Assembly (NCBI GenBank): GCA_003963435.1
Contig: RXJC01000054.1
Coordinates: forward strand, 43,909 to 107,908
Reading direction: 5' to 3'
From: Bradyrhizobiaceae bacterium
GTDB taxonomy: Bacteria; Pseudomonadota; Alphaproteobacteria; Rhizobiales; Xanthobacteraceae
DNA length: 64,000 bases
The position numbers were made by a program, and so were the translations under genes. The stretch's first letter is position 1, and each line of letters opens with the position of its first letter. This document shows, in pieces, positions 1 through 64,000 of this stretch. Under the pieces are notes generated by a model. That model was not told the origin of the DNA. It did not search any database and saw nothing but the letters and a program-made list of their open reading frames with translations.

Positions 1-217
1 GACTCAGCCGGCCATAGTGGCCATGCACTTTCGCCTGCCAGGCCTGACCGCACCAATATGCAGGCGTAAAAAGCTCGTCGAAGCGGCCCCAACTCAAGCC
101 GGACTGCAAAAGCGTGTCGGCCGCGGGCATGCGCCGCTCGAAGGTCTCTTCCGCAAAAATTGTGTACATCGTCTGCATACCGGCCTCCAAAGCCGAATTG
201 CAAAAATATGGATAAAT

Positions 218-541
218 ATGCATTATGCATTTATGGCGGCAAGAGATAAGCGGCATCGTCTTCGTGGACAGCTTCAGAATCTTTTGGATGATGGAGGCTG
301 GAACCAGGTTCGGCTGGCGGCCGAGCTCGGCATCTCCCAAGGGCACCTGTCGAAATTGAAGCGGGGACTGGTGCCGGGGAGCCAAAAGATCGCAGATCGA
401 CTGGGGGACTTGAACGAACGAAAGCCCTCGGCGCGGCGGGAGCCGTGGCTTGCGGTAGTGCAGGAGGCCGGCGCTAGATCAAGAGATGCACGGATCGCGA
501 TCGAAGCAATCGCCCGCCTCGTCAGACGAACGAAATCCTAG
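218..541 (+). CDS. small XRE/HTH-type DNA-binding protein (107 aa from internal ATG at 218)
   Basis: HTH-like segment 'NQVRLAAELGISQGHLSKLKRGLVPGSQKIADRLGDL'; the ORF from 17 has a non-homologous looking N-terminus, so ATG 218 is preferred. Confidence 0.6.
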   Translation: MHYAFMAARDKRHRLRGQLQNLLDDGGWNQVRLAAELGISQGHLSKLKRGLVPGSQKIADRLGDLNERKPSARREPWLAVVQEAGARSRDARIAIEAIARLVRRTKS

Positions 542-618
542 CATTTCGCAAATGCATCTAGGCGCAAAGCCTTACTTCAATACCCGTTAGCGTCTCCAGG
601 TTTGATAGCGTATTAGGT

Positions 619-2919
619 TCATTGAGACGGGAGCAAATGTCGGCGCTCTGGGCCGCTCCGCACCTTACGCTCGACGATCTCGGCGACTTCTCGTCCATCG
701 ATGCGACCGCGCTCGCGCAGCCTTCGGGCAACCGACAACATGGCTTCGCGGTGTCCTTCAAGGAGGAGACGGCAGGCCTTGGCCTGCCTCTCAAGCTCCA
801 CATTGACGGCGCGGCGGACATCCGGAAATCGAAGTAAGTCTTCGCCCGAACGTGCTGCTCCGCGATAAAGAAGGGGCGTTGGTCCCGCGAGGCCCATCGA
901 GGAAACCATGGCGCAAGCCAATCGTGTCGCTTGGTCGATATCGCCGCCTTCTCCACCGGCACCGTGAGAAGGTTTGCCGAACGTCAAGATTTCTCCGACG
1001 CGCCCGGCCAAAATGGCCTGCAGACGACACCCGTAGTCGTCTGCAGTAAGGAGCGCCCGCGCAGCCTGCGGCCGCACCACCATGCCTCCGCGCGTCGATG
1101 TGGCGGCCACGGACGCAAACACACCCTCAGGGCCGAAATGAAGGACGTCGACGACAATGTGCGCCGCCTCGTGAACGCAAGCCACCCAGACTTCATGCTC
1201 GGATCGGTTGTCCTCGCCGAGCAATGATCTCTTCAAGTCGCCAAAGGTCATGGGACGGTCACCGTCATTGCGAACCGCACGACGCGCGTCCTTCACGACG
1301 CGTTCGACGTCGGCGCCGACCATGCCGATGGCGAGTTCAGCTAACGACACCAGGTCGTCGTCACGCAGATCATCCTGCAGCCGAACTCGAAACATCTGCT
1401 CGAGCTCTACCACGTCGGGGAAGCCAATCCTGATGTGTTTTTCGAGGCGGCCAGCCCTCAGCAGTGCGGGCTCACAACGAGACAGGTCGTTGCTGCATCC
1501 GATTATCACGACGCCTTCGCGGCCCTTGATGCCATCAATCTCCGCCAACAGCGCGTTGACAACCTGAACAGAGTAATCGCGATGGGAATGTGTCATGAAA
1601 CTTCTGGCGCCCACGCTGTCACACTCATCCATGACGATGCATGCTGGCGCATTTGCGCGGGCCTCTTCGAAGCTCTTCTTCATGGCGCGAAGCATATGAC
1701 CGAGGTGACCTTCGCCGCTTGCCTGCCAAGCGGCCATGTTGGCGTCGTCGACCATGTACAAGCCTGCCTCGGCGCAGTATACGGAAGCGAACGTCGTCTT
1801 GCCGCAGCCCGGTGGTCCTTCCAGCGCAATCGCCGACGAGACCGCATTCCACGGAAGGCAGCCCTGCTTCCAAGCGCGTATGTCGGCAATGCTTGCCTTC
1901 GCCCATGCGCGAGCTTCTCCTAAACCGTGGAGCTGAGAAAGGACGAGTCCACGGCCGTTGATGTTGGCCTTCTTTATCGCATGGAGTCGCGCGAGCTCAT
2001 CGACACATTGTCGGGGGGTGCGATCGAAGCGGATCGCAATAATCAAGTCTTCGATCGTCGCGCCCGCGCCGATCGGAATCTTCGCAATACCTGCGGTGCG
2101 CCGGCCCGTGACGATGCGAATGGTACGTTCGATCGTCAACGCATCGATGCGGGGAAATTCGATCGTCGTCGACGCCGCTTTGACGAGACACCGTGGAAGG
2201 TGGGATTTCGCAAGGGGGGAAATGCCGAAGAAGGGCAAGCCCAGAGCCAAGCCATGCAGGGCGGCTCCTTCTCGTTCGTCGGCAACCGAGGCTTTGGGCG
2301 GTTCGGTCACGGTCATGAAGAGAACGTCGGACGCCTGGCGGCGCCGGAATCCCTGTTGGATGATATCGACCCTGCGGCGTCCTTGGTAGAACAGCTCTTG
2401 CAAGGATTGCGAGACGCGGTTCAAGGCCCGCGGATCGGCAACATCGAGCAGGACCGTCGGAGCGCCTCCTCGCACCGCGGTGTGCAAATCAGGTCGTTCA
2501 TCGAAATATCGCGAAAGCAGAAGGTCCACGGCAATACGGCCGGGGTCCGGCGGCCGGTCGGTCGAACGATGCGACGGAGCTTGGTCGGCCTGTTCTTCAA
2601 GATCGAAGTCCACAGCCTCGTCCGAGCGATCGCGGAGCCTGCCGAACCCGCGACTGATGCGGCGACCGAACGCCGCGGCATCTTTGATCTGGCGATGAAA
2701 CTGATTCGCTTGTTGCCACCATCTCTTATACGCAGCGAGTTCCAGCGGTCCCAGTCCGCTCAGCGTTTCGCCTGCGGTTGGAGGGGTGCCGTCACCACGC
2801 TGTCGTTCGTCAACGCTGTCGCTGGCGACAGGGACCACGTCGACGTCGGGGGCGGACTTGGGGCGGCCGCCGAAGCCCGGGCAGTCGGAATGCAAGTCCG
2901 ACGTGGGTTGAACGATCAT
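619..2919 (-). CDS. FtsH-like AAA+ ATPase / M41-type zinc metalloprotease without obvious transmembrane segments
   Basis: Walker A GPPGCGKT, Walker B-like IVMDECDS, 'EPALLRAGRLEKHI' second region of homology, HEAAH zinc motif, downstream GGDIDQAT candidate third ligand; N-terminus hydrophilic. Confidence 0.85.
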   Translation of the reverse strand: MIVQPTSDLHSDCPGFGGRPKSAPDVDVVPVASDSVDERQRGDGTPPTAGETLSGLGPLELAAYKRWWQQANQFHRQIKDAAAFGRRISRGFGRLRDRSDEAVDFDLEEQADQAPSHRSTDRPPDPGRIAVDLLLSRYFDERPDLHTAVRGGAPTVLLDVADPRALNRVSQSLQELFYQGRRRVDIIQQGFRRRQASDVLFMTVTEPPKASVADEREGAALHGLALGLPFFGISPLAKSHLPRCLVKAASTTIEFPRIDALTIERTIRIVTGRRTAGIAKIPIGAGATIEDLIIAIRFDRTPRQCVDELARLHAIKKANINGRGLVLSQLHGLGEARAWAKASIADIRAWKQGCLPWNAVSSAIALEGPPGCGKTTFASVYCAEAGLYMVDDANMAAWQASGEGHLGHMLRAMKKSFEEARANAPACIVMDECDSVGARSFMTHSHRDYSVQVVNALLAEIDGIKGREGVVIIGCSNDLSRCEPALLRAGRLEKHIRIGFPDVVELEQMFRVRLQDDLRDDDLVSLAELAIGMVGADVERVVKDARRAVRNDGDRPMTFGDLKRSLLGEDNRSEHEVWVACVHEAAHIVVDVLHFGPEGVFASVAATSTRGGMVVRPQAARALLTADDYGCRLQAILAGRVGEILTFGKPSHGAGGEGGDIDQATRLACAMVSSMGLAGPTPLLYRGAARSGEDLLRFPDVRRAVNVELERQAKACRLLLEGHREAMLSVARRLRERGRIDGREVAEIVERKVRSGPERRHLLPSQ

Positions 2920-3374
2920 GATCCGTCCCCGTTCGTGGGCGGTCCAGCACGCGTCGCGTTAGGCACAACGGCGCGGCGACCAAGACAAAGGTTGTGGGCG
3001 AGCCACGACGTCGCGAGACGTGCACGATGATGCGTATCGAGCGGCATTCGCCGGAGCGTGTGCGATAGTACCAGAGCAGCGGCCGGGTTTGCGAACGCGA
3101 CGTTGAGCAACGTCGTCATAGTCAGATCAATCTTGATGCCGATCTTCTGCGGCGCGTCGAACGGCAGAACGAGACCAATGGCCGCCGCAGCGTCACCCCT
3201 CACGGCGGCGCGCCATTTTGGAATGGTCGAGGAGATTGCAGCTACGCAGACAGCAACGTCGTCAACCATCCTGCCGTCGAACTGCTCAGCCCGAAATGTT
3301 CGCCAATATGCCAGGGCCGTCGGCCATGCTTCATCGTCTGGACGGCTTCCTTTGTTCGCTATGATTCGGTCCAT
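2916..3374 (-). CDS. hypothetical protein, 4-bp overlap with the downstream AAA+ protease gene
   Basis: 152-aa ORF ending within the start region of the 619..2919 gene; same strand, translational-coupling geometry. Confidence 0.6.
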   Translation of the reverse strand: MDRIIANKGSRPDDEAWPTALAYWRTFRAEQFDGRMVDDVAVCVAAISSTIPKWRAAVRGDAAAAIGLVLPFDAPQKIGIKIDLTMTTLLNVAFANPAAALVLSHTLRRMPLDTHHRARLATSWLAHNLCLGRRAVVPNATRAGPPTNGDGS

Positions 3375-3941
3375 GGTCGAGATCCATTATTCGCTCCGAA
3401 GATGACTTCGGCGCGTAGCGGGAACGTGCGGTCGGATGGGGCGAGCGGCTTGCCGGGATGAGCTGGACGGGGCCGCCTGGTCGGCTGTCGTGCGCCGCGT
3501 TAGGAGGAATGAACCTGTAGCGCATGCCGACCAAGCGGCGTGCCGAAGGTTGCTTCCAACGAGGAAAGTCCTCCGCAGAGGATTTGCGGTCGAGACAGAT
3601 GATGTCTGACGGAGAGCTAGATCGTTGCCTTCGAGACTGGCGTCGCCGGGCGGGTAACGAACGCACCGAGGATCATATTCGTCTCGCCGGCCGGGGGGTA
3701 AACCGATGACCCGCGCGCGGAGCATGGACCGTCCGGCGCGCAGGCGCGAAGCCGCGCTGTGCGCCCGGTGGGAGACAAGGTATGGTCGTCGCGATTCACA
3801 GGTCTCTATCTCCTACGAAGGGACCGTATAGCAGACGAAAGCCAGTATTGGTAGCTGTGTGCTCCCGAAAATCTGGGGTATGGTTAACGGCGGTTCAGTT
3901 GGACGACGGCTGATCGGTCGTCCTCGCGAGGCAATCCCTAG

Positions 3942-4211
3942 GTGGAAAACATTCTTACTCCAACACTGATAAGAGCCGCGAGGGCGCTTCTTGGGTTTGA
4001 TCAAGCCGCGCTTGCGGAGGCCTCCGGCATATCGCGAAAGACCATTTCGCTCATCGAGATCGATGATCAGGTGAAGCTCGACGCGCGTCGGAAAGACGTT
4101 CTGATCAAGTTGCGCCAATATCTTGAAGACCAAGAGGGCGTACATTTCACCTTCGCCAGCGACAAGAGCGGCGAAGGGGTCCGCTTAAAGCGCGCTCGGG
4201 ATCGAGCTTGA
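3942..4211 (+). CDS. XRE-family transcriptional regulator (89 aa)
   Basis: 'IRAARALLGFDQAALAEASGISRKTISLIE' helix-turn-helix. Confidence 0.8.
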   Translation: MENILTPTLIRAARALLGFDQAALAEASGISRKTISLIEIDDQVKLDARRKDVLIKLRQYLEDQEGVHFTFASDKSGEGVRLKRARDRA

Positions 4212-4429
4212 AGCACTGGGGTGCTAAGAGATGTTACGTGCGCGAACCTGCTTCCGGCTTTTGGCTTGAAGCAGTGCTCCGCAAGCTCTGGCTTTGACTC
4301 GACTTTCAAACGGAAGCGTAGATAACGTTTCATCACTGCTGACGTTTCCACCAGGCCTCGCCAAAGCCGAATGGCTCAAATACATCACGACCGCTGGGCG
4401 CATCGGAAAAGGTTATCATCATCCGGATT

Positions 4430-4651
4430 GTGGTTTCCGAGATGAAGGACATCCAAGCACGCCCTGAAAGACTGAGCGCGCAAATACCCGGGTGCGAGTT
4501 TATTCGGGATCTGGAGACCATGGCGGACAAGCAAGAATTGTTTGCGCGCCTAGCAGAGCACTTCGCATTTCTCACTGAAGACCTGGAGCGGGCGTTGTCC
4601 GACCATCGTCACGATGACGGCAAACCGTCCAAGGAACACGGCCTCATCTAA
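4430..4651 (+). CDS. small hypothetical protein
   Basis: 73-aa ORF of plausible composition; no family recognised. Confidence 0.35.
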   Translation: MVSEMKDIQARPERLSAQIPGCEFIRDLETMADKQELFARLAEHFAFLTEDLERALSDHRHDDGKPSKEHGLI

Positions 4652-4798
4652 ATCCCTCGATTCCGGGCCACATAAGTCCAACCGGCACATGCCGCCGGTC
4701 TCTAGTGAGTCATCGTTAGCGGGGCGAAACGAGCTTCCTATGGACTCTCCGGGTGCAGGGTGCAACGATAGACGCATACAACCTCGGGAGATGATAAA

Positions 4799-5005
4799 TT
4801 GGCCAAGTCGACACGGAATAGCGGAAAACCCTGGACGCCGGCGGATGTTAAGCAGCTGAAGCAACTTGTGAAAAGCAATACTCCCACGCGCGTCGCGGGC
4901 CTAAAACTAGGTCGGACTGAAGCGGCGATCTACAACAAGGCTTCGGAAGAAGGAATATCCTTGGCTCCGACAAACCAAAGCCCTTACGGCACCAAGAAAA
5001 AGTGA
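4799..5005 (+). CDS. small SANT/Myb-like hypothetical protein (TTG start)
   Basis: 'KPWTPADVKQLKQLVKSNTPTRVAGLKLGRTEAAIYNKASEEGISL' resembles small rhizobial Myb/SANT-like proteins. Confidence 0.55.
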   Translation: MAKSTRNSGKPWTPADVKQLKQLVKSNTPTRVAGLKLGRTEAAIYNKASEEGISLAPTNQSPYGTKKK

Positions 5006-5063
5006 AAGCGCGTTCTCTCGTGCTTTTGCTTCGTTCGCGGCGTCCGGAACGGACCTAACCGCC

Positions 5064-5633
5064 CTACCGGTGCCCAGCGAAAGCTTTCGAAAAGATCGCG
5101 AATGCAAGCACGCAGACCAGCGATAACATGATCGTACCCATTTTGAGGCGGGTGAGGGTGCAGGCAATGGTTCCCTCCCATTCGCCGGTGACGGAGGTCT
5201 TATCAAGCAATCTTGCGAGCCACAGGTCTTCGGCGACATCGGTAACCCCGTAGGCCACGCTCATGAAGAGGCAGAACCATGCTATTGGTTCGATGTAAGG
5301 CAGGTTCGCAGCGAATTGCGGCAACCGTTTCCAGAACAATGCGGCGGCGAGCGACAGAGATATAGCGAACCCGACGTCCAGCCAAAGCAGGATCGGGCGC
5401 ACATATACTGCGAGTGCTTTTCTGCCCGATGCCGTTCTGACGGTGCCAGCCTTAGACTTGAACAAGTCGATGTAGGCCGCATCGTATGAGAAAATGCGCT
5501 CCGGCACCAGCAAAGGTGACTTCTCGCCCGCGGCAAGCGTATCGTCCACCGAAGCTCGATACTTCTGGTTTGCGGCGAAGCAAGCCGCAGCGACGACGAA
5601 ACATGCAATCATCAGAAGCAGCTCGATCGACAT
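5064..5633 (-). CDS. hypothetical membrane protein
   Basis: 189 aa with several hydrophobic segments. Confidence 0.6.
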   Translation of the reverse strand: MSIELLLMIACFVVAAACFAANQKYRASVDDTLAAGEKSPLLVPERIFSYDAAYIDLFKSKAGTVRTASGRKALAVYVRPILLWLDVGFAISLSLAAALFWKRLPQFAANLPYIEPIAWFCLFMSVAYGVTDVAEDLWLARLLDKTSVTGEWEGTIACTLTRLKMGTIMLSLVCVLAFAIFSKAFAGHR

Positions 5634-6147
5634 GAGACGTCCTCATCGGTGAAAGATCAGCGTCGTTTGGCCAACGGAAGCTATCCGGTTCCCCGGCAGT
5701 CTTCACCTAGGCAATCGCCGAGGTACCGGACGCCTGCCTTGTGCACCTCGCCGCAAAGAATCTCGAAGATGCTTACGCAGCCCGGTCGCTTTTCATGCGC
5801 TCGGCGGATATCCGGGCGTGGTCGTGGATGGGTACCGACGCGACATCGTTACATGCCGAAAGCGACTTGCGGGACCGCAAATTTGCTCACTTTCGGCTCA
5901 ACCGCTGCGATCTGAAATCGGCCATGAATAAGTGCATGGACAACACCGAACGAAATTTATGGACGAGGACATCGTCCAAGGCATCAGACCTTGGGAGACG
6001 ACGTCTCAAAGGTTCTAGCGCAGCAAATGGGTTTTCTTTGCTGTTCGGACGGCGGAGCAACGCACTTCAGCTAACCTAGGACCTTCCCCAGTCGTCCGGT
6101 TGTGCGATCAGCCGTAACTTCGCTCCTGTCCGATAAAGGAGGCTAGT

Positions 6148-6825
6148 ATGGCGAAAAGGAGCATTGCCAAGAAGACGACCACGCGCAGGGCGAAGAAAGC
6201 CGCCAAGCGGCAAACCACAGCGAGGGTCCGTTCTGCGCGACCGGTGCCTCTATCGAGCGTGATATTCTCCGGTGCGTCGCCATCTCCGGCTGACGTAATC
6301 GCCATACCGCCCACGTCAACGTTCAATCAAGGTCTGTCGTCGGCGGACGAACGCACGATGCTTCGGCTTCTTGACGTCCCGGGCGCAAAGTCCCGGGATT
6401 GCACACCGGTCACGGGACCGATCCGGCGCCGAATCAAGTCTCGCGTGGATGTCGGGCCCTTCAATGTAAGTGGCCTCGACATCGCGGTCGACTCGCTAAA
6501 GGCTGCATTCGACGAGGCTTCGGAGCAAATCCCGGATGTCGTGGCCCTGGTGAAGACGGCCGGTATGCTGTGCGTGCGTGCCAAAAGAACCAATCCGAAC
6601 TCGTTTTCCAACCATAGTTGGGGCACGGCGCTGGACCTTTTTTTCGGTCAAGGCGTGATACCTCAGGGAAGTCCCAAGACATATCGAGGGTGCCTGCAAC
6701 TCGCTCCTTTTTTGAATCGCCACGGTTGGTACTGGGGAGCCGGGTTTTCGGGCCGCTCGGTGGATAGCATGCATTTCGAACTCGCCAAGGAAACGATCGA
6801 GAGGGCTGTTCGCCGGGAGGCTTGA
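6148..6825 (+). CDS. M15-family (D-Ala-D-Ala carboxypeptidase-like) peptidase with basic K/A/R-rich N-terminal tail
   Basis: 'NHSWGTALDLFF' and 'SVDSMHFEL' zinc/catalytic motifs; N-terminus MAKRSIAKKTTTRRAKKAAKRQTTARVR. Confidence 0.75.
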   Translation: MAKRSIAKKTTTRRAKKAAKRQTTARVRSARPVPLSSVIFSGASPSPADVIAIPPTSTFNQGLSSADERTMLRLLDVPGAKSRDCTPVTGPIRRRIKSRVDVGPFNVSGLDIAVDSLKAAFDEASEQIPDVVALVKTAGMLCVRAKRTNPNSFSNHSWGTALDLFFGQGVIPQGSPKTYRGCLQLAPFLNRHGWYWGAGFSGRSVDSMHFELAKETIERAVRREA

Positions 6826-6836
6826 ACGCACCCCTG

Positions 6837-7385
6837 TCAGGCCTCTCGAGGTTTCGGGGGCTTATTCCACTCGTTTATCTCCACTCGGGTTTTGAGTGCG
6901 CGGACGACGAGCGCCGTCGCCAACAAGAATGGACCCAGGTACTCAGGCACGGAAACTCGTTGATCGACTACGTCGAGGCGGTTCGTTGACATGGCCAAGC
7001 CGATAGCGCCGAGTGTCAAATAGACGTAGTCGAGCTCCTTGGCCCAATGTTCGCCCCGCCATTTCGTCAGATATGCGGCGCCGCCCCTGATGAGCATCTC
7101 GCCGAGCGCGACGAACAATATCGTCGCATAGACGGTCGTCGCTGCGACGATATCCAGATAATGAATACGGGCCTGGCCTGAGAAGTCGATGAAGAAGAAC
7201 ACAACGATGCTGAAGTATCCGATCCCAAGGAGGACATAGAGATAGGTCGGGATTTCGCGACCTGGTTCGCGGAACACCTTGGCAAAGTGAAAGTGCAGCA
7301 AGGGCACTAGATTCGCTATGAACGCGATGAGCGGAACGTTATCTGAAAAAAACCGCATCGTTTTCCCTTGATGTCCGAAGATCAC
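6837..7385 (-). CDS. hypothetical membrane protein
   Basis: 182 aa with multiple hydrophobic segments. Confidence 0.6.
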   Translation of the reverse strand: MIFGHQGKTMRFFSDNVPLIAFIANLVPLLHFHFAKVFREPGREIPTYLYVLLGIGYFSIVVFFFIDFSGQARIHYLDIVAATTVYATILFVALGEMLIRGGAAYLTKWRGEHWAKELDYVYLTLGAIGLAMSTNRLDVVDQRVSVPEYLGPFLLATALVVRALKTRVEINEWNKPPKPREA

Positions 7386-7879
7386 AGAAGAGGGGCGCGA
7401 GAGGCGCGCTATGCTTCAGGCGTGTTCATTCTAAAAGGAATGTGTGCATTACGCTCGGCCTGAAGGCGCTTTCCGCAGTCTTGCCAAAGCACGCGTTCAG
7501 CGCGGTCCTTCGGTCGCACAAATGTCCTGTGGGACTGCTTTCTGAGGTTGCACGGAAAAGCAGCACAGCGTCCGCCAACAAGATTCCCGATGAAGGGATC
7601 CGGCTCGGACCATGCGGCACGCTAAGGCAAGGTCGGGCTTTATCGGATTCCAGCGTCGTCGCGTATAGTTTCACGTCGGCGCAAACAAACCCGGGAAGAT
7701 GAAATTTCCTATCACCATGATTCCTTTGGGGATCGACCTCGGAAGGGCCTAGTCCTGCTCCCCTTCGACGAGAGCGATATTCCGACATCACGCCCCTACG
7801 CAGTGGACGGCGCATGGGCAGGCAACGGCGAGATAACCCCTGCAACGACCTGCAACGGTCGTCCGTCACGCAATTGTCC

Positions 7880-7899
7880 GGGAATGCCCGGGTATCCCC
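7880..7899 (+). promoter_or_regulatory. imperfect palindrome GGGAATGCCCGGGTATCCCC, candidate lux box
   Basis: dyad around CCCGGG, about 45 bp upstream of the luxI-like start codon. Confidence 0.4.
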
Positions 7900-7944
7900 G
7901 AGTATCGCGAGTTTGGTCTTGATGTTCTTATCCCTCATCTTGGA

Positions 7945-8583
7945 ATGGAGATGAGCATGATCGAAGCATTTTCTCTGGCGAACGCACATCGCTTCGGAGA
8001 TGCCCTCGCTTCGCAGGCGCGCCTGCGTCACGCAGTCTTCGTCCAGCAACGAGGGCTGGCGCATTCCTCTTACGAAGGGCTGGAGTTCGACGAGTTCGAT
8101 ACCCCGGCCGCTAAGTATTTGGTCTGGAGAGACGAACGAAAGGTGGTTCGAGGGTTGGCTCGGATTCTTCCCACCAACAGATCCTATATGCTGCAATCGT
8201 ATTGGCCCCATCTGGTAACCGACGGTAAGTTACCGCCATACCCGAACATGGTCGAGGTGACCCGAGTATGTGTGGACAAGTCGCTCGATCCAGTTCGTCG
8301 CAGGACAGTGCTTCCGGAACTGCTTTGTGCGATTCATGAGATCTTATCGCTCACGGGCAGCGCCGGCATGCTGGGAGTTACCCGAGAACATCTGCTGACA
8401 CACTTTCTCCGGACAGGAGTGCGATGGCTCGGCCAGCCCGATTTGATTGAGGGCGAAATCGAGCGTGCCTTCTTCGTTCCGACCCATTTCATTCGTCCGG
8501 AACATCATTGTCGACGATACGGCATAGTAGGCCCTGTCCTTGCCAATCCTGAGGATTTCGCCATTGCCCCCAAAGCCGCATAA
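7945..8583 (+). CDS. LuxI-family autoinducer synthase
   Basis: conserved R..F (RHAVF), D45/D48-like (FDEFD), R70-like (GLARILP), E101/R104-like (VEVTR) residues of the LuxI family; position of canonical W34 is Leu. Confidence 0.9.
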   Translation: MEMSMIEAFSLANAHRFGDALASQARLRHAVFVQQRGLAHSSYEGLEFDEFDTPAAKYLVWRDERKVVRGLARILPTNRSYMLQSYWPHLVTDGKLPPYPNMVEVTRVCVDKSLDPVRRRTVLPELLCAIHEILSLTGSAGMLGVTREHLLTHFLRTGVRWLGQPDLIEGEIERAFFVPTHFIRPEHHCRRYGIVGPVLANPEDFAIAPKAA

Positions 8584-8770
8584 GAAACGCCCGGAAGAGG
8601 CCGTCGATCCCAGGGATACGGCCGAAAAGATGGCGGACGCCGTCTCCTATCTCTGCCGCATTGCGGCGCAGGAGGGTTTGTATTCCGTGCTTCCCGACTT
8701 GCTCGAGGCACAGCAGAAGCTGGAGAGGATTGCGTCCTCGCTGGATCCATCTGAGAAGCAGTCAAATTAG
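8540..8770 (+). CDS. small hypothetical protein between luxI and the aminotransferase gene
   Basis: 76-aa ORF overlapping the luxI 3' end by 44 bp, plausible composition. Confidence 0.5.
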   Translation: MPILRISPLPPKPHKKRPEEAVDPRDTAEKMADAVSYLCRIAAQEGLYSVLPDLLEAQQKLERIASSLDPSEKQSN

Positions 8771-8780
8771 GAAAGTTCTG

Positions 8781-10148
8781 ATGCACCTGCATGCGTTTGA
8801 CCGCAACGAATCCGAAGTACGCTACTACTGTCGTAAGCTCCCAAATCTGCTGACGTCCGCATCCGGTGCGATCATTCGCGACGATCGCGGCAATCGGTTC
8901 ATTGATTTTCTAGCGGCTTGCGGAGCGCTAAACTACGGGCACAATCATCCGAAACTCAAGGCAGCCGCCCTTGAGTATCTCTCCGCCGATGGAATCGTTG
9001 CGGGTCTCGACTTTCATACCAGCGCCAAGCTGGCTTTCGTCGAACGCTTCCGCGAAGTCGTACTTCTTCCACGTGGTCTGAACTACAAACTTCAGTTTCC
9101 GGGGCCAACAGGGACGAACTGTGTAGAAGCGGCCGTGAAGTTGGCCCGGAAGGTGACCGGCAGAACATCTGTTGTGGCGTTCACAAATGCGTTTCACGGG
9201 ATGACCGCAGGCGCCTTGGCGTTGACTGGATCGCTCAGGGCGCGAAGCGCGTCTGCCGCAGTTCTCAACACTGTCGTCCGCATTCCGTTCGAAGGCTACC
9301 GTGGCGCCGGTCTCAGTGAGCTCGATCGGCTGGAGGCAATGGCCAGCGACCCGTCGGGAGGAATTGACCCCATAGCCGCGGTTATCGTCGAGACGATCCA
9401 GGGGGAGGGAGGCCTCAATGTTGCATCGACAGATTGGCTGCGAAGACTAGAGATGCTGACGCGTCAGCTCGGAGCCTTGTTAGTAGTCGATGACATCCAA
9501 GCGGGCTGCGGTAGAACCGGTTCGTTTTTCAGCTTCGAACGGGCTGGCGTCGTTCCAGACCTGGTCTGTCTTGCAAAGTCGATAAGCGGTTTCGGGCTGC
9601 CTATGTCCCTGCTTCTAATGAAGCCCGAACACGACGTTTGGGAGCCTGGCGAGCACAACGGAACCTTCCGCGGCAACGCACTGGCATTCGCAACGGCGAA
9701 GGCCGCGATCGACTTGTGGGAAAGCGGTGAGATGGCAGTGTTGCAGCGGAATTCGCGCATACTCACACAATGGACGAGACTGATATCAGAGGAGTTTCGA
9801 GTGAATGATCTGCAGCCCAAGGGGCGCGGGATGATGCAGGGGTTGAAGTTTTCGCCGACCGAACATGCGGAAGCCGTCGCGGCGGCGGCAGTCAAGCGCG
9901 GCGTCATAGTCGAATGTTGCGGGCCCTACGGCGAAGTCCTCAAAATCATGCCACCGCTCAACATCGAGCCAGAGATCCTAATGGATGGACTCGACCGATT
10001 GGCGGACGCAATTCGGAGTGTTCTCTCCACTGAAACGCGATGCGCAACGAAATCCTGTCGCTCAAAGCGGTATAAGACCCAGCTTGATGCCCATGATAAC
10101 GGCGGTAATACGATTGTTGGCCCCAAGCTTTCGCATTCCATTGCTTAA
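8781..10148 (+). CDS. class-III PLP aminotransferase, EctB-like (diaminobutyrate--2-oxoglutarate transaminase family)
   Basis: 'VCLAKSISGFGLPMSLLLMKPEHDVWEPGEHNGTFRGNALAFATA' is the EctB signature region including the PLP lysine; ATG 8781 preferred over ORF start 8661. Confidence 0.85.
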   Translation: MHLHAFDRNESEVRYYCRKLPNLLTSASGAIIRDDRGNRFIDFLAACGALNYGHNHPKLKAAALEYLSADGIVAGLDFHTSAKLAFVERFREVVLLPRGLNYKLQFPGPTGTNCVEAAVKLARKVTGRTSVVAFTNAFHGMTAGALALTGSLRARSASAAVLNTVVRIPFEGYRGAGLSELDRLEAMASDPSGGIDPIAAVIVETIQGEGGLNVASTDWLRRLEMLTRQLGALLVVDDIQAGCGRTGSFFSFERAGVVPDLVCLAKSISGFGLPMSLLLMKPEHDVWEPGEHNGTFRGNALAFATAKAAIDLWESGEMAVLQRNSRILTQWTRLISEEFRVNDLQPKGRGMMQGLKFSPTEHAEAVAAAAVKRGVIVECCGPYGEVLKIMPPLNIEPEILMDGLDRLADAIRSVLSTETRCATKSCRSKRYKTQLDAHDNGGNTIVGPKLSHSIA

Positions 10149-10769
10149 ATGGAACTCCACGGTCTTTTCCGAGATCCTTAAAATCTCCCCGATTTCCCAG
10201 TTTGTTTTTCCCTCCTTGCACCAACGCAGACACTCGGTTTCTTGGCTGGTAAGCGCAACAATCGATTGTTCGCGACGATCCGCGAGTTCGCAATATTTCA
10301 GCCAGTACTGGACGCTCAGCATATACATGTGCGTCATTCGATGCGCCGGCGCGCGGGCTTTTTGCCGAAGGCTGACGCTAATCAGGTCGATTTCTTGTCC
10401 TCTACCGTGTATCGGAATGGTAATACCCGAGTGAACGCCGAGCTCGCGGCATTGCCCAAAGAAGAGCTTCTGCTCGCGCGTGAAGCCGCCTCGGGGGCTC
10501 GCGTCCGACCAATCGAACGGGCCTCTTGCATGATGAGCACGTTGTACGACGGGGTCGATCTTGTCCCAGTCCTGGCTCGTATAGGTTTCAACGTAACCTG
10601 GAGGAAAGTCGGCCCAGGGAAGCGACACCAGGCGCCGATTGTTCGTTCTCGCAAAAGCCGCGTTCTCGTAGCCTTCGGCGCCTATCGCCGCCATGAACAA
10701 CTTCTTTAGGTCCGCTGCTGATGAGACGTTCTGTGTGCTTTCAATAAAGGTCTCGAGATTTGTCCCCAT
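10062..10769 (-). CDS. LuxR-family autoinducer-binding transcriptional regulator
   Basis: N-terminal autoinducer-binding-like domain (WADFPPGYVETYTSQDWDKIDPVV) and C-terminal LuxR HTH 'LTSQETECLRWCKEGKTNWEIGEILRISEKTVEFHLSNGMRKLGANNRITAV'. Confidence 0.92.
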   Translation of the reverse strand: MGTNLETFIESTQNVSSAADLKKLFMAAIGAEGYENAAFARTNNRRLVSLPWADFPPGYVETYTSQDWDKIDPVVQRAHHARGPFDWSDASPRGGFTREQKLFFGQCRELGVHSGITIPIHGRGQEIDLISVSLRQKARAPAHRMTHMYMLSVQYWLKYCELADRREQSIVALTSQETECLRWCKEGKTNWEIGEILRISEKTVEFHLSNGMRKLGANNRITAVIMGIKLGLIPL

Positions 10770-10794
10770 GGTGCCCCCATCGGTATCTTCGTGA

Positions 10795-11634
10795 TCAATG
10801 TGTCGTCAAAAAATCCATCATCGCTGCGTTGAAGGCTTGTGGCGCTTGCCAATGTGCGGCGTGTCCCGCGCGGATCAGCATCGGCTGCGACTTCCAAAGA
10901 TTTTTGAACGGAATGCGTTCTAGATAGTCGAGGCGCAGGAACGGATCCGCGTCGCCTTGCACAATCGCGACGGGTCGGTCCGACAGTGATACGGTGTCGA
11001 CCTCGTCGGCGCCGCGGCCCGCCATTGCATTCGCAACCATCCAATAACGGGCTCTGCCGTCTGTACGGCGGACCATACGCCACAAGTGGTGGTCTTCGCC
11101 CAGCCGCTCGCCCATCATCGCGTTGGCGTAACGGCGGACGTCGTCCCGACTGAGCCACCAGCGACCGGCGAGTGCGGTCGCGCCGGTCCAGCGGAAACCC
11201 TCGGCGGCGCCGGCAGGAGTTAGGCGCACGGGAGGGGTTCCGGTGATCAGGAGCGATCGGACCGCCGGATCCGACGCGAGCATCTCAATACCGACGTGTC
11301 CACCCAGCGACCAGCCGACGACATGATAACTCTCGTAGCCCAGCCGACCCATGAGCTTGGTCAACGTGCGCGCATATCCAGGGAAGCTATACGTCGTACT
11401 GGGTCGGTTTGAATTATCCGACCCCCCGTGCCCCGGCAGATCAGGCACTACTATGCCGAGATCTGACCGCGACAGCTCCCTTAGCTGCCTTGCAAACACT
11501 TCTTTGCACGAAGAATTGCCGTGGATCAGAACAATACCAAGCCTTCCGGCTTTTCGATGAAACAGCCGAAGTCGCAATCCTTCAATAACAAGTGTGCGCG
11601 ACGTCATCGGCGAGCTTCGCAAAGACGATGGCAA
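10795..11634 (-). CDS. alpha/beta hydrolase
   Basis: 'VLIHGNSSCKEVF', 'VPDLPGHGGSD', nucleophile elbow 'GWSLGGH'; same strand and adjacent to luxR. Confidence 0.85.
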   Translation of the reverse strand: MPSSLRSSPMTSRTLVIEGLRLRLFHRKAGRLGIVLIHGNSSCKEVFARQLRELSRSDLGIVVPDLPGHGGSDNSNRPSTTYSFPGYARTLTKLMGRLGYESYHVVGWSLGGHVGIEMLASDPAVRSLLITGTPPVRLTPAGAAEGFRWTGATALAGRWWLSRDDVRRYANAMMGERLGEDHHLWRMVRRTDGRARYWMVANAMAGRGADEVDTVSLSDRPVAIVQGDADPFLRLDYLERIPFKNLWKSQPMLIRAGHAAHWQAPQAFNAAMMDFLTTH

Positions 11635-12051
11635 GCATTATTGGCTTCGCGGAAAAAGCTTATCAGGCGCAATCTATGATTGTTCATCCTACACGCGTAG
11701 ATGGGCCGGTCAAGCCGTATCTAGGCGATGCAGCAAGTGTTGGACTTCGGGCAACCCGGATGAGACGGTTCACGGCCACGGTCGCTATCGGCCAGGCAGT
11801 TGGTGGCTGCAGTGAGAAAGCCAGGCGAACAAACCGAATTTCGCTAGGCCAGCGCTGCCATTGCGCGCCGGTCAGTAGGCTAGGGATCGATCTCGTTTCG
11901 AGATCAGAAGGATCTCAAACATGATCTTGTAGTGAGGATCAGCGTACGATTTGTTCATGCATTGCATCATAGACCCAATCCGCTGCGAGGTCGTTTGGTA
12001 CGAACAAGTAGCGGAAGTTCGGCTGCCCGGTGCGGTTAGCTAGGAGAGTAG

Positions 12052-13071
12052 ATGCCTGCAAGCGAGATGAAGGCAATCCGACAGCATGAATTTGGTGGCC
12101 CTGAAGTGCTGCGGTACGAGAATGCGCCAGTCCCCGTATTAAAGTCAGGCGAGGTTCGCATTAGCGTTCGCGCGGTGGGTATCAATCCTCCCGATTGGTA
12201 TCTACGCGATGGATATAAAGCGCTGCCTCCGGAATGGCAGCCGGAAGTCTCCTTTCCTGTGATTTTGGGGACAGATGTATCGGGCGTTGTCGATGCGGTC
12301 GCCGACGACGTCGAGGGCTTCTCCGTTGGCGATGAGGTCTACTCCATGGTTCGTTTTCCCGGCGGTCTTGCGGGAGGCAGCAGGGCCTATGCCGAGTACG
12401 TCACCGCGCCGGCGTCGGAAGTTGCGCTTAAGCCGAGGGGCATCGATCATGTGCATGCGGCCGGAGCTCCGATGTCGCTGCTCACCGCGTGGCAGTTCAT
12501 GATCGAACTGGGTCACGTCGAACCGAATCCGCTGCAACCCAAGGAACATCAACCCGTCCCGCTCGAGGGCAAAACCGTGCTTGTGAACGGGGCGGCGGGT
12601 GGCGTAGGCCACTTCGCGGTGCAGATCGCGAAACTGAAACGCGCGCGCGTCATCGCCGTGGCGTCAGGCAAGCACGAGCCGGTTCTGCGCGAACTCGGGG
12701 CCGACGACTTTATAGACTACACTCAGACCCCACCCGAACATATTGTGCATGACCTCGATCTTGTCATCGACGCACTCGGCGGTCCGACCTCCGGTCGTTT
12801 TCTAAGTACGCTGAAGCGTGGCGGGGCATTATTTCCCATATATCCCTTGGGCTTCTCGGGGGCAAAGGAAGCCGAGGAGCTGGGCGTAACGGTATCGGCA
12901 ACCCAGGTACGCTCGAACGGCGCGCAGCTTGCTGAAGTAGGTTGCTTGCTTAATGACAGCACGCTCCGCGTCGTCATCGACAGCACGTTCGCGCTTGCCG
13001 ATGCTCGCCAGGCCCACGAGCGAGCAGCCAAAGGGCACATTCAAGGCAAGATTGTACTCACCGTCGCTTGA
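12052..13071 (+). CDS. zinc-type/quinone-type NADP-dependent alcohol dehydrogenase (MDR family)
   Basis: 'VLVNGAAGGVGHFAVQIAKLKRARVIAVAS' nucleotide-binding motif. Confidence 0.85.
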   Translation: MPASEMKAIRQHEFGGPEVLRYENAPVPVLKSGEVRISVRAVGINPPDWYLRDGYKALPPEWQPEVSFPVILGTDVSGVVDAVADDVEGFSVGDEVYSMVRFPGGLAGGSRAYAEYVTAPASEVALKPRGIDHVHAAGAPMSLLTAWQFMIELGHVEPNPLQPKEHQPVPLEGKTVLVNGAAGGVGHFAVQIAKLKRARVIAVASGKHEPVLRELGADDFIDYTQTPPEHIVHDLDLVIDALGGPTSGRFLSTLKRGGALFPIYPLGFSGAKEAEELGVTVSATQVRSNGAQLAEVGCLLNDSTLRVVIDSTFALADARQAHERAAKGHIQGKIVLTVA

Positions 13072-13145
13072 GAGCGAGCGGGCTATCGATCGATGTCGCT
13101 TGTCCGCAGCGGTTCAGATGTTCGATCCCGGTCGGCATAAAATGC

Positions 13146-14042
13146 TCAAGTTCTTCGCACCGGAACGGTCAAGATCTTTCCTTCTTCAATCAGAGAGCGG
13201 CACACGATCTTCAAAGCGGTGACCACTTCACGCGTGGCCCGGCTGACCGGCCGTCCGCGCGGTAGCGCCAGAGCGCGCTCGGCTTGTATCCACGGTACTC
13301 GCGCGGCTGACAACACGCCGGCAGCGACTTCCTGCTGGATGCCGGAAAACGGCAGTAGGCCATAGCCGAGACCCGCGGCCACCATGCGCTTCATCGGCGT
13401 ACTGTTGTCTACCCGCAACGAAGAGGGCACGGTCGATGGGAACGGAGTGCGGCTGAGCGGCGTCACCGCGGCCGGCAAAGTGTCGAACTCCTTGCGGGTC
13501 AGCTTGCCGCGTTTGAGCAGGGAATCCCGTGGCGGCCCGATCACGAATACCTGTTCTACAACCAGCGTTTCATAGTCGAGGTGATCGTTCGGCAATGGCG
13601 TCGTTACGATCGCCAGGTCGAGTTCGCCTCGCAGTAGGCGATCAGACAAGCTCTCCGTCAGGCCTCCGCTCAGCTCAAGTCGAACGCGTGGAAACTGCTT
13701 CACGAAGATCTGGGCGAGAGGGGCGTACAGAATGTCGCCGAGACTAGATGGTGCTCCGAGCCGCACTGTGCCGCTGGGCTCACGATTTTCGGTGTGCACT
13801 TCGGCTTTTATGTCATCAACGACCGCGAGCAACCAGCGCCCACGCGCGAGCAGCACCTTGCCGGATTCCGTCACGGATACGCCGCGCGCGCCGCGTTCGA
13901 GCAGTGAGCCGCCCAGTTCATCTTCCAGTTCTTTGACGTGGCGGCTAAGTGCCGATTGGGCCACGTTCAGCGTACTCGCGGCTGCGGCGAAGCCGCCGCG
14001 TTCCGCAACGGCAACGAAGTAGCGGATTTGGCGCAAATCCAT
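13146..14042 (-). CDS. LysR-family transcriptional regulator
   Basis: 'MDLRQIRYFVAVAERGGFAAAASTLNVAQSALSRHVKELEDELGGSLLERGARGVSVTESGKVLL'; start at internal ATG 14042. Confidence 0.92.
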   Translation of the reverse strand: MDLRQIRYFVAVAERGGFAAAASTLNVAQSALSRHVKELEDELGGSLLERGARGVSVTESGKVLLARGRWLLAVVDDIKAEVHTENREPSGTVRLGAPSSLGDILYAPLAQIFVKQFPRVRLELSGGLTESLSDRLLRGELDLAIVTTPLPNDHLDYETLVVEQVFVIGPPRDSLLKRGKLTRKEFDTLPAAVTPLSRTPFPSTVPSSLRVDNSTPMKRMVAAGLGYGLLPFSGIQQEVAAGVLSAARVPWIQAERALALPRGRPVSRATREVVTALKIVCRSLIEEGKILTVPVRRT

Positions 14043-14076
14043 TCCACGTCCTCCAATCGCAAATCGAGATAGGGAC

Positions 14077-14091
14077 CATATCAAATATATG
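14077..14091. promoter_or_regulatory. CATATcaaatATATG dyad, candidate LysR operator
   Basis: 5-bp inverted arms in the LysR/monooxygenase divergent intergenic region. Confidence 0.4.
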
Positions 14092-14151
14092 CTTGTGAGA
14101 TAGGAGAAAAGGAGCAGTCTTCCCTCAACGATAATTCAGGGAGAGACGAGC

Positions 14152-15771
14152 ATGGGCATCGCTGCGGATGATTCGCGCAGGACGTCGGTATTCATCGCCG
14201 GCGGCGGGCCGGTAGGTCTTGCGATGTCGCTATTGCTCGACAGGTTCGGCATCGACTGCGTGCTGGTCGAGAAAAGCCCGACCACAACGGATCATCCAAA
14301 ATCGCGAGGGTGCTGGGTCCGGACGATGGAGATCTTCCGGCAATGGGGCATCGAGCAGGCCGTCCGAGAACGCGGACTGCAAGAAAATTCCGACATGTTC
14401 GTCTACCTCGACAGTATTGCGGGACACGAGTTCGGCCGAACCCGCCCTGAACCAAACGTCGGTCACACTCCGGCCTGGAAGAGCCTGGTCGCGCAGGATG
14501 TGGTCGAGGAAGAGATTCTAAGGGTGGTGGAGAAGTCCAAGCACGCAACGGTGTTGTTCAGCACCGAGTGCGAATCATTCGAGGAAACCAATAGCGGCAT
14601 CCGCGTCAAGACACGTTCGGAAAAGACCGGTGAAGTGACGGAATGGACTGCGACCTATCTGATCGCAGCCGACGGAGCAGGTAGCCGCACGCGCCGCAGC
14701 GCCGGCATCGAGATGGTCGGGCCGTCAACGCTGGCGGTGATGTCAAACGAATATTGGCGCGCCGATTTGTCGCGGTTGCCGATCGCGCGCGAGGCAGCCG
14801 GCTTTATGATCATTCCGGATGAGCCTGGGCTGCCCCGCGCCGGCATTCTCAACACGAACGGCAGGGATCGCTGGTTGACCGTGACCCAGATCGGCCTGAC
14901 CAAGGATGATCGCGAGCGGCCCTGGACCGACCAGGAATTCATCGAGATCGCGCGGGGCCATGCCGGCATTCCCGATCTTGAGGTAACGCTGCTGAACCGC
15001 TCGATCTGGCGCGTCAGCATGCAGGTCGCCGAAACGTTTCGAAAAGGACGGGTGTTTCTCGTCGGCGACTGCGCACATCGATTCCCTCCCACGGGCGGCT
15101 TCGGCCTGAATTCCGGCGTCCAAGACGCACATAATCTGGCCTGGAAACTCGCCTTCGTGCTGAAGGGTCTGGCGAACGACAAGTTGCTCGACAGCTATTC
15201 GAGCGAACGTCGACCAATCGCGCAGTCGAACGCCAATTTCAGCTACGGAAATCGACGGCGCTTCGAACTCACGGACGACGCCGTGCGGTCGCAGAATCCG
15301 GACCGGATCCGCTTCTGGATCAACGACATGGACAATCATCTGCACAGCATCGGGCAGAACTTGGGACACAACTACGAGGATGGAGCGGTGATCCCGGATG
15401 GCACCGTCGCAAAGGCATTGAACTCGCGCTACTACACGCCGACTGACCGTCCTGGCGCGCGTTTCCCCCACATCTGGCTCGACGCGCCGCGCAAACGTTC
15501 GACGCTCGACTGGTTCGACAAGGATTTCACTGTCGTCGCAGGTCCGCTTGGCGGCGAGTGGCTGGAAGCGGGCCGCGAGGTGTCCAAGAAGGTCGGTTTG
15601 TCGCTCTCGTTGAAACAATTGCCCGCCGCCGATCCGGCGGAAGGATTTCAGCTGGGCATGCGTGGGGCCGTACTGGTGCGCCCCGACGGACATGTTGCGT
15701 GGCGAATGCCGTGGCTGCCGCAAGATCCGGCAAGAGAGCTCGCCGGCGCGATCTCAACCCTCCTGCACTAG
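14152..15771 (+). CDS. FAD-dependent aromatic monooxygenase (PHBH/MhpA-like)
   Basis: 'VFIAGGGPVGLAMSLLLDRFGIDCVLVEK' and 'GRVFLVGDCAHRFPPTGGFGLNSGVQDAHNLAWKLA' FAD motifs. Confidence 0.9.
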   Translation: MGIAADDSRRTSVFIAGGGPVGLAMSLLLDRFGIDCVLVEKSPTTTDHPKSRGCWVRTMEIFRQWGIEQAVRERGLQENSDMFVYLDSIAGHEFGRTRPEPNVGHTPAWKSLVAQDVVEEEILRVVEKSKHATVLFSTECESFEETNSGIRVKTRSEKTGEVTEWTATYLIAADGAGSRTRRSAGIEMVGPSTLAVMSNEYWRADLSRLPIAREAAGFMIIPDEPGLPRAGILNTNGRDRWLTVTQIGLTKDDRERPWTDQEFIEIARGHAGIPDLEVTLLNRSIWRVSMQVAETFRKGRVFLVGDCAHRFPPTGGFGLNSGVQDAHNLAWKLAFVLKGLANDKLLDSYSSERRPIAQSNANFSYGNRRRFELTDDAVRSQNPDRIRFWINDMDNHLHSIGQNLGHNYEDGAVIPDGTVAKALNSRYYTPTDRPGARFPHIWLDAPRKRSTLDWFDKDFTVVAGPLGGEWLEAGREVSKKVGLSLSLKQLPAADPAEGFQLGMRGAVLVRPDGHVAWRMPWLPQDPARELAGAISTLLH

Positions 15772-15782
15772 CGAGAAATCCG

Positions 15783-16574
15783 ATGCAATCGTTCGAATCC
15801 GCTGACGTCACCACGGCCTACGAAAGAACCGGTCGCGGCGACCCGCTCGTGCTGCTGCACGGCGGCGAGGCCGATCATTCGATGTTCGATGGTCTTGTGC
15901 GAGCCCTGGCGGGAAATTTCACTGTGATCGCCTACGATCAGCGTGATTCCGGTGCTACCAAGAATTCTCCGTCGCCCTATTCGCTTGCGGATCTGGCAGA
16001 CGATGCCGCGGCACTGATCCGTGGCCTCGGCTACGACCGTGCCCATGTCATGGGAACCTCGCTCGGCGGACTGATCGCACAAGTGCTGGCCGCGCGCCAC
16101 CCGGCCAGCATTGATCGGTTGATCCTGAGCAGCACGTGGAAGGTCAACAAGAGTCCGTTGGAGGTGAATGGAGAGGTCTTCCGCAAACTCGCTGCATATC
16201 GCGCAGACGTCGTGGCCAACGCGCCAAAGATCGCTGAGTATTTCTTTCCGCCGGAGCATCTGCGCGCACGGCCTGAACTGATCGAGATATTCCGCGGCAA
16301 CAACCGCGACGATGGCCAGAGGTTGCGGCGAGGCGCGCTGCTGGCTCAGCCGGTCCTCGCGGACCTCGCAGGGTTCGATCGTCCGACGCTGCTTCTGGGA
16401 GGTAGCGATGACCGCCTGATACCAAACGTGGAGACGTTCGCGCTGGCGCGCGATCTAGCGTCCGCTGAGACGCAGGTCATCGCGCATGCGGGTCATGTGT
16501 CGTCGATCCAGGCGCCGGAACGCGTGGCGGAAGCGGTGACGGAATTTCTGACTTCAAAAAAGAAAGCGGCTTGA
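15783..16574 (+). CDS. alpha/beta hydrolase
   Basis: 'LVLLHGGEADHSMFD', 'YDQRDSGATK', 'MGTSLGGLIAQ'; start at ATG 15783. Confidence 0.88.
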   Translation: MQSFESADVTTAYERTGRGDPLVLLHGGEADHSMFDGLVRALAGNFTVIAYDQRDSGATKNSPSPYSLADLADDAAALIRGLGYDRAHVMGTSLGGLIAQVLAARHPASIDRLILSSTWKVNKSPLEVNGEVFRKLAAYRADVVANAPKIAEYFFPPEHLRARPELIEIFRGNNRDDGQRLRRGALLAQPVLADLAGFDRPTLLLGGSDDRLIPNVETFALARDLASAETQVIAHAGHVSSIQAPERVAEAVTEFLTSKKKAA

Positions 16575-16590
16575 CAACAAGGGGGAGGCC

Positions 16591-18003
16591 ATGACTGAGC
16601 AAGCGAGCGCGGCATCGTTCGATGAAGCGCCGGTGACGAAGCGTTACTGGCTATCGACCATTCTCTTCGCCATGACCGGCGTGGTCGACTTCTTCGACTT
16701 CTTCGTGGTCGGATTTCTTGTCTCCGTGCTGGCACCGAAATGGCATCTGACCTTCGGGCAGACGTCGATCATGCTGATGAGCGCCGGCATCGGCGCGATG
16801 CTCGGGGCCTTCGCGGCGGGAGTTCTGGCCGACCGCTTCGGGCGCAAGCCGCTGGCCGTTTCCGGAGTCCTAATCTGCGGCATGACATCGGGGGCGATTG
16901 CATTTATTCCCGAAGACGGCTGGATCATGTTCGCGATCTTGCGCTTCTTCGTAGGCTTCGGCCTCGCTGCTGGCGCCGCGGCAGCCGTCCCGGCCATCGT
17001 CGAATTTGCGCCGACCCGCCACCGAACGCTGGTCGCCAGTCTGGTCGTCGTTCCAGTCGCCTTTGGCATACTTTCGGCGTCCGTAACGGCAAGCTTCTTG
17101 TTGCCGGTGGTCGGATGGCGGGGGTTGGCTGCGGTCGGCTTCCTCCCGATCGTCATGGCGGTACTGACCGTGATTATCATGCCCGAATCCCCGCGTTGGC
17201 TGATCAGCAAGGGCCGGATCCGTGAGGCGCAAGCCAGCATCCGCAAGCTGTATCAGGTCGGCGACCGTACGTTCGCGCTACCCGCGCTACCGACAGCAAG
17301 CCCCGCGACATTTGCGGATCTTTTCGCCCAGCAGCGCCGCTTCTGGTTGACGGTTCTCACCTGGTTCGGTGCCAGTACTGCGAACTATGGTGTCTTCCTC
17401 TGGGGGCCGACCATCGTGGCGCTTCTGCTGGGGATGAAGCCTCAGGATGCCGCGAAGATGTTCATCTATGTCAGCCTCGCTGGCGTGGTCGGTCGGATCG
17501 GATTCGCCTTCATGGCTCACCGGTTTGGCCGCAAGCCGTGCGGTCAATTGATGGGGTATGGCACGGCCATCTCGTTGGGATTGGCGGCTTATTTCCACAA
17601 CGATTTCGCCGGCTCGGTGCCGCTGTTCCTCGTTTTCCTGATTATCGGCGCACTGTTCTTCGACGGCGGCTTCTCTAACCTCGCGCCCTACCCGGCGGAA
17701 ATCTTTCCGGTTCAGCTTTCGGGACGCGCGGTCGGGCTGGCCCAGCTCTCCAACGGCGTTGGCAAGATCGTAGGCCCGCTGTGTCTCGCATTGATCGCGG
17801 GCGCCGACAATTTCGTCCATCCGAGTGCCACCGCGTCCGCCGTGATGCCGGCCTTCGTATTTCTCGCCGGGGCAGGCCTCTTGATTGGCCTCGCGTTTAC
17901 GTTTCTCGGCGTCGAGTCGCACGGGAAGCCGGTTTCCTTGTTTGGCCGCAGCGCCGGTGCGAATGCCGCACCGGAGTCGTTGGCGGCGAAAACGGCCACA
18001 TAG
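16591..18003 (+). CDS. MFS transporter, aromatic-acid/sugar-type
   Basis: 12-TM-like sequence with 'GVLADRFGRKPLAV' and 'PESPRWLISKGR'. Confidence 0.9.
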   Translation: MTEQASAASFDEAPVTKRYWLSTILFAMTGVVDFFDFFVVGFLVSVLAPKWHLTFGQTSIMLMSAGIGAMLGAFAAGVLADRFGRKPLAVSGVLICGMTSGAIAFIPEDGWIMFAILRFFVGFGLAAGAAAAVPAIVEFAPTRHRTLVASLVVVPVAFGILSASVTASFLLPVVGWRGLAAVGFLPIVMAVLTVIIMPESPRWLISKGRIREAQASIRKLYQVGDRTFALPALPTASPATFADLFAQQRRFWLTVLTWFGASTANYGVFLWGPTIVALLLGMKPQDAAKMFIYVSLAGVVGRIGFAFMAHRFGRKPCGQLMGYGTAISLGLAAYFHNDFAGSVPLFLVFLIIGALFFDGGFSNLAPYPAEIFPVQLSGRAVGLAQLSNGVGKIVGPLCLALIAGADNFVHPSATASAVMPAFVFLAGAGLLIGLAFTFLGVESHGKPVSLFGRSAGANAAPESLAAKTAT

Positions 18004-18017
18004 CGGGTGAGGATCCC

Positions 18018-19208
18018 ATGATGAACGATGCATTGGACGCGACCGCGAGATCCGCGCCGTTTGACACCGGGAAGCTCGATCGGCTGATGGACGAAGCGGG
18101 TCTGGACGTTCTGCTCGCGACTTCCCGTCATAATGTCCAGTACCTACTCGGCGGATACCGCTTCTTTTTCTTCGATGTCATGGAGGCAATCGGCACCAGT
18201 CGTTATCTGCCGGTGTTCGTCTATCAGAGGGGCCGTCCGGACAACGCCGCCTACATCGGCAACCGCATGGAAGGATTCGAACACGAACTTGGGAATATTT
18301 GGACGCCGATCGTCAAGACAAGCTCCTGGGGAACGCTCGATGCGATGAAACTTGCGGTCGATCACATCCGAAAACTGGGGGGCGAAACGAGACGTGTCGG
18401 CATCGAGGCGAGCTTCCTCCCGTCGGACGCCAAAGATCTGCTCACCGGGCTCAATAGCATCGAACTTCACGAGGCCCATTTCACGCTCGAGCGCCTGCGC
18501 GCGGTGAAATCTCCAGCCGAGCTGGATCTGATCAAGGAAGCATCCGAGCGGGTCGTCGATGCGATGAAGGCCACGTTCAACGTCTGTGAACCTGGGATGA
18601 CCAAACACGATGTGGTTGCTCGTTTGAAACGCGAAGAGCAGGAGCGAAATCTCGTCTTCGAATACTGCCTGATCGCCGCCGGCAAGAGTCACAATCGCGC
18701 CCCGTCGAACCAACTACTCGAGATTGGAGATGTAATCTCGATCGATTCCGGCGGAAACTATCGAGGTTACATCGGCGATCTCAGCAGGATGGGCGTTCTT
18801 GGCGAGCCCGACGCCGAACTTCGGGATCTGCTGCAGGAGGTCGAAGAGGTTCAGCAGGCTGCGCGTCGCGTAATCCGGCCCGGCGTAATGGGTGGAGACA
18901 TCATCGCGTCCGGCGAGAATGCGGTAAACTTATCTCCCAATCGCCAGGTGCTCGATTTCACCGCGCATGGGATCGGACTTGTCAGCCACGAAGCGCCGCG
19001 TCTGACGACGACCAGTCCCGTACCCTATAGCGCTTTCGACGCGGGCCGGCCGCTCGAAAGCGGTATGGTGATTTCTATCGAAACCGCGTTGCTGCATCCA
19101 ACTCGCGGCTATATCAAGCTGGAGGATACGCTCATCGTATCCGAAGCGGGCTGGAAAGCGCCGGGCGACTACGGCAGAGGATGGAATTCACCAGGTTCCG
19201 ACGTTTGA
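18018..19208 (+). CDS. M24-family Xaa-Pro peptidase/creatinase-like
   Basis: 'IDSGGNYRGYIGDLSRM', 'HGIGLVSHEAPRL', 'GMVISIET' motifs; start ~18018. Confidence 0.85.
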   Translation: MMNDALDATARSAPFDTGKLDRLMDEAGLDVLLATSRHNVQYLLGGYRFFFFDVMEAIGTSRYLPVFVYQRGRPDNAAYIGNRMEGFEHELGNIWTPIVKTSSWGTLDAMKLAVDHIRKLGGETRRVGIEASFLPSDAKDLLTGLNSIELHEAHFTLERLRAVKSPAELDLIKEASERVVDAMKATFNVCEPGMTKHDVVARLKREEQERNLVFEYCLIAAGKSHNRAPSNQLLEIGDVISIDSGGNYRGYIGDLSRMGVLGEPDAELRDLLQEVEEVQQAARRVIRPGVMGGDIIASGENAVNLSPNRQVLDFTAHGIGLVSHEAPRLTTTSPVPYSAFDAGRPLESGMVISIETALLHPTRGYIKLEDTLIVSEAGWKAPGDYGRGWNSPGSDV

Positions 19209-19648
19209 ATCGGTCGACGAGTAGGCAACCGTCGGGACCCGTGCATATCCCCGACTGTGGCTCCGCCCTTGCGATGCGGCGGCGGTATTGTCCGCCGGCG
19301 ATGGAGCCCGCCTCGATGCGGGCGGCGATGGCGGCACGGTGGCGCTTGTCGCAGCCCGGACGATGTCCTTGCGGCGTTCCGCCCTCCATCGCGTTGGCTA
19401 CGTAGCCGAAAATCGGCCAAGGAGCAGATCGCAAGGAGCAAGCGGAATTCCTCGCTCGAACAACACTCGGGCATCGCGGATATCCATCACGCAAATAACA
19501 GTCAGGAGGGCTTATGCCGACGGCGGCGGTCTCGTAAACTCATCCCGCGCACGCGCGACAGGAAGATACAGCGTCGAGACGGACCGGCGCCTTGCTCGCT
19601 CGCCGTCCATCGATCTGTCCGCGGACAGGCTGCTACGCCAGCTACCGG

Positions 19649-20914
19649 CTAGACCCTTTCCATTAGCGCGATGGTACCTTCGCCGCCATCGGCGCAGATG
19701 CTGACGATCGCGCGAGATCCGACCGGCATCGCCCATAATTCCTTTACGGCCTGACTGATATCGCGTGCGCCGGTCGCACCAAACGGATGCCCTATAGCGA
19801 CCGAACCACCGTAAGGATTTACCCGGTCCCAATCGAATGGGCCGAGATCCGCTTCAACTCCGGTTTTAGCGCGCACCCATTCCTGATCGGAAAAGGCTGC
19901 TACATTCGCGAGTACCTGCGCTGCAAACGCCTCATGGATTTCCCAGAGGTCGATGTCGGCGAAAGTAAGCTCGTGACGTGCCAGCAAGCGCGGGATTCCG
20001 TAGGAGGGCGCCATCAGTAGCCCCTCGGTATTATGATCAACAGCCGACACTTCATAATCGACGAGCCGCGCATAAGAAACGCCAGCGGGTAATCTCGAAA
20101 GACCGGCCTCGTTCGCAACCCAGCAGCCGGCCGCTCCGTCGGTGATCGGTGAACTGTTGCCCGCGGTCAAGGTTCCCAGCCCGCTGTTGCGGTCAAATGC
20201 TGGCTTGAGTGCAGCAAGCTTTTCGGCGGTCGTGTCGGCGCGCGGGTTCGCGTCGCGCGTCAGTTCGGGAAGCGAAATCACCAGATCGTCGAAGAAGCCG
20301 CTGTTCCAGCCTGCGATCGCTCGCTGATGACTTTTGAGTGCCCAATTGTCTTGTGCTTCGCGTGAGATGCGCCAGGCTTTCGCGGTTTCCTCCATGTGAT
20401 CGCCCATCGTTCGGCCCGTGATCCGGTTCGCCCACCCCTTGGTAGGCAACAGATAATCCTGCGGCGTGAGCGCCTGCAGCGCGGTGAGAGCGCTCGCCGG
20501 ATCGCGCGCGAAGTGGTCGATGATCCGCTTGGACGCTTCCGCAGTGAGCCCGATCGAAGGGCGGCTCATCACCTCGGAACCTCCGACCATCGCGAGGTCG
20601 ACTCCGCCGCCGAGCATACCCGCTGCGGAGAAGGTCGCCGTCAAGCTGGTTGAGCAGGCTAGGACGACCGAGAAGGCGGGAATATTGGGATCGAGCTTCG
20701 CGTCGAGCAAGACCTCGCGGGCAATGTTGCTCCAGCCGAGGTTTGGGATCACGCTGCCCCAGACAACGAGGTCGGGCTCTGCGTGCGCTGCCATCGCCTG
20801 CGCGACAGGAACCGCCAAGGAGATCGCATTGTAGGAGGCGAGATCTCCCCCGCCGCGGCCGAAAGGCGTCCGAAGACCTTGAGCAATAAACACGGGATGG
20901 GGGAAACGGCGCAT
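19649..20914 (-). CDS. thiolase / acetyl-CoA C-acyltransferase family
   Basis: 'VVLACSTSLTATFSA' active-site Cys region, 'NPYGGSVAIGHPFGATGARDI', 'SICADGGEGTIALMERV'. Confidence 0.88.
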   Translation of the reverse strand: MRRFPHPVFIAQGLRTPFGRGGGDLASYNAISLAVPVAQAMAAHAEPDLVVWGSVIPNLGWSNIAREVLLDAKLDPNIPAFSVVLACSTSLTATFSAAGMLGGGVDLAMVGGSEVMSRPSIGLTAEASKRIIDHFARDPASALTALQALTPQDYLLPTKGWANRITGRTMGDHMEETAKAWRISREAQDNWALKSHQRAIAGWNSGFFDDLVISLPELTRDANPRADTTAEKLAALKPAFDRNSGLGTLTAGNSSPITDGAAGCWVANEAGLSRLPAGVSYARLVDYEVSAVDHNTEGLLMAPSYGIPRLLARHELTFADIDLWEIHEAFAAQVLANVAAFSDQEWVRAKTGVEADLGPFDWDRVNPYGGSVAIGHPFGATGARDISQAVKELWAMPVGSRAIVSICADGGEGTIALMERV

Positions 20915-20935
20915 GGTGATCTCCGACAGTTATTG

Positions 20936-21682
20936 TTAGCCGCCATATCGCTCGGTCTTGATCATTGAGGGGTCCAAGCCGGCCATAAGTGCGCCGTCGG
21001 TTGCGAAGTTGACGAAAGCGTTGGACCCGCAGACGAATACGTGCGCTGGCCTGTTTGGAAGCCGGGACACCACGTCACCGACCATTGCGCCGTCGATGCG
21101 TCGCGAAAAGTCGGAAGAGCGCTGCGAGGCCTCTTGAGTTACCGCCAGCGAAAAGCGGAAGGTTGGATCGGCCATTTCTACGGCGAGCAGTTCCTCCGAG
21201 AACGGCGTATCACGAATTGTCCGAGACGACAGGAGGAGCGCAGTCGGCACGGTCTGCGCCAGCGCGCGCCGTTGCCGGATCATTGCCATCAGCGGCACGA
21301 CCCCGGAGCCTGCCCCGATAAGCAGTATTGGTCCGGATGCAAGTTCAGGCCATAGGAAATGGCCACCCAGCGGGCCACGTAGTTCGACCTCGTCGCCGAC
21401 GACAGCGATTTCATGGAAAAAGAGCGAGACTTCTCCGGTTGGGAGGAGTTCGATGGCGAGTTCAATGACCTCCGAACTACTCGGCGAAGAAGCGATGGAG
21501 TAACTGCGCATTGCCACGTAGCCGTCCGGTGCGGTCAACCGTATGTCGACGTGTTGACCTGCGACGTGAGCAAACGGCGTGCTCAGGCGCATGAAAAAGC
21601 TTTTGATGCGCGGTGTTTGCTGAACAATCTCGTCGATTATGCACGTCTGCCACGAGGCGGATCGCGCGCCGCACTCAGTCAT
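20936..21682 (-). CDS. FAD/NAD(P)-binding ferredoxin-reductase-like oxidoreductase
   Basis: 'MRSYSIASSPSS', 'GPLGGHF', 'PILLIGAGSGVVPLMAMIR', 'VFVCGSNAFV'; start at ATG 21682 overlaps the upstream gene by 8 bp. Confidence 0.85.
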   Translation of the reverse strand: MTECGARSASWQTCIIDEIVQQTPRIKSFFMRLSTPFAHVAGQHVDIRLTAPDGYVAMRSYSIASSPSSSEVIELAIELLPTGEVSLFFHEIAVVGDEVELRGPLGGHFLWPELASGPILLIGAGSGVVPLMAMIRQRRALAQTVPTALLLSSRTIRDTPFSEELLAVEMADPTFRFSLAVTQEASQRSSDFSRRIDGAMVGDVVSRLPNRPAHVFVCGSNAFVNFATDGALMAGLDPSMIKTERYGG

Positions 21683-22280
21683 TGCTGTATCGCTGCTCCC
21701 GCCAGGGATCGCCGTAGATATGGTATCCACGCAATTCCCAGAACCCGGCTTCGTCGCGGTTGGTGAACTGGAGCGTGTTGACCCACTTCGCAGACTTCCA
21801 GAAATACAAGTGTGGGACGAGGAGACGCGCCGGGCCACCATGGTCACGCGGCAACGGTTGCCCTTCGTACTTCAGGGCGACCATGGCTTTTAGGGAGGCA
21901 AGGTCTCTCGACGGCACATTCGTAGAGTAGCCGTCGTAACAACGCGCCAGAACGAAGTCCGTGGGCCGTTCCAAGCCAGCGTCGGCGAGAATGTCGTCGA
22001 TAGTTACGCCTTCCCAATTCGTGTTCAGTTTTGACCAGGCCGTGACGCAATGAATGTCTCTCGTCATCTTAGTCTTGGGTAGCGCATTGAATTCGTGCCA
22101 GTTCCAAACCTTATGAGGCTTCGGACCGATCTTGAGAGTAAATCTCCAATCCGCCGTCTCGACGAGAGGGGTCGGACCCGCAGTCAGAACCGGGAAATTT
22201 TCGACAAGGTGCTGGCCAGGCGGAATTCGATCGGACTGATCTCGCCCCGAATCGCGGCCGGCAAAGCCTCTCGTGACCAT
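21675..22280 (-). CDS. sulfite-oxidase-like molybdopterin-dependent oxidoreductase
   Basis: 'TRDIHCVTAWSKLNTNWEGVTIDDIL' with candidate Mo-coordinating Cys; C-terminal 'LRGYHIYGDPWREQRY'. Confidence 0.85.
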   Translation of the reverse strand: MVTRGFAGRDSGRDQSDRIPPGQHLVENFPVLTAGPTPLVETADWRFTLKIGPKPHKVWNWHEFNALPKTKMTRDIHCVTAWSKLNTNWEGVTIDDILADAGLERPTDFVLARCYDGYSTNVPSRDLASLKAMVALKYEGQPLPRDHGGPARLLVPHLYFWKSAKWVNTLQFTNRDEAGFWELRGYHIYGDPWREQRYSND

Positions 22281-22477
22281 GTTCGGATACTCTACTGTTC
22301 TTCGCTACTTGTTGGAGCCGTGCTCACGCCCGCTTCCCAGCGCGGCGAAGCTGCGAGAAAGTGTAACGGCCTGGGGTGGAAATGGCTGACTGGCATTAAC
22401 CTGAGTGTTCGTCAGGATAGAATTGCATTCATGCGTTGCGCTGAGTGCGCCCAAACTATGTGCCAGCGAGATGAAAT

Positions 22478-22509
22478 TTCCCAATGCAATGTAGCTATAG
22501 TTTTCATAG
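22478..22509 (-). promoter_or_regulatory. bipartite motif copy A: CTATGAAAACTATA-N10-ATTGGGAA, upstream of the Mo-oxidoreductase gene
   Basis: matches three other copies with identical 10-nt spacer. Confidence 0.7.
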
Positions 22510-22788
22510 CTTGTACGCACGAGGGAGTATTTCGGAGACTGGTAAGGTGCCAACGGGGATCGAGGACGGCACGCCGCGTCGTCCAAACGATGTCGCCTTC
22601 AGCATAACCTACGATCATATCGACGATTTCTTGAGAGCAAGTCCGTGGATCCGGCAGCCAGAAGCGAAGATTCTAGTCGCTTATCAAGCGAGAGCTCATA
22701 GGTGCCCACTACTCGTTACGCTCTCGGCATAGCCACACACCTCGATCCGGTTTACTGCGTGGCAATAACGCGATCAATATGACCATGG

Positions 22789-22820
22789 CTATTGAAACTA
22801 TACCGATTGGCTATTGGAAA
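22789..22820 (+). promoter_or_regulatory. bipartite motif copy B: CTATTGAAACTATA-N10-ATTGGAAA, upstream of the thioredoxin-like gene
   Basis: matches copies A, C and D with identical spacer. Confidence 0.7.
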
Positions 22821-23018
22821 TAATCCCCATCAATCTCCATAGCTGGCTTTGGAAATCGCGAAATCTTCGTCGCTTCGTGGCCATCTACTAGAACGAAGAG
22901 CAAAGCGAGCGGCCCTGAAGAAGGTCGCAGACAAGACGCTTCGGGCTCCAGCGTCTCAGAATGCCCTGACGACGCCGGGTCTCTGTATCCGTGCGCATAT
23001 TCAAGCTAGGAGATTGAG

Positions 23019-23492
23019 ATGGTTGTAGTTGACCGACAAGCACCGGAGCTAAGGGTACTACAATGGATCGGCGAGGACGGTGAGATCCTGAAAACACCGC
23101 TAAGGCTGTCGGACCTTGGTGCAGAGTCGAAGATCCTGTTCGCGTTTCAGGATTGGTGTTCGGGGTGCCATTCACACGGCTTCCCGACGCTGCAACGGTT
23201 GTACGGCGCCTTGGCTCCGAGGGGCGTCGGCTTCGCCGCGATCCAGACGGTTTTCGAAGGAGCCCAAGAGAACACGTTCGCGAGGTTGCAACCCAACCAG
23301 AGGAAATACGGACTTCCAATCGCCTTCGGTCACGATGCACCACCGTCAGGGGCGAGCCTTCCTACATTCATGGAGGACTACCATAGCCGCGGGACGCCTT
23401 GGTTCACCGTCATCGATAAGGGCGGGCGAATAGTCTTCTCGGACTTCCACCTCGATGCAGACTGGCTTGCGACGAAACTGGTGCGGGCTTGA
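23019..23492 (+). CDS. thioredoxin-fold (TlpA/peroxiredoxin-like) protein
   Basis: 'FAFQDWCSGCHSHGFPTLQRLYGAL' with CxxC, 'GTPWFTVIDKGGRIVFSDFHLD'. Confidence 0.75.
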   Translation: MVVVDRQAPELRVLQWIGEDGEILKTPLRLSDLGAESKILFAFQDWCSGCHSHGFPTLQRLYGALAPRGVGFAAIQTVFEGAQENTFARLQPNQRKYGLPIAFGHDAPPSGASLPTFMEDYHSRGTPWFTVIDKGGRIVFSDFHLDADWLATKLVRA

Positions 23493-23837
23493 GCTATGCG
23501 TCAGTGACTTATTATCGCTTCTCCAGGTCGCCAAGCCGCACGGCTGTCATGCCGCCAGCGTCCATGTGCCGCCTATCCCTACGGCACGGAAGCGCCGGGA
23601 GCGGTGCGTCTGCAAGCACACGCTCCACACGGAGAGATTTGTGCTCAATTCCACTGGCAGCGACTTCGTGCACTGGGGCGAGGAAGCGGTGCACATCTAC
23701 GGATAAGATTGCGGATGTTGGGCGCTTGGCGTGTTGGCGGCGACGTGGAGACAGTGTCGCGGAGTATCGGTGAGAAGAAGTGCCGCTCCAGGTGCACGGC
23801 GCCTCTTAGCCCGCTATTTGCTCATCGGAGTTACGGT

Positions 23838-25131
23838 TTGACGTCCACAATAGAGTCAATCAAGGCGGTCTGTACGCGAACCCTTTTGCTTGCACCCGTA
23901 GCAGCATTACTGCTGAGCGTAGCACTTCTCTTGTCGGGCAATGGATTGCTGGGAACGCTTCTGGCCGTCCGTGCCGGACAAGAACAATTTCCCAACGGCG
24001 TTATCGGCGCGATGATGTCCGCCGACTTTGCCGGCTTTACCGTGGGTGCGCTATTCCTGCCACGGGTGATCATATCGGTTGGCCATGTAAGGACGTTCGC
24101 CGGCTTTGCTGCGATTGCGTCGATGACGGCGCTGCTTCACATCGCTTGGGTCGAACCCCGGGTATGGATGCCACTCCGCATGGTAACCGGCTTTGCTTAT
24201 GCTGGCATGATCCTAGCAACCGAAAGCTGGCTAAATGCACACGCGGTGCCATCAACGCGTGGACAATTGCTGTCAATCTTCGGCGTCGTATCGATGGGAT
24301 CCTGGGCTTTGGGCCAGGCACTGCTCAACATTGCTTCGCCTGAGCGGCGTGGCGCTGTTCCTGATCGTCTCGCTGCTGATATCGGCAGCCGTCGTGCCTA
24401 TCACCCTGTTGCCTAGTCGTCCCCCAGCAGAGGTGGAACAGGAAGCATCCGGCTTTCGCGATCTTCTCTCCATTCCGCCGTTGGCGACAGCCGGCGTCCT
24501 CCTGGTCGGCCTTGCTATCGGCGGGTTCTGGGGTATGGGACCAAATTTCGCCCAGCGGATCGGCCTTGATGTCGGCGGCATCTCAGCCTTCATGGCCGCC
24601 GTGCTTGGGGGAACGCTTGTCCTGCAATGGCCGCTCGGTTGGCTCTCGGATCGGGTACCGCGCAATCTGGTCATCGCCGGCGCGGCGCTGGGATCGGCCG
24701 TCGCCGCCGTAGGCGTCGCAATGGCGGCGGAAGCGCCATTGCCAGTGCTGCTGGCAGCCGGTGCCTTTTTCGGCGGATTTGGAGTTCCGATCTATTCCTT
24801 GTGCGTCGCTGTCGCTAACGACGAGCTTCCAGCGAACCAGTTGTTAGGCACCGCGCGGGGGCTGCTCCTGCTCAACGGAGTTGGCGCGGCGGTCGGGCCG
24901 CTCATCGGCGGGATTGCCATGAACGTCGCTGGACCAAGTGGCCTTTTTCTCTGTGCAGCATTGTTGCTGGCAGGCCTGGCAGTGCTCGCCTTTCTACGCA
25001 GGCGGACGGATCGTAAGCATGAAACGATGTCGACGCGATGTCCGCATACACCCCTGATAACTCTGTCGCTCGCCGCTATGCTGCAGCAACAGGACTCAGA
25101 GTTGGCGCGCGACCGTCGGCCCCCGCGGTGA
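23838..25131 (+). pseudogene. MFS transporter (CynX/YcaD-like), frameshifted near 24342
   Basis: two abutting ORFs in different frames (N-half ends ...GQALLNIASPE, C-half continues ...SGVALFLIVSLLISAAVVP); removing one base in cctgagcgg restores a continuous MFS. Confidence 0.75.
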
Positions 25132-25521
25132 CAATCATTTTACTACGCTGCGTGGAATGAACTTCGGACTCGTCAGGCCCGTAAGTTCGGACAACAAGTA
25201 CATTCGATCGAGCACTCATTGACCAACCGGACAAGGCCGAGATGCACTTTTAGGACAATGGGAACCATCTGCCGCGCGATCCTGGGTGCTAAACCAATCT
25301 GCACTAGCACCGGCCGGCAGTTTACGCGCGGGGCCGCAACGAGCGCTCCTGATGGCTGCTGGCGCCCATGGCACGATAATCACAATCAGGATTCTCATCT
25401 GTCGGATGAACTGTTTTGCGCCTGGCGGTGCAAGGAGAGACGGTCGTCAGCAAGGGGATCTTCTCGCGGCGCTCGCGCCATTCAATTTCGAATTATTCTC
25501 GCTTATCCTGAGCAAAAGGCG

Positions 25522-26058
25522 TCAATATCCAGTTGGCGCGGGCCACGATTTGCGCTGACGTATCTCCGCATCGATGGGACAGTCGTCGCAAGCGTCGTGG
25601 CAGCAAAGGCGGCAGATCCGATAAAGGTGCTCAGGACTTTGCAGGCGCGCGCGCAGCACACGTTCAGACAGCGCGCCTAATAATACCAGCTCCTCACTGC
25701 TGAGAACGGATAGACCCTCTGCGATGATTTGGTCCCTTGCATTCAACACCTTCTTACTTGCTTTTCTGCCGGCTGCCGTAAGGTAAAGTGACCGGGTACG
25801 CCCGTCAGTGGCATGGTCCCGACGCTCGATCAAACCTTCGGTAGCAAGTCGGTCAACCAGACGGACAGTGCCAGCGTGGGAGAGGCCGACACCGATCGCG
25901 AGCGTTCGGATTGAAAGGCCGGGCTCATGGGCGAGCAGTGCCAGCGCTGATGCAGTGGGGCCCGCTTCCGGCGCTCGTGACGAAGTAGCGCGAACGATAT
26001 CGTCGCTTATCATGAGCGCGAACGCGCCGAAAATGTTGCGGTTTCGAGGTCCATTCAT
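25522..26058 (-). CDS. MarR-family transcriptional regulator
   Basis: 'LALLAHEPGLSIRTLAIGVGLSHAGTVRLVDRLATEGLIERRDHATDGRTRSLYLTAAGRK' winged-HTH; start at internal ATG 26058. Confidence 0.85.
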   Translation of the reverse strand: MNGPRNRNIFGAFALMISDDIVRATSSRAPEAGPTASALALLAHEPGLSIRTLAIGVGLSHAGTVRLVDRLATEGLIERRDHATDGRTRSLYLTAAGRKASKKVLNARDQIIAEGLSVLSSEELVLLGALSERVLRARLQSPEHLYRICRLCCHDACDDCPIDAEIRQRKSWPAPTGY

Positions 26059-26240
26059 GGGCGCATTTATATGTGCGCGAAGCATAGACATCAAGCCGAG
26101 AACACTGTGATTGTGTTGTCGCTTGCAGATTTCGTCCGAGATGTCACAAGCGTTTCTCTGGTTAAGTGCCTTGAAAAGCGCGAAAGACCGCCTCGGATTA
26201 CGATCGCTGATGTGCGCGGGCATAGCTGCTATCGTCCCAC

Positions 26241-27197
26241 CTATGCGGCGGTCGACTTGCGGGAGATCCTCGCACGCGCAGATAGTCCGAGAACGACCGC
26301 GGCCGTCATGAGCAAGTACGCAGCTGTCCCGCCGGGGGAGAAGGCCGGGATTGCTGCGAGAACTAGACCATCGTTGCCGCCAGGGATAAGGGCCACGCCC
26401 ACTCCCATCAGAGCTCCTCCCACTAAGGAATTCACGATGTCGGCGATCGCGGGCCATTGCAGTCGCCATTTGCCTTGATGAAGTGCAGCTGAGACGGCAC
26501 CGGCGATCGACGCAAGAACAGTCAGTATCGCGATCTCACCAGTTCCGGCCATCGTGAGGGGAAGGCTGCGCCGAACCAGATCAACGTAGGTCCATACAGG
26601 TGCGATGGCGTAAAGCGAGCCCCCCGTTATCCCGAGGACCAGCATTGAAACGCCGAGCGGCCAACGTCTGCCTGATTGGGAGGTGGTTCGGTCCGAGATG
26701 TACGTTAGGGAAAGGACCACGACGGCCAGAAATCCAGCCAGGGCTGTTACGGCAAGTATGCTCGGTGCCGTCAGCACGCTCGGCCATAGCGGACTACGGT
26801 TGACGATGATCCCGTCGACCAGAAGGAAGCCGGCGGCCAATCCAATCGGCACCGCGATCAGCCTTATTTCTCCATCTCCAAGACGGCCGAGGGAGCCCAG
26901 TAGGCAGGCGTCGTTGATGAATGCGCCAACCCCGAAAGCGACTGCGCCCATGAGTAAAGTGAGGCTGATATCGGCAGATTCGGCTAGTACCGCACCGACC
27001 GCTCCGGACCAGGATAGAGGCACGGTGACTAAACCGGCTGCTGCAGACGCGGCGAGAATTCCAACAAACAATCGCGGCCGGCGGCGGCGATGCAGTTCGT
27101 GTGCGCTTGCGACCAAGCAGGTGCCGCTCTGATTGACAGAGTAACCCATCCAAAATGCGAGGATGCAGGCGATGACTGTCGAAGTCGGCCATGTCAT
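26241..27197 (-). CDS. YeeE/YedE-family membrane transporter (thiosulfate/sulfur-type)
   Basis: multi-TM with 'FWMGYSVNQSGTCLVAS' and 'GAFINDACLLGSLGRLGDGEIRL' repeats. Confidence 0.75.
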   Translation of the reverse strand: MTWPTSTVIACILAFWMGYSVNQSGTCLVASAHELHRRRRPRLFVGILAASAAAGLVTVPLSWSGAVGAVLAESADISLTLLMGAVAFGVGAFINDACLLGSLGRLGDGEIRLIAVPIGLAAGFLLVDGIIVNRSPLWPSVLTAPSILAVTALAGFLAVVVLSLTYISDRTTSQSGRRWPLGVSMLVLGITGGSLYAIAPVWTYVDLVRRSLPLTMAGTGEIAILTVLASIAGAVSAALHQGKWRLQWPAIADIVNSLVGGALMGVGVALIPGGNDGLVLAAIPAFSPGGTAAYLLMTAAVVLGLSARARISRKSTAA

Positions 27198-27674
27198 GGC
27201 TCTTTGAGCTCCATGTTGTTCGAGCGCACTCCCTTTGCGGCGGAAGTTTAGCGTCGGCCGCAGCCATCGAGCATTGAGGTCGCATTTTTCCGATCAACAT
27301 CGAGATCGGCAAGGGGCGCCCCTACGCTAATCGCAATGAAGTGGTCGTCGGTACTGATAATCCCAGCTCTCGTTGAGTTTCATTGTCCGTAAGGCCGGCA
27401 TCGAAGAGTCTGTCGAAGTGCGACGACACTCCCGATGTCGGCGCGCAAAAGCGAGGTGCATTCCGTTCAGCTGTGCTTGCCGTCCAAGCCTTGTATTTCA
27501 CTGCGGCGCGCGGCGGCGCTATGCGCTAGTTCGGCTGATTTGTCCAATGTCTGTCACGCATAATTTCCATACCTTTTCGAGTGGCGCCTGAGTATCGAGA
27601 AAGACCCAGAAGCGGGATCGCGTAAGTGCGACGTGTGGATCGCAGTGAAGGCCACTGCATAAGTATCTCCGCCG

Positions 27675-27706
27675 CTATGGAAACTATACACGCTGCACAT
27701 TGGAAA
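27675..27706 (+). promoter_or_regulatory. bipartite motif copy C: CTATGGAAACTATA-N10-ATTGGAAA, upstream of the first P460 cytochrome gene
   Basis: matches copies A, B and D with identical spacer. Confidence 0.7.
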
Positions 27707-27809
27707 ACGTCGTCTCGCGATGAGATAACTTACTGCCGTTGGTACATTTCGTTGATTAACGCCGATGGCTACCTGGGACGAATATCACTCAATGTCGTGG
27801 AGAAGAGTC

Positions 27810-28415
27810 ATGGAGAAGAAACGTATGCGCATTGTCCTACTGTTCGTCGGAGCGACTCTCAGCGCGGTTGCCGCAACAGCCGTATTCGCTCAGTCCAAAT
27901 CCAATGAGGGCAGCGCCCTGAACCGAAAACGCTATCTCCCCGAGTACACCGCATCGGGCGATCTGATCCTGCCGAAGAATTTCCAGGAGTGGGTGTACGT
28001 CGGCTCACCGCTGACTCCTCATGCGCTTAACAACGGCAAGGCTGGGTTTCCTGAGTTTCACAACGTCTACATCGAGCCCGGCTCATACGAGATCTTCAAG
28101 AAGACAGGTAAATTTCCGGAGCAAACGATTTTCTTCAAGGAGTTGCAGCTGACGCTTCCAGCCGAGAACCCGGATGGATCGCGTACCGAACCTTCGGGGC
28201 GAGGCTACTTTCCCGGAAAGATGAACGGCGCCGACGTGACGGTTAAGGATAGCAAGCGCTATCCCACGGGCTGGGGCTACTACAACTTCAATCACCACGA
28301 GCCGAAGGCAGCGACAGCTAAGCTTCAGCCCGAATCCGCGTGCGGCTACTGCCATGTGGCGAGCGCTAAGAAGGACCAGGTCTGGACGCAGTTCTATCCG
28401 CTGCTGGACAAATGA
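27810..28415 (+). CDS. cytochrome P460-family protein (c-type heme, CGYCH)
   Basis: signal peptide, 'FQEWVYVGSPLTP', 'NVYIEPGSYEIFKKTGKFPEQTIFFKEL', 'CGYCH' near the C-terminus; start ATG 27810. Confidence 0.8.
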   Translation: MEKKRMRIVLLFVGATLSAVAATAVFAQSKSNEGSALNRKRYLPEYTASGDLILPKNFQEWVYVGSPLTPHALNNGKAGFPEFHNVYIEPGSYEIFKKTGKFPEQTIFFKELQLTLPAENPDGSRTEPSGRGYFPGKMNGADVTVKDSKRYPTGWGYYNFNHHEPKAATAKLQPESACGYCHVASAKKDQVWTQFYPLLDK

Positions 28416-28466
28416 AGGCGTCAATGAACGCTACCCGTTCGCCAATAAGGGGAGGGTGACCGCACC

Positions 28467-29045
28467 ATGAGAATGTTTGGTGCCGTAAATGTTGCCTTGG
28501 CAGCGTTGACCGTGATCGGCGCGGTCGCTGCCTACGGGCACTTGAGTACGGGCTCGCAATACGCGGGTCCGACTGCGGCCCTTGTCGACGACAAGGGGAA
28601 CATGCGCGTGCCTGCTGACTATCGGACCGCCTATCAGATGCTGGGCACGTGGGCGGTGGCTGCAGATGGAAGTCCGGGATCGAAGGAGCTGCACGTGGTG
28701 TATGCATCGCCCGGAGCCATCGACGCATATCGCAAGGATGGCCGGTTTCCCGACGGTGCCGTTCTCGTGAAGGAGGTGTTCGAAACCACTACCAAAGAAA
28801 TGACAACAGGAACGGTGAGCAGTGCCGGCACCCTCAGCGGCTGGTTTCTCATGGTGAAAGACGATGTCGGGCGATTTAAGGAAAACAAGCTTTGGGGCGA
28901 TGGCTGGGGCTGGGCCTGGTTCGGGGCAGCAGATCCGAAGAAGACGACATCCACCGACTACGTGACGGACTGTCAATCCTGTCATGTGCCGGCGCGCGCG
29001 TCAGACTGGATCTACACTGACGGTTATCCCCCTCTGAAGCGCTAA
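28467..29045 (+). CDS. cytochrome P460-family protein (c-type heme, CQSCH)
   Basis: 'HVVYASPGAIDAYRKDGRFPDGAVLVKEVFET' and 'DCQSCHVPA'; paralogous architecture to the preceding gene. Confidence 0.8.
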   Translation: MRMFGAVNVALAALTVIGAVAAYGHLSTGSQYAGPTAALVDDKGNMRVPADYRTAYQMLGTWAVAADGSPGSKELHVVYASPGAIDAYRKDGRFPDGAVLVKEVFETTTKEMTTGTVSSAGTLSGWFLMVKDDVGRFKENKLWGDGWGWAWFGAADPKKTTSTDYVTDCQSCHVPARASDWIYTDGYPPLKR

Positions 29046-29134
29046 GCGCGAAAACTTGGAAGTCCAAACACTCCGCGCAAACGGAGGACGATGAATCATG
29101 GCCTTAGAAAGGGCTAAATAGAGGGACGGCATCG

Positions 29135-30361
29135 ATGGAAACGACAACAATCCCCGCGGGCAACGGTCAGTCCGGTGGGCATCTCTACATGCAAACGAAT
29201 GAGGTCCGCAACGCGATCATTCACTATCGTCGGGGAGCTAATGGGGTGCTCGAGGAGATCGAGCGCGTTGAGACGGGAGGCGCCGGCTCGGGCGTCTTCA
29301 AGCCGGTCAGCGGTCAGGAGAGCGCACCCAATGCATTCGAGGGCGCCGGCAGTGTGATCCTGGCCGAATCCAACACCTTGCTGTTCGCGACGAATGGCGG
29401 CGACAACACCGTGACGAGCTTCCGGGTGGGTCCACACGGCAAGCTCAAATTGATCGATAGGCAATTGACCGGCGAGCTCATGACGGGGCGAAGCGGAACG
29501 GCGAAGTCGCTCGCCTATCGCCCCAAAAGTCGAACTCTATATGTGCTCCATGCCTTCGGTCCCAACCACCTTCGCTCCTATAAGGTCTCGGAGGACGGCA
29601 AGCTAAAGCTTCGCCCCGAGCGCCGTTCGGTGAACACCGCGACAAAGACTGATCGGGTATCGACGCAAGCGGTTCTATCGCCAGACGGCAACTTCCTGCT
29701 GGTTGACATCCTCTTCGACGCCCGTCCGGCCGCCAATCCGGATGGGTCGCCGAAGCTGGTCGTAGCGAACGCGCCCGACCCGGACGGCCTCGTGATATTT
29801 TCGGTAGGTGACGACGGTACGCTCGGCGAAGCGTCGTTCGCCGATGCCGGCGGCGCGGGACCATTCTACGTCGCCTTCCTCCATCGCAGTCGCGACACAT
29901 TTCTGAACGGCGTCGCTGTTGGAGATGGAGTGCTAGTGAGCCGCATTGATGGCCACGGTCGCGTGACCAATGGGCCGTTGGTTCCGATCGACACCTCGCT
30001 CGGGAAGCCTTCCGAACTCTGCTGGCTACAAATCACGTCCGGCAACTCGCTCGTGCTTGCCACCAACTTCGGCTACGGAACGGTCTCGACCTACCGACTC
30101 GCAGACGGTCGATTGAGTCTTCTCCAGGATCCGGCCAACATTGCTATACCGGGCGACGGTACCTTCCGCGCCGTGAACGGGCTCGTCAGCAGCGGACCTA
30201 GCGACAGCTGGCTCTCTCCCGACAACCGGTACTTCTACCAGATTTTTGGAAATGCCTCGGTGCTGGTCAGCTACCAGCTCGACAAGTCGAGCGGCAAACT
30301 GACCGAGCTTGGTCGAAGCCAGATTCCCTACAACAGTCCGCAAGGCCTTGCGGGGTTCTAG
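29135..30361 (+). CDS. beta-propeller (lactonase/YncE-like) protein
   Basis: repeated 'NTVTSFRVGPHGKLKLIDRQL', 'LRSYKVSEDGKLKL', 'VLSPDGNFLLV' blades. Confidence 0.75.
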   Translation: METTTIPAGNGQSGGHLYMQTNEVRNAIIHYRRGANGVLEEIERVETGGAGSGVFKPVSGQESAPNAFEGAGSVILAESNTLLFATNGGDNTVTSFRVGPHGKLKLIDRQLTGELMTGRSGTAKSLAYRPKSRTLYVLHAFGPNHLRSYKVSEDGKLKLRPERRSVNTATKTDRVSTQAVLSPDGNFLLVDILFDARPAANPDGSPKLVVANAPDPDGLVIFSVGDDGTLGEASFADAGGAGPFYVAFLHRSRDTFLNGVAVGDGVLVSRIDGHGRVTNGPLVPIDTSLGKPSELCWLQITSGNSLVLATNFGYGTVSTYRLADGRLSLLQDPANIAIPGDGTFRAVNGLVSSGPSDSWLSPDNRYFYQIFGNASVLVSYQLDKSSGKLTELGRSQIPYNSPQGLAGF

Positions 30362-30496
30362 GCTTCGACCGACGGAGCGCGATCGCTCGGGCAAGATCCA
30401 AGTATCCCCACACTGTGATCAAGCCCCCCCCAAGGCGGACGCGCTCCGTCACCATAGCGGCCTTGCCGCTCAAGATCAGTCAATCTCGAGGATAAG

Positions 30497-31801
30497 ATGG
30501 CGCAGCTTGACGCATACGATCAGATTTCGGTCTCGCCGATCTCGCGCGACGCTTCGGAATGGAGCGAGGAGTTCTTTACGGCGCGCCTGGACGAATTGAA
30601 GGCGGAAGGGCGATACCGAGTGTTCGCCGAACTGGAGCGTCGCGTCGGCCAGTTGCCGCGCGCACTGGAACATCGTCTCGGGTCCGATGTGACGATCTGG
30701 TGCTCGAACGACTATCTCGGCATGGGACAGCATCCCGGTGTGCTGATGGCGATGCAGGAAGCGATCCGCTACGGCGGAGCCGGTGCCGGCGGCACCCGCA
30801 ACATCTCCGGCACAACGCACCAGCACGTGCTCTTGGAGGCTGATCTCGCAGATCTCCATGGGACGGAAGCCGCGTTGGTCTTCACATCCGGTTATGTAGC
30901 GAACGAAGCGGCATTGGCGACATTCGGTCGTGAGATTCCAAACTGCATGATTTTTTCGGACGCTCTGAACCATGCCTCGATGATCGCCGGAATCCGGCAT
31001 AGCGGAGCGGAGAAATACATTTTCCGTCACAACGACCCGGAGGATCTCGACCGGTTGCTACGAAGAGCCGACCCGAAGCGGCCGAAACTAGTTGCTTTCG
31101 AGTCGGTCTATTCGATGGACGGGGACATTGCTCCCATCCGCGAACTGTGCGACGTGGCGGAACGCCATGGTGCCATGACCTATCTCGACGAAGTCCATGC
31201 AGTGGGGCTCTATGGTGCGCGCGGCGGAGGCATCTCGGAGCGCGACGGGGTCGCGCATCGGCTGACCGCAATCCAGGGGACGTTGGCCAAGGCCTTCGGA
31301 CTGATGGGCGGCTATGTCGCCGGTTCTCGAAAGCTCGTCGATTTTCTACGAAGCTTCGCACCCGGCTTCATATTCACCACAGCCCTCCCGCCCGCCATAG
31401 CCGCCGGGGCTCGCGCCAGCATCGAGATCGTCAAAAGCTCGCCGGCAATCCGATGGCGGCATCAGGAGCGCGTGGCGCGCCTAAAAGGACTGTTGGCACA
31501 AGCAGGTCTTCCGGTCCTGCCGTCGTCCAGTCATATCGTTCCGATCCTAGTCGGCGACGCCGCTGCATGCCGAGATATCAGTGAAAACCTGCTGCGCCGC
31601 CACGCCATCTATGTCCAGCCGATCAACTATCCAACGGTGCCCCGCGGTACGGAGCGGTTGCGATTGACACCCAGCCCGGCGCACTCGGATCGGGATATGG
31701 TCCATCTTGTCGAGGCATTGAAGGAGAGCTGGGTCCGCCGTGCCGATGCCGGATCCAACCGAACATCTTTAGCATCTCAATTGCAGACGAATGAAGCCTG
31801 A
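30497..31801 (+). CDS. hemA: 5-aminolevulinate synthase
   Basis: '[15 protein letters not shown]', '[43 protein letters not shown]', '[23 protein letters not shown]', '[16 protein letters not shown]'. Confidence 0.95.
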
Positions 31802-31975
31802 GAATCGGTCAGCCACTATCGGCCCACTGCCAAATGAGTGCTCAAGGAGCTTGACTGGCTTGAGAGTGGAGAGGCCTGCTCCAGGGCATTGCATCAGCCG
31901 TCAAAGAATCGCTCGACGCATTCGAGGTTGCTCGACTGCCGGCATGTACAGTTTCGTTAGCCGGACGGTCATGCC

Positions 31976-32764
31976 ATGACGCTGGTCGACCTGGCCAACC
32001 CCACGCGTTTTCTCACGCTCGCCGATCGCGTGCTGCCATGGCTGATGGCTTCCGCCGCCATCCTTCTCACGGCTGGGCTCTACCTGTCGGCGTCGGCGCC
32101 AGACGACTACCAGCAGGGCGCCACCGTCAAGATCATGTTCGTCCACGTGCCAAACGCCTGGCTGTCGATGTCCGTTTGGGGCGTGATGAGCATCGCTGCG
32201 CTCGGCACACTGGTGTGGCGCCATCCGTTGGCTGACGTGGCCGCAAAAGCCGCGGCCCCGATCGGCGCAGCTTTCACTTTTCTCGCGCTGGTCACTGGCT
32301 CGCTGTGGGGCCGGCCGATGTGGGGCACCTATTGGGAATGGGATGCGCGCCTGACTTCCGTGTTGGTGTTGTTCCTGATGTATCTCGGCTTGATTGCGCT
32401 GTGGCGCGCGGTGGAAGATCCCTCGCGCGCAGCGCGCGCCGCTGCCATCCTGACGCTGGTCGGCGCCATCAATCTGCCGATCATCAAATTTTCGGTCGAT
32501 TGGTGGAACACGCTGCACCAGAGCGCCTCGGTGCTGCGGACGGGCGGGCCATCGATGGATCGATCGTTCCTGATTCCACTGCTCATCATGGCGGCAGCGT
32601 TCTCACTGTTGTTCGTGACGCTGCACCTGGCGGCAATGCGTAACGAGATCCTGCGGCGACGAGTGCGCAGTCTACAGATGATGCAGGCGAGCCGGATAAC
32701 CCTTTCGAACGACATGGATGCCGGTTCGCGCGGACAGGGCGCGCACAAGAATGGCGCGGCGTGA
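31976..32764 (+). CDS. ccmC: heme exporter protein CcmC
   Basis: WGxxWxWDxR-type motif '[27 protein letters not shown]', '[12 protein letters not shown]'. Confidence 0.93.
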
Positions 32765-32768
32765 CGTC

Positions 32769-32945
32769 ATGGCGCTCGGCTCCTACGCATATTTCGTCGT
32801 GACATCCTATGCGCTGGTCGGTGCCGTCGTCCTGATCCTGAGCGGCTGGATCGCGCTTGACTATCGAAGCCAGAAGGCCCGCCTGCGCGAACTGGAAGCC
32901 AGCGGCATCGCCCGGCGCTCCGGCCGCCGCGCTGCGGAATTTTGA
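32769..32945 (+). CDS. ccmD: heme exporter protein CcmD
   Basis: short single-TM '[40 protein letters not shown]' between ccmC and ccmG. Confidence 0.85.
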
Positions 32946-33529
32946 TGAACATACCTGCAACAGAAGCGCTACCGCGCACCCGGCACTGGCTGGCCGTGCT
33001 TCCGTTGATTCTGTTCGTGCTTCTTGCGGCGCTGTTTCTGATGCGGCTCCATGGCAGCGATCCCTCGACGTTGCCGTCGGCGCTAATCGGCCGGCCGGCG
33101 CCGCAAACCGCGCTGCCGGCACTGCCCGGCCTGGTGCGGGATGGCTCGGCGGTGCCAGGCCTCGATCCTGCCGACTTCAAGGGCAAAGTCAGCGTCGTCA
33201 ACGTCTGGGCTTCGTGGTGCGTCCCGTGTCACGACGAGGCGCCACTCCTGATCCAACTCGGCAAAGACGAGCGCCTGCAACTGGTTGGCATCAACTACAA
33301 GGATTCTCCCGATAAGGCTCTCCGTTTCCTCGGCCGCCACGGCAATCCGTTCGACGCGGTCGGCCTCGACGGCAATGGCCGCGCCTCGATCGAATGGGGC
33401 GTCTACGGTGTACCGGAGACCTTCGTCGTCGGGCGCAACGGCAATATTGTCTATAAGCTCGTTGGGCCGGTTACGCCGGCAAATTTCGATCGGATGTTGA
33501 AAGCCGAAATCGAGAAGGCCTTGAAGTGA
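32942..33529 (+). CDS. ccmG: thiol:disulfide interchange protein CcmG/DsbE
   Basis: '[19 protein letters not shown]' WCVPC active site, '[14 protein letters not shown]'. Confidence 0.93.
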
Positions 33530-33672
33530 CGGCCTCACCCCGGGATGTCCGAAGGACCGGACCCGGGACCCCGGACCTCGGACCTCTGAGCTTCGGCCGT
33601 TGCGGGCCTACCCGACATCCCGGCGGCGACCGGCTTGTCACGCGGATCGCAAGAGAGCGGAATGTCGCAGGT

Positions 33673-33691
33673 TATATGCGCCGCGCATATA
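33673..33691. promoter_or_regulatory. perfect inverted repeat TATATGCG-CCG-CGCATATA upstream of LysR gene
   Basis: 8-bp perfect arms, 3-nt spacer. Confidence 0.65.
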
Positions 33692-33712
33692 GACAGATCG
33701 ATGAGGATCAAT

Positions 33713-33731
33713 TATATGCGTCGCGCATACA
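33713..33731. promoter_or_regulatory. second inverted repeat TATATGCG-TCG-CGCATACA, 40 bp downstream of the first
   Basis: 7/8 arm match, same layout. Confidence 0.6.
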
Positions 33732-33802
33732 AATATCCGAAGCAGGCGCGATCTCTGCCCGCTTCTGGGACAGAACATCGTGGTTCGGACGGGCGAAAAG
33801 CT

Positions 33803-34678
33803 ATGGAACTCGATCAGGTTAGCTATTTCATCAACCTGGCGGAGACGCTCAATTTCACGAGCGCGGCACGGCTGAGCGGTATTTCGCAGCCGAGCTTGAC
33901 CAGGGCCATTCGCCGATTGGAGGAAGAACTCGGAGGACCGCTAATCTATCGCGACGGCAAGAACAGCCGCCTCACGGCGCTGGGCCAAGAGATCGAGATG
34001 GAATTCAGGCGGGTGCAGGTCGCCTTGAGAAACGTGCGCCAGCATTCGGACAATTGGGCGCTTGGCAGACACCGTGTGCTCGACATCGCCGTGGCACCGA
34101 CCGTCGGTCCTAACGCCTTCACGACGTTTTTCCTCGGCGCATTGGACCAGATCCCGTCCGTGAGGATCAAGATCCACGCACTACAATCCAATGAGGACAC
34201 AGCAGAAATCCTCTCGGGCAAATATCACGCCTGCATCCTTCCACGCGAACCGAGGCCCGATCCAAAGCTGGACGTACGGTCGCTCTTCCGGGAGCGCCTC
34301 GTGCTTGGCTGCGCAGCGGAACACCCGCTCGCCAGCGCCGAGGTCGTCCGCGCCGAAGACCTGGTGGAGTTTCCGTACATCGATCGCCTTAGTTGCGAGT
34401 TTCGGGACCAGATCCAGGAGCACTTCGCGCGTCGAGAAGTCGTGATGTGGCCTCGTCTCCGGACCGAAAGAGAGGACTGGGTGCAGCGTGTGGTGGCCGA
34501 TGGCCATGCGATTTGCATCCTGCCAGAGCGGTCGGCAGCGGCTCCCGGTCTCGTCACCCGGCCTATCGAAGGTCTGTCTTTGGAGCGGGAACTAGTAATC
34601 GTGACGATCTTGGGGTCGACCACGCCCGTCGAGATACGAAAGATCGCCCAACTGGCCTCTCGGTACGAATGGGAGTGA
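33803..34678 (+). CDS. LysR-family transcriptional regulator
   Basis: 'MELDQVSYFINLAETLNFTSAARLSGISQPSLTRAIRRLEEELGGPLIYR'; start at ATG 33803. Confidence 0.92.
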   Translation: MELDQVSYFINLAETLNFTSAARLSGISQPSLTRAIRRLEEELGGPLIYRDGKNSRLTALGQEIEMEFRRVQVALRNVRQHSDNWALGRHRVLDIAVAPTVGPNAFTTFFLGALDQIPSVRIKIHALQSNEDTAEILSGKYHACILPREPRPDPKLDVRSLFRERLVLGCAAEHPLASAEVVRAEDLVEFPYIDRLSCEFRDQIQEHFARREVVMWPRLRTEREDWVQRVVADGHAICILPERSAAAPGLVTRPIEGLSLERELVIVTILGSTTPVEIRKIAQLASRYEWE

Positions 34679-34700
34679 CTAGCACAGGGTGTGCGCAGAA

Positions 34701-34732
34701 CTATGAAAACTATACCCGTGGCGTATTGGAAA
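34701..34732 (+). promoter_or_regulatory. bipartite motif copy D: CTATGAAAACTATA-N10-ATTGGAAA, between LysR and msrB
   Basis: matches copies A, B and C with identical spacer. Confidence 0.7.
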
Positions 34733-34826
34733 AGCTCGCCCTGCGCTGCGATAACTGAAGACGATGCATGTACCTAAGAGCTCACAACAATCGCTCGACT
34801 CTCAAACAAAGTAATGGATGCTCATC

Positions 34827-35270
34827 ATGCAATATGGAAAGTCGCAGGAGGCGATAGATCGACTGACGGCGGAGCAACGCCGTGTCACCCAGGAGGCCGG
34901 CACCGAACGCCCATTCACCGGGGAATACAACGATCACACGGAGCCTGGCATCTACGTGGATATCGTCTCAGGCGAGCCTCTCTTTGCTTCATCCGACAAA
35001 TTCGAGTCCGGTTGCGGATGGCCAAGTTTTACCAAGCCCATCGTTTCCGCAAACGTCAACGAGTTGCGGGACACTTCCCATGGAATGATCAGGACCGAGG
35101 TTAGATCAACACATGGCGACAGCCACCTCGGCCACGTCTTCCCGGATGGTCCAGCGGATCTCGGTGGACTGCGCTACTGCATCAATTCGGCTTCGCTTCG
35201 GTTCATTCATCGCGATGACATGGAGAGCGAGGGCTACGGCAAATATCTCGATCAGGTTGAGGGGAAATGA
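34827..35270 (+). CDS. msrB: peptide-methionine (R)-S-oxide reductase
   Basis: '[20 protein letters not shown]', '[15 protein letters not shown]', '[11 protein letters not shown]'. Confidence 0.93.
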
Positions 35271-35271
35271 A

Positions 35272-35821
35272 ATGCATCAGCGCGCCGTACTAGCCGGGGG
35301 ATGTTTTTGGGGGATGCAGGATTTGATCCGCCAAGCTTCCTGGCGTTGTCGCGACTCGCGTCGGCTATACCGGTGGCGACACTCCGAACGCCACCTACCG
35401 CAACCACGGGACCCATGCAGAGGGGATTGAGATCGTGTTCGATCCAGCGGAGACTACCTACCGACGCCTACTGGAGTATTTCTTCCAGATCCACGATCCT
35501 ACGACCCGGAACCGTCAGGGTGGAGACATCGGTAGCTCTTACCGTTCGGCGATCTACTATGTCGACGACGAGCAGATGCGCATCGCCGAGGAAACGATAG
35601 CCGACGTGGATGCATCCGGTCTCTGGGGACGCAAGGTCGTCACAGAGGTCGAGCCTGTCGGAGACTTCTGGCAAGCAGAGCCGGAACATCATGATTATCT
35701 CGAGAAGCAACCGGGGGGATATACCTGCCACTTCCCTCGTCCCGACTGGGTTCGTCCCAAGCGGGAGGTTGCCGCCGAGGAGGCAACTCCTGATCAAATT
35801 GGCGCGCATGCCCGGTCTTAG
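35272..35821 (+). pseudogene. msrA: peptide-methionine (S)-S-oxide reductase, frameshifted near 35332
   Basis: '[16 protein letters not shown]' in one frame, then '...[37 protein letters not shown]...' in another; one extra base in ccgccaagct explains the break. Confidence 0.8.
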
Positions 35822-36076
35822 GCTCGGCGACGAAATATCTTCGCCATCGGCAAGACAATTCCTTTCGGTGGCAATGAATGGGCCTCGCTGCCGAAACGAT
35901 TGCACCCGGACCGTCCGAAGACGCTTTCTCTCCCGCTCTCTGCTCCCGACATAACGCCTAAGCGATGAACGCCTTCTCGACTGTCCGATGGAGGTCTCCG
36001 GCTTCTCGTTTCCCGGCAGCTGCATAGCCACGACAACGGCCCCTCGGTCAACACACGTACAGCTAAGAGACAATAA

Positions 36077-36583
36077 ATGGCCAAGTCCACAAACCAAATT
36101 CAGCTTCAGATCGCTGAAAGAAGCGCAGGATCTTTCAATTTCCTAGCCCTGCTTAGATGGTCTCTGGTCATCATCTTCCTTTGGTTCGGCGGAATGAAGT
36201 TCACCGCATACGAAGCTGCCGGAATCGCTCCCTTCATTGAACACAGCCCGATCATGAGACCCTTTCACGCCCTGTTCGGCGTTCAAGGGGCGAGCTACGT
36301 CATAGGCGCGATTGAGTTATCGACGGCGGCGGCGCTGATTCTTGGGGCCTACCGGCCCGTGTTTTCCGCGCTGGGAGCGGCGATGTCCACCACGACCTAT
36401 CTTATCACGCTGACGTTCTTCCTGAGTACGCCTGGTGTAGCAGAAGCGACCGCAGGCAGATTTCCGGCTATCTCGGCAGTACCGGGGCAGTTCCTTCTCA
36501 AGGACCTTGTTCTGCTGGCAGCATCGCTTGCTCTGCTTTCTGCACCTGTCCAGGATTCTTGGCTCAACATTCAAAAGTCCTAA
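36077..36583 (+). CDS. YkgB/DUF417-family membrane protein (RclC-like)
   Basis: 'LLRWSLVIIFLWFGGMKFTAYEAAGIAPFIEHSPIM' is characteristic of the YkgB family. Confidence 0.8.
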   Translation: MAKSTNQIQLQIAERSAGSFNFLALLRWSLVIIFLWFGGMKFTAYEAAGIAPFIEHSPIMRPFHALFGVQGASYVIGAIELSTAAALILGAYRPVFSALGAAMSTTTYLITLTFFLSTPGVAEATAGRFPAISAVPGQFLLKDLVLLAASLALLSAPVQDSWLNIQKS

Positions 36584-36940
36584 GGTGGCAGTCCCTGCTT
36601 TACCGATCGGATCGCGCACGTCGCCGCGAAAGCTGCGTCCGATCTCGCCTGAAATTTTTGATGGATGCAGCCGCGGAGGCGGCGGCTCGACGATCCGCAG
36701 CACGCCTGACCGGTTCGTTATGTGGCTGAAACAGAACGGTGGCGTTGGCGAAGGACGGCTGCAGCTGCCGTGTGTTCAAGCTGTCATGGCGAATGGGAAA
36801 AGTCGGCAGACGCGTTCGGTCACGGGCGAGGCCCTTGCCAACGCCCTTGAATGCTCGCGCCAACTCAAAGGCCACAAAGACCTTCGGGCTGCGTGGATAG
36901 ACAGAATGCGCCAGCACAACAGCGTAGACCGAGGATATTT

Positions 36941-37444
36941 ATGACCCGCAAGCAACGGCGTTTGACCATGATCGGTGGCTCGCTCGCGGTGCTCGCGGCT
37001 GCGGCGGTGCTGGTACTGAACGCGATGCGCGACTCTATCGTGTTCTTTTCCACGCCAACGATGGCGGCCGAGAAGCAGATCCCGCCCGGCGAGCGTTTCC
37101 GGCTCGGCGGACTGGTGCAAGCGGGCTCGCTGGTGCGCGGCGACAATCTCGCGGTCAACTTCAGCATCGCCGACGGCAGCGCCGCGCTTCCGGTCGCCTA
37201 CAAGGGAATTTTGCCGGACCTGTTTCGCGAGGGGCAGGGCGTCGTCGCCGAAGGCATGCTCGACGCTGCCGGCGTCTTCAAGGCCGATACTGTTCTGGCG
37301 AAGCATGACGAGACTTACATGCCCAAGGACGTCGCCGATGCCCTGAAGAAGCAGGGCCATTGGAAGGACGATTACGGCGCGAAGCCAGGCAGCGCTGCCG
37401 CGCCGGAGCAGACCCAGAGAACTTCGAAAGGGGCGTCGCGGTGA
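36941..37444 (+). CDS. ccmE: cytochrome c maturation heme chaperone CcmE
   Basis: '[40 protein letters not shown]' and heme-His region '[11 protein letters not shown]'. Confidence 0.93.
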
Positions 37445-39423
37445 TCGCGGAAGCCGGGCATTACGCGCTGGTGCTGGCGCTTGCGCTGGCGCTGATCCAG
37501 TCCACGGTGCCGATGCTCGGTGCGCGCTGGGGCGATCATGCCCTGATGAACGTCGCGCGCTCGACGGCGCTGGCGCAATTGCTGTTCGTGGCCGCGTCTT
37601 TCGCGGCGCTGGTGATGCTGTACATTGTGTCGGATTTCTCCGTCGTCAACGTGTTCGAGAACTCGCACTCGACGAAGCCGCTGGTCTACAAAATTACCGG
37701 CGTGTGGGGCAATCACGAAGGTTCGATGCTGTTGTGGGTCGCGATCCTGGCGCTGTTCGGCGGCCTCGTCGCCGCCTTCGGCAACAATCTGCCGTTGTCG
37801 CTGCGCGCGCATGTGCTGGCGGTGCAGGGCTGGATCGCCAGCGCGTTCTATCTCTTCATCCTGGTCACCTCGAATCCATTCCTGCGCATCGCCAGTCCGC
37901 CGATCGAGGGCAGGGATCTCAATCCGGTGCTGCAGGACATCGGCCTCGCGGTCCATCCGCCGATGCTCTATCTCGGCTATGTCGGCTTCTCGATCTCGTT
38001 TTCATTCGCCGTCGCGGCGCTGATCGAGGGCCGGATCGATGGCGCGTGGGCGCGCTGGGTGCGGCCCTGGACGCTGGTGGCGTGGATATTCCTCACGCTC
38101 GGCATCGCGATGGGATCGTACTGGGCCTATTACGAACTCGGCTGGGGCGGCTGGTGGTTCTGGGACCCGGTCGAGAACGCCTCGCTGATGCCGTGGCTCG
38201 CCGGCACCGCGCTGCTGCATTCGGCGGTGGTGATGGAGAAGCGCAACGCGCTGAAGGTCTGGACCATCCTGCTTTCGATCCTGACGTTCTCGTTGTCGCT
38301 GCTCGGCACCTTCCTGGTGCGCTCGGGCGTGCTCACCTCGGTACACGCGTTCGCGACCGATCCGGCCCGCGGCGTGTTCATCCTGCTCATCCTCTGCCTG
38401 TTCATCGGCGGCAGCCTGTCGCTGTACGCCTTGCGTGCATCGGCGCTGAAGCAGGGCGGGCTGTTCGCGCCGATCTCGCGCGAGGGCGCGCTAGTGCTCA
38501 ACAATCTGTTCCTCACCTCGGCCTGCGCGACCGTCTTCATCGGAACGCTGTATCCGCTGGCGCTGGAGGTACTGACCGGCGACAAGATTTCGGTCGGCGC
38601 GCCGTTCTTCAACCTGACCTTCGGTCCATTGTTCGTGCCGCTGATGATGGCGATGCCGTTCGCGCCGCTACTGGCGTGGAAGCGCGGCGATCTGCGCGGT
38701 GCGGCGCAGCGTCTGACGGCTGCGGGCATCGCGGCGCTGATCGCGATCGCGGTGCTGTGGGCGTGGACCTGGGGTGGTCCCTCGCTCGCGCCGCTGGCAA
38801 TCGGACTTGCGGTCTTTGTCATCGTCGGCGCCCTGTGCGATCTCGCCGAGCGTACCGCGCTGTTCCGCGCGCCGCTGGCGACCGCGATGGCCCGTGCGCG
38901 CGGATTGCCGCGTGCGACCTGGGGGACGGCATTCGCACATGCCGGCATCGGCGTAGCGCTGATCGGCATCGTCTGCGAGACCACCTGGAACAGCGAATAT
39001 ATCGGCACGATGAAGCCGAACGATGTCGCCAACGTCGCCGGCTATCAGTTGAAGCTCGACGGCGTCTCGCAGCGGCAGGGCCCGAATTTTCGCGAGATGA
39101 TCGCTCAGTTCACGGTGAGCCTCGACGGCGAGACGCTGCGCGTGATGACGCCATCGAAGCGCAATTTCACCACGCGGGGCTCATCGACCACCGAGGCCGC
39201 GTTGCTGACCCGCGGCGCCAGCCAGCTTTACGTCTCCCTCGGGGAAACCAACGCCGAGGGCGCCATCGTGGTGCGCATCTATCACAAGCCGCTGGTGCTG
39301 CTGATCTGGTGGGGACCGGTGCTGATGGCGTTCGGCGGTCTGCTGTCGCTGTCGGACCGGCGGCTGCGTGTCGGCGCGCCGAAGCCTGCCAAGTCTGCCC
39401 GCGCGCTGCAGCCGGCGGAGTGA
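37441..39423 (+). CDS. ccmF: heme lyase subunit CcmF (GTG start overlapping ccmE stop)
   Basis: '[17 protein letters not shown]', '[19 protein letters not shown]' WWD-type domain. Confidence 0.94.
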
Positions 39424-39427
39424 GCCG

Positions 39428-39886
39428 TTGAAGAAACTCATTGCATGCGTATTCGTCGTCGCCGCGATGCTGGCCGGCCCTGCCGCTTACGCGGTGCAGC
39501 CCGACGAGATCATGGCGGATCCGGCCAAGGAAGCGCGCGCGCGTGACCTGTCGCGCGAGCTGCGCTGCATGGTGTGCCAGAACCAGTCGATCGATGATTC
39601 CGATGCCCCGCTGGCGCGAGACCTGCGGCTTCTGGTGCGAGAGCGGATCGCCTCCGGTGACAGCGACAGCCAGGTGATCGACTTCCTGGTGGCGCGCTAC
39701 GGCGAGTTCGTGCTGCTCAAGCCGCGTTTCACGCCGCACACGCTGCTGCTGTGGCTGCTGCCGCCGTTGGCATTGGCCTTAGGTGGACTGGCTATTTGGG
39801 CCTCCAGCGGTCGCCGCTCGCAGTCATCCGACCTTGCCGATCCGGCTCTGCATGAACTGAACGAAGAGAAGGAAGCCTGCCTTTGA
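39428..39886 (+). CDS. ccmH: cytochrome c maturation protein CcmH (TTG start)
   Basis: 'LSRELRCMVCQNQSIDDSDAPLARDLRLLVRERI' RCxxCQNQ motif. Confidence 0.92.
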   Translation: MKKLIACVFVVAAMLAGPAAYAVQPDEIMADPAKEARARDLSRELRCMVCQNQSIDDSDAPLARDLRLLVRERIASGDSDSQVIDFLVARYGEFVLLKPRFTPHTLLLWLLPPLALALGGLAIWASSGRRSQSSDLADPALHELNEEKEACL

Positions 39887-40002
39887 CGCCTGATCTGGGC
39901 GAAAAGCCATCGGAAAAGCCGGCCTGGCGTCATCTGCTGGACAACAAAACGCAATGAGCGTTCGCCCGATGGAGGCGGCGCAAACTCGAGAAGGAGAACG
40001 GA

Positions 40003-40386
40003 ATGCGAGGACTGGGATTGGCAGCGCTTATCGCCATCGTCTGTGCGGGCGAGGCGCGCGCGCAAGATGCTGCGGCGGGAGAGAAAATCTTTGGAGTATG
40101 CAAGGCTTGCCACCAGATCGGGGAAAACGCGAAGAACAGTCTTGGTCCGGTGCTCAACGGCGTGATCGGTCGCAAGGCCGGGACCGCCCAAGGCTACTCC
40201 TACTCGGCCGCCACGAAGGATTCCGGCCTTACCTGGGATGAGGCAACGTTTCGCGAGTACATCAGGGATCCCAAGGCAAAGGTTCCGGGCACTAGGATGA
40301 TCTATGCCGGATTGAAGGACGAACAGAAGATCAACGACCTCATCGCTTTCCTCAAGAAATTCGATCCCGATGGCAAAATGAAGTAG
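40003..40386 (+). CDS. class I c-type cytochrome (cytochrome c2-like)
   Basis: 'GEKIFGVCKACHQIGENAKNSLGPVLNGVIGRKAG', 'PGTRMIYAGLKDEQKINDLIAFLKKF'. Confidence 0.92.
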   Translation: MRGLGLAALIAIVCAGEARAQDAAAGEKIFGVCKACHQIGENAKNSLGPVLNGVIGRKAGTAQGYSYSAATKDSGLTWDEATFREYIRDPKAKVPGTRMIYAGLKDEQKINDLIAFLKKFDPDGKMK

Positions 40387-40580
40387 CAAATTCCCTCGAC
40401 AACGGGGGCAGTGCTCCGCCGGGGCGTACCAAGCGCAAGATGTCCGACCGAGGAACGAAGCCGTGCGACATGCACCATACAGACCGGTGAACGGGTGTAC
40501 CGGCCGCTCAACCAGCGTCACCGAGGAGGGAGGCTAAGAACCGCCAACACGATCTCCTTGGTTGCGTCACCTTTTGTTGC

Positions 40581-42338
40581 TCATCCGAATGTAAACACGT
40601 AGGCCTGCGCGCCCGGATCTAGGAACCGGATCTCGAAGGTCCGTTCGATGACGGGTCCGGAAGACCGGACAAGCTGGTACAGGCGCTGCGACGTGACAAC
40701 GCCATTGCCGTCCGCGTCGGTATCCATGCCGTGGGCATCGCCGGGTGGCTTGCCATCGATTGTGATCCGGAACCGTACTCTCGAGCCTTCCGACGGCGGA
40801 CCGAGAACGAGATGCAGGTCGCGAGCATGGAAGCGGTAGACAATGCTGCCATCGCTTGCATCGAGTTGCGCATGCTCGTTCGCGATGGTCCATTTGCCGT
40901 TCAGCGACCATTGATTGAGTTGCGGCTCTCCGGCGGCGTAGTCGTGGGCCTTGTCCTGCACAACGCCGCTGGGCGAGACGAAATTATCGATGCGTTTGTA
41001 GCCCAGGTAAGTCTCCGGCGACCTGACGTTATCCGTGTCGGCGGCAGCTTCGGCACCCGTCGCATTCACGCCCACGATTCCAGTGGGAACGTTCTTCTCG
41101 CTGGTATCGGCGAGAAGTCGCTGAATTATTTGCTCAGACTGCACGTACTCGCCCTCACCGAAGTGGCGGTGTCGCACCTTGCCGTTGCCGTCGATGAAGT
41201 AATGCGCCGGCCAGTACTCATTCTCAAAGGCGCGCCAGATCTTGTATTCGTTGTCGATCGCGACGGGATAGCCGATCCTCAGCATCTTGATCGCGCTTTT
41301 CACATTGTCGACGTTGCGCTCGAATGCGAATTCGGGCGCATGCACGCCGATCACGACCAGGCTGTGCTCGCGGTATTTCTCGGCCCAGGCGCGGACGTAG
41401 GGAATAGCGCGTAGGCAATTGATACAGGAATAGGTCCAGAAGGCGACCAGCACGACCTTGCCCTTCAGCGCCTCAACGCTAAGCGGCGACGAGTTGAGCC
41501 ATTCCTGCGCGCCCTCCAGCGAAGGCTTCAGGTCCACGACTGGCAATTGATCCGTGGCCTCCCCGGACGGCTCGACCTGGTGTGTCGTCGAAGGACTGGA
41601 CGCCGCCGTCTTGCGATTGGGATGCAGCCGGTTGAGCAGGGCTTGCTCAAGGGCGGTGGTGCTGCCCAGTGAGAGTCTTGTGAGGAAGCTAGTGTCGAGG
41701 CCGAGTGAGATCGTTGCGACGGCTGCGAGCACGGCGCCGCCGAGACCACGGCGGATCCATTCGCCGGCGCTGATCGACCTCTTCATCGCGGCGAAGACGC
41801 GGCCGCCCACAAAAATTGCGAGCGCGAGCGAGGTTGCCGCACCCGCGGCATAGGTCAGCAATAGCAGCGCCGTGCCGGGATTGGCGCCCTTCAGAGCTGC
41901 GCCCGTCAGGATCAACCCGAGCACCGGACCAGCGCAGGGCGCCCAGAGAAAACCGGTGGCAACGCCGAGCACCAGTGGCGTCAGGATCGTTTCCTGCCGC
42001 CCGTCGTCTGCCGAGTGCGACAGCCGAGCGCCGACGGCGACCATCGGCCCCATCAAGCGGTCGGCCAGTTCCGGAATCAGGAGCGTCAAGCCGAACACGG
42101 CAAGCAACACCAGGGCGGCAGCGCGGCCATATTCATTGGTCGAGACGACCCAGCCGCCGGCCACCGACGCGAAACTCGCCACGACCGCGAACGCCAGCGT
42201 CATTCCGATCAGCATCGGCAGACCGCTACGCACGAAGGGGCGGTCCGCTCGCGCCAGCACGAAGGGAATGACCGGCAGGATGCATGGGCTGACGATCGTC
42301 AGGACACCGCCGAGATAAGCAAGAACGTACAAGACCAT
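40581..42338 (-). CDS. DipZ-like protein: CcdA/DsbD transmembrane domain + thioredoxin domain + C-terminal domain
   Basis: 'YLGGVLTIVSPCILPVIPFVLARADRPF', 'VVLVAFWTYSCINCLRAIPYV'; start ATG 42338. Confidence 0.85.
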   Translation of the reverse strand: MVLYVLAYLGGVLTIVSPCILPVIPFVLARADRPFVRSGLPMLIGMTLAFAVVASFASVAGGWVVSTNEYGRAAALVLLAVFGLTLLIPELADRLMGPMVAVGARLSHSADDGRQETILTPLVLGVATGFLWAPCAGPVLGLILTGAALKGANPGTALLLLTYAAGAATSLALAIFVGGRVFAAMKRSISAGEWIRRGLGGAVLAAVATISLGLDTSFLTRLSLGSTTALEQALLNRLHPNRKTAASSPSTTHQVEPSGEATDQLPVVDLKPSLEGAQEWLNSSPLSVEALKGKVVLVAFWTYSCINCLRAIPYVRAWAEKYREHSLVVIGVHAPEFAFERNVDNVKSAIKMLRIGYPVAIDNEYKIWRAFENEYWPAHYFIDGNGKVRHRHFGEGEYVQSEQIIQRLLADTSEKNVPTGIVGVNATGAEAAADTDNVRSPETYLGYKRIDNFVSPSGVVQDKAHDYAAGEPQLNQWSLNGKWTIANEHAQLDASDGSIVYRFHARDLHLVLGPPSEGSRVRFRITIDGKPPGDAHGMDTDADGNGVVTSQRLYQLVRSSGPVIERTFEIRFLDPGAQAYVFTFG

Positions 42339-42561
42339 GGCAGACCACCTCCTATGGTCATACGACGGCGCCTTCCGCCCGTTACCGGCCTCACGGTTTC
42401 GTGCGAGGCCCGTGAGGCCGAGTTGAAGGGCATTCCAGACGCGACATCGGGTTTGGGCTCGATACGAAAGCTTACAATAATGGCATCCGGTGGTGGGATC
42501 CGGAATCGATCGCAGGTCACTATAGGCACACATTCGGCAGGGAAACGGCTTCTCGAAGCCG

Positions 42562-43914
42562 TTACCGTAGTGCGCGACTGCGGGTGGTCGCGATGTCAAC
42601 ATCGGTTGCGTGATTCACAAGATCGGCGATCACTTTGAGTGGATACTGACCCACGGGCCGCGCACTTTCTATCGAGACGTTCCCCCCCGCTTTCGCGACC
42701 AACGCCTGCAAACGCTCGAATTCATTGCACCAGATCGTTTCCATGTCCCTATCACGTCCCGTATCTCGCGCCCCGGCGGGATCTCCGATGCCGACTGCTC
42801 TCACCTGCATGATATCTGCTTGTTGTCCGCCCGAGAGCTCGACCCCGTACCCTGGATTGGCAGGCTTACGGAGAACGACCCGACCGCCCGTGACCCACGC
42901 GGTCATCATCCCCTCTGAGACCTCGTAACCGAGGCTTGCGAGACCCTCCAAGACGGCGCGTCGTCGCTCCTCCGCAGCCATGGAGCGGACCTCAGTCTCG
43001 ATCAAGAGATCGGCGCGTTTGACGAGGTCCTGATCATTGCCGCCGGCTCTCGCAATGGCCTGCTCGATCTCGACGCGCAGCGCGGCCGCTTCGGCCGATT
43101 TCATCTCCGAAAGTTCGGCATGCCGCTCAGCCAGATCCCGTTCTAGGCGGGCGCGCACGCGCCCGTTCTTGAGCGCAGATTTGAGATCGAGGAGCAGGCT
43201 ATCAGCAACAAGAGCCTGCCGGGCGCGCGGCTCGGCCTCGAGAGCCGCGATCCGAGCGGAAAAAGGACTAGGATCAATCCCAAGACCAGCAAGCTCGCCG
43301 AGGAGTTTGTCCACCTTCAAAAGCGCCTGGTCGTCGCTTGCGCCGGTTTGCTGAGAAGTCCACTCCTCGAGCGTAATACGACGGTCGCCGGCACCAAGCC
43401 GGTCGGCGAGTTCCCGCTGACGCTCGGTGACGCCTTCGGCGCGGACCATTGGCTGAAGCAGCACCAGCCCCTTGCTGACAGCCTTGTTGAGGCTCTCGAT
43501 AGACGCTGCCGGGGTCGTAAGCTCGCTTCGAAGGTCGACCGGGATCTCAATGCGGGAAGCTTCGAATTTCGCGAGCAGTGCTTGGGCAGCGGACTTGGCA
43601 CGTCTCAAATCACCCTTGCGCTTCACTTCAGATTCTGCGGCCTTTTCCGCGCGTCGCTCGGCATCGGCGTTCAAATATGAGATCTCGGCTATGGCCTGCT
43701 TTTGAAGAACTGTGAACCTGCCCGCGTCGAGCATACGGCGAATTTCGTCGCGTCGAGCGATGACCCGGTCGATGTCCGACTGATCAATCGTCCCATTGCG
43801 TTTGCAGGTCGAAGTCCAAAATTCGATAGCCGCATCCAGGCGCGCCAAGCTGCGGCGGCAAATCGAGATGATTTCCGCGCGGGTGACTATCCGGAAGGCT
43901 TTCGGACCACTCAT
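42562..43914 (-). CDS. coiled-coil hypothetical protein, last gene of the putative defence operon
   Basis: charged, helical-looking sequence; ATG 43914 overlaps the stop codon of the upstream helicase gene (ATGA). Confidence 0.7.
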   Translation of the reverse strand: MSGPKAFRIVTRAEIISICRRSLARLDAAIEFWTSTCKRNGTIDQSDIDRVIARRDEIRRMLDAGRFTVLQKQAIAEISYLNADAERRAEKAAESEVKRKGDLRRAKSAAQALLAKFEASRIEIPVDLRSELTTPAASIESLNKAVSKGLVLLQPMVRAEGVTERQRELADRLGAGDRRITLEEWTSQQTGASDDQALLKVDKLLGELAGLGIDPSPFSARIAALEAEPRARQALVADSLLLDLKSALKNGRVRARLERDLAERHAELSEMKSAEAAALRVEIEQAIARAGGNDQDLVKRADLLIETEVRSMAAEERRRAVLEGLASLGYEVSEGMMTAWVTGGRVVLRKPANPGYGVELSGGQQADIMQVRAVGIGDPAGARDTGRDRDMETIWCNEFERLQALVAKAGGNVSIESARPVGQYPLKVIADLVNHATDVDIATTRSRALR

Positions 43915-46900
43915 TGGTATCCTCCTCCGTTGTGAAGTGCGTTCTCGACGGCTTCCTTGAGGCGTTGACGCTCCTCGTCCCCGGCATGGGTCCAAGCGTA
44001 GGATGAGACGCGGTGAATGTACGGGACGGCCCCATTCAGAACCTTTGGACGCCAGACCTCGCGCGCTCGGGCTCTTTGAAGCAACAAATGCCGCGGAGCG
44101 TCGCACTCTACGCCCAACGCATACAGGCCCGTGCGAGGATCGGTTATCGCGAAATCAAGACTGAACGCGCCACCGTCGCGCGCCTTGGCCGGCTTCCATC
44201 CATTGGTCTCCAGGAATTTCTCGACGGATTTCGTGAAGCCATCCTCTACGTGGCTTACATGTTCGTGATCCGCGCTCTTTTCCGTCGCGAGGCGTTCGAG
44301 CAATGTCCTGCCGGATTCGGCCGATCCCTCCGAAACGGTACGAGCGTATTCTAGGTAACCTTGCAGATAGTCACGAGGTACACGTGGTCCGCTGCGCCGT
44401 GTCAGAAGGTCCGAAACCTCGGATACCGGCATGGACGTGACGATCACGATCTTTTCCCTTGCCCTGGTCACAGCCACGTTCAAACGCCGCTCGCCGCCGG
44501 CATGACCGAGTGCGCCGAAGCTCTTGCGGAAGACGCCATGCTCATTGCGTCCGAAAGTGGTCGAGAACACGATGATATCGCGCTCGTCGCCCTGAACGTT
44601 CTCTACGTTCTTGACGAAGAAGCCCATGTCCTCGCCTGCTTCGACGCGCTCGCGTTCCCGCATCAAGGCATCGCGAAATGTCTCGTCGCTCTCTGCACGC
44701 TCTTCCAGCGCATCCTCGATCGCGTCCGCCTGCTTGCGATTGAAGGTCACGACACCGACCGACGGCGGTGAAGCGCCTTCCCAGAGGTCGCGTAGATACC
44801 CCACCACATCGGAGGCTTCCTTGGGATTGGTCTGGCTCTTGTAGATGCCATCCGAGCGGAGAACCTCGATAGGCTTGATCCTCCGGATCGTTTCGTCGGG
44901 GTGGCGAACAGGCACACTGAGACCGTTCGCGTAGAACGAAGCGTTTGAAAACGAGATGAGCTCGCGGTATTTCGAACGATAGTGGACCTGTAGAGTTCGG
45001 CTTCGGAGAGCGGAACGCGCAAGTTGGAGTAGGTCGGGACAATCCTTGATCTCCCGCCGATTCCAGGTTTCCGCGAAGGCCTCGCGTTCCTCTTCGGTCG
45101 CTTCCTCTTCCGGCTCCTCGCCATCGAAGATTGCCGCTTCGTCATTCTCAACCTTGCTCGCGAAGAATGTCGTGGGCGGCATCTGCTTCTCATCGCCGCT
45201 CACGATCACGATCTTGCTCCGGAATAGCGATGGCAACGCATATTCCACCGGCATTTGCGAGGCTTCATCGAAGATGACCGTGTCGAACGTGCCAGGACGC
45301 GCCTGCAGCACGCGGCTCGCGATGTCGGGAGTCATCAGCCAAACTGGTCGCAGCGCGAAAAGGCCAAGCGGGGCAGCCTTCTCTATGAACTCTCGAAGTC
45401 GCAACGCCCTCGGACCGCGAAGTCGAGTGATCGGCTCCCACTCCCGCGTCGGGCGGACGCGGCTGACATCGATGCCGTGGACCAGAAGTTCCCTGTTGCA
45501 ATCCCTGATCTGCGTGTCGGCCTCGGCAAGCGACGTCACTTTCGCTTCGATCGCTCCGCTATCGAGGAGGACCTCCGGATTGGTGGCCTCCATCGCGCTC
45601 TTCCAGGCCAGCCGTGCTTCCCGTCCGATGGTTGCACGGATGCAAGAATCAAGATCGGCAGTACCTATCAGCGAGAGTTCAGCTTCCTTCGAGCGAAGAG
45701 TGCGGAAGATAGCGCGTTCCTTATCGCCGAGACGAACGGAGCGGAGCCGAAATTCCTGGTAGGGCGCCAGCATCGGTAACGCTTGGAGTATTTCGGCGAG
45801 GGCGACCTCGTTGGACCGGCCGCCTTCGATCGTTGCGCGTCTAGATTCGATCCAACCATCGTTAATGTATCGGGTGAGATCATCCAGCGCCGCATAGCTT
45901 TGCTGCCGAACATCCTGCCTTCTGAGGGCGCGATCCGCCCGCCCGAAGAACCAATCGATACCTTCTACCTTTCCGGTCATGGCTGCCCGGTCGAGTTCAC
46001 CACGGTTGGGGCAGTCGTCGATAACGGTCACGAGGTTGTGGACGACTGCAAGTATCGAATGCAGGTTTCTGGAAAACTCGGCGAGCTTGCCGGGCGCAAT
46101 GTCGTGATCCGGAGCCTTGCCGAAAAGCGCGGTAAGATATCCAGCCAACTGCTTCCTTAGCGGCCTGAGCACCAATTCCAGTTCGACTCCGCGATGAAAA
46201 GAGGAAATGGCTAAATCATCGTTGGCAAGATTCACTGTTGCCAGGAGAGCGCGAAGGCGACGCTTTCGGAGCCAACGCATGGGATTGATCTTCGCCAGTC
46301 CCGCCGCCGGCCGGAGTACAGACGCTGTTAATGCTGCAGTGGATCGAAGTTCATCATCGCCCATCACAACAAGCTTGCTCACCCGCTCGGGTTCATGCGC
46401 CGACGGATCCAAGGAAGAGAGGCGTTCTTCGAGCTGCATGAGGCCCGCCAGCATGTTCGTGCCGTGCGATCCGCCGCCCTCGGGGCTTCTAAACATAGGA
46501 AGCCAGCGTCCGAGATTGGCGCAGAGACCGACGCTAATCGAGCGAAGATCGCCGGCCGTCCGGAGCCATCGCCGGAAGGTTTCGAAATCCGAGATACTCA
46601 GAGAATCTGCGGTCTCCGCTTCTGCGCTCTCGCGAAGAGCTTCCGAGTCCCAGAAGGCACGAAGGGACGTACCGAACTCCTCCGCCGTTCCGCGGTCCGG
46701 GTTAAAGACTTTGAGTGAGGCGAGGGGATTGCCCTCGAACCTGGCCGGAAGCCAATATTTCGCAAGCGGTCCGCAATTCTCCTCGACCGTTGCGATGTCC
46801 GACGGATGCAAATCCGATAGGAGCGAACGAAGCGCCGGCGCATCGATCGGCTTCGGCTCGCTTTCTTCGATAGCCAGCAGTTCACCGAGCAATGACCGAT

Positions 46901-49900
46901 AGGTCAATCCCGTCCGATTTTCGACTTCGTGCAAGGCGGCCTGTTGACGATCGAGTTCCGCTTCGAGCACGTCGATGCGAGCCGCCAATCGTTCGCGATC
47001 GCGTTTCCAGGCGGGCGAGCCGCCCGCGGGACGACTATGCAGGGCTTCGACCTGGGAACGGATCGAACCGACGATGGCCTCGCGATCTCGAGTCGCATCC
47101 GTGATCATGACGAACCGGTCACCAAGCCGCTCTCTTTCGAGGCGCTTCCTGACGACGTCGATTGCCGGTTGCTTCTGGCAAATCACGAGCAGCGATTTGC
47201 CTCTGCCGATCGCGTCCGCCACCATGTTGACGATGGTTTGGCTTTTGCCCGTCCCTGGTGGCCCCTCAATGACGAGGCCTGGTGCCTGTCGAGCTTCGAT
47301 CACCGCCGCCTCCTGGGAGGGATCGCTGTCGGCCGTGAAGTACCGATCGATCTCCCGTACCGGAGCCAGCGAGGGTGGGGCCGACTTTTGATCGGTGAGA
47401 CGGAGTGCTGCCTCGAGCGCGGTCGCCGTGGGCGGCATTCCTCTCAAGAGCTGGAGATCCTTCATGACCGCCTGCCCCATAAAGGCGAGATGAAACAGCA
47501 CGGCTGCCGGCACGACTTGTCGTTCGTGCGAACCGACCTTCACGTCCTTCCCGGGGAGGGGCGTCAACTTGCTTCCCATGGGCGTGGCGAGTTGGCTGAA
47601 CGCGTCCATCACATCCTGAGCCGTAAGACTGCCACGGGTGAGCAGCTCATCTGCCGCTTCCTGCCATCGTCTTGCTTCGGGAATTCCCATCATACCTTCG
47701 AACGCTGGATTGACGACGACGTGTTCGGTTTCCGTCTCGGCGTTCTTTTCGCGTCCGTAACCGATCGTTACATGACCGCGGTTTCCCACTTCGGGCGACA
47801 CGCTAACTGGCCAGAGCAGGACGGGCGCGATCCTCGGCTTTGTGTTCGGCCTGCCGTCTCTCATGAGGAGGAACGGAAATCCCATGTAAAGACCGTCGAT
47901 CCCGGTATCTCGCTTGTAGAGCAGTGCATGCGAATGGAGAGACCGCAGTCTGCGTTCCAAACCTTCGTTCTCGGAAAACGCGGCAGGATCGATGTTCACT
48001 GCTCGACCGGCCCTTGCCAAAAGAAGACTGAGGATCTCTGATCCCGGCAGTCGCGCCGTATTCAACTCGGTCAGATCTATCCGCGCGGTCTTGCCGATGA
48101 GCATCCGCGTCAACGGTCCGCGCAGTACGCCGCCTGATATCCTTTTCGCGAAGAAATCAAGAATGGTCGAAACGTAGCCTTGCTTGGGAAGCGGCTTCCA
48201 CGTGTCTTTCGGAAGCGAGAGAAGTGCGAGCGCCCGACCGATCGGCATACGTCGGTCAAGACGAAATTCGTCGGCCCATTCGTCGACCGTCGAAATCCCG
48301 CACCTGGCGAAATTGTGTATACGCTCGTCGACGGCTTGGTAGATTTCACGACGAGGCCGTGCGAGTCGCGCCGCAGCCTCTTCCTTCGAAAAGGCGCTCA
48401 AGCCTGCCGATGAAGCCTGCTTGGCGGCCTCCTCGATCACCTCCTCCACCGGGCGGAATTGGCTCGGCGATGCGCTGAGAAGGATTATCAGATCCTCTTC
48501 GGCCGACTGTCGCCGCTCCACCAGCGAAACGATGCCCGCATGGTCGGTGTCGGGAAGCAGCCTCCGCTTCTCCTCCCACAGAGCCGACAAACGGGCCATC
48601 GACGTCGAAAGGAGGTGCACGCGAAGCAGGTCCTCCTCGACTTCGATATCGAGTTGATCCAGTCGCTTCCGGACGGTCTCGGCGCGCAGTTTCAGGCGCC
48701 AAAGCAGATCGTCCGCATCGACCTTTCGAAGAAGATCTGGAGCCGGGCCCGTAATGAGGCCGAAGCCGTCGTCGGGATGGTCGAGCAGCCAGCCCGGGGT
48801 AACGATGTTCCCCCGGACGATTAAAGGCATGGGCGGGTTCAGCGTCTTCAAGGAGATCGATAGCTTCAGATCTTCGTTCAGTTCCTCGACCCGTGCGAAT
48901 TGTCGCAGCGCCGCGGGCACTTTGGCATCGAAGCCCGCCTCCGTAGCCCAAGTCGCCACCGCTCCTCGCAGGAGGAGGCCTCTTGCCTCATCCCAGTTTG
49001 ATGCTTCGGCAGCGGCAAGAGCGAAGGAGCCGGCCGACCTATACTGCTTGCCGCCGAGCGTGATGGACGCCCGACCCTCCGCTTCGCCGGCTTTCTGCCC
49101 TGCGGGCGCCGACACTGCTTCGCCCGCCAGCCAGGCCTGAACTTCCTTCCATTGCCACCGCTGACGGCGATCGCTTGCGAGAAGGCCTCGAAGAAGCAGG
49201 TCTATGGAAGGATCCAGATTCTCCGGCAGCGGCACGCCGTTGGTCAGCACATGGATCAGGAAAGCTTGCTCGTTGATGCCATCGAAGCAGGCTCCTGCGG
49301 TGATCCGCTCCAGCAGGATCATCCCCAGGCTCCACCAGTCCGAGGCCGCCGCTACGCCGCCCGCAATCGCTTCAGGCGCCATGTAGCGGGTCGTTTCGAG
49401 CGGAGAGGCGATGTCGAGATCGAATTCCGAAAGTCGTGCGGAGCCGAAGCTGCCGATAGCGAGGTCGAGTGGATCCCGGGAGCGGACGAAGATGGTGGAA
49501 GGACGGAGGTCTCTGTGACGTAGTCCTGCTTCGGTCAGTGCATGAACGGCTTGCGCAAGCTGGCTAACGAACTCCTCGAACGCTGTCCGATCAATGGCGT
49601 CCAGCGACAGATCCGAGATGGTGCCGCCCGGAAATTCTTCGACCACCTCATAGGCGCGGTCGCACCATCGTCCGGTGGCGATTATTTCGGTGACGTGATC
49701 GCGCGGAAGTCTCCGCAACAGATCGTAGATTGCTCCGTCCGGTTCCGATGCAGACGCGTACAGCGTCAGTACGCCGCGACGACCAGTGGATTCCTGCACG
49801 GCAGTGAAGCGTTCGCGAACGGTACTGGACGACTGGATTCTATCTTGGAGACGCCACCCGTCGATGATGGTTTCGGTCGGCGAGAGCTCGGTTTCCGGCT

Positions 49901-50180
49901 CGGGTCCGGGCTCGGGTTGCGGAACCGGCGAGGCCGGTTTTTCGAGAATTTTTCCGCAAGTGCTGCATATGAGATCCCCTGGGGAATTGGGATGCCCGTC
50001 TGGACAAATGGGCTGAGACGGCGCCGGTTCCAGCTGAACAGGCGTAGGCCCCCGTCGCCCAGCCGGCGCGGGGTCGACCGATGACAGGTCCCATCCGCAA
50101 TTGTGACCATCGACCGCACCTTCGCAAAAGAACTCGGTGACGGGACGCTCGGTATCGCAATTCGGGCAATGTCTAATCAT
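43911..50180 (-). CDS. 2089-aa multidomain protein: zinc ribbons + serine/threonine (pseudo)kinase-like domain + SF1 (COG1112/DUF4011-like) helicase + C-terminal MTES_1575/DUF559-like restriction-endonuclease fold
   Basis: CPNC...C and CPDG..CSTC pairs; 'GLRHRDLRPSTIFV'; 'GPPGTGKSQTIVNM', 'VIFDEASQMP', 'VENVQGDERDIIVFSTTFG', 'RRLNVAVTRAREKIVIVTSM'; 'SLDFAITDPRTGLYALGVECDAPRHL...YIHRVSSYAW'. Confidence 0.88.
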   Translation of the reverse strand: MIRHCPNCDTERPVTEFFCEGAVDGHNCGWDLSSVDPAPAGRRGPTPVQLEPAPSQPICPDGHPNSPGDLICSTCGKILEKPASPVPQPEPGPEPETELSPTETIIDGWRLQDRIQSSSTVRERFTAVQESTGRRGVLTLYASASEPDGAIYDLLRRLPRDHVTEIIATGRWCDRAYEVVEEFPGGTISDLSLDAIDRTAFEEFVSQLAQAVHALTEAGLRHRDLRPSTIFVRSRDPLDLAIGSFGSARLSEFDLDIASPLETTRYMAPEAIAGGVAAASDWWSLGMILLERITAGACFDGINEQAFLIHVLTNGVPLPENLDPSIDLLLRGLLASDRRQRWQWKEVQAWLAGEAVSAPAGQKAGEAEGRASITLGGKQYRSAGSFALAAAEASNWDEARGLLLRGAVATWATEAGFDAKVPAALRQFARVEELNEDLKLSISLKTLNPPMPLIVRGNIVTPGWLLDHPDDGFGLITGPAPDLLRKVDADDLLWRLKLRAETVRKRLDQLDIEVEEDLLRVHLLSTSMARLSALWEEKRRLLPDTDHAGIVSLVERRQSAEEDLIILLSASPSQFRPVEEVIEEAAKQASSAGLSAFSKEEAAARLARPRREIYQAVDERIHNFARCGISTVDEWADEFRLDRRMPIGRALALLSLPKDTWKPLPKQGYVSTILDFFAKRISGGVLRGPLTRMLIGKTARIDLTELNTARLPGSEILSLLLARAGRAVNIDPAAFSENEGLERRLRSLHSHALLYKRDTGIDGLYMGFPFLLMRDGRPNTKPRIAPVLLWPVSVSPEVGNRGHVTIGYGREKNAETETEHVVVNPAFEGMMGIPEARRWQEAADELLTRGSLTAQDVMDAFSQLATPMGSKLTPLPGKDVKVGSHERQVVPAAVLFHLAFMGQAVMKDLQLLRGMPPTATALEAALRLTDQKSAPPSLAPVREIDRYFTADSDPSQEAAVIEARQAPGLVIEGPPGTGKSQTIVNMVADAIGRGKSLLVICQKQPAIDVVRKRLERERLGDRFVMITDATRDREAIVGSIRSQVEALHSRPAGGSPAWKRDRERLAARIDVLEAELDRQQAALHEVENRTGLTYRSLLGELLAIEESEPKPIDAPALRSLLSDLHPSDIATVEENCGPLAKYWLPARFEGNPLASLKVFNPDRGTAEEFGTSLRAFWDSEALRESAEAETADSLSISDFETFRRWLRTAGDLRSISVGLCANLGRWLPMFRSPEGGGSHGTNMLAGLMQLEERLSSLDPSAHEPERVSKLVVMGDDELRSTAALTASVLRPAAGLAKINPMRWLRKRRLRALLATVNLANDDLAISSFHRGVELELVLRPLRKQLAGYLTALFGKAPDHDIAPGKLAEFSRNLHSILAVVHNLVTVIDDCPNRGELDRAAMTGKVEGIDWFFGRADRALRRQDVRQQSYAALDDLTRYINDGWIESRRATIEGGRSNEVALAEILQALPMLAPYQEFRLRSVRLGDKERAIFRTLRSKEAELSLIGTADLDSCIRATIGREARLAWKSAMEATNPEVLLDSGAIEAKVTSLAEADTQIRDCNRELLVHGIDVSRVRPTREWEPITRLRGPRALRLREFIEKAAPLGLFALRPVWLMTPDIASRVLQARPGTFDTVIFDEASQMPVEYALPSLFRSKIVIVSGDEKQMPPTTFFASKVENDEAAIFDGEEPEEEATEEEREAFAETWNRREIKDCPDLLQLARSALRSRTLQVHYRSKYRELISFSNASFYANGLSVPVRHPDETIRRIKPIEVLRSDGIYKSQTNPKEASDVVGYLRDLWEGASPPSVGVVTFNRKQADAIEDALEERAESDETFRDALMRERERVEAGEDMGFFVKNVENVQGDERDIIVFSTTFGRNEHGVFRKSFGALGHAGGERRLNVAVTRAREKIVIVTSMPVSEVSDLLTRRSGPRVPRDYLQGYLEYARTVSEGSAESGRTLLERLATEKSADHEHVSHVEDGFTKSVEKFLETNGWKPAKARDGGAFSLDFAITDPRTGLYALGVECDAPRHLLLQRARAREVWRPKVLNGAVPYIHRVSSYAWTHAGDEERQRLKEAVENALHNGGGYQ

Positions 50181-50845
50181 GCTGGGCGAGCCAGCTTGGA
50201 GGAAATTCGCTTGTCCTCGGAGGTGTCGAGTGTCGATCCATTGCTTTCGATTAATTCCTGCAGTCTGCGAAAATCATTGCGTGCGGGTATGCCGGCAAAC
50301 CAGACGTCGCCATTTTCGTCGAACATGACGTCGACGGACCGATCCCGCTCGTCGACCAGGCGCTCGAAGCTGGCGAACCGGTCGCGGCCTTTTTCCGTGA
50401 TGAAGTGAAGTTCCTGATTGTCGCTTCCTCGCAGAGCAAGTGTCTGCTTTTCCTCGAAGTCAAAAGGCCCTGTAACGAGGGCATCGATCGTACCAGAGGA
50501 CGCGCCAACCATGTCTCGGATGGATGCCCACGGATATCCGGTGAAGACGAGTATGTCCGCCTCAGTCTTCGACCTAATTCGTGCCGTTAGTTCCAACAAA
50601 GCGTCAGGCTGATCGAAAGGCTCGCCTCCAGAGATGGTGATGCCGTCGGCCTTCGAGATCCACGGAATGATGGAATTGAGGACTTCTTCAACCGTCGTGT
50701 TACCCCGTCCTTTGGCCCAAGTATCCATGGAAATACAGCCCGGACACCGGATGGAGCAGCCCTGAAACCAAATGCCGAGCCTTCGTCCGGGTCCTAAAGT
50801 CGTCACGGGAAAATGGATACGCGATACGGAGATGCGAATCGCCAT
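50177..50845 (-). CDS. radical SAM protein, NrdG-like activating-enzyme family
   Basis: 'GIWFQGCSIRCPGCISMDTW' (CX3CX2C), 'ITISGGEPFDQPDALLEL'; stop overlaps the downstream start (ATGA). Confidence 0.88.
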   Translation of the reverse strand: MAIRISVSRIHFPVTTLGPGRRLGIWFQGCSIRCPGCISMDTWAKGRGNTTVEEVLNSIIPWISKADGITISGGEPFDQPDALLELTARIRSKTEADILVFTGYPWASIRDMVGASSGTIDALVTGPFDFEEKQTLALRGSDNQELHFITEKGRDRFASFERLVDERDRSVDVMFDENGDVWFAGIPARNDFRRLQELIESNGSTLDTSEDKRISSKLARPA

Positions 50846-50847
50846 CT

Positions 50848-52692
50848 CTAAGGCTCGCTTTCGAGCCGAAGCGTCGACGATGCCCCGGTTTGAACTTCCA
50901 GAACCCGATATCGGCTTCCTGCTTCTGCGTCGCTGTCGAATAGACCGCGCGAAAGCGGGTTGATGAGGTGGGCTTCGACCTGATTGCGGATACCGCGACC
51001 GCCGTTCGAAAGATCAGCCAGACACAAACCACGCAGCGTCGCGCGGGCCTGCTCCGACAGTGTCACGTCGTAGCCTAGCGATTTGACGTCGTTCAGCAGG
51101 TTGTCCACCATCTGATCGAAGATTTCGTCGGCGACATCTCCGCGAATGAAATCGAAGACGATCACGTTCTCGCCGATGCGATTCAGGATTTCCGGACGGT
51201 TGAGCACTTGATTGAAGTGCTTCTCGATCTCGGTACGGACCTTCCGTTTGACCGCATCGAACGTCTCCTCGGGCGTCACGTTCGCGATCCGCTCGCCCGT
51301 GGGGCCGGGAGTGTAGATACCGAGATTGGACGTGAAGACGATGAACGCTTCGGAGAAGTAGACGCGGTCCCCTCGTCCGGAGGTGAGAACGCCGTCGTCC
51401 AGTATCTGAAGGAATTTATCGAGGATTCGCGGGTGTGCCTTCTCGATCTCGTCGAAAAGGACGACGCTGAATGGCTTTTCCCGGATCGCGTTCGTGAGCT
51501 CGCCGCCGACATCGTATCCAACGTAACCGGGCGGGGCGCCGATCAAGCGCTGATCGGAATGCTCGGCACTGAACTCGGACATGTCGAAGCGGATGTATGC
51601 GCTGTCGTCGCCGAAGAGCAGGCTCGTGATGGTCTTTGCGAGTTCCGTCTTGCCGACCCCGGTGGGGCCGGCGAGGAAAGCGACGCCCCTCGGTCGGCCT
51701 CCCCTCGGCGATTGCCCGATGCCGGTGACGGCGCGTTTCACGATGTCGAGCACGTGAGTGACGGCGTGCGCCTGTCCCTTGACGCGGCGCCTTACGAACT
51801 CGTCAGCCGAGCTGATCTTATCGTGGCTTATTTTTCGCCACGGGTCTTCGGTGACGCCGACCTTGAACCGTCGAACCGCATCGGAGATGCGATCGAACGG
51901 GACGTTTTCGCTTCGGGAGAGCTGTGCGATCGCGCTGAGGTCGAGAAGCAGGAGTCCTTCCGTTTCATCGACGAATCCATTTGTCGACTTCTCCAAGTCG
52001 GCCGGCGCGGCATTTTGAGCGCCGGGCAGTCCCCGCATCAACGAACCGATCATAGTCCGTCTGGCCAAGTGGTCGGGCCGACCGATCGGAATGTGCCGAA
52101 CGCGGGGATTACCGATCAGGAACCAGTCGGGAAGGTCTCCTTCCTTGTCCACGATCCAAATGACGATGTTGAAATAGGGCTGACGACGTTCGCCGGCCGG
52201 CCGGGCCCGTGCAGAATGGGAAAGTATTAACGCGCGGGAAAACAACTGGTGTTCGGCCGGAGAAAGTGCCTCGCTGCGTGTAATCAAGCGTGACGCAAAG
52301 TCGATGATGAGGGCCGAGGGCGGGCCGTCGGAGGGGACATGCCGTTCGAGAGCCGAGGTCAATAGATCGATGCCGCCGGCAGCGGTCCCGTTCGCAGGCG
52401 AAAGCCCAAGATGCGTCAGAAAGCTATCGTCGGACGGTTCGAGGGCTCGAAAGCCGTGCAAAAGATCGAAGCTCGCGATCCGGCCATAGCCGGCATCCTT
52501 CAGCGCGTCCGGCAGCGCTCGGGTCAGGGAAACGGATGTGATCTGGCCGGGTGCGGCCTCATGGATCTGGAGATCCCTGGTATTGCCCGAAAGGACGAAT
52601 TGGCTTCGCAAGGGCAGAAACCGGAGCAAATCGCGCAACCATCTCGCCTTCTCGACCGTATCAGCCCCCACCAGCTCGACCCCCGTCCACAC
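50848..52692 (-). CDS. Clp/Hsp100-type AAA+ ATPase (ClpB D2-like C-terminal module with divergent N-terminal region)
   Basis: 'FLAGPTGVGKTELAKTI', 'GAPPGYVGYDVGGELTNAI' pore-loop region, 'VVLFDEIEKAHPRILDKFLQILDDGVLTSGRGDRV'. Confidence 0.88.
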   Translation of the reverse strand: MWTGVELVGADTVEKARWLRDLLRFLPLRSQFVLSGNTRDLQIHEAAPGQITSVSLTRALPDALKDAGYGRIASFDLLHGFRALEPSDDSFLTHLGLSPANGTAAGGIDLLTSALERHVPSDGPPSALIIDFASRLITRSEALSPAEHQLFSRALILSHSARARPAGERRQPYFNIVIWIVDKEGDLPDWFLIGNPRVRHIPIGRPDHLARRTMIGSLMRGLPGAQNAAPADLEKSTNGFVDETEGLLLLDLSAIAQLSRSENVPFDRISDAVRRFKVGVTEDPWRKISHDKISSADEFVRRRVKGQAHAVTHVLDIVKRAVTGIGQSPRGGRPRGVAFLAGPTGVGKTELAKTITSLLFGDDSAYIRFDMSEFSAEHSDQRLIGAPPGYVGYDVGGELTNAIREKPFSVVLFDEIEKAHPRILDKFLQILDDGVLTSGRGDRVYFSEAFIVFTSNLGIYTPGPTGERIANVTPEETFDAVKRKVRTEIEKHFNQVLNRPEILNRIGENVIVFDFIRGDVADEIFDQMVDNLLNDVKSLGYDVTLSEQARATLRGLCLADLSNGGRGIRNQVEAHLINPLSRGLFDSDAEAGSRYRVLEVQTGASSTLRLESEP

Positions 52693-52814
52693 TCTTTGCG
52701 CGACTATAGTAGATTACTCGCCTCTTTCGAGTCGGATCGCCTAGGAAAATGGCATAATCCCCACACGCTAGACGACCGAGCCGGGTCGCCGGCGAACGGC
52801 ATCGTGGTGGGGAA

Positions 52815-55800
52815 ATGCAGAACGTCAGTGGGAATTTGTACCTGAGCTCGACCGATCTGGTCGGGCACCTGAACTGTACGTACCTCACGGAACTCAACCT
52901 CAAAGTGGCCAAGAGTGAGCTTCAGAAGCCCAAGGTCTGGGATCCGGTGCTTGAGACGCTTGCCGAGCGCGGCGCCGCGCACGAACAGGCCTTCATCGAT
53001 CACTTGAAGACGCTCGGCATGCCCGCGACGGTGATCGATGGAGTAGGGCTCGATCCCAAGTCCATTTCGGCGACCTTGGAGGCCATGACTCGCGGCGATG
53101 CGGTCATCGTTCAAGGAGCATTACAATCGGGGGCGTGGAACGGCCGGGCCGACGTGCTCGGCCGTGTGGAAACGCCGAGTCGGTTCGGAGCCTGGTCGTA
53201 TGAAGTTACCGATACAAAGCTCGCGCGCGAAACGAAGGGGAATACGGTTCTGCAGATATCGCTGTATTCGGACATGCTTTCCGCGATGCAGGGTGTAGAG
53301 CCGACTGCCGGCCCACGTCGTAACCCCGGGTACGAATTTTGAGCCGGAAACCTACCGTATCGCCGACTACTCAGCCTATTACCGGCATGTGAGATCAAGC
53401 CTCGAACAAGCGGTCGCCAACGGCGCCGGCTCCGCCTATCCCGAACCGATCGAACATTGCGACATTTGCCGGTGGCGCCGTGATTGCGACGACCGAAGGC
53501 GGCGGGACGACCACTTGTCGCTGGTCGCCGGTATCAGCAAGTCGCAGATCGGAGAATTGACTAGACGCGGAGTCGGCAGCACGGCCGCGCTCGCTGCAAT
53601 GCCCATTCCTCTGGAATGGAGGCCGGAACGCGGAGCTGCCAAAAGCTACGAAAAGGTCCGCGAGCAGGCGAGAATTCAGGTCGAAGGCAGGACGAGCGGC
53701 TCGATGAAGTACGAGGCGCTACCGCCGATCGCCGGCTTCGGTTTGTCGCGGCTTCCCGCGCCATCTCAAGGCGACATCTTCTTCGACTTCGAGGGTGATC
53801 CTTTCGTTGGAGAAGGTGGTCTGGAATTCCTGTTCGGCTACTCCTTCCTCGATCACGAAGGGAAGCCGACGTATGTCGGCGACTGGGCTTCGGACCGGCG
53901 GGAAGAGCGAGCCGCATTCGAGCACTTCGTCGACTTCGTGACCGAGCGCCTTAAATCCTATCCCGATCTGCACATCTACCATTTCGCGCCGTACGAGCCG
54001 GCCACCATGAAGCGCCTAATGGGCCGTTACGCCTCGCGCGAGAATGAGGTCGACAACCTTCTAAGGGCCGAGATTTTCGTTGATCTCTTTGCCATCGTCC
54101 GTCACGGGATTCGCGCCAGCGTGGAGAGCTATTCGATCAAGAAGCTGGAGCCCTTGTACTCGTTTACCCGCAGCGTTCCGCTGGAGGACGTCGGGGCGGT
54201 CATGGCCAGGATTCAGGCGCGCCTCGAAATGGCAGATGCCGCTGGCGTTCCCGATGCGGACAAGGACACGATCCGCGGTTACAACAAGGACGACTGCGAC
54301 TCGACGGCCGCGCTGCGGGAGTGGCTTGAAGCGCTGCGCGCCAGTCTCATTGCCGGCGGCGAAGTGATCGAACGGCCCGTTCCAAAACCCGCGGAGGTCA
54401 GCGAAAAACTCGGCGATTGGCAGAAGAGGGTGGCAGTGCTCGTCGGTCGGCTTACGGAAGGCATTCCGGATGATGTCGCCGAACGGACGCTCAAGCAGCA
54501 GGCCCGCTGGCTGCTGGCATTCATGCTGGACTTTCATGGCCGAGAGAAGAAGGCCGTTTGGTGGGAATATTTCCGGCTACGCGATCTTTCCGCCGAGGAC
54601 CTCCTCCACGAACGCGCCGGTCTCTCCGGGCTTACGTTCAAGGAAGCAGCCGGTGGCACCGCAAAGGTGCCAGTTCATAGGTACAGCTTCGTCCTTCAAG
54701 ACACCGATCTTCGGCCCGACAGCGAGCTCAGGAGCGTCGGAGGGCAGAAGTTCGGTAGCGTCGTCGCCATTTCGCATGAAGATCGCACCATCGACATCAA
54801 GAAGCGAGGCGACACAGCGGAATTCCATCCGGAAGCCGTCTTCGCCCACAAATCGATGGATCGCGACGAGCGTCCCGAGGCTCTCTTCCGGTTGGGACAG
54901 TACGTGGCAGAAAACGGAATTGAAGGAGCCGGCGAGCACCACGCCGCGCGCGATCTTCTCCTATCAACCGCACCGCGGCTGAAGGGAGAGAGCCTGCAGG
55001 TCAAAGGCGAGGATCGTTTGAAAACCGCTACCCGGGTTGCGCTTGCGTTGGATCAGAGCGTCTATCCAGTTCAAGGGCCGCCGGGCGCCGGGAAGACCTT
55101 TACCGGGGCTCGCATGATCTGCGCTCTTGTGCGCGCCGGAAAGCGAGTTGGGATAACCGCCAATAGCCACAAGGTCATCCGCAATCTCCTCGACGAGGTC
55201 GTCGAAGCTGCAGGCGAAGAAGGTCTTCCGATCCGCTGCGTTCAGAAGGTCGATGAAAAGCATCAAGAAAACGATCTCGGGAGCTTGAAGTTCGCCAAGA
55301 AGAACGAGCAAGCCCTCGACGCGCTTCGGACCAACAGTTCCGTCGGCGGAGGAACATCGTATTTCTGGGCTCGGCCGGACGCGCGCCTTAGTGTCGACGT
55401 GCTGTTCATCGATGAAGCCGCGCAGATGGCACTCGCGAACGTGCTGGCGGTCGCACAAGCTGCGCAGAGCGTCGTTCTCCTGGGAGACCCGCGGCAATTG
55501 GAGCAGCCAATTCAAGGAAGCCATCCTGATGGCGTCGGAGTGTCAGCCCTGGATCATGTCCTCGGCCCCCATGCCACGATTCCGGCCGATCGGGGTCTGT
55601 TCCTCGCCGAAACGTGACGGCTCCATCCGCTCATCTGTGCCTTCAATTCGGAGCTGTTTTACGAAGGTCGCCTGAAGTCTCGGCCAGGACTTGAGCGGCA
55701 AGAAATCAGGATCAATTCCGGACTTAACGGTTCTGGCCTTCGGTACCTTCCGGTCCCGCACGACGGAAATCAGAGTTCGTCCCCGGAAGAAGCCGATGCG

Positions 55801-56214
55801 ATCCGCGACCTCATTGCGGACATCCTGGGATCCGACACGACCTGGGTCGACCGAAAGGGCAATGAGTCTGCGATTTCGCTCGAAGATGTCCTCATCATAG
55901 CTCCATACAATGCGCAGGTGTTCGAGCTGCAGGAGCGACTTCCCGGCGCTCGCATCGGCACCGTGGACAAGTTTCAGGGCCAAGAGGCGCCCATCGTCAT
56001 CTATTCCATGGCGACCTCCAGTCATGCGGATGCGCCGCGCGGAATGGAATTCCTGTACAGCGCCAACCGATTGAACGTGGCAGTTTCGCGAGCGAAGTGC
56101 CTCTGCATCGTGGTCGCCTCGCCACGTGTGTTAGAGGCCGAGTGTCGGACGCCTCGCCAGATGCAGCTCGCAAATGCCTTCTGTCGCTATGCCGAGTTGG
56201 CCTCCGTGCTTTGA
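52815..56214 (+). pseudogene. TM0106-type RecB-like nuclease / RNase H-like / SF1 helicase, broken by a +1 insertion (~53310) and an in-frame TGA (55615-55617)
   Basis: N-terminal frame ends at 53342; the next frame upstream of 53389 reads 'PAHVVTPGTNFEPETYRIADYSAYYRHV'; after the TGA the same frame reads 'RLHPLICAFNSELFYEGRL...VDKFQGQEAPIVIYSMATSS...RLNVAVSRAKCLCIVV' to 56214. Confidence 0.85.
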
Positions 56215-56274
56215 CGGGTCTCAAATGCAAAAAAGCTCCCTTCTCTCCAAAAAGCTCGCTTTTTTTGCCAAAAA

Positions 56275-56297
56275 GGTGGTACACACGGGTGGTACAC
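56275..56297. repeat. direct repeat GGTGGTACAC x2 (56275-56284, 56288-56297)
   Basis: exact 10-bp repeat, 13-bp period, next to the putative att site. Confidence 0.6.
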
Positions 56298-56354
56298 GGC
56301 CTCCGCCGGCCGTTGAAAAAAGCCTTAGTTTATAGTGGTTTTTTGAGAGGGTGG

Positions 56355-56386
56355 TTCGCTGGGTGAGAGTCCCACTCTCTCCGCCA
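56355..56386 (+). other. putative tRNA-Ser 3'-end remnant / attachment-site repeat
   Basis: 'ctgggtgagagtcccactctctccgcca' resembles T-arm + acceptor + CCA of tRNA-Ser (GTGGGTTCGAATCCCACTCTCTCCGCCA), with altered T-loop and no 5' part. Confidence 0.5.
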
Positions 56387-56510
56387 TTGCTCCGCAAATG
56401 CAGTTTTCGCAAGAGTGTCGCGCCGAAGCCCGCAGGGCGAAGGCGGCGTGGTTGCCATACGGCTTGCCAAGCCGGCGTCGAATTTTCTTCTGCACCCTCC
56501 GCCATCAGCC

Positions 56511-57464
56511 TCATCCCGCCACCCTCCACCGGCCATCTCCCGCCCGCTTCAGCGCGGGATCGCTCACCCGCACATGCTCGCCGAGAAAATCGATGAACGC
56601 GCGCACCCGCGCGGGCAGCGGCGCGGTGTGGCCGACATAGACGGCGTGGACGTCTTCGCGGTCGCCGGGATTGTAGTTTTGCAGCACCGGGACGAGACGG
56701 CCGGATTCAATGTCGGGGCCGATGTGGAAGAGGGCGAGGCGGGCGAGACCGACGCCGCCGAGGCAGAGCCGGCGGGCGGCTTCGCCGTCGCTGACGCGCG
56801 CGACGGGCGGCGGCATGGCTTCCTCGGTGTGGTCGCCGCGCTTGAACGGCCAGCCGCGGATACTGCGCGGAAAGGTCCAGCCGATGCCGCGGTGCTCGGC
56901 GAGATCGGCCGGTATCTTCGGCGTGCCGCAGCGGGCGAGATAGTCCGGCGCGCCGACCACGACCATGCGGCTGGTGCCAAGTTTTCGCGCGATCAGACGC
57001 GATGCCCGCAACGGGCCGACGCGAATGGCGACGTCGGCGCGCTCCTGCATCAGGTCGATCAGCGTGTCGGTCAACACGAGATCGAGCGTGACATCGGGAT
57101 GCTGCTTCAGAAAGCGCGGGATCAACGGCATCACATGCAGCATGCCGAACGGAATGTTGCAGTTGACCGTGAGGCGGCCGCGCGGCGCCGCCCCTGATGC
57201 CGCCTCGCGCTCGGCCTCCTCCATCTCGGCGAGGATGCGCACCGCGCGCTCGTAGAAGGCGCGGCCTTCCTCCGTCAGCGTCAGCTTCCGCGTGGTCCGG
57301 TTGACCAGCCGCGCGCCGAGGCGCGCCTCCAGCCGCGAGATCAGCTTGCTCACGCCCGACGGGGTCAGGCGCAGCTTTCTCGCGGCCTGGGTGAAGCCGC
57401 CGAGATCGACGACGCGGACGAACACCTCCATCTCGGCGGCGCGGTTGGTGTCGAAACGGGCCAT
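56511..57464 (-). CDS. LysR-family transcriptional regulator
   Basis: 'MEVFVRVVDLGGFTQAARKLRLTPSGVSKLISRLEARLGARLVNRTTRKLTLTEEGRAFY'. Confidence 0.93.
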   Translation of the reverse strand: MARFDTNRAAEMEVFVRVVDLGGFTQAARKLRLTPSGVSKLISRLEARLGARLVNRTTRKLTLTEEGRAFYERAVRILAEMEEAEREAASGAAPRGRLTVNCNIPFGMLHVMPLIPRFLKQHPDVTLDLVLTDTLIDLMQERADVAIRVGPLRASRLIARKLGTSRMVVVGAPDYLARCGTPKIPADLAEHRGIGWTFPRSIRGWPFKRGDHTEEAMPPPVARVSDGEAARRLCLGGVGLARLALFHIGPDIESGRLVPVLQNYNPGDREDVHAVYVGHTAPLPARVRAFIDFLGEHVRVSDPALKRAGDGRWRVAG

Positions 57465-57562
57465 ATTGAATTCACGTCACAAATGATTGGATTGCGGACA
57501 TTCTAATGGTTCTGCGGCAGGACCGCTATCTGCGTGGCTCGTCTCATCCATTGGAGCCACGC

Positions 57563-58744
57563 ATGCCTCCCGCCGTTCTCGCTCTCACCGCCGGTGCCTT
57601 CGGCATCGGCACCACTGAATTCATCATCATGGGCCTGTTGCTCCAGGTCGCGGCCGACATGCATGTCTCGGTGCCGGTCGCAGGGCTGCTCATCTCCGGC
57701 TATGCCCTCGGCGTCTTCGTCGGCGCGCCGGTGCTGACGCTGGCGATGCGGCGCATGCCGCGGAAAACAGTGCTGCTGGCGCTGATGGCGATCTTCACGC
57801 TCGGCAATGCGGCCTGCGCGCTGGCGCCGAACTACGAATTGCTGATGGCGGCGCGGGTGCTGACCTCGCTCGCCCACGGCACGTTCTTCGGCGTCGGCTC
57901 GGTCGTCGCCACCAGCCTCGTCGCCGAGGACAAGCGCGCCTCCGCCATCGCCACCATGTTCATCGGCCTGACGGTCGCGACGCTTCTGGGCGTGCCCTTC
58001 GGCGCCTGGTTCGGCCTGATGCTCGGCTGGCGCGCGGCGTTCTGGGCGGTGACGGTCATCGGCGTGGTTGCGTTCGCGGTGGTCGCTGTGCTCGTCCCCG
58101 GTCATGTCGGCCATGGCGACAAGCCGGTCTCGCTCGCCGACGAGGCCGCGGTGCTCGGCCGTCCGCAGGTCCTGCTCGGCCTTGCCATGACCGTGTTCGG
58201 CTTCGCCGGCCTGTTCGTCGTGTTCACTTACATCCAGCCGATCCTGACGCGTTTCACCGGCTTTTCGGAGGCCGCGGTGTCGCCGATCCTGCTGGTGTTC
58301 GGCGTTGGGCTCGCGATCGGCAATGTCGCCGGCGGCAAGCTCGCCGACCGCGGTCTTGCGCGCGCCCTGATCGGCACGCTCGCCGCGCTCGCCATCGTGC
58401 TGCTCGGCCTTGCCGCGGTGCTGTCGGTCAAGATCCCCGCGGTCATGCTGATCCTGCTGCTGGGCGTCGCCGCTTTCGCAACCGTCGCACCCCTCCAGCT
58501 TCGCGTGCTGGAAGCTGCCGGTCCCCATGGCCGCACGCTCGCCTCCAGCCTCAACATTGCCGCCTTCAATCTCGGCAATGCGCTGGGCGCCTGGGCCGGC
58601 GGCGTCACCATCGACCGCGGGTTCGGCCTTTCCACGCTGCCGCTGGTTGCGGCCGGCATCACCGCGATCGGCCTCGTGCTGGCGCTGTGGAGCCTTCAGC
58701 TCGACCGCAGGCAGGCCGTCGTTGCGGCGTGCCCGGCGGAATAG
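57563..58744 (+). CDS. MFS transporter (arabinose-efflux/DHA1 type), divergent from LysR
   Basis: 'LALTAGAFGIGTTEFIIMGLLLQVAADMHVSVPVAGLLISGYALGV'; start ATG 57563. Confidence 0.93.
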   Translation: MPPAVLALTAGAFGIGTTEFIIMGLLLQVAADMHVSVPVAGLLISGYALGVFVGAPVLTLAMRRMPRKTVLLALMAIFTLGNAACALAPNYELLMAARVLTSLAHGTFFGVGSVVATSLVAEDKRASAIATMFIGLTVATLLGVPFGAWFGLMLGWRAAFWAVTVIGVVAFAVVAVLVPGHVGHGDKPVSLADEAAVLGRPQVLLGLAMTVFGFAGLFVVFTYIQPILTRFTGFSEAAVSPILLVFGVGLAIGNVAGGKLADRGLARALIGTLAALAIVLLGLAAVLSVKIPAVMLILLLGVAAFATVAPLQLRVLEAAGPHGRTLASSLNIAAFNLGNALGAWAGGVTIDRGFGLSTLPLVAAGITAIGLVLALWSLQLDRRQAVVAACPAE

Positions 58745-58754
58745 GAGAGCGGTC

Positions 58755-59789
<1,035 letters not shown>

Positions 59790-59912
59790 GAGAGTGGTTA
59801 TATAGGCGGCGCTCCTGATAGAGCGTTGCGGCAATGCGCCATGCAGAAACGCACCTGTACATGGTCGCGTGACGTCCATAACCTCCGCGGCGCAATTTTT
59901 GGGAGATGCGAC

Positions 59913-61487
59913 GTGGCGAAGAAGGCGGCAGCCAAGACGAGAACTGCACCGAAGACATCGGCGAAATCATCGAACAAGACCGGTGCTGCCCGAAAGGGCG
60001 CCGTCGCGAAAACCGCGAAGAGAACGGTCAAGAAAGCGGCTCCGCGCAAATCGACCGCGGCACGCCGTCCCAAGGGACCGGCCTGGCAATGGTCGGCGGT
60101 GGAGACCGCAGCCGCGATCCGCTCCGGCGCGATCTCCGCCGTCGAGACGGTCGAGGCCCATCTCGAACGGATGCGCGCCGTCAATCCGCAGCTGAACGCG
60201 GTGGTCGTCGACCTCGGTGAGGAAGCATTGAAGGCGGCCCATGCCGCCGACAAGCAGCGCGCCAAGGGCGGTGCGCTCGGCCTTCTGCACGGCGTGCCGA
60301 TCACGATCAAGGAAAACGTCGACTACGAAGGCCGGCCGAATTTCAACGGCGTACCCGCCAACAAGGGCCTGATCGCGCCGTCGGATGCGCCGGTGGTGCG
60401 CAACCTGAAGAAGGCCGGCGCGATCGTCATCGGGCTCACCAACACGCCGGAATTCTCCTTCCGCGGCTTCACCGACAATCCCCTGCACGGGCTGACGCTC
60501 AACCCCTGGGATCCCGATATCACCTGCGGCGGCTCGTCGGGCGGTGCGGGTTCGGCGGTCGCCGCCGGCATCGGCACCATCGCCCATGGCAACGACATCG
60601 GCGGCTCGCTGCGCTGGCCCGCGCATTGCAACGGCGTCGCCACCATCAAGCCGACGCAGGGACGCATTCCCGCGTTCAACGAGAGTGCAACGGCCGAGCG
60701 GCCGATGCTGGCGCATCTGATGTCGGCGCAGGGGCCGCTCGCCCGCCACGTCGCCGACGTCCGCCTCGCGCTGGAGGCGATGAGCCAGCGCGATCCGCGC
60801 GATCCCTGGTGGGTGCCGGCACCGCTGGTTGGCGAGAAGCCGAAGGGGCCGATCAAGGTGGCTCTGGCCAAGATCCCGGAGGACATGGACGTCGATCCGT
60901 CCGTCGCGGCGGCGCTGCGCCAGGCCGCGGACCATCTCGAACGTTCCGGCTACCGCGTCAGCGAGGTCGAGGTCCCCGACATCAACGGCGTCTGGCAGAC
61001 CTGGTGCGACATCATCACCAACGAGACCGTGGTGATGCAGGAAGCCGGCATGCTGAAGGTCACCTCGGAAGACTTCCACAAGGCGTGGAACGGCATGAAA
61101 ACCAAGGCCAATGTGCTCGATCTCAAGGCCTGGATGCAGGCGACCGCCGCGCGCAACGGCCACATCCGTGCCTGGCAATTGTTCTTCGAGGAGTACCCGG
61201 TGGTGCTGGCGCCGACCACGGTGAAGCCGACGCCGGGCCCGCGCGACGACACCGTCAGCGCCGAGCGCGTGAAGGAGATCTTCTGGGGCGAGATCCGCTT
61301 CATCTCCGCGATCAACGTGCTGGGCCTGCCCGGCGCGGTGGTGCCGGTGGCGGTGCACGACGGCCAGCCGATCGGCGTGCAGCTCATTACCGGGCGCTAT
61401 CGCGAGGATCTCGCGCTCGACGCGGCGGCCGCGATCGAGAAGCGCGCCGGCGTGCTCGCTCATCGGCTGTGGGAGAGGATGGGCTGA
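59913..61487 (+). CDS. amidase-signature family protein with histone H1-like basic N-terminal tail
   Basis: 'GLLHGVPITIKENVDYEGRPNFNG', 'CGGSSGGAGSAVAAGIGTIAHGNDIGGSLRWPAHC'; GTG 59913 preferred. Confidence 0.9.
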   Translation: MAKKAAAKTRTAPKTSAKSSNKTGAARKGAVAKTAKRTVKKAAPRKSTAARRPKGPAWQWSAVETAAAIRSGAISAVETVEAHLERMRAVNPQLNAVVVDLGEEALKAAHAADKQRAKGGALGLLHGVPITIKENVDYEGRPNFNGVPANKGLIAPSDAPVVRNLKKAGAIVIGLTNTPEFSFRGFTDNPLHGLTLNPWDPDITCGGSSGGAGSAVAAGIGTIAHGNDIGGSLRWPAHCNGVATIKPTQGRIPAFNESATAERPMLAHLMSAQGPLARHVADVRLALEAMSQRDPRDPWWVPAPLVGEKPKGPIKVALAKIPEDMDVDPSVAAALRQAADHLERSGYRVSEVEVPDINGVWQTWCDIITNETVVMQEAGMLKVTSEDFHKAWNGMKTKANVLDLKAWMQATAARNGHIRAWQLFFEEYPVVLAPTTVKPTPGPRDDTVSAERVKEIFWGEIRFISAINVLGLPGAVVPVAVHDGQPIGVQLITGRYREDLALDAAAAIEKRAGVLAHRLWERMG

Positions 61488-61516
61488 GACTGCGACCCAT
61501 CGCAGCGTTGACGGTG

Positions 61517-61655
61517 CCCCCTCTCCCCTTGTGGGAGAGGGTGGCTTCGCGGAGCGAAGCCGGGTGAGGGGTTCTCTCCCCAAGCATGGTTTCGCGCGTG
61601 GAGAGAACCCCTCATCCGGCGCTTCGCGCCACCTTCTCCCACAAGGGGAGAAGGG
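61517..61655. repeat. long imperfect inverted repeat (intergenic palindromic element)
   Basis: left arm ccctctccccttgtgggagaggg...gggtgaggggttctctcc, right arm ggagagaacccctcatccgg...ccaccttctcccacaaggggagaagg. Confidence 0.85.
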
Positions 61656-61862
61656 AAGAAGCGGCGGGACAGCGTGCAAACTCATTAACGCAATTTAACC
61701 CGAATTCCAGGCAATTCGCCGACAAGCGTTAGGGTTACTTCCTCGATCTCTAAGCGAATTATTGTCCGCTTTACCACCCGCCTCTAACACGAGGACGGCG
61801 GACAACGCACATGCCTCATTCCAGGCCAATAAGTGCGGACCGCTCCACGCGGAGGTGGCACG

Positions 61863-63164
61863 ATGCGCAACGAGACGATCGCTATTCACGCCGGTTACGA
61901 GCCCGAAGCGACCACGCACGCGGTTGCCGTGCCGATCTACCAGACCGCGGCCTATGCCTTCGACAGCGCCGATCACGGCGCGGCGCTCTTCAATCTGGAG
62001 GCCGAGGGCTTTCGCTACAGCCGCATCGCCAACCCGACCAGTGCGGTCTTGGAGAAGCGCATCGCCCAGCTCGAAGGCGGCGTCGGCGCGCTCGCGGTCG
62101 CGACCGGCCAGGCGGCGCTGCACTTTGCTTTCGTCAACGTCGCCGATCACGGCGGCAACATCGTCTCCGTGCCGCAGCTTTACGGCACCACGCACACGCT
62201 GCTCTCGCACATCCTGCCGCGGCAGGGCATCACCGGCCGCTTCGCCGAGAGCGACAAGCCGGATGCGATCGAGAAGCTGATCGACGAGAACACCCGCGCG
62301 GTGTTCGCCGAGACCATCGGCAATCCCGCCGGCAATGTCTGCGACATCGAGGCGCTGGCGAAAATCGCGCATGCGCATGGCGTGCCGCTGATCGTCGACA
62401 ACACGGTGGCGACCCCGATCCTGCTCAAGCCGTTCGACTACGGCGCCGACATCGCCGTGCATTCGCTGACCAAGTTCCTGGGCGGCCACGGCACCACGCT
62501 CGGCGGCGCCATCGTCGATTCCGGAAATTTCCCCTGGGCCGAGCACGCCGAGCGCTTCCCGGCCTACAACAAGCCGGATGCCTCCTATCACGGCCTCGTC
62601 TACGCCGAGCGCTTCGGCAAGACCGCCTATATCGAGCGGGCGCGCAGCGTCTATCAGCGCACCATGGGCTCGGTGCTGTCGCCCTTCAACGCCTTCCTGC
62701 TGCTGCAGGGCATCGAGACCGTGGCGTTGCGCATGGAGCGCCATGTCGAGAACGCCCGCAAGGTTGCCGAATTTTTGCGCGGCGATCCGCGTGTGGCTTG
62801 GGTCAACTACGCCGGTTTCCCCGACAGCCCCTATTATCCGCTGGTGCAGAAATATCTCGACGGCAACGCCTCCTCGCTGTTCACCTTCGGCATCAAGGGC
62901 GGAATGGAAGCGGGCAAGACCTTCTATGATGCGCTGAAGCTGATCACGCGCCTCGTCAATATCGGCGATGCCAAATCGCTGGCCTGCCATCCGGCCTCGA
63001 CCACCCATCGTCAGATGTCGGTGGAGCAGCAGCGCGTTGCCGGCGTGCTCCCGGAAACCATCCGGCTCTCGATCGGCATCGAGCACGTCTCCGACATCAT
63101 CGAGGACATTGACCAGGCGCTGGACAAGGCCTGCCGGTCGGCGCGCCTCGAAGCCGCGGAGTAG
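61863..63164 (+). CDS. O-acetylhomoserine/O-succinylhomoserine sulfhydrylase (Cys/Met metabolism PLP enzyme)
   Basis: 'AVPIYQTAAYAFDSADHGAALFNLEAEGFRYSRIANPTSAVLEKRIAQLEGG', 'IAVHSLTKFLGGHGTTLGGAIVDSG'. Confidence 0.94.
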   Translation: MRNETIAIHAGYEPEATTHAVAVPIYQTAAYAFDSADHGAALFNLEAEGFRYSRIANPTSAVLEKRIAQLEGGVGALAVATGQAALHFAFVNVADHGGNIVSVPQLYGTTHTLLSHILPRQGITGRFAESDKPDAIEKLIDENTRAVFAETIGNPAGNVCDIEALAKIAHAHGVPLIVDNTVATPILLKPFDYGADIAVHSLTKFLGGHGTTLGGAIVDSGNFPWAEHAERFPAYNKPDASYHGLVYAERFGKTAYIERARSVYQRTMGSVLSPFNAFLLLQGIETVALRMERHVENARKVAEFLRGDPRVAWVNYAGFPDSPYYPLVQKYLDGNASSLFTFGIKGGMEAGKTFYDALKLITRLVNIGDAKSLACHPASTTHRQMSVEQQRVAGVLPETIRLSIGIEHVSDIIEDIDQALDKACRSARLEAAE

Positions 63165-63176
63165 GCGGCCGCGCCA

Positions 63177-64000
63177 ATGACCATCTTGATCGGCAGGGAT
63201 CAAGTCATATCGAGCCCGGCATTGGTGCCGACCGAGCGCGATCTCGCGCGCGATTCCCGCGTCGAGCTCACGATCGGGCTCGTCAACAACATGCCGGATC
63301 CCGCGCTGAAGGCGACCGAGCGGCAGTTCATGAAGCTGCTCCAGGCCGCGGCAGGTCCGCATCGTATCCGCTTCCACTGCTTCTCGCTTCCCAGCGTGAA
63401 ACGCTCGCCGGAAGCAAAGTGGCATGTCGAGAGCGAATATTCCGATCTTTCCGATCTCAAGCGCCTGAAATTCGACGGGCTGATCGTGACAGGCGCAGAG
63501 CCCGTTGCCCCCGAACTCGACCAGGAGCCCTACTGGCGCGACCTCACCGAGCTCATCGACTGGGCCAAGGCCAACACCCGCTCGACGATCTGGTCGTGCC
63601 TGGCCGCGCATGCGGCGGTGCTGCATCTCGACGGCATCTCACGGAGACGGCTGCCGGTCAAATGCCACGGCATTTTCGATTGCGACGCCGCGACGAGCGA
63701 TCCGCTGACGCGCGGCGCGCCGACGCCGCTGAAGGTTTCGCATTCGCGTCTCAACGAGATCGCGGAGAGCGACCTGGCGCAGGCTGGTTATCAGGTGCTG
63801 ACGCGTTCGGTCGCTGCCGGCGTCGACGTTTTCGTTCGCCAATATGCCAGCCGTTTCGTGTTCTTCCAGGGGCACCCGGAATACGACGCGCTGTCGCTCC
63901 AGCGCGAATATCTGCGCGACATCGGCCGCTATCTTGCGCGGGAGCGCGAGACTTATCCGCGCCTGCCCGTGAGCTATTTTGACGCAGCGACGGAAGAGAA
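63177..64000 (+). CDS. homoserine O-acyltransferase, MetA family (runs off window)
   Basis: 'IGLVNNMPDPALKATERQFMKLL', 'LIVTGAEPVAPELDQEPYWRDLTELIDWA', 'SCLAAHAAVLHLDG', 'FFQGHPEYD'. Confidence 0.9.
   Translation, partial: MTILIGRDQVISSPALVPTERDLARDSRVELTIGLVNNMPDPALKATERQFMKLLQAAAGPHRIRFHCFSLPSVKRSPEAKWHVESEYSDLSDLKRLKFDGLIVTGAEPVAPELDQEPYWRDLTELIDWAKANTRSTIWSCLAAHAAVLHLDGISRRRLPVKCHGIFDCDAATSDPLTRGAPTPLKVSHSRLNEIAESDLAQAGYQVLTRSVAAGVDVFVRQYASRFVFFQGHPEYDALSLQREYLRDIGRYLARERETYPRLPVSYFDAATEE

What the first reader, a model, noticed from the sequence alone, without database searches (positions are those of the whole stretch)
42562..52692. Four-gene coupled operon: Clp AAA+ ATPase, radical SAM, pseudokinase-helicase-nuclease, coiled-coil protein
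Sequence: the four genes are on the minus strand with a 2-bp gap (50846-50847) and two ATGA overlaps (50177-50180, 43911-43914), implying co-translation. Knowledge: COG1112-type helicases fused to kinase domains occur in Mokosh, and ClpB-like ATPases in Dodola, both anti-phage systems. I do not recall a described system combining these with an NrdG-like radical SAM enzyme and a C-terminal MTES_1575-type nuclease. Inference: a candidate anti-phage or nucleic-acid quality-control system near the edge of a genomic island.
Basis: partly seen in the sequence, partly recalled or inferred. Interest (0 to 1): 0.78.

Follow-up and report, generated by a model that had tools for sequence, protein, structure and literature searches.

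The report
Undescribed four-gene Clp–radical-SAM–helicase-nuclease system
This is a real, always-together set of four genes (a protein-unfolding ring, a radical enzyme that probably chemically modifies a partner protein, a giant DNA helicase-nuclease and a coiled-coil protein) that hops between very different bacteria and looks like an undescribed defence system against foreign DNA, though nobody has yet tested it.

Summary
In detail: four tightly coupled minus-strand genes, CLP–RSAM–HEL–CC, at 42562-52692. The quartet recurs in the same order and strand at all 80 of the closest radical-SAM relatives found among 84,980 species genomes (Alpha-, Beta-, Gammaproteobacteria, with a few MAGs of Chlamydiae, Deltaproteobacteria and Obscuribacterales). 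It is patchy (16 of 149 Bradyrhizobium species), lies on plasmids and is often broken. In the window it forms a 13.6-kb cassette at an island edge, shared with B. hipponense in another context.

Catalytic motifs of helicase, nuclease, radical-SAM enzyme and second AAA domain are conserved. The kinase is a pseudokinase family-wide, and the first AAA domain lacks a P-loop. No named system matches as a whole. More distant plasmid relatives keep Clp + radical SAM + a coiled-coil protein but swap the effector (SF1 helicase + PIN nuclease; or DUF4011 helicase + active kinase + FHA + phosphatase).

Best reading: an anti-mobile-element system in which a Clp/radical-SAM/coiled-coil core licenses an interchangeable helicase-nuclease. 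Architecture and co-inheritance are shown; function and radical-SAM target are inferred. Evidence against: neighbouring-gene enrichment was not significant, and the probable P. aeruginosa operon is reported as core.

The parts
50848..52692 (-). CLP: 614-aa tandem-AAA Clp/ClpB-like ATPase. Residues ~16-285 (51838-52647) are a degenerate first AAA domain without P-loop; residues 334-507 (51172-51693) are an active second AAA domain with GYVG pore loop.
   Evidence: Pfam AAA_2 E 1.8e-44; motifs invariant or nearly so in 63 orthologues; model matches ClpC/ClpB D1-D2 over its whole length, E 1e-28
50177..50845 (-). RSAM: 222-aa NrdG-like radical SAM enzyme; CX3CX2C at 50735-50758, GGE and LRGSDNQ motifs
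   Evidence: Fer4_12 E 4e-27; NrdG E 2e-25, below the NrdG equivalog cut-off; motifs conserved in 81 sequences
43911..50180 (-). HEL: 2089-aa zinc ribbons - pseudokinase - DUF4011 - SF1 (Upf1-like) helicase - Vsr/MTES_1575 nuclease
49950..50180 (-). HEL residues 1-77: two zinc ribbons, cysteines conserved
49140..49718 (-). HEL residues 155-347: pseudokinase (no beta-3 Lys, DFG Asp lost, APE and DWWS kept)
   Evidence: Pkinase E 1.1e-19; conservation
44433..47324 (-). HEL residues 953-1916: SF1 helicase with motifs GPPGTGKSQT, DEASQM, GDEKQMPPT, VENVQGDERD, LNVAVTRAR conserved
   Evidence: AAA_11/AAA_12
43950..44237 (-). HEL residues 1982-2077: REase_MTES_1575 (Vsr-like PD-(D/E)XK) nuclease, D...ECD conserved
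   Evidence: Pfam E 3.2e-15
42562..43914 (-). CC: 450-aa protein: N-terminal MSGPK tail, long helical/coiled-coil middle, C-terminal alpha/beta domain (residues ~310-430)
   Evidence: no Pfam or PADLOC family; M1-S2 invariant, G3-P4-K5 at 90% or more in 69 orthologues; AlphaFold pLDDT 88, no PDB fold match
52703..52730 (-). possible sigma-70-like promoter (TCGAAA-16-TATAGT) ahead of CLP; weak, consensus match only
   Evidence: 4 found against 2.4 expected in shuffles
52815..56214 (+). divergent TM0106-type RecB-like nuclease/SF1 helicase gene, broken here by a frameshift and a stop; passenger or accessory of the cassette in this lineage, not part of the universal core
   Evidence: TIGR03491 E 1e-50; one 1142-aa open frame in L095; found next to the quartet in only a few loci
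42620..56204 (.). 13.6-kb cassette shared with B. hipponense at 90.7% identity; backbone starts again at about 56497-56518

Best explanation
A horizontally transferred anti-mobile-element (phage or plasmid) defence system. Shown: four co-inherited proteins with conserved helicase, nuclease, radical-SAM and unfoldase motifs. Inferred: HEL is the effector. Its zinc ribbons and pseudokinase act as a sensing or regulatory head, the SF1 motor translocates on nucleic acid, and the C-terminal Vsr-like nuclease cuts it. The other three proteins form a control module. The NrdG-like enzyme uses SAM and its 4Fe-4S cluster to modify or radicalise a system protein, most likely CC, since the operon has no room for a separate peptide gene and the genome has no detectable NrdD. 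The Clp ring then unfolds or remodels that protein (or the CC-HEL complex) to switch the nuclease on or off.
For: Quartet in fixed order and strand at 80 of 80 closest loci; pairwise distances of the four proteins correlate at r 0.87-0.94 over 72 loci. Patchy: CC in 16 of 149 Bradyrhizobium species and 3 of 399 phylum-wide genomes. Mobile: R. leguminosarum conjugative plasmid; sharp island junction and shared 13.6-kb cassette. Often broken: L051, two partial copies in Bradyrhizobium, IS-truncated copies in Microvirga beside a type I restriction endonuclease and SIR2, and in Roseomonas, a remnant near a multiubiquitin/ThiF cluster and a HEPN gene. HEL is distantly related to the anti-phage families Hhe, ProA and PDC-S37. 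Effector swap around a kept Clp + RSAM + coiled-coil core: SF1 helicase + PIN on Moellerella and Acinetobacter plasmids, DUF4011 helicase + active kinase + FHA + phosphatase in Aristaeella. NrdD not found in the genome.
Against: No activity data exist. Flanking proteins are not significantly richer in defence families by protein count (at least 8 of 150 against about 5 of 146), and many flanks are housekeeping. In P. aeruginosa what is probably the same operon is core in all isolates, unlike a typical accessory defence system. The homology of the coiled-coil proteins across the distant variants is architectural, not statistically secure. The role of the radical-SAM enzyme is inferred.
Confidence: 0.6

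Rival explanations
1. A core nucleic-acid or protein quality-control system (for example repair of DNA damage or clearing of stalled nucleoprotein complexes by an unfoldase plus helicase-nuclease) that is sometimes transferred horizontally and merely flanks defence hotspots.
For: Reported in every P. aeruginosa isolate as flanking core genes (PMC10250203); many loci have housekeeping neighbours; pseudokinase and unfoldase suggest regulation.
Against: Patchy in Bradyrhizobium (16 of 149) and rare phylum-wide; plasmid-borne and IS-disrupted copies; swapping of nuclease effectors between variants.
Confidence: 0.25
2. RSAM is an ordinary anaerobic ribonucleotide-reductase activase (NrdG) that happens to lie in the operon.
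For: NrdG model E 2e-25; NrdG-like RGSxNQ motif.
Against: Score 89.5 against an equivalog cut-off of 126; NrdD not found in the genome (genome 89% complete); fixed linkage to CLP and HEL at 80 of 80 loci.
Confidence: 0.03
3. A radical-SAM peptide (RiPP-like) system: RSAM modifies a small peptide and the other genes process, export or provide immunity.
For: Radical SAM enzymes often modify peptides; the FtsH ternary conflict systems were proposed to contain a radical SAM that modifies a peptide effector (PMC7159879).
Against: Gaps between genes are a few bases, with no room for a precursor gene; the quartet itself holds no transporter or peptidase.
Confidence: 0.05
4. The TM0106 nuclease-helicase (52815-56214) is a fifth obligatory part of the system.
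For: Moves with the quartet in the 13.6-kb cassette and is intact in B. hipponense; relatives of it lie beside a few other copies.
Against: Not detected beside most of the 80 loci; broken in the window while the quartet is intact.
Confidence: 0.07

Closest known systems
Hhe / ProA / PDC-S37 (DUF4011 - SF1 helicase - MTES_1575 anti-phage or candidate proteins)
   Same: HEL shares DUF4011, SF1 helicase and C-terminal Vsr-like nuclease (PDC-S37 478 bits, ProA 475 bits, Hhe 220-328 bits)
   Different: Scores far below NCBIfam cut-offs (1500, 2000); N-terminal zinc ribbons + pseudokinase; here one of four obligate genes
Mokosh (MkoA/MkoC)
   Same: SF1 helicase of the Upf1-like group; kinase-helicase theme
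   Different: MkoA match limited mainly to the helicase (168 bits); Clp, radical SAM and coiled-coil proteins match no Mokosh model
Dodola (DolB) and PDC-M37B
   Same: ClpB-like AAA domain (57 and 96 bits)
   Different: Only the AAA core matches; no DolA partner seen
P. aeruginosa right-flank genes of core defence hotspot cDHS1 (PMC10250203)
   Same: Small hypothetical, large DUF4011 gene, radical SAM; P. aeruginosa PA7 carries the quartet (L093)
   Different: Authors used the genes as boundary markers and did not call them a system; identity of the two operons is inferred
FtsH ternary conflict systems (eLife 2020, PMC7159879)
   Same: Tandem AAA protein with a dead first domain, plus a radical SAM enzyme in a subset
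   Different: FtsH-type rather than Clp-type; defined by MoxR and vWA components, absent here
AAA / DUF1257 (Ycf35) / DUF2997 / radical SAM clusters on Paenibacillus and (in outline) Arthrobacter plasmids
   Same: AAA ATPase beside a related radical SAM (37% identity); weak similarity between a related coiled-coil protein's C-terminus and DUF2997 (E 0.013)
   Different: No helicase-nuclease or long coiled-coil protein annotated; homology with CC unproven

Membership tests
Hhe / ProA / PDC-S37 | Match to the family model at or above its curated cut-off or over full length | tested here: not met
   ProA 475 of 1500 bits, Hhe 328 of 2000 bits, PDC-S37 in three stretches
Hhe / ProA / PDC-S37 | DUF4011 + SF1 helicase + MTES_1575 architecture | tested here: met
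   Pfam
Mokosh | Full-length MkoA or MkoC match plus partner genes | tested here: not met
   Partial helicase matches only; no other Mokosh protein among the four
Dodola | DolA + DolB | tested here: not met
   DolB AAA-only 57 bits; no DolA
FtsH ternary / MoxR-vWA systems | MoxR ATPase and vWA protein in the operon | tested here: not met
   No MoxR or vWA match in the four proteins; operon composition fixed at 80 loci
FtsH ternary / MoxR-vWA systems | Tandem AAA with dead first domain | tested here: met
   (but Clp-type, not FtsH-type)
NrdDG anaerobic ribonucleotide reductase | NrdG above equivalog cut-off with an NrdD partner | tested here: not met
   89.5 of 126.1 bits; no NrdD found in the genome
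Radical SAM superfamily (activase type) | CX3CX2C cluster motif and GGE SAM-binding motif | tested here: met
   Conserved in 81 sequences
Clp/Hsp100 unfoldases | Walker A/B, GYVG pore loop and tandem AAA fold | tested here: met
   Second-domain motifs invariant or nearly so; fold match to ClpC/ClpB; first domain lacks the P-loop
TerY-P (vWA, PP2C phosphatase, kinase) | vWA protein + PP2C + active kinase | tested here: not met
   Absent in the quartet; kinase inactive. The Aristaeella relative has kinase, FHA and phosphatase but no annotated vWA
Anti-phage defence system | Protects against phage or plasmid | not testable with these tools
   needs bench assay

The most novel reading that the evidence does not exclude
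A new class of immune system armed by radical chemistry: the NrdG-like enzyme installs a glycyl radical or other SAM-dependent modification on the CC protein (candidate site: Gly3 of the near-invariant N-terminal MSGPK tail), and the dead-D1 Clp ring reads or threads the modified tail to license interchangeable nucleases. A relative with the same Clp + radical SAM + MSGPK coiled-coil core but a rearranged effector set occurs in Clostridia, and the radical SAM is related to that of AAA/DUF1257/DUF2997 clusters, linking it to the uncharacterised Ycf46/Ycf35 proteins of cyanobacteria and plastids (that last link is weak).
Probability: 0.2. Interest if true: 0.92.

Novelty: new variant of a known kind. 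Interest (0 to 1): 0.74.

Why it matters
If confirmed, it would be, as far as I could find, the first defence system in which a glycyl-radical-activase-like enzyme and a Clp unfoldase jointly control a helicase-nuclease. It would turn genes used so far only as a hotspot landmark in P. aeruginosa into a testable candidate core immune system. The Clp + radical SAM + coiled-coil module with swappable effectors also gives a search handle for further systems.

Tried and rejected
Glycyl-radical (GRE) motif in CC: the conserved residues are Y-G-x-E, not the GRE order G-Y, so no claim is made. PDB fold search with the CC model: best E 0.8. Profile search of PDB sequences with CC: nothing below E 0.1. 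CC C-terminus against DUF1257/DUF2997 and against the distant coiled-coil proteins: single-sequence comparisons gave E 0.017-0.6, a pooled alignment E 0.002 with 13% probability, so suggestive only. TM0106 gene as a core member: rejected, not found beside most loci. Defence-island enrichment by PADLOC on 150 flanking against 146 control proteins: 67 against 8 model matches, but only at least 8 against about 5 proteins, so inconclusive; controls came only from the window's family. E. coli copies: none in 'distant' DNA search with a Serratia query. Phage-borne copies of the CLP N-terminus: none. Literature searches found no description of the quartet; the library lacks most subscription journals and preprints. 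The first blastn comparison returned no rows because of a script error (a dictionary key picked an alignment row instead of the window); repeated correctly.

Full report
1. Observation. The correct CC start is ATG 43914 (MSGPK), not the upstream GTG. Pfam, PADLOC and NCBIfam confirm the domains; CC matches nothing. The window lies in a 7.3-Mb genome (G000, 89% complete) whose closest relatives are Bradyrhizobium.

2. Recurrence. An alignment of five RSAM orthologues was used to scan one genome per species for 84,980 species. It found 181 relatives and kept the best 80. All 80 have CLP just upstream and HEL just downstream on the same strand. CC follows in 76; three of the remaining four are cut by contig ends, and L051 is a broken copy. 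Hosts include Bradyrhizobium, Rhizobium, Devosia, Burkholderia, Paraburkholderia, Cupriavidus, Pseudomonas (including P. aeruginosa PA7), Stenotrophomonas, Gilliamella, Legionella, Proteus and Serratia, and MAGs of Chlamydiae, Deltaproteobacteria and Obscuribacterales (MAG binning errors are possible). Caveat: these are the nearest relatives by RSAM, so 100% co-occurrence describes this subfamily, not all 181. Junctions are usually 4-bp overlaps. Pairwise distances of the four proteins correlate at r 0.87-0.94 over 72 loci, so they travel together.

3. Mobility. CC occurs in 16 of 149 sampled Bradyrhizobium species, two of them partial, and in 3 of 399 genomes across the phylum. Six Bradyrhizobium relatives align to the window from 56497-56518 rightwards and have nothing of the operon to the left. 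B. hipponense (L095) shares only 42620-56204, at 90.7%. The quartet plus a divergent TM0106-type nuclease-helicase gene is therefore a 13.6-kb cassette inserted at an island edge. That gene is open over 1142 codons in B. hipponense but carries a frameshift and a stop in the window. Plasmid copies exist in Rhizobium and Caballeronia. Copies in Microvirga and Roseomonas are IS-truncated. In Microvirga the remnant lies beside a type I restriction endonuclease and a SIR2 gene; a Rhizobium remnant lies near a multiubiquitin/ThiF cluster and a HEPN gene.

4. Anatomy. Over 76 HEL sequences the helicase motifs and the nuclease D...ECD are conserved; the zinc-ribbon cysteines are kept; the kinase lacks the beta-3 lysine and the DFG aspartate. 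RSAM keeps CX3CX2C, GGE and the NrdG-like RGSxNQ motif. CLP keeps Walker A, Walker B and the GYVG pore loop in its second AAA domain. Its model (pLDDT 83.5) matches ClpC/ClpB tandem rings over the whole length, and the first domain has no P-loop. I saw no ClpP-docking IGF/IGL loop, which is a judgement from memory of ClpA/ClpX. CC is predicted confidently (pLDDT 88) with no PDB fold match. M1-S2 of its N-terminus are invariant and G3-P4-K5 are 90% or more conserved.

5. Wider family. Plasmid relatives show the control core with other effectors. Aristaeella (Clostridia, L127): DUF4011 helicase, active kinase (Lys, HKD and DFG present), an MSGPK coiled-coil protein, zinc-ribbon-FHA, RSAM (40%), CLP (39% over 616 aa) and a phosphatase. 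HEL's N-terminus aligns with that separate kinase (E 4e-19). Moellerella (conjugative plasmid, beside ArdA and an integrase) and Acinetobacter: SF1 helicase, PIN protein, coiled-coil protein, CLP (33-36%), RSAM. Paenibacillus: AAA, DUF1257, DUF2997, RSAM; Arthrobacter has a similar layout. The coiled-coil proteins are linked by position, N-terminus and architecture, not by significant alignment.

6. Function. Patchiness, plasmid carriage, frequent breakage, effector swapping and HEL's relation to Hhe, ProA and PDC-S37 favour defence against mobile elements. The PADLOC flank test was not significant by protein count, though individual neighbours match Gabija, AbiE, Upx, IetA and restriction-enzyme models. 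RSAM is unlikely to serve ribonucleotide reduction: no NrdD is found. No gap is wide enough for a peptide gene, so its substrate is probably a system protein; CC is my first choice because Clp + RSAM + coiled coil is what the variants share. These last steps are inference.

7. Prior knowledge. Johnson et al. [quoted passage not shown] aeruginosa core defence hotspot 1, with the flanking genes in every isolate, without naming them a system. PA7 carries the quartet (L093), so I infer it is the same operon; from memory these are PA2725-PA2728 in PAO1. Indels in PA2727 are reported in clinical lineages. Core status there is the main argument for the housekeeping rival. No paper found describes the quartet.

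8. Verdict. A real, conserved, apparently undescribed four-gene system with a probable defence role. Rated a new variant of a known kind because the effector belongs to a known class; the control module may be new in kind.

Noticed in passing
window 52815-56214: TM0106-type RecB-like nuclease/SF1 helicase gene, divergent from CLP, broken by a frameshift near 53300 and a stop at 55615-55617; one 1142-codon open frame in B. hipponense (L095). Assembly error in the window cannot be excluded.
   Followed up: yes
window 56204-56518: Sharp boundary between the accessory cassette and genus-conserved backbone (LysR/MFS/aldo-keto reductase); no tRNA found in the window.
   Followed up: yes
window 40581-42602: Fused DsbD-like/thioredoxin gene downstream of CC is itself accessory: full-length matches in only about 4 of 40 other Bradyrhizobium genomes.
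   Followed up: partly
L130 11733-13237: In Acinetobacter the variant is followed by a small P-loop kinase-like ATPase and a second, larger radical SAM protein.
   Followed up: no
L125 7712-10579; L128 6980-10603: Paenibacillus plasmid cluster AAA/DUF1257/DUF2997/radical SAM (and a similar Arthrobacter one), resembling the uncharacterised Ycf46/Ycf35 pair of plastids and cyanobacteria.
   Followed up: partly
L037 4128-7887: AAA ATPase plus UvrD-like helicase pair (Gabija-like by appearance) upstream of a CLP orthologue at a contig end.
   Followed up: no
window 622-2919: AAA protein with a weak peptidase M41 (FtsH-like) match, far from the finding.
   Followed up: no
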